34,616 nt of DNA from a virus: positions 1 through 34,616 of IMG/VR virus record IMGVR_UViG_3300009182_000185, one strand, 5' to 3'. The notes under the pieces were generated by a model, which was not told the DNA's origin, did not search any database, and saw only the letters and a program-made list of their open reading frames with translations. Shown in pieces: positions 1 to 34,616 of this stretch. Position 1 is the first letter of the stretch, and each line of letters opens with the position of its first letter. A program made the position numbers and the translations under genes.

Positions 1-688
1 CCCAAACAATAGTACCACTAGTATATACATTAGATGCATCTGCATATGCAGAAATACCAGTTGATGCATTTGCACCACGTAAGTTAATTCCTTTATGCAA
101 TCTTGGAATATTTGGTTCTTCATAGATAGGATATGTGTTAGTTGAAATAGCACTAACTGTATATTCCTGATTAGATACTATAGCAACTACATCTGGTCCT
201 ATTACGGCTTTAATATTATATATATTAACCCCAGGCTGTTGATTAGCATCTTGCTCATACGAGCCGCGCCATCCTGCTTTTATATCTGCACCCGTTGGCG
301 GACCGATTAGAACAAAAGCCTCACCATTAGATGCGTACAATTGCTCTTCTAACGGGTTGTACCATAAATTTCCAGCTGGAGGTGGATTATTTACATTTAA
401 TGGATTAGTAGTAGAAACTTCTAAATTAGCAATACTTTTCCAATCTGTACTGTCATACACATTTATATGTTTTTTTGCGGTATCGTACCAAAGTTCGCCC
501 TCAATTGGTTTACTAGGAGCAGTCGTATTGGCAAAATTTTCTAATAATTTAATAAAACTTTCATTTTGAGATTCACCATATCCTGCATAGTTTCTACCTG
601 GCAGTGCTAAATCTGTAGTTAAATCTAAGGTAGCATCTTGTACCGTAGCAATAATAGATCCGTTAGTTTTATTTAAAATATACGACAT
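1..688 (-). CDS. Tail fibre-like structural protein, partial (C-terminus beyond window)
   Basis: The reading frame opens with ATG at 688 (MSYILNKTNGSIIAT...) and stays open to the window edge, so at least 229 residues are visible and the C-terminus is missing. A good Shine-Dalgarno (AAGGA, 8 nt before the ATG) overlaps the stop codon of the preceding gene. The first ~90 residues match the two upstream neighbours in pattern: a short beta-rich start, a 'GRNYAGYG' turn, 'FIKLLENFA', then 'GELWYDT' and, about 45 residues later, 'GNLWYNPLEEQLYASNG'. These G-x-L-W-[YF]-[DN] hairpins occur as a pair in all three genes. I infer a virion fibre or fibre-attachment protein from this paralogy and from the position at the end of the late structural block; the receptor-binding end is not visible. 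It could equally be a short whisker-like or baseplate-decorating protein. Confidence 0.8.
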   Translation of the reverse strand, partial: MSYILNKTNGSIIATVQDATLDLTTDLALPGRNYAGYGESQNESFIKLLENFANTTAPSKPIEGELWYDTAKKHINVYDSTDWKSIANLEVSTTNPLNVNNPPPAGNLWYNPLEEQLYASNGEAFVLIGPPTGADIKAGWRGSYEQDANQQPGVNIYNIKAVIGPDVVAIVSNQEYTVSAISTNTYPIYEEPNIPRLHKGINLRGANASTGISAYADASNVYTSGTIVW

Positions 689-699
689 TGGGTTAATCC

Positions 700-1680
700 T
701 TAAAGAGTTACTATATTAGTTACAGTTGATAAAATTGTGCTGTAGTAAACATCATACCATCTCCACATGTTAACACCACGATGTAACGGATCGTCTACTA
801 ATCGGAATCGACGCACAGATGGGGTCCCACTATAATTACATATAACTCTTACGTCTGATCCGTATGGATAAGCAACATCATGATAGGCAATAGTAGTAGA
901 AGTTGAAAACAATAAAGGAAGGAAATTGCTAATTGCAATATTTGCTGCTTCTATATTTTCTTTAACTCCGGGGTCCCCAAAAGGTGTAATATCATAATAA
1001 GCAGTTAATGTTTGAATTGGAGGTACTTGTGGTACTCCATTTACAAACAAATTGCCTTTAACATCAAAATCATTTACAATCGTAACACCTCTAACAATAG
1101 TAGAAGTAGTTGCATTATTAAGATACGATGACGAATCAGTTGACGACATAGAAAATGAAGATGTACTAATTAATCCTACAGCAGATCCATGCGAATATAA
1201 TACTCCTACTTTTTGCGGTACATTAGTATCATATTCTCGAATAACAGTAGTAGGCGGCTCAATTCCAAATTTTCCATACAAACCAGATACAGCAGGACCT
1301 ACTAATTTATAAACTAAACCATTCCAAATTTTTAATTGACTATTAATTGTGTCATACCACAAATCCCCAGTTGCAGGAATAATAGCAGGAGTTCCACTTA
1401 CTGTAGCACCGTATGTTGGATTAAACGAAGTTCCATTAAATACGGTAAGTTTTTTTAATGTTGTGTTAAACCATAATTGTCCAATTTTGGGACTTAAAGG
1501 TTCACTTCCAGTAGGTGATGCAAAATTAGTTAATAATTTTACTAAATCGTTATTAAAATATTGACCGTAGTTATCAACATTCTTTCCTATTAAGTCTAAA
1601 CTAGTGGTGCTGCTATCAACTTCGCCATTGGCAATATTTGCTAATACCGAACCATCGTTATTGTATATAATGTAAGCCAT
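700..1680 (-). CDS. Tail fibre-like structural protein, 326 aa (paralogue of both neighbours)
   Basis: Starts with ATG at 1680, 3 nt after the stop of the 585-aa fibre gene, and ends 11 nt before the next paralogue, so the three are probably co-translated from one transcript. Residues 1-75 repeat the family head: 'GKNVDNYG', 'DLVKLLTNFA', then 'GQLWFNTTLKKLTVFNG' and 'GDLWYDTINSQLKIWNG', the paired L-W hairpins. The middle (about residues 160-215) is rich in Ser/Thr, as in beta-structured fibre shafts. The last ~100 residues (from AYYDITPFGDPG) contain an Arg/Trp/Tyr-rich stretch (RRFRLVDDP, MWRWYDVYY) that I do not recognise. No collar domain is visible, unlike the 585-aa neighbour. The likely role is a virion fibre or attachment component, inferred from paralogy and context only. 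Confidence 0.8.
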   Translation of the reverse strand: MAYIIYNNDGSVLANIANGEVDSSTTSLDLIGKNVDNYGQYFNNDLVKLLTNFASPTGSEPLSPKIGQLWFNTTLKKLTVFNGTSFNPTYGATVSGTPAIIPATGDLWYDTINSQLKIWNGLVYKLVGPAVSGLYGKFGIEPPTTVIREYDTNVPQKVGVLYSHGSAVGLISTSSFSMSSTDSSSYLNNATTSTIVRGVTIVNDFDVKGNLFVNGVPQVPPIQTLTAYYDITPFGDPGVKENIEAANIAISNFLPLLFSTSTTIAYHDVAYPYGSDVRVICNYSGTPSVRRFRLVDDPLHRGVNMWRWYDVYYSTILSTVTNIVTL

Positions 1681-1683
1681 AGA

Positions 1684-3441
1684 TTATGTCTTTATGATAT
1701 ATGTTAAATAGCCGCCACCGGATCCAATCGGAGTAGACGTTAACATATCTGGTGTTCTAAATGTGCCAGGTCCTGAAGTTCCATAAGTTGTACCTATAAC
1801 TGAATATAGTACAGGATATGCAGTAATTAATACAGAACTGTGATCACATTTTAAAAATCCGCGGGGAATACTAGTAGAAGTGCCATAGGCTGTAATCATA
1901 CCAGGTACAAATAAATTAGGGTAAACATCAGATAAGAAATTTGATTTAGTAATCTGTTGTAGCGAAGAACCTTGATCACTAATATCTAAAACTGTTAGTG
2001 CATAAGTTGTCGATGCTGCTGACGAAATACTGGGCTGCCCAGCAATAACATCTCTTGTTAATGTAGCATTTAATGTAACTGGACCTGATCCGTTAAAGTT
2101 AACTACTGGTGCAGTAACTTGTCCTTGAATTGAAAAATCATGATATTCAGCTAGACGAAAAGCCGACCCTATTACATCACCATAAAACACATCTCCATAT
2201 ATATCATGTACATGAAGTTCTCTAAATTTATAATCAAGAGACCCAATATCATATGCATTCTCTCTTGCTGGTTCAATAATAATTCCATTACCACCAGTTG
2301 TACCAACTGTTAATTTTCCTGTAGATGCAGATGTACCAGAAACTACTAATCCAGTAGAAGAAATTGAGCCGCCAAATGAGGCTCCACCACTAACCGATAG
2401 TGCAACTGATGTATTAGTATTAATGGTTACCAGCCCTGAAAATCTTCCACCGCCGGCAACATCTAACGCAGGAGAAGTTGAAGTTGGGGATTTGTTTATA
2501 CCAACGCTTGCATATCCTGAATTGAATTTTAAATATGATGAAGATTCAATTCCTAATTTTAAGGTAGCAGCATTTGATTGAGTAGCAAAATTTATATATG
2601 CCGAATTAGTTAAATCACTATATATCTCGATAGAATCACTAGTAGCCGTTGGTCTTATAAGTAGCCCAGTTGTAGATTCGATACTAAGCGAACCAGTAAG
2701 AGTTTGAGTTGCATTATTCCTTAATACTTCACTGGCATTAAATACTACACCTGATGACAATGCCAGTGCTGATGCTTTTTCTGCGAGTCCATTGTATTTT
2801 GCTGGAACTCTATTTGTTAAATTTGTACCAATTTTAATTGTTGCAAATCCATCAATAACGGTTCTAGGAGTAAATGCATTACCCGAAATAATTTCAAATA
2901 CTTTACCATTCAACCAATTTAAAATAACAGGAACTGTATCACCTGTTGAAGTTTCAATACTAACTGCCTCTGTTCCAGATTTGAATGTTCCGGCTTGAAC
3001 ACTAGGACCAACAATTGTCCATTTGTCATCAGTTCTAATTTTTAGTTGATTAACTGAGGTATCAACCCAAATATCACCTCTAACAATATTAGTCGTGTAT
3101 CGAATTAGTGGATCATAATCTTGCTGATATATACCGTTAGCACTAGGCCATCTTCCAGTTGTAATCTGCCCATTATTAATCCTCAACACTGGTCTAGCAG
3201 AACTTGTATCGTACCATAGCTGACCCTGTATTGCATGGGCTGGTTGATTTGGTCCTGCAAAATTTTCCAATAATTTTAAAAAATTCTTAGCAGTAGGAAG
3301 ACCATAGTTTGTATATCCCGGACCGACTAATTCTAAACTGGTATCGTAGTTATTAACTCCGGGTCCATTTGACGCTGTTGGAACCGTAATAGTAGCGGTC
3401 TTAGTGGGATCTGAAAAAGATAATATGTAAGGTGATGCCAT
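1684..3441 (-). CDS. Tail fibre protein with C-terminal tail-collar domain, 585 aa
   Basis: Probable host-contacting tail fibre. The N-terminal ~120 residues carry the head shared with the two downstream genes ('GPGYTNYG', 'FLKLLENFA', 'GQLWYDTSS', 'GDIWVDTSVNQLKI'). The central part (about 230-420) is a Ser/Thr/Gly-rich beta region typical of trimeric shafts. It is followed by 'AYDIGSLDYKFRELHVHDIYG', a motif common before fibre tips. The last ~75 residues ('GMITAYG...PRGFLKCD...YPVLYSVIGTTYG...GTFRTPDML') match the phage tail collar domain found in T4 gp12 and many fibre tips. Translation probably starts at the ATG at 3441, preceded by GGGAA 8 nt upstream, 2 nt after the previous stop. The family assignment of the C-terminus is firm; the receptor is unknown. 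Confidence 0.88.
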   Translation of the reverse strand: MASPYILSFSDPTKTATITVPTASNGPGVNNYDTSLELVGPGYTNYGLPTAKNFLKLLENFAGPNQPAHAIQGQLWYDTSSARPVLRINNGQITTGRWPSANGIYQQDYDPLIRYTTNIVRGDIWVDTSVNQLKIRTDDKWTIVGPSVQAGTFKSGTEAVSIETSTGDTVPVILNWLNGKVFEIISGNAFTPRTVIDGFATIKIGTNLTNRVPAKYNGLAEKASALALSSGVVFNASEVLRNNATQTLTGSLSIESTTGLLIRPTATSDSIEIYSDLTNSAYINFATQSNAATLKLGIESSSYLKFNSGYASVGINKSPTSTSPALDVAGGGRFSGLVTINTNTSVALSVSGGASFGGSISSTGLVVSGTSASTGKLTVGTTGGNGIIIEPARENAYDIGSLDYKFRELHVHDIYGDVFYGDVIGSAFRLAEYHDFSIQGQVTAPVVNFNGSGPVTLNATLTRDVIAGQPSISSAASTTYALTVLDISDQGSSLQQITKSNFLSDVYPNLFVPGMITAYGTSTSIPRGFLKCDHSSVLITAYPVLYSVIGTTYGTSGPGTFRTPDMLTSTPIGSGGGYLTYIIKT

Positions 3442-3443
3442 AA

Positions 3444-4088
3444 TTAAATTCCCATGCTAATACTTTGGATTCGTATTGTATAATCAATCTGAATCATTCT
3501 ATTCAAAGATTTTTGTACAGGATGAAATATAACATGTGTTAATAACATACCAAGATTTGGTCCATTTTCAGAATATGATTTTAATCCAAGTTCATCAAAT
3601 ACATAGGCACCATTTTGATTAGTACTATTATCAAATGGCAATTGATCGCTAGGTTCACCAAAGTCTAATAAACAACTTACAAGAACATCAGTATATGCTA
3701 CTCCTGCAATATGGCGAATTTCCATAAAATTTCTTGCAGGATCTAACGACGACGGGCGCCTTGCATCGACTGTTTTGTAATATGTTTGATTGTACAAGCT
3801 AGCATTGCTACCTACTGTATTAGGAGTTAAATAAGTTATAATTCCAGTCGGGTCTACTCTTGTTCCCCCATTTCCAAATACCATTTCTGCTATTGGTCCG
3901 GATGATTGGTTAGAAATACTTTGAGCCAAAGCTATTGAAAAGTTTTCATAATGTATTGCGTTACGTTTATCAATATAAACTTCTTTAGATTGGGGGTCAA
4001 ATATCTTAATATGACCTTGTACACTAACAGTTCCGGTCTCGTTAGTTTTTGATTCTTTAGGTAAATTGCTCATGTGTTTATCATCCAT
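3444..4088 (-). CDS. Small virion structural protein, 214 aa (function unknown)
   Basis: Lies between the giant structural gene and the fibre cluster, 21 nt after the former and 2 nt before the latter, so it is probably a virion component. I do not recognise a catalytic domain. Visible features: an N-terminal segment 'VSVQGHIKIFDPQSKEVYID', a central 'EMVFGNGGTRVDPTG', and a C-terminal beta-rich end 'IQIDYTIRIQSISMG', all suggesting a mostly beta protein. The start is uncertain. The ATG at 4088 lies only 5 nt after a late-promoter-like GATAAATA octamer. The second ATG at 4073 (MSNLPKESK, 209 aa) is preceded by GGATGA at good spacing and would fit a transcript starting near 4088. The longer form is given because nothing excludes it. 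It may connect fibres to the baseplate, but that is inference from position. Confidence 0.8.
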   Translation of the reverse strand: MDDKHMSNLPKESKTNETGTVSVQGHIKIFDPQSKEVYIDKRNAIHYENFSIALAQSISNQSSGPIAEMVFGNGGTRVDPTGIITYLTPNTVGSNASLYNQTYYKTVDARRPSSLDPARNFMEIRHIAGVAYTDVLVSCLLDFGEPSDQLPFDNSTNQNGAYVFDELGLKSYSENGPNLGMLLTHVIFHPVQKSLNRMIQIDYTIRIQSISMGI

Positions 4089-4093
4089 ACTGG

Positions 4094-4101
4094 TATTTAT
4101 C
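4094..4101 (-). promoter_or_regulatory. T4-late-promoter-like octamer GATAAATA
   Basis: The minus strand reads GATAAATA, one mismatch from the T4 late consensus TATAAATA. In T4 geometry initiation would fall close to 4088, the first ATG of the 214-aa gene, which supports the internal ATG at 4073 as the working start. It sits at the junction after the giant gene, a sensible place for re-initiating fibre transcription. An octamer alone is weak evidence in A+T-rich DNA. Confidence 0.4.
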
Positions 4102-4109
4102 TTTGTAAA

Positions 4110-7100
4110 TTATCCGCCATAATAGTATTTGTTAGGCAATGCTGCTTCGTGTTCACGCATGAACCTTGCTTGTATTACTTCACTAGTTAACAACGATTCA
4201 GTTCCAGTCCAAACTTGACCTTTTTTCTGTACAATTGTAATATTAGTATTAATATTAGAAGTAGTTGATACATTTAGAGTAATCTGTTGAATTGCAGGTT
4301 TAATAAAAGTCAATGGCCATGTTATCACTATTGAACTTGCAAATCCAACTCCCCAACCATTAAACAAAGTATTATGTCCTGAACTAATAACTGTATATTT
4401 GTATCCATTAGCATCCTGCATAATCCATCCAGGTTGTATCTGCATAGTATCTGCATTTTCATGTAATACCCATCCTGATCCATATTGTACCCGACCGCCA
4501 GTCACCATTTCAGTAACTAGTACAGTCGTTGGCGAATCATTGTCAATACTAAATTCCGGAGGCAATATCGATATACTTGAAGATGTTGTATCGTATGCCT
4601 TTGCAGAATCGTGAACTATTAGTTCAGTTTTACGAAGTTGTCTACCTCCATAATATACGCTGATTTGATCAATAGCTGCAATTCCCGGAGTTAATATAAT
4701 ACCATCGCCTGTAATACCATTTGTAACTGTATTAATGACATATGTTAACGCAGTAGTAGAAGTAGTTTGAACTAAGGTTAACTCTTTGGTTTCAATAGTT
4801 TGTTGCAAACTTTGATCTAATACAGTAGTTCCCGCATTAGATATAATAGCAGGGCCTGTTCCTAATGTACTTCTTCTTAATTGACGCAGTACATTTCCAT
4901 CCTTAACCATAAACTCAATGCGTTCACCATTAATTAATACTATACCGGGCTTATTTGTAAGTGGATTAGGAGGAATTAATTTACTAGCATCTGTTACATA
5001 AATTTCAGAATCAGTATAGTGCAATGGTTGTGATAAAGTTGTGCTATAGAATGAAGATAATCTTTTGTAATGCGCCCTGTTAAAAATATCATTGAATACT
5101 CTAAATCCTAAAACTTGACTACCGTAAGATGGCGGATTAACAGTTGTTATCAAAATTTCACGTCCACTATTAACTGAATCACTTAATTGAATTGTACGAA
5201 GATCATCTAATATTTCAAAATCATATCTAGCAGTTAATGGAATGCCGTCAACATAGACCCAGACATAATTATCATACAACGCTGGGAACGATAACACATA
5301 TCGGCGATATGCATTTCCATCAAATCTTTCTGTTCTAATCATCATATTATCGTGATCAGTAAAAGAAGTAACTTTTAATGTTGTATTTTTAACGGGTGTT
5401 GCTAATTCTAAAAGATTGTCAGTAATTACATATTCATAATTAATAACACCTGTTATGGCAAGTGCATCTCCGTTTTTTAATAAATTAGTTGCAACAGTTA
5501 TTGTGCTATAATCACCATCTAGTGTATAATCAAAACCTGGACGCAATTTTACACCATTAACAAACACCCTTACATTATCCATATTATATGTATTTGTGGG
5601 ATGCTCGTGTTTGTTGTCAATGGCAAACGTTGTTTGATTACCCCTAACTTCGTAATAACTTGTCAATGGTGGTAATAACCGTTTTCTAGAGTATGGTGTT
5701 TCTGGTAAACCCAATTCAACAATTGTTTGATCACTTACAGGTTCTTTAGCGCCCGGTACAGTAGTTAAATTGAATCTAGATTGCAATATTGAATTTATTG
5801 CAAAAAATTCTTCATGTACTCTGTTAAAATTTGTATATACTGATTCAAAAAACCATGCTTCAATAGTATGCTGAGACATGCTAAGATTAAATATTGCAAC
5901 CCCAGCTCGTTTATTATTCACGCCTGCGTATGATAAAACATATGCACATTGAGAACTAGGCGTATTATTAGTAAGCATGCCAATTTCATTTCCGTCTACT
6001 AGTACATATGCTTTACGTATATCGTTTACACTAGCAAGACTTTCTACAAATGCAGTAGTAGTATTATTCACTACTACCATATTGCTATCAATAACTGACC
6101 TATCTCCCCCAACCCCAACCATAGTGTATCCTGCTCGTCCGGGGTACACACTCTGTGGTGCTAGATATATTGTATTTCCAACTATGTAGTATTGATTAGA
6201 ATCAGTAAATGCAAACGGATTCTTAAAAGGATCAAATTTACCCTGACCAGCATACTGCCAGTTTCCGCCATTTTGCGTACTATAAAATACATGACTAGTA
6301 TTATTTAATATAGAAGTATACGGAATCTGAACAAATTCAGTTGCATTAGCAGTGGCAATGCCGGTTATAAATCCTTGATCGCCATTAAAGTTTGTACCCC
6401 TCCAAGCATTTTCATAAATCATCTCAACATATTGGTCAACACCATTACTATATAACGTGACTTCATACTCGTATGCTGGACACGTTGGAAGAGAATCTCT
6501 TTGATCATAATGTGTTCCTTGGAATCGTAATCTCCAATATGTAAAATCACCTATTGAACCATTACTAAGGAATAATCCTGGAATTTCGCCTGTTGATAAA
6601 GGTTGAAGGTGAGAACCAAGGCTTTGCCATAAATCGCAAAACTCAATAAAGATAGCCGGATGATCCAATGCATCAATAGTTAATGGTGTATATTCAAAAT
6701 TGCCGCCGCCGAATGTTAAATATCCGTTTGTTCCAACATATACCTGAGTATAAGTAGTACCAAACATATTCCACGACATATTTAAAGGATATGGGCCAGT
6801 AAATGTGTCATCCCCCGCATCAGATGCAATAGGGGTACCAACTGGTCCAACCGGTACCGCAGGAGACGAATTAAAATTTATACCCTGTCCTATATTTTTT
6901 TCAGAAAGTCTATTAAATATTTTTCCATTATAATGAACCATTACTCCTGCAAAATTATCAAGAGGCATACTCAATGTTGCAGATGTGATAGCATTTGTAG
7001 TTACTGGAAATGCTCCGGACATTACCATAGCATGAGAATCTGATGATTTAGTATAAACATCAATACCTAAACTATCAGCGACATTCCCCTCAACTAGTTC

Positions 7101-10100
7101 TTCGGGTGCATAACCAGAAGAACTATTTAAAAATGAATCTCCGTCAATAATCATATCTGTAGGGTCTACGCCTAGGGCACCCATTAGTCCATTAGTGTCC
7201 CATGATCCGCCAGCAATAGCGGTATCTAATCTAGAAGCGAATGTATCAGGTTTCCAAAATTCAACAGTAGGATTACCATATATAAAAAATTCTAAAGAAT
7301 ACAAAGGATTATACATTTGATAGAAAGATACTATTGCTTTTCCATCAGTATCTGCGGTCATATGATAATATTCAGCTCCGGGATATGGGCCAATGATTGG
7401 AATACCCGTAAGCATTTCATTAGGCAATCCATCTTTAAATATTTTAATTTTAGTTATATCACTATAAAAAATATTTAATTTGACTTTAATGCGGTTACCT
7501 ACAATTGTTGGATACGTTTGAATATTGTGCTCTATTAAATTTTCAAAATTGCTAACTGCCGACAATAGTGTTGTAATAACCGCAGTTGCTGATAAACTAA
7601 TTATCGAAGTAGTTGTTGAAAGTATAGAAGTTGCAGTAATTGCAAACTGATCAGCATCTAAAATTGACGAAACAGTATACGACCCGTTATATCCACTGGA
7701 TGTTATTCCACTTATGTTTATTTTATCGCCGACATAAATTCCACCGTTAAATGGAGGCAACGTTCTAATAATTATTTGTGATCCAACAGTAGTTGCAGTA
7801 GACCTTGCATCTATAATTTTAAATGAAGGTTTACTTATGGTTATTGAATTAGCTCCAGTATTAACTGAAGTAACCACTGTATCTGTTCTAAGTCTTAATA
7901 ATGGAGAATTTAAAATATTAATAATTTGACCAGGGACAATATTAGTAGTAGTATTAAGATAAAGAGTAGCAGTACCAACTTGAGCTGTTTTTGTTAGTTT
8001 TGCTGTAGCATAATAACTTACAAGATCATTCCACGCAGGTGCAGTTATATATTCACTAGGGTCAGTAGAATCATATTTTCCAATATCCCAAGGTGTAGAA
8101 TAATCAAATGGAAGACCTTGCAAAACTGATCCCGGATATACCGTTCCTGTCATCAACGAAGATAGCGCAGAGGTTCCTGTGTATAATTTGCTAATACGAT
8201 CTACTGCGGTATATAAGTTGATATTTTTATTATATGATATTTTAAATACCTGACCCGCTAATGGAACATAATTTAAGAACAAAAATCTAGAATATTTTTT
8301 ATTATAACCATTATATTTTTCTGTATAATATTCAATTTTGTAATCAGAAGATAGAATTAATTTTCCATCTAGTGTAGGCGTAATATTTAATTTGTTAGGT
8401 TCTGCTAACCAAGAAAGTACAAATTTATCAGTTAGGCCAGGACATATAAATGTGTCAGTAACTTGAGTTTTTCCAATTTCTGGATGTGCATTTACTCTAT
8501 CAAATTTAATACCTATTGTATTTTTTCTAATTGTTGAATTTAATAATCTTGCCGAAGCAGTAGCAGTGGAAGTAACTAACGGGCCGCCACCGGATATAGT
8601 AACCGTTGGATTTTGTGTATACCCGGCACCTGGATTGGTAACTAGAATTTGATGAATGCCACCATTTCTAATATACGCTTCACCCGTAGCGGTGGAAGTA
8701 ACTAACGGGCCACCACCGGTAATAATAACTGTAGGACGTTGTGTATATCTCGTTCCCGGGGTTGCAACTTCAATAGATCCAATTTGCGAAGTATAATTAT
8801 CAGACCATGATTTCCAGGGTTGCTGTCCTAATATATCGGTGTCTGCAAGAGTAACAACATCAAACTGATTAGTTGCTGTATTAAAATATGAGGGTAAATC
8901 AAAATCAGTTGAACTTAAACTAACTCCGTCAATTGCATTATCTAAATAATTATATTTAGAAGTATACGTTCTAATTTGACTATGATAAGGTTTAATTTCT
9001 TTAATATAATCTTCAAAGTATTGTTCATTATCGAACTGATAAACGGGTCGCTGATCTAATGATCCAATCACATTTGTGACATTAATAAATGAAGTTTTAA
9101 ATGCCCAATCTAACAATTTTTGTTCAGTTAGTGCATATTTAACAGCAGCAAAGAAAAATAAATTCCAGTTAATTTTTAATTCGCCAATGAATATATCATT
9201 TTTGAGTGCAGTTAAAATATAGAACAATTCTAAATCTGGAATTTGATCGTATAGAGTACCGTCCAATGTAGCAATGTCATAAGAGTAATTCAGCAAATTG
9301 TAATTCCAAATAGACTCGCTAATTTTTATTGTACCCTTTTCGCTGAACACAATATTATATTGTGGAGAAAAATTACCAACTTCTGTATCAGTTAATTTTT
9401 CAAGAATAATAAAATATTGTCCATTATCAATTGCATTGTTAATTTTTACATAGTCGCCCGCTTTTACATCAGTAAGTGATGCTAGGTCTGATACTGCAGG
9501 AATTACGTATGCATAATTTTTAAATTTTTTAAAATTGTCACTTGCCCAATCAACTTTATTCCAAAATTTAGTAGTATCGTATGTTTGATTTTTGACCCTA
9601 ACCCACCAACTGCTGCGATCAGTATTAGAACGGATACGAGCAGCATAATCAAAGTGATGTTCAGTCCATATACCGTTATAGTTTTCGTTAGCTATGACAA
9701 TAATGGTATGCGGACGTACAATTAATTGCGGAGCAGTTGCAAAACCATAACCCGGATTTACAATAGAAACATTAATTACTTCACCGTCACTATTAATTTC
9801 AGTTAGAAGTTCTGCTGAAGTATTTGAAACCACAGTAACTTTAGGAGGTGTAGAATAACCATAACCTGGAGAAATAATATCTACTGCTGTTATTTTACCA
9901 TTGTTTACAAAACATTCTATTATCGCTTGAGAATATTTAATAGTAATAGCGTCATCTATTGTATCAATAGCTGCAAATTCTTCAACTTTAAAATCAAACC
10001 CTCTTAAGAATGGATCTGGAATTGGATCTTTACTATTCAATGTATTAAAATTATAGTTGCCAACTATTCTATTTTTAATTAGTACTGAATTAGTAAACTC

Positions 10101-13100
10101 TACAAGATTTCTTAATGCCTGTATTCTATCTTTAAATAGAGACTGCTGAGGCCGTATTCCTAACCCATATCTATTTCTGTATGTTAATTCAGTAGACGGA
10201 ACTACACGGCCTGCATCATCATGCCCTAACAAACTATCAATTAGTTTCTTTTCAAGTAATGGAGTTGGTACATCATTAGCATCACCTTCTGCTAATAATA
10301 CCCATTCAGTGTGTCTAGGAATTTCGTTATTAGTAGTATCAATTGCAATATTAGCATTAATTCTACTGCCTACTAGCATAGGTTGTATATTAGCAAATGC
10401 TATACTATTAGATGATAGAATTTCAGCAAATTTTAATCCATTTGCTACAGGATCTGCAATAATGCTAGATACTTGATAACTACTTATTCTTCTATTTTTA
10501 ACAGAAGGTACAGTAACTTTATTTTTGACCCAGAAGAAATAAACATTTTCAAATGCGTTAGTTACATTATTAAAAATTTGTTTAATAGAAACCGCACTGT
10601 TATCAGGATACTTAGGTTGGCCGCTGATACCTTTAGTTAATCCTTCATTTGTATCTGCTTGAGCTGCCCATTCGCTAGGTAATAGATCAGATTTAACCCA
10701 TTCAAATACATCAATGTTTGACCCCGGGAACAACTTGCCCCAATTATTCTTTCTAAAAATATCATCGCCTTGTTCGTACCACACGTATTTTGTAGTGCTT
10801 AGGTCCCACCATAATTCGCCAACGTGCTCATCAATCCAACTGGTACTTGCATCAACAATATTAGCAGCCAGTCCGATTGTATAAGTTGCAGGATCAAATG
10901 CTGATTTATATTTTAATTCCTGTTCAGCAATACCTGCAATTTTTCCCTTTGCGGGATCAATAACATCAAGATATTCAACTACTTCTTCTTTTAAAGAATC
11001 AATCAATGCAATTCGATCTACAGTAGAAACATCTACAAGATCATCTTGCTGTCTGATTACATTCCAACTGTTCATAGTTGAATCTATTTTGCTAAACTGA
11101 TATATTCTAGAATTATCAGTACCTAAAGAAGTATCAGCAGTAGGTGCACCTATTAGTACACCAAGATTAGTGGCAACTACAGAACTGCCATATTTACTGC
11201 CCGGTATTACTGATGTATCAAATAATTCTTCTGCTTCAATAAAATATCCATTTAAATTATTATAAACATATACTGAACCTGCATCGGGTAGGTAGTTGAT
11301 AACTTGTGTTATGCCACTATCAAATATAGTTTCACCCGCTTTAGAGTCTTGATCAAATTTTAATATTTCAGTACTGTTTACACCTAACGCACTTATCACT
11401 AGCGTATTATTGTCTTTGCTAATAGAGATTGCAGTTCCAAATTTTAATTCATTGTGACGCAATGGGTTTGATATAATTTGATGCAATGAATAAGTATTTG
11501 GTCTGTTGTAAAAATCTCCATTACCTGTTCCTGTAATAAAAGATTTGTCAGAAGTCTTTGATCTATTAATTTCACCGCTAATATCAACTGCTTCAAAGAA
11601 TATAGAATCTAATAATGTATAATCACCACCGTGATATGAATTTGCATAGTTTACCCAATTATATAATCCTTCGGCATCAGGAGTTCTATAAAGACCCCAA
11701 CGTTCGTACCCGTGCTGAACTCCAAAGTAATTATTGCTCAAATAGTATCTTTTGGCAATATTTTTACCTAATTCAATTTGTGCATTAGTAAGCCCGTACT
11801 CTACTCCCCAGTTATCATAATTGTAAGTATCTGCAATATTATATACCGCAACTTTACCGTAAGGTTCTCCTATAACTTTAGTGTTTGAGGACGATATAAA
11901 AATAAACTTACCGTCAGGCGATACAGCAACATCGTCGCCAAATGCATCGTTAGTTCCAAACGGTGATGAAATAGTTTGTAACCATGATAAGTTTTTATCA
12001 AACAATTGTACAATGCCAGTATAGTTATTACCTTTATAATAAGGAGCACTAATAGCAATAACATTACCAATTGTATCACCTGCAATCTTATGACCAAATT
12101 GACTTCCAAGTGTTAATGCAACATGGGAGTTAAGATTAATCCCAGATGCATGAGCAGTCACGGTTGATGCAGAATTTACAAAATATGCATAAACTTTACC
12201 AGTACTCGTGTTGATACTATCTCCAGGGGCACCAACTAATAATGTGGTAGATGTGTTAGCTAGCGGCTGATTAATATATATCGAATGTCCAAATCTAGCA
12301 TGGTTAGCAGTATTGGACGTAGTAGCATATGGATTAACTAATACTACTTTTGAAAGTTCTCTATATACCGAATTGAAACTATTAATTTCTACTAGACCTT
12401 CATATGCATATGATTTAATATTACCGTTACCGGTACTGGTAATAGCAACACCGGTTGTACTGCTTGGTCCTCTAACATTACTAGCAGCAGGTGCTCCTGT
12501 AAAATATAATCCCTTATTATGATCGTATGCAAGTGAATGCCCAAATTCACAAAATGCACTACAATATGTTAAACCGTTGGTGTTTAATGCATATTCAACT
12601 TGTTCTTCTAAATATCCAGTAGTCTTATTTTTTGTATATACTCGGACAGACCCAGTACTAGTTGCATCTGGAATTTTCCAACCTGGAGATGATGCCAATA
12701 CAATATTTGTATCATCTGAGGTATATATAGCTCGGCCAAGATGTTGATTACGTGGACTATTCACTGTATCATATACGCTAGATGATAATGAGTAATTACG
12801 AATCTTTTCGTATACTTGCCACTTGTTATCAACTCCGTCATCTATCCAGATTTTTTCGCCGGCTTTTAATTTTAAAATATCTTTAGAATTAGCAAGATTT
12901 TCAAGACTACTATAACGTGCATTTTCAAATTTAAATAATGCACCGTAACTTAATAAGTCTGCATTAACAATAGTACTTAAAGTAGATGCTACTGTAAATT
13001 GATCTAATCGAGGAATAGCAGTTACAATGTGTATTCCATTCACCTGTTCATTAAATTTAACTACCGAAACAATATCACCTACTGATAGCCCATGATTAAT

Positions 13101-16100
13101 ATCGGTAGAAAATGTAATATCAATTGCCGGAGAACTTATATATACACCTGCAATTTTAGCAGTTTGGCGAGAGTATCTACGAATTCCCCAATCACCATTC
13201 TCTAAAAATCCTAACCAAACAGTATTACCTTCTTGAATTAATTCATTATTTGCAATATCTAATAAACTATTTTTGTTATATGCGGTAACGGTAACATCAT
13301 CAGATCGTACATAACCTGCGTTAGTTAATTCTAAATTATTATTAACTAATGTTCCTGCGACTGTAGTAAATGTTGTGTCTACAGTATAATCGTCAGGCGT
13401 TAATAAAAGAGACGATGCAGGTACATAACTAACTAAAGGATTAGCATTAGTTGGTATATTATTAACAAACTTAACAAGTACTGGATTTTCTAAAGTAGTA
13501 ACTTCGTTTAGTGTAAATTCAATTTCTTTATAAGTATTGAAACTTCCGTAGTTACCTACTCTAAATGCCCAGTCTTCGTTGAATGTTATATCACCTTGAC
13601 GAGAAAATTTTCCAACTTTAGATAATTTGTCAATGGCCCTTTTAGTACCTTTTTCTCTAATAAATCCTTGATAAAATTTATACTGACTAATAGAGTTAGA
13701 AAAAATATTATTAAGATATGTACGAGGTGTGTATCCAATAAGATGTTGTGCTAATTGCTGTTCAGCAGCATCAAAATTATCAATATCTAAACTATAAAAA
13801 TCTTCAAACTGATCAATTTTATAATCAAAATTAGGTAACAAATTAGACACTGGTTTACCATCTAATTTGGCCCATTTGGCAAAATCAAATACAGCATCGC
13901 CGATAATCTTAACATTAGATTCATAGTATGAGCCATTATAACGAACTACTTTTCCTGGTAGATATGTTTTATATGCCGACCAATCAGTGATATTAACAGA
14001 ATCATAAACAAATCCAGGACTAGATAAATCACCATTCCAATTAGCGGTTCTAAATCCAGATAGTTTAATTCTTCGTTGTTTATATCCTGTTTCTATATCA
14101 TATATAGTATCATTGAATATTGTAGAATTGTTAAAAACCATTGCATGTTCTTTTTGTACAGAATTTAATGTAGCAAAGAACATACCGTCTAACGTATCAA
14201 TTGTATTAATTGTACAAACACCATCTTCTCTTGATAAACGGAATTTATCAATAGGAAATGATGTACCATCAGCTTTTAATAAACTGTATTCATATTTTCC
14301 TGTAGAAATATCATCAACAATAGAATCGATATATGAATATTTTAAATAATCAGCAAATGGGCTTAATGTAATTAGGTTACCATCAGCCCAATTCTGTGTG
14401 CTCCAGAATAAGAATTCCTTTCCGGTGAATTTCCAATCAACAATTTCTCCCAAATCATTATTATATTCGTCAAAAATAAATCCTTGCTTTTCTAAGAATG
14501 CACCATATCCGACCAGCACATCGTAAACATCTTGAATTGTAGAAAAATTAGTACCATAAGAAATTCGAGTTACGGTTGGTTCAAATTTATTAGTTGTTTC
14601 GACTGTTGCACCGCCAGTCATCGGTAATGAAGGAAGTCCTTGAAAATATGTCAGATCAAAAGTAGGTTGTGCAGTATGTCCAATTTTTACTACATAATAC
14701 TTTCCATTGTATCTTACAATTTGACCTTGCTTGTAATAATGGGTAGTATTAGCTGTAGTAGATGTAATGTCAATTGCAACAAGACCGCGGTTGCCATTAT
14801 TTACTGTACCTGTCCATTCAGTAAATGCCGCTGATTTACCGCCAATAGTAATAGCACCCGATGAAGAAGTTTTTAGTGGTTTAAAAATTTCAAAGTAAGG
14901 ATTAGATTTATCATAACCTTTAATAATAAATTTGCCTTCAAATTTTTGAATAATTACACCTGAGATACTAGCAGACTTAATTGGATTACTTACATTTAAT
15001 AGCAACGTATAATCTTCAGGTGGAAGAATTGCCCCTTGAGATTGAGATATAGGATCCACCGAGTCAATAATAACCTGAAGCTTATCCTTGCTGGCAAATC
15101 CTCCTAATTTATGGAATAAGTTAAAATTAATGTAAGATAAATCTTGTTTTAAAGATGCAACATAATTTAAATCTTTACTCTTTCCATGCTCAACAACATA
15201 AACTCCATAACCGGCAATTTGAGATTCGCCGTCTATTTTCAACTTGCTGGGATTTATGTAAAGATTATCCGAATAAGTTACTTGTCCCGGTACGTTAAAA
15301 GTTTCAGAACTAACGTCATACATCAATGCAGTATAAGAGCAAGGATCAAGTAATGCTGCTGCAACGTTAGCAGCAAACGGCCAGTAACTACTTCTTCTCC
15401 ATGCAGTTTCTGCTGGTCCCTGGTCGCCAAATTTCCAATTGGCAATCTTATTAGAATATTCTGGATAAGCACCAAAAATAAATGATGGATCTTTTAACAC
15501 TCCGGTATCATTAACTGGGATAATTTCAGACAAGCCGGGTCTTGCATATGCTGATAAGATATATGCTCCGGCTGGGTCATTTACTGTTCCTGTTTCTAAA
15601 TCAGACCATAAATTAGTATTGGTTGACGTTACTGTATCACCGTATTGATCGTACCACCAAGTTGGGGCACTAGAGAATCCTAGCATCTCCCACGGACGAA
15701 TGTCAGGACGGTCAGTATCATAAAAATGCTTGTATATCCCCCGTATGTATCCTGGAACAGGTTTATTTGAAAAGGGATTAACCATACTACCATAATTCCA
15801 GTTATATAAATTACCCTCGTTAGTTATATTGTTAGTGGTTGCATCAATATTATATACACCCGTCCACTTGATAAAATCTTTTGTTAAAATGTCAGTGACA
15901 TCGGATAAAGAATATCTGCTTTCTCTAAATGCGCCAGGCATCGATGCCGTAATATCAAAAATTTTAGAATTATAAGTTACTTTGATGTTGTTATAGATAC
16001 GTTTTTCAAATTCAAGAATAATAGCGTCTCTATAATCATCATAGGCTTTCATAATGCTACCATCGTGACCACGGATAACAGCCACTGTAACATCACTATT

Positions 16101-18680
16101 GTATGTGGTTTCATTATATAACGCAGGTTCATATTTTGGCCACAATCCTAATTTACTAGGAGTTGCAGGAATATAAGCACCCTGAGTATTTGCATAATAA
16201 TGAATAGATACTACATCACCTATTGTGAGAGGGGTAGAAATTAATATTCTTTCATCAATTGTATTGAAAGAATAATTGGTACCATAGATAAGTTGTACAT
16301 CATTGAGATATACTAGTACCGATTGAAAACTTAATTTTGATAAATCAAAATTAATTCCAATTGGAAAAATATCATATATTGACTTAACTGTATATTTTCT
16401 TATAATTTTATCTGAACCATATCCTAACATATCAGAAGTATAGTATAGAGAACGAGAATCTTTATTAGAATTAATAGAAGTTAATATTTGATCAAGTGCA
16501 TCAGCCGGAGTTAGATTGTTATCAACATTAAGCATTGATTTCAATAGGTTCATCTTGAACTGATTATATTGATCAGATGCTTGACGAATAGAATCGACTA
16601 CATTATGTTCTTTTTTGCCTAAAAATATTTGAGAAAAAGCGATTGGATTAGCGTTGATAATTAATCGAGTACCATATTTACTATAGTCACTTAAATCTCT
16701 AAGGTTGCTTACTCCAGGAAATATTCCTGAAAACGCCAAGGTACGATTAACCATTGTCGATACATGATCACTTAACTCGCTTAGTGTCATATCAGTTATA
16801 GGACCGTTTAACGGATTGTTAGTTAGTCCTAATGGCGTTTTATAAAATCCATTTTTATTAGGTATACCGTCAGATGTAATTTCAAAAGAAACGGTGTCGT
16901 TGGCGTTAACAACTGTAGAAGAACTAATAGTAACAGTTATTCCATCTTCTGCAAGTGTAGAATTAACTACTCTGCTGTTAACTGAAGTGACTACCGAAGT
17001 TGCAGTAGTAGTTAACGATGCAAGTTTTAATACATTTGTAGCAGTTACAATTTTTTGAATTTCAATAATTGGTGTTTGATAATCGGCCGCAACAGTCCAC
17101 ACATTAGTTAGCGTGCCTTCAAATTTAAAATAAGTTGTGCCGGCTGAAATAACCGAACTTACATTCTTAGAATTAGTAATACCAATAGTGTCCGACATGA
17201 AGTAATTTTTAAATAGATAACTTCCTACGCCTACACTATTTTGATATTTTAACGGGAACCCTAACACACTATCAGCTGCCCCTGTGCCTATGTCATATCC
17301 GAATATCTTAGATCCAGTGAAACTAGATCGACCACTATAACTAATTCCGTCAACACTTGTTGGATCGCTAGCAAATAGATCAAATAAGGGTGCTTGATTT
17401 ACTGTAGTGTGTTGTTGAGACTTCCACCATTTTGTTTCTTCAATACCGGCATCATTTTTCTGATTTGTATAATGCCAACTTGTTCCTTGATTTACTGTAC
17501 CATAATTTACAGCAACTGATTCTAACTCAGTTGCAGAATGATCCTCAACTAATCTAAGAGTTGGTGGATTAGTTGCAACGTCATAATTTACACGATAAAT
17601 TTTATTACGTACTAATGGATCAGCATTGAATATTACTCTATTACCTTTTTCAAGTAATACACCGTCAACATAGTATCCAAAAGTGCCGTCAACTTTAGCA
17701 AATACATTGTCAGTATCAGTGTCGATTATATCAATATTTTTAATTCCTAAATTACCAAAATTGTATAGTTGTAAGTTAGGTTTAAATTCAATAACAGGGC
17801 GTTGTGCTCTAGATTTTAACGGATACACTACAGCTTGATTATTGATTTCAGCAGAAATACGAATAATTTCACCATGAAACCATCTATTGTAACGAGACCA
17901 AGGATTTAAATCATTGCTTGCTCTATTAATTGTAATATATTCAGGAGTTACTGGTAACTTTTTACTACCATCAAAGGGATAGCTATCAAAACCAGTACTA
18001 TCAAATGTTTCATTATATAACCCTGCGGCTGATTCATTAACTGTTAATAGTGTAGCTGCAATTAATTTAATGCTATTTCCAACTCCCTCAACATAATACT
18101 CTTTATCTCTATACAAATTTGGTGTTACATTTAAACCAAATCGAATCTTCATGCCGTTACTTAATGCATAACCATTAGGCATAACATATGTAGCAGCACC
18201 TGCAAAGTTAACAGTAAACAAGCTACTAGGTGAAGATCCATCAATAGTGATTGCATCTGGTCCATTGGGTAGCCAATAGTATTGATTATAGTTTACTAGT
18301 TTATCCCAATCAATGTGAGGATCGTATGAATAAAACTTTGATCTAAATAAGTGATCAAGATTTTCAGTTTTTCCTCCTTGCATACTGATTTCATTAATGA
18401 TATCATCAAACCCAACTACATCAGTAACTGTGGCAAATTGATCTTTAAATACCAATCCCGGTTCAAGAGAATATTCTTTTCTTAAAGGAAGATCTTCCTT
18501 AATATAAAAATCCGTAGTTGGATTGTAATTAGGAGTTATCTTCGAACCCACAAAACCACTAATGCGCTCGAGTTGTGGCGTTTGTATAAACGGATCTAAT
18601 GTAGCAGATAAAAATTTAGTATTCTTATCTGTTTTTAAATATTCCGGTAGTAAGTTGACTGATTTCTTATTAGACGCCAT
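4110..18680 (-). CDS. Giant virion structural protein, 4856 aa, with FG-GAP propeller and other modules
   Basis: One uninterrupted frame of 4857 codons, starting 1 nt after the gp6 stop with GGAA about 8 nt upstream of the ATG. It occupies the place of T4 genes 7 and 8, so a baseplate-wedge or fibre-hub role is inferred. Its N-terminus (LLPEYLKTDKNTKFL, then ERISGFVGSK) recalls very large structural proteins of marine T4-like phages. Approximate modules: two 'VRYNGxYY' segments resembling chitin-binding CBM5/12 (1314-1328, 1564-1583); a conserved 'QYKFYQGFIREKGT' block (about 1650-1690); six FG-GAP-like blades (1990-2530); a 'GELWWDLSTTKYVWYEQG' block (about 2620); 'GYGYSTPPKVTV'-type repeats (2935-2985 and 3306-3366); a nidogen-like beta domain with 'VYVGTNGYLTFGGG' (3950-4135); repeated 'VFVNGVKLRPGFDYTL' fibre-like units (4370-4500); and a C-terminal 'INGERIEFM...LRRSTLGTGP' segment. 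No protease or enzyme motif was seen. Its exact place in the virion is unknown. Confidence 0.85.
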   Translation of the reverse strand: MASNKKSVNLLPEYLKTDKNTKFLSATLDPFIQTPQLERISGFVGSKITPNYNPTTDFYIKEDLPLRKEYSLEPGLVFKDQFATVTDVVGFDDIINEISMQGGKTENLDHLFRSKFYSYDPHIDWDKLVNYNQYYWLPNGPDAITIDGSSPSSLFTVNFAGAATYVMPNGYALSNGMKIRFGLNVTPNLYRDKEYYVEGVGNSIKLIAATLLTVNESAAGLYNETFDSTGFDSYPFDGSKKLPVTPEYITINRASNDLNPWSRYNRWFHGEIIRISAEINNQAVVYPLKSRAQRPVIEFKPNLQLYNFGNLGIKNIDIIDTDTDNVFAKVDGTFGYYVDGVLLEKGNRVIFNADPLVRNKIYRVNYDVATNPPTLRLVEDHSATELESVAVNYGTVNQGTSWHYTNQKNDAGIEETKWWKSQQHTTVNQAPLFDLFASDPTSVDGISYSGRSSFTGSKIFGYDIGTGAADSVLGFPLKYQNSVGVGSYLFKNYFMSDTIGITNSKNVSSVISAGTTYFKFEGTLTNVWTVAADYQTPIIEIQKIVTATNVLKLASLTTTATSVVTSVNSRVVNSTLAEDGITVTISSSTVVNANDTVSFEITSDGIPNKNGFYKTPLGLTNNPLNGPITDMTLSELSDHVSTMVNRTLAFSGIFPGVSNLRDLSDYSKYGTRLIINANPIAFSQIFLGKKEHNVVDSIRQASDQYNQFKMNLLKSMLNVDNNLTPADALDQILTSINSNKDSRSLYYTSDMLGYGSDKIIRKYTVKSIYDIFPIGINFDLSKLSFQSVLVYLNDVQLIYGTNYSFNTIDERILISTPLTIGDVVSIHYYANTQGAYIPATPSKLGLWPKYEPALYNETTYNSDVTVAVIRGHDGSIMKAYDDYRDAIILEFEKRIYNNIKVTYNSKIFDITASMPGAFRESRYSLSDVTDILTKDFIKWTGVYNIDATTNNITNEGNLYNWNYGSMVNPFSNKPVPGYIRGIYKHFYDTDRPDIRPWEMLGFSSAPTWWYDQYGDTVTSTNTNLWSDLETGTVNDPAGAYILSAYARPGLSEIIPVNDTGVLKDPSFIFGAYPEYSNKIANWKFGDQGPAETAWRRSSYWPFAANVAAALLDPCSYTALMYDVSSETFNVPGQVTYSDNLYINPSKLKIDGESQIAGYGVYVVEHGKSKDLNYVASLKQDLSYINFNLFHKLGGFASKDKLQVIIDSVDPISQSQGAILPPEDYTLLLNVSNPIKSASISGVIIQKFEGKFIIKGYDKSNPYFEIFKPLKTSSSGAITIGGKSAAFTEWTGTVNNGNRGLVAIDITSTTANTTHYYKQGQIVRYNGKYYVVKIGHTAQPTFDLTYFQGLPSLPMTGGATVETTNKFEPTVTRISYGTNFSTIQDVYDVLVGYGAFLEKQGFIFDEYNNDLGEIVDWKFTGKEFLFWSTQNWADGNLITLSPFADYLKYSYIDSIVDDISTGKYEYSLLKADGTSFPIDKFRLSREDGVCTINTIDTLDGMFFATLNSVQKEHAMVFNNSTIFNDTIYDIETGYKQRRIKLSGFRTANWNGDLSSPGFVYDSVNITDWSAYKTYLPGKVVRYNGSYYESNVKIIGDAVFDFAKWAKLDGKPVSNLLPNFDYKIDQFEDFYSLDIDNFDAAEQQLAQHLIGYTPRTYLNNIFSNSISQYKFYQGFIREKGTKRAIDKLSKVGKFSRQGDITFNEDWAFRVGNYGSFNTYKEIEFTLNEVTTLENPVLVKFVNNIPTNANPLVSYVPASSLLLTPDDYTVDTTFTTVAGTLVNNNLELTNAGYVRSDDVTVTAYNKNSLLDIANNELIQEGNTVWLGFLENGDWGIRRYSRQTAKIAGVYISSPAIDITFSTDINHGLSVGDIVSVVKFNEQVNGIHIVTAIPRLDQFTVASTLSTIVNADLLSYGALFKFENARYSSLENLANSKDILKLKAGEKIWIDDGVDNKWQVYEKIRNYSLSSSVYDTVNSPRNQHLGRAIYTSDDTNIVLASSPGWKIPDATSTGSVRVYTKNKTTGYLEEQVEYALNTNGLTYCSAFCEFGHSLAYDHNKGLYFTGAPAASNVRGPSSTTGVAITSTGNGNIKSYAYEGLVEINSFNSVYRELSKVVLVNPYATTSNTANHARFGHSIYINQPLANTSTTLLVGAPGDSINTSTGKVYAYFVNSASTVTAHASGINLNSHVALTLGSQFGHKIAGDTIGNVIAISAPYYKGNNYTGIVQLFDKNLSWLQTISSPFGTNDAFGDDVAVSPDGKFIFISSSNTKVIGEPYGKVAVYNIADTYNYDNWGVEYGLTNAQIELGKNIAKRYYLSNNYFGVQHGYERWGLYRTPDAEGLYNWVNYANSYHGGDYTLLDSIFFEAVDISGEINRSKTSDKSFITGTGNGDFYNRPNTYSLHQIISNPLRHNELKFGTAISISKDNNTLVISALGVNSTEILKFDQDSKAGETIFDSGITQVINYLPDAGSVYVYNNLNGYFIEAEELFDTSVIPGSKYGSSVVATNLGVLIGAPTADTSLGTDNSRIYQFSKIDSTMNSWNVIRQQDDLVDVSTVDRIALIDSLKEEVVEYLDVIDPAKGKIAGIAEQELKYKSAFDPATYTIGLAANIVDASTSWIDEHVGELWWDLSTTKYVWYEQGDDIFRKNNWGKLFPGSNIDVFEWVKSDLLPSEWAAQADTNEGLTKGISGQPKYPDNSAVSIKQIFNNVTNAFENVYFFWVKNKVTVPSVKNRRISSYQVSSIIADPVANGLKFAEILSSNSIAFANIQPMLVGSRINANIAIDTTNNEIPRHTEWVLLAEGDANDVPTPLLEKKLIDSLLGHDDAGRVVPSTELTYRNRYGLGIRPQQSLFKDRIQALRNLVEFTNSVLIKNRIVGNYNFNTLNSKDPIPDPFLRGFDFKVEEFAAIDTIDDAITIKYSQAIIECFVNNGKITAVDIISPGYGYSTPPKVTVVSNTSAELLTEINSDGEVINVSIVNPGYGFATAPQLIVRPHTIIVIANENYNGIWTEHHFDYAARIRSNTDRSSWWVRVKNQTYDTTKFWNKVDWASDNFKKFKNYAYVIPAVSDLASLTDVKAGDYVKINNAIDNGQYFIILEKLTDTEVGNFSPQYNIVFSEKGTIKISESIWNYNLLNYSYDIATLDGTLYDQIPDLELFYILTALKNDIFIGELKINWNLFFFAAVKYALTEQKLLDWAFKTSFINVTNVIGSLDQRPVYQFDNEQYFEDYIKEIKPYHSQIRTYTSKYNYLDNAIDGVSLSSTDFDLPSYFNTATNQFDVVTLADTDILGQQPWKSWSDNYTSQIGSIEVATPGTRYTQRPTVIITGGGPLVTSTATGEAYIRNGGIHQILVTNPGAGYTQNPTVTISGGGPLVTSTATASARLLNSTIRKNTIGIKFDRVNAHPEIGKTQVTDTFICPGLTDKFVLSWLAEPNKLNITPTLDGKLILSSDYKIEYYTEKYNGYNKKYSRFLFLNYVPLAGQVFKISYNKNINLYTAVDRISKLYTGTSALSSLMTGTVYPGSVLQGLPFDYSTPWDIGKYDSTDPSEYITAPAWNDLVSYYATAKLTKTAQVGTATLYLNTTTNIVPGQIINILNSPLLRLRTDTVVTSVNTGANSITISKPSFKIIDARSTATTVGSQIIIRTLPPFNGGIYVGDKINISGITSSGYNGSYTVSSILDADQFAITATSILSTTTSIISLSATAVITTLLSAVSNFENLIEHNIQTYPTIVGNRIKVKLNIFYSDITKIKIFKDGLPNEMLTGIPIIGPYPGAEYYHMTADTDGKAIVSFYQMYNPLYSLEFFIYGNPTVEFWKPDTFASRLDTAIAGGSWDTNGLMGALGVDPTDMIIDGDSFLNSSSGYAPEELVEGNVADSLGIDVYTKSSDSHAMVMSGAFPVTTNAITSATLSMPLDNFAGVMVHYNGKIFNRLSEKNIGQGINFNSSPAVPVGPVGTPIASDAGDDTFTGPYPLNMSWNMFGTTYTQVYVGTNGYLTFGGGNFEYTPLTIDALDHPAIFIEFCDLWQSLGSHLQPLSTGEIPGLFLSNGSIGDFTYWRLRFQGTHYDQRDSLPTCPAYEYEVTLYSNGVDQYVEMIYENAWRGTNFNGDQGFITGIATANATEFVQIPYTSILNNTSHVFYSTQNGGNWQYAGQGKFDPFKNPFAFTDSNQYYIVGNTIYLAPQSVYPGRAGYTMVGVGGDRSVIDSNMVVVNNTTTAFVESLASVNDIRKAYVLVDGNEIGMLTNNTPSSQCAYVLSYAGVNNKRAGVAIFNLSMSQHTIEAWFFESVYTNFNRVHEEFFAINSILQSRFNLTTVPGAKEPVSDQTIVELGLPETPYSRKRLLPPLTSYYEVRGNQTTFAIDNKHEHPTNTYNMDNVRVFVNGVKLRPGFDYTLDGDYSTITVATNLLKNGDALAITGVINYEYVITDNLLELATPVKNTTLKVTSFTDHDNMMIRTERFDGNAYRRYVLSFPALYDNYVWVYVDGIPLTARYDFEILDDLRTIQLSDSVNSGREILITTVNPPSYGSQVLGFRVFNDIFNRAHYKRLSSFYSTTLSQPLHYTDSEIYVTDASKLIPPNPLTNKPGIVLINGERIEFMVKDGNVLRQLRRSTLGTGPAIISNAGTTVLDQSLQQTIETKELTLVQTTSTTALTYVINTVTNGITGDGIILTPGIAAIDQISVYYGGRQLRKTELIVHDSAKAYDTTSSSISILPPEFSIDNDSPTTVLVTEMVTGGRVQYGSGWVLHENADTMQIQPGWIMQDANGYKYTVISSGHNTLFNGWGVGFASSIVITWPLTFIKPAIQQITLNVSTTSNINTNITIVQKKGQVWTGTESLLTSEVIQARFMREHEAALPNKYYYGG
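8560..8719 (-). repeat. Direct DNA repeat inside the giant gene (two units, 126-bp period)
   Basis: Positions 8560-8593 and 8686-8719 agree at 32 of 34 bases by eye and lie exactly 126 bp (42 codons) apart. They encode the 'PTVIITGGGPLVTSTATG' and 'PTVTISGGGPLVTSTATA' parts of two tandem protein modules. Two more diverged copies of the module occur near residues 2935 and 2974, where the DNA is no longer alike. This suggests recent duplication or gene conversion of one 42-residue beta unit. Confidence 0.75.
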
Positions 18681-18681
18681 T

Positions 18682-21600
18682 TTAAGTTCCGCTTGTTGTT
18701 ATAATTGATGAAGAAGATTTTAATTTTGATGCAGTGACAGCATCAATAATTTCTATATCGGCAATCTGTGCTCCACTAATAAACAATTCATTTGATAGGC
18801 AAGTAATTTCGTATAAACTTCCAAAACTATTATTAGTAACAGGAACAATAACAAAATTAGTGATATCCGGTGTAAGTAAATTCATTACATATGTAGACAA
18901 TTCACTAAAGTGAAAAGATTGTCCAAACTCCCAATTTTCTAATGCAAAGAACTCGTTAATTGCTGATAGAATACGTGTTTTCAAATCATTATCAGTAGTA
19001 ATTTTGTTAAGATTTTTAACTGCTTTAAATTTTGCTTGCAAATTAATATCAGCTGCTGAACCAAATAATATTTTATAATTTACAGGATGAAAAATTATTT
19101 CATCACTAATTGCTTTGATTGGATTCAATGTTGAAAGATAATTTTGTGATAAACTCTGACTGGTAGGCGCAACAGGCTTACTAGATAGATTGCCTAGTAA
19201 CCAACTTCTGATATCATTGTCATATGCCGTAGTCAGTACATATATATCAATGATATTCGATTTGCTCGGATCAATTCTTCTTTCTTCGCCGCTATTATGT
19301 TCATAATGGAATTTAATATTAGATCTACCAACTCTACCATAATATTGATCGGTATATACTAAAGATGCAGTAGCGTTAGACCAATACTTTACTACATTCA
19401 AAGAAGGGTTATAGAAATAAAATAATTGACCATCTATCTTTTCACTTGCTAAAACATTACTTTCAAATTGATGCGGAATAATATCATCATTAGTTAAACT
19501 ATATCGTGTACTAGAATTTACCTGTTTAAAGTAAACAAATTGTGATTCTGCAACTTCATTAAAAGAGTTAGGATCTAATATTTGGCCGGTATTTGTTTGA
19601 TCATAGAAACTAACTTTTACTTTTTTAGGTTCTATATATCCATCAGATTCAATTACAGGACTATCAATTTGCCAAATGTGATCATATCCTAATCCCGTTG
19701 TGCTAGTGGCAGTTGTAGCATTAATAGATAACACAATAATTTTATCTTTAATTACTGAATTATTTGTAAAATCATAATTTACTGATGAGGGATCATTAAA
19801 GAACGCAGTTTCTTTATCACTTTCAAAAATGTAATTAAGAATTCTATATTTTACTTTATAACCTTTACCCGTCCATACAAATGCAACTAACCAACTGGCA
19901 TCCAATCCTTGGTCCTCTACATTATTTTGATTTGATAAACTATACGGATTAGTTATATCTAAATTAGAGTTAAGAATAATACCCCACTCTCTTGTATATG
20001 CATCAATTGTTAATCCAAAATTTCTATTTGTCATACAAATATTTGCAATTTCAGTTTCAATTGAATAATTTAAAATATTATTATATTTGTAAATAGCCTC
20101 AGAAGGAATACTCCCTTGAGGAACTCTTGTTGAAAATATAATAGGACCAGTTCCGTCAGCTAATGTACCAGATCCATAATTTGAGCCGTCACCTATAACC
20201 TGTTTAACTGTGGCCCAAATATAAGGGCGGCTGTTGTTTGGAATTACACCGTTTATTTTGGTTTTTAATACATTCTTTTGATCAAAATATTTTCCAGTTG
20301 GTGGAAGAAATTTTATAATAGACCCGGGTACTAGATACTGCAATGCACTTTTAGAATAGGTTCCAACTGATGCAGGGCCGTAGGTGTTACTAAAATAGCC
20401 GCGACTTTCTCCCGGAGTTTGAGTTGATTCTGTCCAAATTAATGCCAGCGAATCTAAACTAAATCTATTATAGTGATCTAAATAAAAGGAGCGCATGTCA
20501 TTCGATGCAACTATAGGATTTAATTTATTTTTAATAATTGATAAAACTTGATTTCTACTAGTAAATTCAAATTCAAATTCGTGTGTATTATCTTCTTTGT
20601 ATAAAATACCATCAGTAGCAAATATATTTGTTTTACTATATTTTCCGCTAACATCCGATAAATCAAAATACTTGCTTAATCCGCTAGATACTCTATTAAC
20701 ACTTTTAATTTTAAGAATATCAGCACCAGCTTTCAACGGGGCGATATTATAATCTTCACCCGTGATCATTCTATTTTGTGTATAATATGTTTGCGGTGCT
20801 TTAGTCTGTATACTGGTATTAGATTCTGGTCCAGCACTATTGGTAACGGTATATTGCAAACTTAATGTCATTTGCAATGTATGAGATTGACCAACAGAAT
20901 TTGTATACGGGACTGAAATTACAACTCCGCTCATTTGTTCTGGTTTAATTACATATTTTAATCCGTTACTTTGTCTATAGAATAAGTTAAAATTGCCCTT
21001 AGGTAAATCACCAAACACTCCATCGGCAAAATTTAAATCAATTTGATCTTGATCACGGGTACTGATAGCATATATAGAACGCAGTTTTTTATTAAGACTG
21101 TTATAAATTATATTGTTTCCCAATAAAGAAGGAACTTGAGACCATAGTGTAGAAAATGAACCAGTTTTATCTAATTGCCATAACCATGTATCGGTGTCAT
21201 TGATATCGGGTGTATTGACACCTACAATTTCATTAGGAACAGGATTATCAATGCTAAAACGAGCAACACTTAAACTGCCTTGTTTAAAATGTGAAAAGAA
21301 TCCAGTATTAGCACTAGCACTTCCTTGATTATCATTTTTGTAAACAATGCTAAAAGGATTAGCAGGTGTCGGTGCTTCTTCGTAAATATAAGTATTACCT
21401 GCAAACGTAGCAGGAACTACTTCAAAATTCATAGAAGTGCCGTTGATAGTTTTAGAGAAACTAAAAATAGGAACGTCTACATTAGAGCTGTTAATTCTAT
21501 ATTGTTCAGTTTCAACAGAATCTATAGTAGCCCTATCAGCAGGATTTCCAAAATTACTAGACATTGCAGAATTCATAATATTAATGAATTGCTGATACCA

Positions 21601-22050
21601 ATCCGGATTAGTAGGATCATTCCATCCTATTGTGGTATTTGCTAAATTGGTCCCATTAGAATCAAAAACACTATCAGTTGTAGAAATTGCAGTAACTTTT
21701 AAGAATCCGCTTGCTGGTATGTTTCTAGTAGGATTGTAACTGATTAATTGAGCAAGTCGTAAAATACTATCACGACGTTGAGCAGTTTCTAAAAAGTTTT
21801 CACGTGCGTTTAAATCAATACGAAAACTTAAATTTTGACCTAAGAAAGCAATTACATCAATAAGAGCAATGTATTCGCTGCTATCGATAAAATCGTTAAA
21901 CTCTTCAGGATATTTTTCCTGAAGATACGAAATCATTGTACGACGAAGAGTTTCAAAGTCGTAACTTTTAAAGTCGGCATTGCGGAAAGATTGGTAAACT
22001 TTTTTCCAATCTTCACTGACCAGTAGTTTTGTGTTAGTTGAAGGAATCAT
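18682..22050 (-). CDS. 6: Baseplate wedge protein gp6-like, 1122 aa
   Basis: T4 gp6 is the wedge subunit that links neighbouring wedges into the ring around the baseplate hub and belongs to the J-like baseplate proteins. The N-terminal ~130 residues are typical: 'DFKSYDFETLRRTMISYL', 'YPEEFNDFIDSSEYIALIDV', 'FLGQNLSFRIDLNARENFL', 'AQRRDSILRLAQLISYNPTR'. The remainder is beta-rich. The C-terminal part has 'ISDEIIFHPVNYKILFGSAA' and 'TRILSAINEFFALENWEFG', as expected for the J/gp6 family end. It is clearly longer than T4 gp6 (about 660 aa); the extra length lies in the middle. It is followed after 1 nt by the giant gene and preceded by gp25, as gp25-gp6 neighbours often are. A late-promoter-like AATAAATA lies 14 nt before the ATG. 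No strong Shine-Dalgarno is visible. Confidence 0.92.
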   Translation of the reverse strand: MIPSTNTKLLVSEDWKKVYQSFRNADFKSYDFETLRRTMISYLQEKYPEEFNDFIDSSEYIALIDVIAFLGQNLSFRIDLNARENFLETAQRRDSILRLAQLISYNPTRNIPASGFLKVTAISTTDSVFDSNGTNLANTTIGWNDPTNPDWYQQFINIMNSAMSSNFGNPADRATIDSVETEQYRINSSNVDVPIFSFSKTINGTSMNFEVVPATFAGNTYIYEEAPTPANPFSIVYKNDNQGSASANTGFFSHFKQGSLSVARFSIDNPVPNEIVGVNTPDINDTDTWLWQLDKTGSFSTLWSQVPSLLGNNIIYNSLNKKLRSIYAISTRDQDQIDLNFADGVFGDLPKGNFNLFYRQSNGLKYVIKPEQMSGVVISVPYTNSVGQSHTLQMTLSLQYTVTNSAGPESNTSIQTKAPQTYYTQNRMITGEDYNIAPLKAGADILKIKSVNRVSSGLSKYFDLSDVSGKYSKTNIFATDGILYKEDNTHEFEFEFTSRNQVLSIIKNKLNPIVASNDMRSFYLDHYNRFSLDSLALIWTESTQTPGESRGYFSNTYGPASVGTYSKSALQYLVPGSIIKFLPPTGKYFDQKNVLKTKINGVIPNNSRPYIWATVKQVIGDGSNYGSGTLADGTGPIIFSTRVPQGSIPSEAIYKYNNILNYSIETEIANICMTNRNFGLTIDAYTREWGIILNSNLDITNPYSLSNQNNVEDQGLDASWLVAFVWTGKGYKVKYRILNYIFESDKETAFFNDPSSVNYDFTNNSVIKDKIIVLSINATTATSTTGLGYDHIWQIDSPVIESDGYIEPKKVKVSFYDQTNTGQILDPNSFNEVAESQFVYFKQVNSSTRYSLTNDDIIPHQFESNVLASEKIDGQLFYFYNPSLNVVKYWSNATASLVYTDQYYGRVGRSNIKFHYEHNSGEERRIDPSKSNIIDIYVLTTAYDNDIRSWLLGNLSSKPVAPTSQSLSQNYLSTLNPIKAISDEIIFHPVNYKILFGSAADINLQAKFKAVKNLNKITTDNDLKTRILSAINEFFALENWEFGQSFHFSELSTYVMNLLTPDITNFVIVPVTNNSFGSLYEITCLSNELFISGAQIADIEIIDAVTASKLKSSSSIITTSGT

Positions 22051-22064
22051 AATGTTCTATAACG

Positions 22065-22072
22065 TATTTATT
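22065..22072 (-). promoter_or_regulatory. T4-late-promoter-like octamer AATAAATA before gp6
   Basis: In the 42-nt gap between gp25 and gp6 the minus strand reads AATAAATA, one mismatch from TATAAATA. T4 spacing would start the transcript near 22059, about 9 nt before the gp6 ATG. This is one of the longer gene-free gaps in the leftward block. Confidence 0.4.
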
Positions 22073-22092
22073 GTAGAAATTAAGTGGGTATA

Positions 22093-22530
22093 TTATTGTA
22101 CCCTTAGGCCAATCTTTTGATCAAACGCTAATTTTAATATCGAAGTTTCATTTGTATTTTTCATTGCTAGAGTAATTTCAATAAGATATCCTTGCGGATA
22201 TTCGTTGATTACAATTTCTAATGGATATGTTCTAGGATCAGAATTACAAATATTATTAATGTCTTGAGTAAGTAGTTCTTTAATTTTTGGAGTCAATGGC
22301 TCCATTAAAATATCCCAAATTATGGTTCCAAACGTAGGATTCATTACACGCTGCCCCTTGCGTGTATTAAACTGATTTAACAAATCTTGTTTAATTAAAT
22401 CAAAATCGTACATCTGCGATCCTCGGTTAGTAGGATTGACTGTGCTAAAACCTTTGTAGAATTGGCTTAGTTTATCAGTGTGTTGATTACTATAATTGGT
22501 AGTATTAATTTCAAGATTCTTGTAGGGCAT
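22093..22530 (-). CDS. 25: Baseplate wedge protein gp25-like, 145 aa
   Basis: gp25 is a small wedge protein of the lysozyme-like fold that is conserved across contractile injection systems and forms the core bundle with gp6 and gp53. The signature is clear: 'YDFDLIKQDLLNQFNTRKGQ' then 'VMNPTFGTIIWDILMEPLT', corresponding to the 'TRKGSRPFDPEFG' region of T4 gp25, and a C-terminal beta portion 'YPQGYLIEITLAMK'. Length is close to T4 gp25 (132 aa), with about 13 extra N-terminal residues. The ATG at 22530 is the only usable start, since the next Met is inside the conserved core, yet no Shine-Dalgarno precedes it. A perfect late-promoter octamer ends only 4 nt upstream, and the preceding gene stops 17 nt upstream. 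Translation may depend on coupling to the spike gene. Confidence 0.92.
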   Translation of the reverse strand: MPYKNLEINTTNYSNQHTDKLSQFYKGFSTVNPTNRGSQMYDFDLIKQDLLNQFNTRKGQRVMNPTFGTIIWDILMEPLTPKIKELLTQDINNICNSDPRTYPLEIVINEYPQGYLIEITLAMKNTNETSILKLAFDQKIGLRVQ

Positions 22531-22534
22531 ATTA

Positions 22535-22542
22535 TATTTATA
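22535..22542 (-). promoter_or_regulatory. Exact T4 late promoter octamer TATAAATA before gp25
   Basis: The minus strand reads TATAAATA, a perfect match to the T4 late -10 element recognised by gp55-programmed polymerase; a gp55-like gene is present in this window. It directly follows a 7-bp stem-loop and ends 4 nt before the gp25 ATG, so T4 geometry would yield a leaderless gp25 message. It could therefore serve mainly the genes downstream of gp25, or be fortuitous. Confidence 0.45.
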
Positions 22543-22559
22543 ACCGGTTAAGAACCGGT
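22543..22559 (-). other. Stem-loop spanning the stop codon of the gp5-like gene
   Basis: The minus strand forms ACCGGTT-CTT-AACCGGT: a perfect 7-bp stem with a 3-nt loop, with the TAA stop of the spike gene running from the loop into the 3' arm. It is not followed by a T-run, so it does not look like a classic intrinsic terminator. It may act as an mRNA-end or processing hairpin between the spike and gp25 genes. Confidence 0.5.
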
Positions 22560-24827
22560 CTTAATTGGGTTACCACTACTATCAGTAACAATTCCATTAT
22601 TACCAGAACTTAGCATAGAACCCTGTAATTGCCCCAAGAAACATTCATAGTATCCCTTCTTGCGAGTATGAATATCAGGTGTATTAAATCCAATTGCTTT
22701 GCAAGCTGCTTCAAAATATCCAGGATCAGATTGTGATACCTTACATCTATCGAGCATATACTTAACAGCAACTTCTGCGGCGATTGCGGGACTATTCAAC
22801 AATGCGGGATTAGCAATCAAATCTTGACCAATCATATTGCCGTATCTTGCATAATTACTTCTGCCTGTCAATTGAATATAACCTCTTCCAATAAATTTAC
22901 CACCATCACCCGGTTGAGTATTACCCAATCCTTTGCCCTTGGCAGTGGTGCTACCATACAAGAATTCAGGCAATGAGTTATTAGGATTGCCTGCATATTG
23001 TTGAGCAAGGGCTTTATCACCTTTGAATACACTAGGAAATACTTGCAATAATCTATCTGCAGAATATTTAAATCCTTCTTCAACAAGTTTCCATCTACAT
23101 TCGCCGCCAGCAATACCAAGCAATGATGCAATTGCAATGGGGGTAGTAATACCGTACTTGGCACAAGCTGCTTTAATAGCACTGATGCCCTCTTGTGATG
23201 AACTGGCATTAATATCTTTAGAATATTCTGGCGTGCAAGTTCCTGGAGTTACATCAGGTGGGTTAGCAGGCTCCTGTACTCCCATTGCAGGATTAGGAGG
23301 TATACCAGATGCTGTTCTATCTGCTAATGTAACATCAGTTGCCGGAGGGGCAAACTGCACAGGTTTAATATTTTCATGTTGCGGCCATGGTTCGTGGGTA
23401 GGGACACGCTGCATAATAGATTTAATAGTTCCAGTATTATAGAATACACTATTTGCCCATCCTGCACTGACTTGCTTGTTAGGCAGGCTAAACAATGGCA
23501 AGTCCGGCGGTACTTCTGCAGGGTCTGCCTGAGCAGGTGGGCCTGCACTTGGTCCATTCCAGTGAATATCGGCGCCAGAACCTATAATATTTCCATTGGC
23601 CCCTAAGTTAAGTTGAGCAGCAGTACCGATATTAATATTACCGTCTGCTGCTAAACTAATTGCCCCCACCGCAGATTGTTTAATATCTTTAGAAGAGCTT
23701 AAATTATAACTGTTACCTACTGTAATTTTAACAGTATCGCCGATAGTTTCGTCGTGTGTTCCTCGCACTGCAATTTTCTGTTCTTTATCCACTGTTAGAT
23801 AATTGTAACCGGTAATATTAGTTTCCATATTTTTACCTGCTTTGACATGAATATTACGACCAGCTTCTAAATTAATGTCTCTATCGGCTCGAAAATTAAA
23901 ATCGTGTTCGCTATGTATACTAACGCTATCGTGTGCATAGATGTCAATTTTGCCATTGCTGGTCATTTCAATCCATGATGTGCCTGCACTATTGGCAATA
24001 TATATCAAGTCTTGACTGTTATGCATTAAAATTTGATGACCTGTCCTAGTGCGTAATCTTACTAGTTCGTTCTGACCATTAACATCGCCGTCATCCATAA
24101 CAAAAGTAGTTCCACCTAATCTACTTACGGGTGCTTTAACACCTGTTTCATATCCTATGATACCACGCTTTGCACCAGAACTGGTATCCAATGGACCAGG
24201 AGTTGAAATACCAAATACACCACTAGGTACTTCTCTACGAGCACTACTGGAAGTAACACCCCTAACAGTATCAAGCAATAGGCCTTGCTGTAACAGTCTA
24301 TCTGCAAATGGGTGAATTGGTTTAGCAAATCTTTCTGGGTTGGGATTTTCTAATCCTTTTGATTTTTTATGAAATTCTGCAACTGGAAGATAATCTGTCC
24401 CGTATTTTCTTCGTTGCTCATCAGTCATTTCTACTTGTTTGCTTGCAGCGATTCCCGGTATCATATGATTTTGAAATGTGTCAGAGACGCATCCCATCCA
24501 GTATCCTTGATTAGGATCCCCATCAATAAAAATTACCATGACAGTGGTGCCAATATCGGGCGGCACCATCCACATACCGTAACTCTTTTGGACATCATTA
24601 AAGTCGCTACTATTAGTGCCTTCGTATCTAATAGATGTTACACCTGAGAATGGACTTAGGTATCGTACAATATAAGTTTCTCCCTGAGCTTTAACAACGC
24701 TAGGCATTCCTTTAATTAACGCAACTTCTAAACTACCCATATAGGTAGAATCAAGATGATTAGTTACTTCAGCTAAGAATGGTCCAGGAGTAGATAATGG
24801 AGGCCGTGTTCTTGTTTCAATTGCCAT
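22548..24827 (-). CDS. 5: Baseplate central spike/hub gp5-like with C-terminal GH19-type lysozyme domain, 759 aa
   Basis: This protein likely forms the membrane-piercing spike and digests peptidoglycan during tail contraction. Residues about 25-125 form an OB-fold module (YMGSLEVALIKG, VRYLSPFSGVTSIRYEG, PPDIGTTVMVIFIDGDPNQG), as in gp5/VgrG/gpV. Residues about 255-430 form a VgrG-like beta-helix with short repeats (GKIDIYAHDSVSIHSEHDF, NINLEAGRNIHVKAG-type). A Pro-rich linker follows. Residues about 530-745 form a GH19 chitinase-class lysozyme: 'LLGIAGGECRW' with probable catalytic Glu576, a second acidic pair 'VEEGFKYSADRL', and 'GRGYIQLTGRSNYARYG'. In T4 gp5 the lysozyme is a GH24-type domain placed between OB fold and helix; here the enzyme is of another family and sits at the C-terminus. 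The gene begins 9 nt after the hub gene and has no strong Shine-Dalgarno. Confidence 0.9.
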   Translation of the reverse strand: MAIETRTRPPLSTPGPFLAEVTNHLDSTYMGSLEVALIKGMPSVVKAQGETYIVRYLSPFSGVTSIRYEGTNSSDFNDVQKSYGMWMVPPDIGTTVMVIFIDGDPNQGYWMGCVSDTFQNHMIPGIAASKQVEMTDEQRRKYGTDYLPVAEFHKKSKGLENPNPERFAKPIHPFADRLLQQGLLLDTVRGVTSSSARREVPSGVFGISTPGPLDTSSGAKRGIIGYETGVKAPVSRLGGTTFVMDDGDVNGQNELVRLRTRTGHQILMHNSQDLIYIANSAGTSWIEMTSNGKIDIYAHDSVSIHSEHDFNFRADRDINLEAGRNIHVKAGKNMETNITGYNYLTVDKEQKIAVRGTHDETIGDTVKITVGNSYNLSSSKDIKQSAVGAISLAADGNINIGTAAQLNLGANGNIIGSGADIHWNGPSAGPPAQADPAEVPPDLPLFSLPNKQVSAGWANSVFYNTGTIKSIMQRVPTHEPWPQHENIKPVQFAPPATDVTLADRTASGIPPNPAMGVQEPANPPDVTPGTCTPEYSKDINASSSQEGISAIKAACAKYGITTPIAIASLLGIAGGECRWKLVEEGFKYSADRLLQVFPSVFKGDKALAQQYAGNPNNSLPEFLYGSTTAKGKGLGNTQPGDGGKFIGRGYIQLTGRSNYARYGNMIGQDLIANPALLNSPAIAAEVAVKYMLDRCKVSQSDPGYFEAACKAIGFNTPDIHTRKKGYYECFLGQLQGSMLSSGNNGIVTDSSGNPIKTGS

Positions 24828-24836
24828 AATTTACTT

Positions 24837-27800
24837 TCATGATATTGGATTTATTTTATTAACTAATTTACTCAAGGGACTTTGTCCTAATGATCCCACA
24901 TTGGAGATGTTAGGTATATTTGGTAATCCCGCTAATTGTGTTTTAGCACTTGATAATTTATCCAATGCCGAAGTGCTATCAACTAAATTATTGACCGATA
25001 TATTTGAATAAGGATTAGTACGAATAGTTGATGCTTGGCTGGCTTCAGATATTAATTCAGCAGGAACTAAGTTGGTAGATAATTTACTAGGACTATTAAC
25101 ACCATATAAATTTTCAAGTGCAGTAATACCCCCACGTTGTACTACTTCTTTAGCATATGCAGGATCTGCTTGAGGAGCAGGTGCAGAAGCATACGGGGGA
25201 GTTGCAGGTATATTAGCCATTTTACTAGCAGGGATATAGTCTAATACAAGACCAGCACTAGCAGCCTGAGTTAAATTAACATTTTCAGGAGTGCTATTAA
25301 CAATATTTGAAATTTGACCAGGCAATTTACTTTGCAATCCGCCCGAAAGACCAGATAATCTACTTGGATCTAATCCCACCGTGGCAGCAATGCCTTGAGG
25401 ATCTGACGGTGATGAAGTCAATCCAGTTATTTTATCACCTATTCCTCCTACAAGATTTCCTATCCCTTTGCCTAATCCTGATACCGCACTAATAGCATTA
25501 CTGCCAATTGACTTAGCAGTACCTGCAATATTACTCAGACTGCCAATCTCTAACGAGCTAGAATCAATATTTGCACCTTGTCTAATTTCATTCATTGTAG
25601 GACTAGTTGGTATAGATGATGTAGGGCTGATCGATACCGTTGCTCCTTTACCTATTCCAGATCCTATATTAGATTTACTCAACGCAGATCCTAATAATCC
25701 CCCTACTAGGCCGCTTACAATTGCTCCAGATGCTTGCTTTGAAGAAAGGCTGCCACTTAATACACTTGCTGCACTTAAAACTAGTGCTGCGGGCGCTAGA
25801 GTTCCCTGACTTAATTTACTAAGACCGGACGAACCTAACCGTATGTTAGACGATATATCAGATGGTAAAGATTGTCCTACAATAGAAGTAGGTAAAGAAG
25901 CGCCAGTTTTTGAAATAGCGCCATATGTTTGATTTAACAATGTAGGAGTTTCTCCTCCTAATCCTCCAGTTGCTGCTGTAAAATTACTAAGTTCCCCAGG
26001 CAATCCAGGACTAGGAATTCCCCTATTAAGTTGTCCTAGTACCGTTGATGAATCCATTCTCTGCGATGGACTTTGGGCATTAGTTTGATCTTGTGTTACT
26101 TCAGCATCAGGATTTGGATCAGTTTTCATCCTATCAGCAGGATCACTAGCACGAAGATTAGAATCTAATATTTGGCCTGGTATTCGAAGAACTTCCAATC
26201 GTTGTTTAAATGCTCCTTCTTTAAAAGTGTGGGTAACTTTTGTAACTCGATAAACTCCACTAAATGGAACACGATTAGCATCAAATTGCATCATGCCTCC
26301 GTCTTCAAAACTATTAATATCAATAGGGTTTCTAAAGTTGATAGTTATTAACACTTCACCATAATTGTGATCAACTTCACCTTGATCAGTTTTTGCTCTA
26401 CTATTAGGCTTAGGTTTAGGCTTATAGTTACCTGCACCGCCGGTAACTAAAAACACAGGATCTCCCAATATTTCAAGCTCGCCGGTTAACATGCTTGCTT
26501 TAGAATTGATTACAGAATCATGCATATTTCTTGCCAACACACTATACGGATCATCTAATGGTTGACTAGCATTGCCTCCCGAATACGATTGCAATGGAGT
26601 TGTAACTGTTTTTACCGGAGAAAGAGGTATTTGGTTATGTAATCTTAAATCTTTAGCATCGGCATTAGAATCAACAATTTTAACATCTACACCATTATTA
26701 GGGGCCGCAGCATTCTTTGATCCCATTATATCTTTATTACCCATAGCGGCAGGCACTGCTTCGAAGAATAGCGTATTAAAATTAAGTTTAAAAGCCAATA
26801 CGTCTATATTTTGTCCTGTATAGATATAATTGTACTCTCTCAAACTTATTTTTTTTAATGTTTCTTCTTTTATTAGATCATGCCCGTAATTGGGAATACG
26901 ACTAATATGTATCTTATACGGAGTTACTACATAATTATAATTTTGAAAAGGTTTCTTAGAAATGTCGTCAACTACATCTAAATTTGTTACTTCTATTTTT
27001 ATTAAAAAATATTCTAACATTCCGTATTGGTCAGGAACACCGGGAACTTTTCCTATATTCTTTAAAATTTCTCTTACATATTCACTATCTCTGATCACAG
27101 CAGTAATAGCATCACTAATTGCCATTCCTTCTCCAAACTGAATTACATTATCTTTAGGATTGTATTTTATACTTTCTGGCTGTTTAGCCTGTTGCTCAGG
27201 AGTAGGTTGCTTACTCCCGTCCTTTTGATAAGCGTTTGGCGATCCTGGAGCACCGGGATCGATCATTTTATATAACGCATTATCTTTTAATATTTCTGTT
27301 AACTTTGCATTGGCAATTTTAGAAGCAGATCCTTTCTTAAATCCATCAGCATCATCCCAAACTGGAAATGTAATTTCATAGGTATCATGTTTGTTTGATG
27401 TAATACCTGCTTTACTATTTTCGTCAGAGTTTGCAACTTGTTTATTAATATTTTTAAAAAAATCTTCAAGTATTTGACCAACGGTTTCACCTGCCATTTT
27501 AATAGGTTTCTTAACAACATTAGGTTGCCCGAATGCTCGTTCATTATAGGGGACTGCCGAACAACGATATCTAGTACCTTTTTCGGTTATATCAACTTCA
27601 ATGCCAGTGAGGCCGATTGGAAAATATCTAGTGGTATTTGGTACTATTTCAGGATCTGAAAAATCACTAGAATCAGGATAACCCCAAAATTCCATTTTGA
27701 GAAGGAAACTAGCTTGAAGGTAACTAGGATATCCCGCGGCTACAGCAGCTACATGCAATGCTTCAATAAAACCGTTAATACTATACGGTTCAATGACTTC

Positions 27801-28340
27801 AAATTTGATCTGTGTAGCAAGACTGGTATTAGTTTGTTCACTAGGTGCCATCAGTGTGTCAATACTGATGTCCTCAATGAACATGTCAAATTTTCCAGGA
27901 CTATTTTTATTAAACCCCTCAACTAGATCTGCATTATAATTTATAGTTGTTTGCACAGCACGCTGAACTACGCGGTCTCGAGGATCAGAATTTTCTGATC
28001 CTGCGGCTAATCGAAATGATTGTTCATTTGGAGATGCTGATAAACCAGTAGTGCCTTTGCCACCGGATTTTAAAATAACTAATTTTAATTCACTATTTCT
28101 ATAAGAAGTAGGATCTTTAAGATTTGAGTTATCAAGCGCAGCTAGTGTAAAACTATAAGTTATTGATCTATATCCGTTGAGTACATTGCCTTCGCCCGAC
28201 TGGTCTACTACTTGCTTTGACTCGGCTGCAAATTGTTGCTCAGGAGTTATACTGGGTTTTTCAGTCTTATGAGAAGTATCGTCTGAAAACCACGATCCAT
28301 CTTCATATCCACCTTGATCTCCCATTGCTGTCACAGCCAT
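24837..28340 (-). CDS. Probable baseplate hub protein (gp27-like), 1167 aa, with long Gly/Ser/Ala-rich tail
   Basis: Placed between gp53 and the gp5-like spike, where a hub partner of gp5 is expected. Residues about 55-330 look like a hub module: 'YRSITYSFTLAALDNSNL', 'FDMFIEDISIDTLMAPSE', 'SFLLKMEFWGYPDSSDF', 'ARYFPIGLTGIEVDI'-like strands and 'TRYRCSAVPYNERAFGQPN'. Residues about 650-720 contain 'EVLITINFRNPIDI' and 'FSGVYRVTKVTHTFKEGAFK' followed by 'QRLEVLRIPGQ', a pattern I associate with hub/gp27-type domains of environmental T4-like phages. From about residue 780 the protein becomes low-complexity and rich in Gly, Ser, Ala and Leu, including a glycine-zipper-like hydrophobic stretch 'GAIVSGLVGGLLGSALSK' near 880-900. 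T4 gp27 is about 390 aa, so most of the length is extra. Start ATG 28340 has GGAA upstream, 1 nt after gp53. The gp27 label is inference. Confidence 0.75.
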   Translation of the reverse strand: MAVTAMGDQGGYEDGSWFSDDTSHKTEKPSITPEQQFAAESKQVVDQSGEGNVLNGYRSITYSFTLAALDNSNLKDPTSYRNSELKLVILKSGGKGTTGLSASPNEQSFRLAAGSENSDPRDRVVQRAVQTTINYNADLVEGFNKNSPGKFDMFIEDISIDTLMAPSEQTNTSLATQIKFEVIEPYSINGFIEALHVAAVAAGYPSYLQASFLLKMEFWGYPDSSDFSDPEIVPNTTRYFPIGLTGIEVDITEKGTRYRCSAVPYNERAFGQPNVVKKPIKMAGETVGQILEDFFKNINKQVANSDENSKAGITSNKHDTYEITFPVWDDADGFKKGSASKIANAKLTEILKDNALYKMIDPGAPGSPNAYQKDGSKQPTPEQQAKQPESIKYNPKDNVIQFGEGMAISDAITAVIRDSEYVREILKNIGKVPGVPDQYGMLEYFLIKIEVTNLDVVDDISKKPFQNYNYVVTPYKIHISRIPNYGHDLIKEETLKKISLREYNYIYTGQNIDVLAFKLNFNTLFFEAVPAAMGNKDIMGSKNAAAPNNGVDVKIVDSNADAKDLRLHNQIPLSPVKTVTTPLQSYSGGNASQPLDDPYSVLARNMHDSVINSKASMLTGELEILGDPVFLVTGGAGNYKPKPKPNSRAKTDQGEVDHNYGEVLITINFRNPIDINSFEDGGMMQFDANRVPFSGVYRVTKVTHTFKEGAFKQRLEVLRIPGQILDSNLRASDPADRMKTDPNPDAEVTQDQTNAQSPSQRMDSSTVLGQLNRGIPSPGLPGELSNFTAATGGLGGETPTLLNQTYGAISKTGASLPTSIVGQSLPSDISSNIRLGSSGLSKLSQGTLAPAALVLSAASVLSGSLSSKQASGAIVSGLVGGLLGSALSKSNIGSGIGKGATVSISPTSSIPTSPTMNEIRQGANIDSSSLEIGSLSNIAGTAKSIGSNAISAVSGLGKGIGNLVGGIGDKITGLTSSPSDPQGIAATVGLDPSRLSGLSGGLQSKLPGQISNIVNSTPENVNLTQAASAGLVLDYIPASKMANIPATPPYASAPAPQADPAYAKEVVQRGGITALENLYGVNSPSKLSTNLVPAELISEASQASTIRTNPYSNISVNNLVDSTSALDKLSSAKTQLAGLPNIPNISNVGSLGQSPLSKLVNKINPIS

Positions 28341-28341
28341 A

Positions 28342-28635
28342 TTAAATTCCTAACACTGTTTTAATAGTAGACATCTTAGGAAGATATATTTTTACACCTG
28401 CTTTTAAATCATAAACAGGATCTTTAATTGTTCGCTTATTTCGAACAGCAAATACCCACCATAGTCTAGAATCTTTATATAAATCATACGCTAACAAATC
28501 TGGACGATTTTCATAAGTATTAGTTAATTCAAATAAAATATCATCACGCTCATTGGGCAAATCTCGAAATGCCATGACATCAAGATATCCATTAGTTACT
28601 GGTGTAGTATAATACGGACTAGTTTTGCTATACAT
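28342..28635 (-). CDS. 53: Baseplate wedge protein gp53-like, 97 aa
   Basis: gp53 sits at the wedge core with gp6 and gp25 and has a LysM-like part. The sequence shows the characteristic 'YENRPDLLAYDLYKDSRLWW' followed by VFAVRNKRTIKDP and a LysM-like C-terminus 'YDLKAGVKIYLPK', similar to gp53 homologues that read 'RPDLLAYxLYgdxxLWWvia'. It is shorter than T4 gp53 (196 aa) but the conserved segment is intact. The ATG at 28635 shares a base with the TAA of the preceding gene (TAATG), and the hub gene starts 1 nt after its stop, so the three are translationally coupled. Confidence 0.88.
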   Translation of the reverse strand: MYSKTSPYYTTPVTNGYLDVMAFRDLPNERDDILFELTNTYENRPDLLAYDLYKDSRLWWVFAVRNKRTIKDPVYDLKAGVKIYLPKMSTIKTVLGI

Positions 28636-29468
28636 TAGATATATCCTTGATTATTATATGTTTTATTAAGATATCCGGTAACTGAAAACCGTTGCATTTC
28701 GTCTCTGCTGTACATCGGTAAACAAGTAACTGAAATAGTCGAGATGGTAGGAACCGAATGTAGTCCGAAACCATTATCAGTTATAAAATAGTCTACACTG
28801 TCTGGTAATTCTACCCTAAAACTTGTAATTGCTACTGGTACATTTCTTAACATCTCTCCAAATGCATCAAGTCTACAAATAGGAGGAGGTGCTCCGCTAT
28901 CAGAATCGCCGGATGTTGCGCCGCCGGATCGCATTCTAGTTAATGCCATTAATAAATGCCTAGTTGCAAGATATACTCCCGCATCTGCTTTGTTTTCAAC
29001 AGAAAATTTTCCAGCAATAGTAATAGGACCAACATTACTTCTTTGATAAAAGTTTATAGCAAAGTTTGAATGTAATGGTGATTGAGCAGCATAATCTGCT
29101 TTGGCTTCATACGATATAGACGGAGTATATGGGAAAATTATTCCACCTATATTGTCTAATGACAATTCATCATTAATTCCGGACGTTACTTGAGTAAGAT
29201 ACTTTGGAGGTACCCTAATCTTAACACGCATGTCTGTGGATGCCGAAGTATCGATACCGTTGGAATCTGTATATTTGTTTACAGTAGGTAAAAATGTTTC
29301 TTTTTCTGCACCTTCTGGTATTCCGGGCACAGATCGTTCCCCAAATGCAGTTGCACCCTGACGTTTAATACGGGCAGCAGCCTGTTCATTTATACTTTGT
29401 CCAGCAGAAGCAATATCAAACCCACTACCCTGTATAACATTACCTAATTCGTCGTATTGGATGGCCAT
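28635..29468 (-). CDS. Baseplate / tail-tube junction protein (gp54/gp48-like), 277 aa
   Basis: First gene of the leftward structural block. A good Shine-Dalgarno (GAGGAA, 9 nt before the ATG) and a late-promoter-like octamer precede it. The central part, 'GGIIFPYTPSISYEAKADYA', 'SPLHSNFAINFYQRSNVGPI', 'TIAGKFSVENKADAGVYLAT' and 'RHLLMALTRM', then 'PPPICRLDAFGEMLRNVPVA' and 'VPTISTISVTCLPMYSRDEM', resembles tail-tube-like proteins annotated as gp54 or gp48 (tube initiator/cap) in T4-like phages of aquatic hosts. These proteins form the platform on which the tube grows. I cannot decide between gp48 and gp54. The N-terminal ~70 residues are Ala/Gly-rich and less conserved in look. Its place beside gp53 and the hub supports a baseplate role. 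Confidence 0.72.
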   Translation of the reverse strand: MAIQYDELGNVIQGSGFDIASAGQSINEQAAARIKRQGATAFGERSVPGIPEGAEKETFLPTVNKYTDSNGIDTSASTDMRVKIRVPPKYLTQVTSGINDELSLDNIGGIIFPYTPSISYEAKADYAAQSPLHSNFAINFYQRSNVGPITIAGKFSVENKADAGVYLATRHLLMALTRMRSGGATSGDSDSGAPPPICRLDAFGEMLRNVPVAITSFRVELPDSVDYFITDNGFGLHSVPTISTISVTCLPMYSRDEMQRFSVTGYLNKTYNNQGYI

Positions 29469-29491
29469 AATCTAAAATTCCTCGTATAGTG

Positions 29492-29499
29492 TATTTAAC
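29492..29499 (-). promoter_or_regulatory. Late-promoter-like octamer GTTAAATA before the structural block
   Basis: The minus strand reads GTTAAATA, two mismatches from TATAAATA. T4 spacing places initiation near 29486, giving an ~18-nt leader that contains the GAGGAA Shine-Dalgarno of the first structural gene. Position and leader length fit better than the match itself. Confidence 0.4.
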
Positions 29500-29517
29500 T
29501 AATAAATAAACTGCCCA

Positions 29518-29561
29518 TATAACATTGTTGACATTGGCAAAATCCATGTTATAATGTTATA
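29518..29561. repeat. Inverted repeat flanking the divergent promoter
   Basis: TATAACATT (29518-29526) is the exact reverse complement of AATGTTATA (29553-29561), with 26 nt between. The left arm lies just upstream of the -35 box and the right arm overlaps the end of the -10 box, so a dimeric repressor could bind both. It could also be chance in A+T-rich DNA. Confidence 0.5.
29528..29555 (+). promoter_or_regulatory. Consensus sigma-70 promoter for the late sigma factor operon
   Basis: TTGACA (29528-29533) and TATAAT (29550-29555) both match the consensus fully and are separated by 16 bp. Transcription would start near 29562, about 24 nt before the ATG of the gp55-like gene. This is a host-type early promoter, suited to making the late sigma factor and recombination proteins before the late switch. 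Confidence 0.8.
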
Positions 29562-29585
29562 ACCAGGAGAATAATTATAACAACA

Positions 29586-30497
29586 ATGCCCACACATATA
29601 TCCGTGACCGGAAAAAGAGTAAAGTATCTCAATAATAGGGACTTATTATCAGAGATACATAAAAGTAAATGCTCTTTCAGCAGCTATACAGATCCCGCAT
29701 ATCAACAACATGATATAATCTTAACAAGTTTAGATAAAGTTAACATTAGAACTATAGCAGATGCAAAAAGAGCTCGTGCAAAAAGACAAGGTATACTAGC
29801 ATTTGGTGCAGCAAGAATCGCAGGTGATAAAAAAATTAAACTTGCAGAATGCACTGAGGACTATACAACCATTGCAAAGACCGATGTTATTATTCGTATT
29901 ATGACATTTGATCATATTCCACTAGCACCAGGTCGTAAGAAGACACTCAAAAATACCGCAGACAGTCATGAGAAAGTAAACTTTCCACCTTTTCAACATT
30001 GGAAATTTAACGACGCAGGTGAATTGATCTGTGTAGGTAAGAGTCATTGGAAAGGTGATATTGAAACTGGTAAGTTTTCTAAAGATCACGGCCGCATTAC
30101 TGAGAACTTAGGCAAGATGTTTATCAAACTAAGTGAACGGTATGCACAGAGAAGCAACTGGCGTGGATATACTTACAACGAAGAAATGCGTGGTCAAGCA
30201 ATTCTACAACTAAGTCAAATTGGTCTACAATTTGATGAAAGTAAATCAGAGAATCCTTTTGCATATTATACCGCAGCAGTGACTAACTCGTTTACTCGTG
30301 TTCTAAACATTGAAAAGAAGAATCAAAATATTCGTGATGATATGTTAGAAGAACACGGTCTTACTCCAAGTATGACTCGACAATATAAACAAGAGTATGC
30401 CGAAGAAACCGCACGGCAAGCAGAACTATACAAACACTTTAGACAACCTAAGTCAGAAGAAACCAGTATAGAAGATGATGAGCAAACTGACCTTTGA
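29586..30497 (+). CDS. 55: gp55-like sigma factor for late transcription, 303 aa
   Basis: Directs RNA polymerase to TATAAATA-type late promoters, as T4 gp55 does with gp33 and the gp45 clamp. N-terminal 'VKYLNNRDLLSEI' corresponds to T4 'YNYVNNKELLQAI'. The sigma core is at about 170-255: 'RITENLGKMFIKLSERYAQR', 'NWRGYTYNEEMRGQAILQL', 'FDESKSENPFAYYTAAVTNS', then 'FTRVLNIEKKNQNIRDD', which parallels T4 'FSGYTQSWKQEMIADGIE...KNPHAYITQ'. T4 gp55 is 185 aa; here residues about 30-170 form an extra, basic segment (KRARAKRQG, GRKKTLKN) with a 'WKFNDAGELICVGKSHWK' patch. The C-terminus is acidic (SIEDDEQTDL) but I do not see the hydrophobic clamp-binding epitope of T4 gp55 (SLDFLYE). AGGAG lies 16 nt before the ATG, longer than usual spacing. 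Confidence 0.9.
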   Translation: MPTHISVTGKRVKYLNNRDLLSEIHKSKCSFSSYTDPAYQQHDIILTSLDKVNIRTIADAKRARAKRQGILAFGAARIAGDKKIKLAECTEDYTTIAKTDVIIRIMTFDHIPLAPGRKKTLKNTADSHEKVNFPPFQHWKFNDAGELICVGKSHWKGDIETGKFSKDHGRITENLGKMFIKLSERYAQRSNWRGYTYNEEMRGQAILQLSQIGLQFDESKSENPFAYYTAAVTNSFTRVLNIEKKNQNIRDDMLEEHGLTPSMTRQYKQEYAEETARQAELYKHFRQPKSEETSIEDDEQTDL

Positions 30498-30522
30498 CTT
30501 TTAAATTTCTATCTGCTAAACT
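30494..30522 (+). promoter_or_regulatory. Possible weak promoter before gp47
   Basis: TTGACT (30494-30499), 17 bp, TAAACT (30517-30522): 5 of 6 and 4 of 6 consensus bases. The -35 box overlaps the gp55 stop codon. It could give the recombination genes extra expression, but read-through from the upstream promoter is sufficient. Confidence 0.3.
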
Positions 30523-30541
30523 CGTTATTAGGAGATAACTA

Positions 30542-31555
30542 ATGGCGTTGTTTAAGAAAGTAGCATGTTTTACAGATATACATTTTGGTCTAAAGTCCAA
30601 TAGCAGCACTCACTTACGTGACTGTGAAGAATTTGTAGATTGGTTTATTGCAGAATCTCAGAAAGAAGGGTGTGAAACTTGTATTTTTCTGGGCGACTGG
30701 AGTCACAATCGTAACAGTCTTAATCTGTTTACATTGGATTCCAGTCTGAGATGTCTTGAAAAACTAGGCGCTGCATTTGAGCAGTTCTTTTGGTTTCCAG
30801 GTAATCACGATCTGTTCTACAAAGACAAGCGTGACATTCATTCTAGTGCCTTTGGTCGGCACATTCCAGGAGTTACCGTTGTAGATGGTATTACAACTCT
30901 TGATGATGTCACCCTTGTACCTTGGCTAGTGGGCGATGAGTGGAAATCAATGAAGGACATCAAGAGCAAATATGTATTTGGTCATTTTGAATTGCCCAAG
31001 TTCTTTATGAATGCCATGGTACAGATGCCCGATCACGGTGAATTACGGGCAGAAGACTTTAACGGCCCTGACTATATATTCAGCGGGCACTTCCATAAAC
31101 GTCAAACTAATAACAATGTAATATATATTGGTAATGCATTTCCACACAATTTTGCCGATACATGGGATGATGCTAGAGGGATGATGACTTTAGAATGGGG
31201 AGGTAAACCTCAATTTATTGATTGGCCCAACTGCCCCAAGTATAGAACCGTTAAACTTAGCGACTTAATTGATAACGCTGAAACTATTATGAAGTCTAAG
31301 ATGCATATCAAAGTAAATCTTGACATTGATATCAGTTACGAAGAAGCAAACTTCATTAAAGAAACTTTTATTCGTGATTACGACATCCGCGAAATTAGTC
31401 TTATCCAAGATAAAACTAATATGGAGGGCACAATTGAAGATAATCCAGATGCACAATTTGAAAGTGTGGATCAAATTGTCACAGAGCAATTGATCAATAT
31501 CGACAGCGAACAATTTGATAAATCAACTTTACTAGAAATCTATAATAATTTATAA
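30542..31555 (+). CDS. 47: Recombination endonuclease subunit gp47 (Mre11/SbcD-like), 337 aa
   Basis: Nuclease subunit of the gp46-gp47 complex, which processes double-strand breaks for recombination-dependent replication. All calcineurin-like phosphoesterase motifs are visible: D12-x-H14 (CFTDIHFG), G51-D52-x-x-H55 (LGDWSH), GNHD at 87-90, H148 (FGHFE) and GHFH at 182-185. These bind two Mn ions in Mre11. Length is almost that of T4 gp47 (339 aa). The start is fixed by AGGAG (30530-30534), 7 nt before the ATG. The TAA stop overlaps the ATG of gp46 by one base (TAATG), so the two subunits are coupled for stoichiometric synthesis. Confidence 0.95.
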   Translation: MALFKKVACFTDIHFGLKSNSSTHLRDCEEFVDWFIAESQKEGCETCIFLGDWSHNRNSLNLFTLDSSLRCLEKLGAAFEQFFWFPGNHDLFYKDKRDIHSSAFGRHIPGVTVVDGITTLDDVTLVPWLVGDEWKSMKDIKSKYVFGHFELPKFFMNAMVQMPDHGELRAEDFNGPDYIFSGHFHKRQTNNNVIYIGNAFPHNFADTWDDARGMMTLEWGGKPQFIDWPNCPKYRTVKLSDLIDNAETIMKSKMHIKVNLDIDISYEEANFIKETFIRDYDIREISLIQDKTNMEGTIEDNPDAQFESVDQIVTEQLINIDSEQFDKSTLLEIYNNL

Positions 31556-33333
31556 TGTTTCAACTTAAAAATATAACTGTGAAAAATTTTATGAGCGTGG
31601 GTAACCAGACTCAAGCTGTAGACTTTGACAAGCAGGCACTAACATTGGTGCTAGGCAGCAATCTTGATCTAGGGGGTGATGATACGGGCTCTCGCAACGG
31701 TACTGGAAAAACTACAATTGTCAATGCCTTATCATATGCCCTATATGGGCAAGCACTTACTAATATTAAGAAAGAAAACTTAATTAACAAGACTAACGGT
31801 AAAGCCATGTTGGTCACTGTGGAGTTTATAAAGAATAATGTCAAATATCGCATCGAGCGAGGACGTAAACCAAATGTTCTTAAGTTATTTGTCAACGACG
31901 ATCAAATAAAAACTAGCGAAAGCGAAGATGATAGTCAGGGAGACAGCAGAGAAACACAAAAAGCCATTGAGCAGATGTTGGAAATGAGTCATACTATGTT
32001 CAAACATCTTGTTGCATTGAATACATATACAGAACCGTTCTTGAGTATGAAGGCTGCGGATCAGCGTGAAGTCATTGAACAACTGTTAGGTATTACTCTG
32101 TTAAGTGAAAAAGCAGAATCATTAAAGATTTTAGTTAAAGAAAGCAAAGATCTTATACAACAAGAAACATTTAAAATTGAAGGTATTAAAGCCGCAAACG
32201 AAAATGTTCAAAAAAGTATTGATAGCCTGGGTATTAAAAGCAATGCATGGGATACAAAGAAAGAAACAGACATTGAAAATTTAGGTCGTGCTATGATGCG
32301 ACTTGAAAATGTCGATATTGAATCTGAGTTAACTGCACATACACTACTTAAACAATGGAAAGAACAGAATGTTAAGATACAAAATCTTAATAAACAACGT
32401 GCAACATTAGAATCTGCGCTAGGGCAAGCTGAAAAAACTGTTAAGAAGTATGAAAAAGAACTAGCAAGTTTAGCAAACAAGACTTGTCATGCTTGCGAAC
32501 AAGAACTCCATGATCATAAACATGAAGAAATGACCAATGCTGCTGTGCAAAGTTTAGGCGAGGCAATGAAATACTTTGATAAAGTGTCCCAGGACTTACT
32601 AAAAATTGTAGATGAATTAGGTACAGGTAAACAATCGCGTATGCCTACTACATTTTATGATACAGAAGCAGAAGCGTTAGGACATAAAAACAATCTAGAG
32701 GGACTTGAAAAAAGTTTAACTGCAAAGATTGAAGAAAATAATCCCTATCAAGAACAAATTGTTGAATTAAAAAAGACTGCAATTCAAGAAATCAATTGGG
32801 AAAGAATAAACGACCTAACAAAAATTAAAGACCATCAAGAGTTTTTACATAAACTATTAACCAACAAGGATAGTTTTATCCGTAAAAAGATTATTGATCA
32901 AAACCTAAGCTACTTAAACAAGCGATTGAGTTATTATATCGATAAATTAGGTTTGCCCCATCGTGTGGTATTTCAGAACGATCTTAGTGTAGAGATTACT
33001 CAGCTGGGACAAGATTTAGATTTTGATAATTTATCACGTGGCGAACGTAATCGATTAATTTTATCAATGAGTTTTGCCTTTAGAGATGTATGGGAAGGGT
33101 TGTATCAAAGTATTAATTTATTGTTTATTGATGAGTTAGTCGATGCTGGCATGGATGCTGCTGGCGTAGAAAGTGCTCTAGCGGTCCTAAAAAAGATGGC
33201 CAGAGAACGCAATAAGAATATATACTTAATATCACACAAGGATGAGTTAATTGGCAGGGTTAATAATGTTCTAAGAGTTATTAAAGAGAACGGATTCACC
33301 AGCTATAGCAACGATATTGATTATGTCGAATGA
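31555..33333 (+). CDS. 46: Recombination endonuclease subunit gp46 (Rad50/SbcC-like ATPase), 592 aa
   Basis: ABC-type ATPase partner of gp47. The Walker A motif is at residues 45-54 (GSRNGTGKTT, K52). Long coiled-coil arms surround a zinc hook 'CHAC' near residues 310-315. The ABC signature 'LSRGER' is near 490, Walker B 'INLLFIDELVD' near 520 and the H-loop 'ISHKDE' near 558. The tip cysteine pair implies dimerisation through Zn as in Rad50. Slightly longer than T4 gp46 (560 aa). The arms have normal heptad-like Lys/Glu/Leu-rich composition. It overlaps gp47 by 1 nt upstream and the next small gene by 11 nt downstream. Confidence 0.95.
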   Translation: MFQLKNITVKNFMSVGNQTQAVDFDKQALTLVLGSNLDLGGDDTGSRNGTGKTTIVNALSYALYGQALTNIKKENLINKTNGKAMLVTVEFIKNNVKYRIERGRKPNVLKLFVNDDQIKTSESEDDSQGDSRETQKAIEQMLEMSHTMFKHLVALNTYTEPFLSMKAADQREVIEQLLGITLLSEKAESLKILVKESKDLIQQETFKIEGIKAANENVQKSIDSLGIKSNAWDTKKETDIENLGRAMMRLENVDIESELTAHTLLKQWKEQNVKIQNLNKQRATLESALGQAEKTVKKYEKELASLANKTCHACEQELHDHKHEEMTNAAVQSLGEAMKYFDKVSQDLLKIVDELGTGKQSRMPTTFYDTEAEALGHKNNLEGLEKSLTAKIEENNPYQEQIVELKKTAIQEINWERINDLTKIKDHQEFLHKLLTNKDSFIRKKIIDQNLSYLNKRLSYYIDKLGLPHRVVFQNDLSVEITQLGQDLDFDNLSRGERNRLILSMSFAFRDVWEGLYQSINLLFIDELVDAGMDAAGVESALAVLKKMARERNKNIYLISHKDELIGRVNNVLRVIKENGFTSYSNDIDYVE

Positions 33334-33631
33334 AGAATTAGAAAAATATAAAGCGTTATATTCAGAATTAGTCTCCCACTTTGTAGATTTACATAACTAT
33401 CATCATAAGTTTATAGAATGGCCTAGCACATTCCATGGTCCTAGAGCCCGTAAAAGCATTAATGAAATGATTGATGTGGCTATAAAGTTACGAAGATTGT
33501 CTGCTACTGTGAGTAGAGAACATGAAAAAAATGTACTTGAAGGGCGCAGAGCAGAAAAGAAAGAGAAGGCAAGAGTTAAAAGATTGCCAAAACAACGAGT
33601 AAAGTTGAAAAAGGAAAATAAAAATGAATAA
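33323..33631 (+). CDS. Small basic protein, 102 aa (function unknown)
   Basis: The ATG at 33323 is used rather than a TTG 6 nt upstream; the start lies inside the last codons of gp46 (11-nt overlap), pointing to translational coupling. The N-terminal half (MSNEELEKYKALYSELVSHF) is helical and amphipathic. The C-terminal third is strongly basic (RRAEKKEKARVKRLPKQRVK). A central segment, 'RARKSINEMIDVAIKLRR', aligns with 'RARKALAEMSKLIKARRNE' of the next gene, so the two look like diverged tandem paralogues. A DNA-binding or nucleoid-associated role is inferred from charge and this relation only. Confidence 0.7.
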   Translation: MSNEELEKYKALYSELVSHFVDLHNYHHKFIEWPSTFHGPRARKSINEMIDVAIKLRRLSATVSREHEKNVLEGRRAEKKEKARVKRLPKQRVKLKKENKNE

Positions 33632-33824
33632 CACATTAGACCAATTAAAAACACAATACGAAGAATTTTTGACAGAAGACACAAAATTCACAGCGGGCAA
33701 TGCCGCAGCAGGAACCCGTGCTCGCAAAGCATTAGCCGAGATGAGCAAGTTGATCAAAGCACGCCGTAACGAAATTACTGCTGAAAAGAATGCACGGGCT
33801 GAAGCCAAAAAGGCCGGCAAGTAA
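33624..33824 (+). CDS. Histone H1-like (Hc1-type) small basic protein, 66 aa
   Basis: A strong AAGGA lies 8 nt before the ATG at 33624, which overlaps the end of the previous gene by 8 nt. The sequence is a helical hairpin: 'TLDQLKTQYEEFLTED' then 'GNAAAGTRARKALAEMSKLI' and a Lys/Arg/Ala-rich tail. The 'G-N-x-A-A-x-x-R-x-R-K/T' centre resembles chlamydial histone H1-like Hc1 proteins and related phage proteins, suggesting binding or compaction of DNA. Its position after gp46 and before a nuclease fits a DNA-metabolism operon. The Hc1 relation is by eye on a short sequence. Confidence 0.72.
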   Translation: MNNTLDQLKTQYEEFLTEDTKFTAGNAAAGTRARKALAEMSKLIKARRNEITAEKNARAEAKKAGK

Positions 33825-33827
33825 ATT

Positions 33828-34256
33828 ATGTCATGGTACTATCAAGGTACCTTAGTTGAACAGCTGCCAGAAGATTGTGTTGGTTATGTTTACTGTATAG
33901 TAAATTTAACTAATGGTAGGAAATACATTGGCAAAAAATTAGCAAAGTTTTCAAAGACTAGCTATAAAACAGTAAAACTCAAGAATGGCACCAAAAAGAA
34001 AAAGCGAGTTCGAAGCAAAATTGATTCGGACTGGCAAGAATATTGGGGTAGTAGCCCCAATCTTCAGGCAGATATAGATACATTAGGCAAAGAAAATTTC
34101 ACAAGAGAAATACTGCATTACTGTAACAGTAAGGCAGTAACATCCTACATTGAGGCCCGCGAACAATTCGACCGCAAAGTATTAGAATCCGACGATTACT
34201 ATAATGGTATTATAAATTGTCGGATACATGGCTCACACATCAAAGACAAAATTTAG
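33828..34256 (+). CDS. GIY-YIG-type endonuclease, 142 aa
   Basis: The N-terminal core has the family signature 'GYVYCIVNLTNGRKYIGKK' (G19, Y22, Y33-I34-G35). A basic loop follows (KLKNGTKKKKRVRSK) and then 'SDWQEYWGSS' with 'LGKENFTREILHYC', and 'YIEAREQF' where the metal-binding Glu (about E108 or E111) would lie. These nucleases cut DNA with one divalent metal. No separate DNA-recognition domain is present, unlike I-TevI or Seg homing enzymes, so it could be a stand-alone recombination or repair nuclease rather than a selfish element. It starts 3 nt after the previous stop and is probably in the same operon. No strong Shine-Dalgarno is evident beyond the coupled context. Confidence 0.78.
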   Translation: MSWYYQGTLVEQLPEDCVGYVYCIVNLTNGRKYIGKKLAKFSKTSYKTVKLKNGTKKKKRVRSKIDSDWQEYWGSSPNLQADIDTLGKENFTREILHYCNSKAVTSYIEAREQFDRKVLESDDYYNGIINCRIHGSHIKDKI

Positions 34257-34261
34257 GCTCA

Positions 34262-34616
34262 ATTAATCGGTTATAGCTTGCACTGGCTAATTTCTAGTGC
34301 CCGGAAACCTGGATCTTGGATCACAGGGAGGGAAAACTCTTGCCGATAAGAGTGCTCAATCAGTATCCTTAACAGGACCACGATCGCAAAATGCCTGCGG
34401 TTTGATTGTTTGAATAGAGTTAAAAGTAAGGCCCAAGGATGGAGTAACAAACATAAACTCCACGCTTTACAAATATGATAGCGTATATTTGTAAGCCGCC
34501 GTTGAATAAGACAGAATGAACAGGTATCGGTCAACCGCCTGTGATAGCAGCAATGCTTGTAGTTCTAACGCTGTGTGACTGTGCTACTCAGATAATGCCC
34601 AGTTTTTTCTTAGCCC
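34262..34616 (+). ncRNA. Candidate structured non-coding RNA (strand and right end uncertain)
   Basis: No credible ORF lies after 34256. G+C is about 43% (hand count), above neighbouring genes. Consecutive stems: 34280-34284/34296-34300; 34308-34315/34319-34327 (8 bp, one bulged A); 34336-34341/34348-34353 (6 bp, loop GCCGAT); 34366-34369/34374-34377; 34382-34388/34396-34402 (7 bp with two G-T wobbles); 34440-34445/34457-34462; 34464-34476/34485-34496 (12 bp with one bulged T); 34520-34530/34535-34542 (TCAA tetraloop, 3-nt bulge). Such density of short perfect stems in a gene-free stretch suggests a folded RNA. Orientation is taken from the upstream plus-strand genes. A T-run at 34603-34608 may mark a 3' end. 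It matches no RNA class I can name: no tRNA, tmRNA or group I intron core was seen. Confidence 0.5.
34578..34608 (+). terminator. Weak possible terminator: T-run after a short stem
   Basis: ACTG (34578-34581) can pair with CAGT (34600-34603), directly followed by further T residues to 34608. The stem is short and the loop 18 nt, so it would be a poor intrinsic terminator on its own. It is listed because it would be a natural end for the candidate RNA or for the plus-strand operon. Confidence 0.25.

Follow-up and report, generated by a model that had tools for sequence, protein, structure and literature searches.

A tandem array of paralogous, probable baseplate fibre genes with slot-specific N-terminal heads in a probably T4-like phage

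The 34,616-nt stretch of IMGVR_UViG_3300009182_000185 analysed here (the window) carries three tandem minus-strand ORFs with homologous N-terminal heads (Table 1). Judged from their sequences, the three genes would be old, specialised paralogues rather than versions of one interchangeable anchor, and we consider it probable (about 65%) that they encode paralogous, probably trimeric fibres or pins on the baseplate rim of a T4-like myovirus. Relatives keep the order of the array, which suggests roles at the base of the virion that were divided up long ago, and not a set of freely swappable tips. The original prediction, a common attachment module with exchangeable receptor-binding ends, is thus partly supported.

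Table 1. The head-gene array and its upstream neighbours in the window
Feature	Position	Strand	Details
Gene 1, head, shared neck and collar-domain fibre	1684..3441	-	585 aa
Head of gene 1	3001..3441	-	residues 1-147
Neck of gene 1, common to gene 3	2806..2994	-	about residues 150-212; hhalign probability 95.8
Collar domain PF07484 in gene 1	1741..1902	-	residues 514-567; 53 bits, cut-off 24
Gene 2, head and variable end without known domain	700..1680	-	326 aa
Head of gene 2	1291..1680	-	residues 1-130
Gene 3, first 229 aa only, open at contig end	2..688	-
Head of gene 3	296..688	-	residues 1-131
Marker gene, phrog_11259, directly upstream of gene 1	3444..4088	-	214 aa
Giant virion protein, phrog_10938	4110..18680	-	4,856 aa; occupies the place of T4 gene 7
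Baseplate wedge protein	18682..22050	-	phrog_10646, phrog_219
Baseplate wedge gp25	22093..22530	-	PF04965
gp5-like baseplate hub with chitinase-class (GH19) lytic domain	22548..24827	-

With gene 1 as query against the window, gene 3 was recovered at E 2e-12, gene 2 at E 4e-11; the gene 2 head shares 36% identity with the gene 1 head and 36% with the gene 3 head. Three tandem paralogues with a common head had been predicted, and these values bear that out, except that the head spans about 130 to 147 residues, not 100. Paired G-x-L/I-W hairpins are present in all three heads. Each of the three proteins contains the pattern G-x-[LIVM]-W-[YFWV]-[DNS] two times; the giant protein has it once (residue 2621), and it is absent from the other 10 CDS listed in the window; shuffled sequences lead one to expect 0 to 0.007 occurrences per protein for genes 1-3, and 0.06 for the giant protein. 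Together, the search E values and the motif shuffles rule out a chance resemblance of the heads. The profile of head family phrog_14394 matches the N-terminal part of gene 3 (E 7.5e-9), gene 2 (E 7.5e-6) and gene 1 (E 2.6e-8), while that of phrog_15511 matches genes 3 and 2 only.

Behind the head, a second stretch is shared by genes 1 and 3 (Table 1, with gene 3 taken from relatives); the corresponding probabilities are 70.2 for genes 2 and 3 and 42.0 for genes 1 and 2. Beyond this neck, hhalign found no similarity among the three genes (probability 0.1 to 0.3, gene 3 again from relatives), although by BLAST some gene 1 and gene 2 tails are alike (10/79 first-slot and 11/77 second-slot tails). 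The proteins had been said to differ entirely behind the head, with a collar domain in only one of them. The window bears out neither statement, since its gene 3 breaks off at the contig end and the far part of that gene cannot be judged there; moreover, the neck and some tails are alike. Within the window, the collar domain was matched by gene 1 only; among relatives, 48 of the 52 gene 1 members carry PF07484 (E 0.01). Gene 2 is the most variable of the three. A single one of its 52 members matches Mtd_N (major tropism determinant), at 18.5 bits and under the cut-off of 26.3, and a fold comparison of the hairpins with Mtd_N gave Z 3.2-3.4 over 41 residues.

The fold of the heads was modelled for gene 2 and for the gene 3 of a relative. 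Both models run from two strands through a helix to hairpin strands, but their quality is low (pLDDT 42 to 62 over the first 50 residues; pTM 0.46 and 0.38). By sequence, no credible solved relative of the heads was found (best E 3). The gene 2 model has no PDB fold match at E 0.001 and no T4 chains among the matches listed, and its best VIA match, CBA120 TSP3 (Z 4.9 over 39 residues), is too weak for a family name. In a library of predicted viral structures it has 29 matches at E 0.001, including one from Atu_ph07 and others from uncultured phages whose names refer to collar, Gp10 C-terminal or chaperone domains.

A scan with the phrog_11259 marker gene as query yielded 80 related loci, 76 of which have two to four head genes behind the marker and on its strand. 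In all, heads were found in 248 ORFs of 81 loci, one per ORF and always on the marker's strand, and the head is N-terminal in all 241 complete ORFs. The heads form slot-specific groups of 55 rows (100/100) and 53 rows (100/95), and the best outside match lies in the same slot for 247/248 heads and 245/247 tails. The result for heads and tails holds without hits of 80% identity or more; near-identical contigs are therefore not its source. A recent local duplication of the array was also rejected, the slots being deep groups. Complete arrays have a convergent ORF within 60 bases of their end in 67/68 cases, and their last gene measures 395-435 aa in 66/68 (range 382-605). Array order and copy number are stable over deep divergence, and changes of ends are found mostly in extra copies and between lineages.

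Could the ends nevertheless be exchanged on one equivalent anchor, so that a single virion holds several host specificities? In nearest-relative pairs, the outer part diverges faster than the head in 50/51 cases for gene 1 and in 50/51 for gene 2, and the shaft of gene 3 does so in 44/51, as this scenario and the predicted constancy of the heads would have it; the last 130 residues of gene 3 depart from the pattern, being as conserved as its head (73.0 versus 72.7%). Furthermore, the place of gene 1 is held by a Collar end in some phages and by a Gp10_C end in another (see below), a collar end, or an end akin to that of the last gene, turns up in the extra slot, and two ends have been replaced outright (gene 2 of L029 and the last gene of L063). 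Xanthomonas phage XacN1 has six head genes and, according to the accessible part of its description, a host range of nine out of ten X. citri strains tested, but there the authors tie host range to tRNA and other genes. Since almost every head and tail keeps its slot, we regard this scenario as quite unlikely, and the free exchange of the original prediction is not supported: each slot has heads of its own kind, in a constant order. What stands is an N-terminal module common to the three genes and followed by differing C-terminal parts, the heads being homologous and the outer parts diverging faster.

On the other hand, the slots may reflect nothing but a tandem array passed on vertically, with no docking site particular to each slot, and the divergence of the ends a relaxed constraint rather than selection by receptors. 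Both patterns follow from vertical descent alone. We nevertheless hold this for rather unlikely, given the stability of array order and number over deep divergence, and given that heads 1, 2, 3, 4 and 6 of phage RAS14 match those of XacN1 best slot for slot (copy 5 does not do so clearly). In XacN1 the fixed order is less strict, since the tails of copies 4 and 5 share 63% identity with each other, more than either shares with RAS14.

The placement at the baseplate rests on the gp5-like hub and wedge neighbours upstream, on the collar of gene 1 and on the Gp10_C end of its counterpart in phage PA5oct. The operon recalls the T4 rim set gp10-gp11-gp12 (with gp9), encoded by sequential genes behind gp5, gp6, gp7 and gp8; the accessible part of PMC3004832 describes gp10, gp11 and gp12 as sequential proteins of the rim that interact and share a fold. 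T4 gp12 has a collar domain, like gene 1. The common part in the window differs from the T4 set in being N-terminal and visible in sequence, and gp25 lies inside the window operon but outside the T4 stretch examined. The window has gp5-like and wedge neighbours (the wedge protein at 18682..22050 is read as gp6-like from its place), and the places of gp7 and gp8 hold proteins without detected homology. Apart from the collar, hhalign found no homology of the heads, the marker or the giant protein to T4 gp7-gp12, which counts against our reading; these comparisons used 5 to 6 T4-type sequences per protein, with gp7 partial in four of five rows. As a scan of viral contigs with T4 gp11 returned one near-copy of T4, the T4-type sequences were taken from named records. 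T4_gp9_10_N and GP11 match neither genes 1-3 nor their members, and the likeness to gp12 is confined to the collar. A sequence search for solved relatives with residues 1-1,500 of the giant protein found none.

In relatives, where gene 3 is present in full, its C-terminus is usually a chaperone-like domain; the window's own copy breaks off before this domain. For residues 300-428 of the L007 gene 3 model, VIA gave 3suc (Z 14.3, rmsd 2.3, 115 residues) and 3gqh (Z 14.1), and in this model the last 130 residues have the fold of the C-terminal fragment of phi29 gp12, its chaperone (Peptidase_G2). Sequence identity to phi29 gp12 is 18-20%, and a Peptidase_G2 Pfam match (E 0.01) is seen in only 5/51 gene 3 members. 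By sequence, neither the C-terminus (best E 1.3) nor gene 3 as a whole has a credible solved relative, and no T4 chains were among the fold matches listed by Foldseek or VIA. It may be argued that such proteins sit on the capsid or neck, as decoration proteins or head fibres: in the Foldseek ranking, capsid cement proteins come first (8hdt_G, E 9e-5), ahead of 3suc (E 3e-3), VIA also retrieves HFTV1 8qsy (Z 12.5) and the phi29 head fibre gp8.5 (Z 9.1), and PHROGs files phrog_14394 under 'head and packaging'. The Foldseek ranking and the PHROGs category weigh against a baseplate rim. However, the best VIA match is phi29 gp12, a tail spike, the upstream neighbours are baseplate genes, and gene 1 and its PA5oct counterpart carry ends found in T4 gp12 and T4 gp10 respectively. 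We therefore consider capsid appendages very improbable.

The head recurs in other jumbo phages. Pseudomonas phage PA5oct (Arenbergviridae) has the same operon: the giant protein, phrog_11259 (gp357; E 3e-45), then two head genes, gp358 with a Gp10_C end and gp359 with a C-terminus of gene 3 type (E 1e-44). It differs from the window in having two head genes, one-hairpin heads, and Gp10_C in place of Collar; no head was detected in gp360, and the slot assignment of its heads is ambiguous. Both head proteins are noted in the record as detected by ESI-MS/MS, in line with the predicted co-occurrence in virions. Atu_ph07 (gp176), Phosso (292) and RaK2 (ORF065) each have a single head gene with the marker homologue directly upstream (ORF064 in RaK2). 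The giant protein comes just before the marker in Atu_ph07 and Phosso, while that of RaK2 (virion protein ORF070) lies some 6 kb off on the opposite strand; a check of the RaK2 main text for ORF065 in virions met none of the names looked for.

Six tandem head genes on one strand are found in XacN1 (ORF232-237) and in RAS14, and CM1, like RAS14 a Stenotrophomonas phage, has six places. The XacN1 and RAS14 heads form one group apart from those of the window's relatives (100/100), and similarity among their tails extends over about 110 to 200 residues. None of the twelve proteins has a Pfam domain at E 0.01, and no marker homologue was found in the one or two flanking genes examined. The profile matches heads of RAS14, XacN1, RaK2 and PA5oct mainly over the first 60 to 98 of 132 positions. 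Paired hairpins, predicted as a hallmark of the head, thus apply to the window's three proteins, but RAS14, XacN1, RaK2 and PA5oct heads have one clear G-x-L/I/V/F-W hairpin, and those of Atu_ph07 and Phosso two or three. An AU test of one origin for the heads of the window's relatives, set against those of XacN1, RAS14, Atu_ph07, Phosso and RaK2, gave p 0.297 and no decision either way. Copy number across these lineages runs through one, two, three to four, and six.

How might such an array work? In the baseplate reading that we favour, the head would anchor its fibre in the baseplate, with the giant protein or the marker protein as possible docking partners, and every slot-specific head would fit a site of its own, so that order is kept. 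Gene 1 may act as a pin or short-fibre partner, much as T4 gp10/gp12 do, and gene 2 would be the likeliest fast-evolving contact tip. Gene 3 would be folded by its C-terminal chaperone domain, which may then cleave itself off and leave the variable shaft as the tip. The array may have arisen by tandem duplication and specialisation, other ends becoming attached to extra copies. Against this reading, the accessible part of the proteomics on phage MIJ3 names four structural proteins, none of them linked to these head genes. More tentatively, and with less confidence than in the placement itself, we suggest, as a reading less likely than not, that a T4-like rim set was made independently here: in several lineages of jumbo phages a head-bearing baseplate gene would have multiplied in place, its copies becoming tied to docking sites of their own and acquiring T4-type ends (Collar, Gp10_C) or a self-cleaving chaperone.

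The fibres of jumbo phages are poorly annotated. No tail-fibre homologues are reported in the accessible part of the XacN1 paper, and yet six genes in tandem in the XacN1 genome belong to the head family. Should the heads be docking modules, they would offer a sequence handle by which baseplate fibres of uncultured phages may be found, together with a graded copy-number series in which the evolution of multi-fibre baseplates may be studied; slot-specific heads predict distinct docking sites. If a rim set was indeed made independently, these arrays would be a living series of the common-fold origin proposed for T4 gp10-gp11-gp12, where the sequence signal has been lost.

The three probable tail-fibre genes at the left end of the window, a viral record of 34,616 bases (table below), share an N-terminal head. 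With gene 1 as query, a search of the window matched gene 2 (E 4e-11) and gene 3 (E 2e-12), and the common region, which extends to residue 130-147, contains an L-L-x-N-F-A helix and a pair of G-x-L/I-W hairpins. Models of gene 2 (mean pLDDT 83.6, pTM 0.46) and of gene 3 of the related locus L007 (78.4 and 0.38) agree in the placing of two strands, one helix and the hairpin strands, although confidence is low over the first 50 residues. The original prediction described paired hairpins in this head. The pair is indeed present in all three proteins, with one further, single copy in the giant virion protein (G-E-L-W-W-D, residue 2621). However, RAS14 and XacN1 carry related hairpins in other large proteins, without the remainder of the head, and the heads of several named phages have a single hairpin only, so that the pair is not peculiar to this head, nor is it found throughout the family. 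The parts behind the head had been described as wholly different; the neck, however, is common to genes 1 and 3 (the share of gene 2 is more doubtful). Beyond the neck, profile comparison of genes 1-3 found no similarity, although a BLAST match to some first-slot tail was obtained for 11 of the 77 tails from the second slot. In the open-access literature, of which few full texts were covered, we found no earlier description of the head family.

Genes of the array, their neighbours in the window and counterparts in phage PA5oct
Feature	Coordinates	Strand	Length (aa)	Remarks
Gene 1	3441-1684	minus	585	
Gene 2	1680-700	minus	326	
Gene 3	688-2	minus	229	cut by contig end
Marker			214	upstream of array in reading direction; phrog_11259
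Giant virion protein	4110-18680		4,856	upstream of array; phrog_10938; CBM_5_12 match; FG-GAP-like stretch, the latter below cut-off
Baseplate wedge protein				upstream of array; read as gp6-like
gp25				upstream of array
gp5-like hub	22548-24827			upstream of array; chitinase-class (GH19) lytic domain
Late sigma factor, SbcD- and SbcC-like genes, SegE GIY-YIG homing endonuclease	29586-34256	opposite		
PA5oct gp357				marker, E 3e-45
PA5oct gp358				head E 1e-23; Gp10_C E 1e-23
PA5oct gp359				head E 2e-24; gene-3-type C-terminus E 1e-44

The marker scan matched at least 599 stretches and gave at least 594 relatives, of which the best 80 loci were kept. With the window, these 81 loci hold 248 head-bearing ORFs, all on the marker's strand and with one head apiece: three per locus in 52 cases, four in 19, two in 6 and one in 4, some contigs ending early. 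In each of the 241 ORFs that have both a start and a stop of their own (the seven cut ones left aside), the head starts no later than residue 15. Among the 68 complete arrays with at least three genes, 67 have a convergent ORF that starts at most 60 bases from the end of the last gene.

Position in the array (slot) is closely followed by sequence. In a midpoint-rooted tree of 177 non-redundant heads, built on few columns, 55 first-slot heads cluster together (100/100) and 53 last-slot heads make up a second cluster (100/95), the remainder being middle and extra copies. The best match in another locus falls in the same slot for 247/248 heads and 245/247 tails, and removing matches of at least 80% identity leaves this unchanged; the exceptions are an unmatched tail and L076, where the single gene is of the middle type. 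It follows that the arrays are both old and ordered. In L076, the only head gene behind the marker (10612-11385) is of the middle-slot type, as though the first-slot gene were missing.

Distal parts vary more than heads among relatives. Over 51 nearest-relative pairs per gene, the heads were closer to each other than the tails in 50 pairs for gene 1, 50 for gene 2 and 33 for the last gene; the mean differences were 14.9, 17.5 and 5.0 points, respectively. The shaft of the last gene, from the head up to the final 130 residues, is 62.8% alike, compared with 72.7% for the head and 73.0% for those 130 residues. Changed ends also occur: gene 2 of L029, compared with L017, has a matching head (72%) and no tail match, and the last gene of L063 (15038-16186) has a last-slot head without the usual chaperone-like end. 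For the last genes of L018, L031 and L039, matches to the extra-slot ends in four-gene arrays score 126 to 150 bits, against up to 97 for other last genes, which suggests exchange. The extra gene of L083 bears a collar.

Among members, Collar was found in 48/52 for gene 1 and Peptidase_G2 in 5/51 for the last gene; for gene 2, no domain was found save one sub-threshold Mtd_N match. For the last-gene fold, Foldseek placed capsid cement proteins on top (8hdt_G, E 9e-5), with phi29 gp12 (3suc) at E 3e-3, and VIA placed phi29 gp12 on top (3suc, Z 14.3, rmsd 2.3 over 115 residues; 3gqh, Z 14.1), followed by HFTV1 8qsy (Z 12.5).

The marker also immediately precedes a head gene in Atu_ph07 and Phosso (markers 48-49% identical to the window's) and in RaK2 (ORF064, E 5e-57). 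The head profile matches once in RaK2, once strongly in each of Atu_ph07 and Phosso, where weak hairpin-only matches also occur elsewhere, and at six places in CM1. The RaK2 head gene, ORF065 (L084:8866-10098), has an annotated start overlapping ORF064 and a head only from about 40 residues in, so its true start may be later. According to its published description, the Atu_ph07 head gene (gp176) lies in a virion-protein-rich cluster (CDS 170-215). Radical SAM and neighbouring genes follow the head gene in Atu_ph07 (L085:12388-18435) and Phosso (L088:11618-18426). PA5oct also has a giant virion protein; its record notes ESI-MS/MS for gp355, gp357, gp358, gp359 and gp360, and no head was found in gp360. 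In RAS14 and in XacN1 the array runs to six tandem head genes; these match the profile chiefly within its first 60 to 90 positions, and their tails have about 110 to 200 residues of mutual similarity. RAS14 heads 1, 2, 3, 4 and 6 find their best XacN1 match slot for slot; copy 5 is equally close to XacN1 copies 3 and 5, and the tails of XacN1 copies 4 and 5, at 63% identity, are nearer to each other than to RAS14. The XacN1 authors observed no tail fibres and detected no fibre homologues. One RAS14 head-bearing protein (L086:13685-14728) is annotated as a D-alanyl-D-alanine carboxypeptidase, but a Pfam search of it at E 0.01 gave no domain.

In T4, genes 5 to 12 follow one another in numerical order; small genes separate 5 from 6, and gene 25 is not in that stretch. 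A review (PMC3004832) describes gp10, gp11 and gp12 as sequential proteins that superimpose and interact at the rim, and suggests a common primordial fold. Profile comparison of the heads, marker and giant protein with gp7-gp12 found no homology; the sole match is between the gene 1 collar and gp12 (probability 23.5, E 9e-4), which have the same Pfam domain. The likeness to T4 is therefore one of position, layout and shared end domains, not of membership.

The array is best read as a baseplate-rim set of slot-specific fibres on a common, putative docking head. This head would dock the fibres, which would be trimers, and self-cleavage may occur. One virion may hold several host specificities, as the original prediction proposed.
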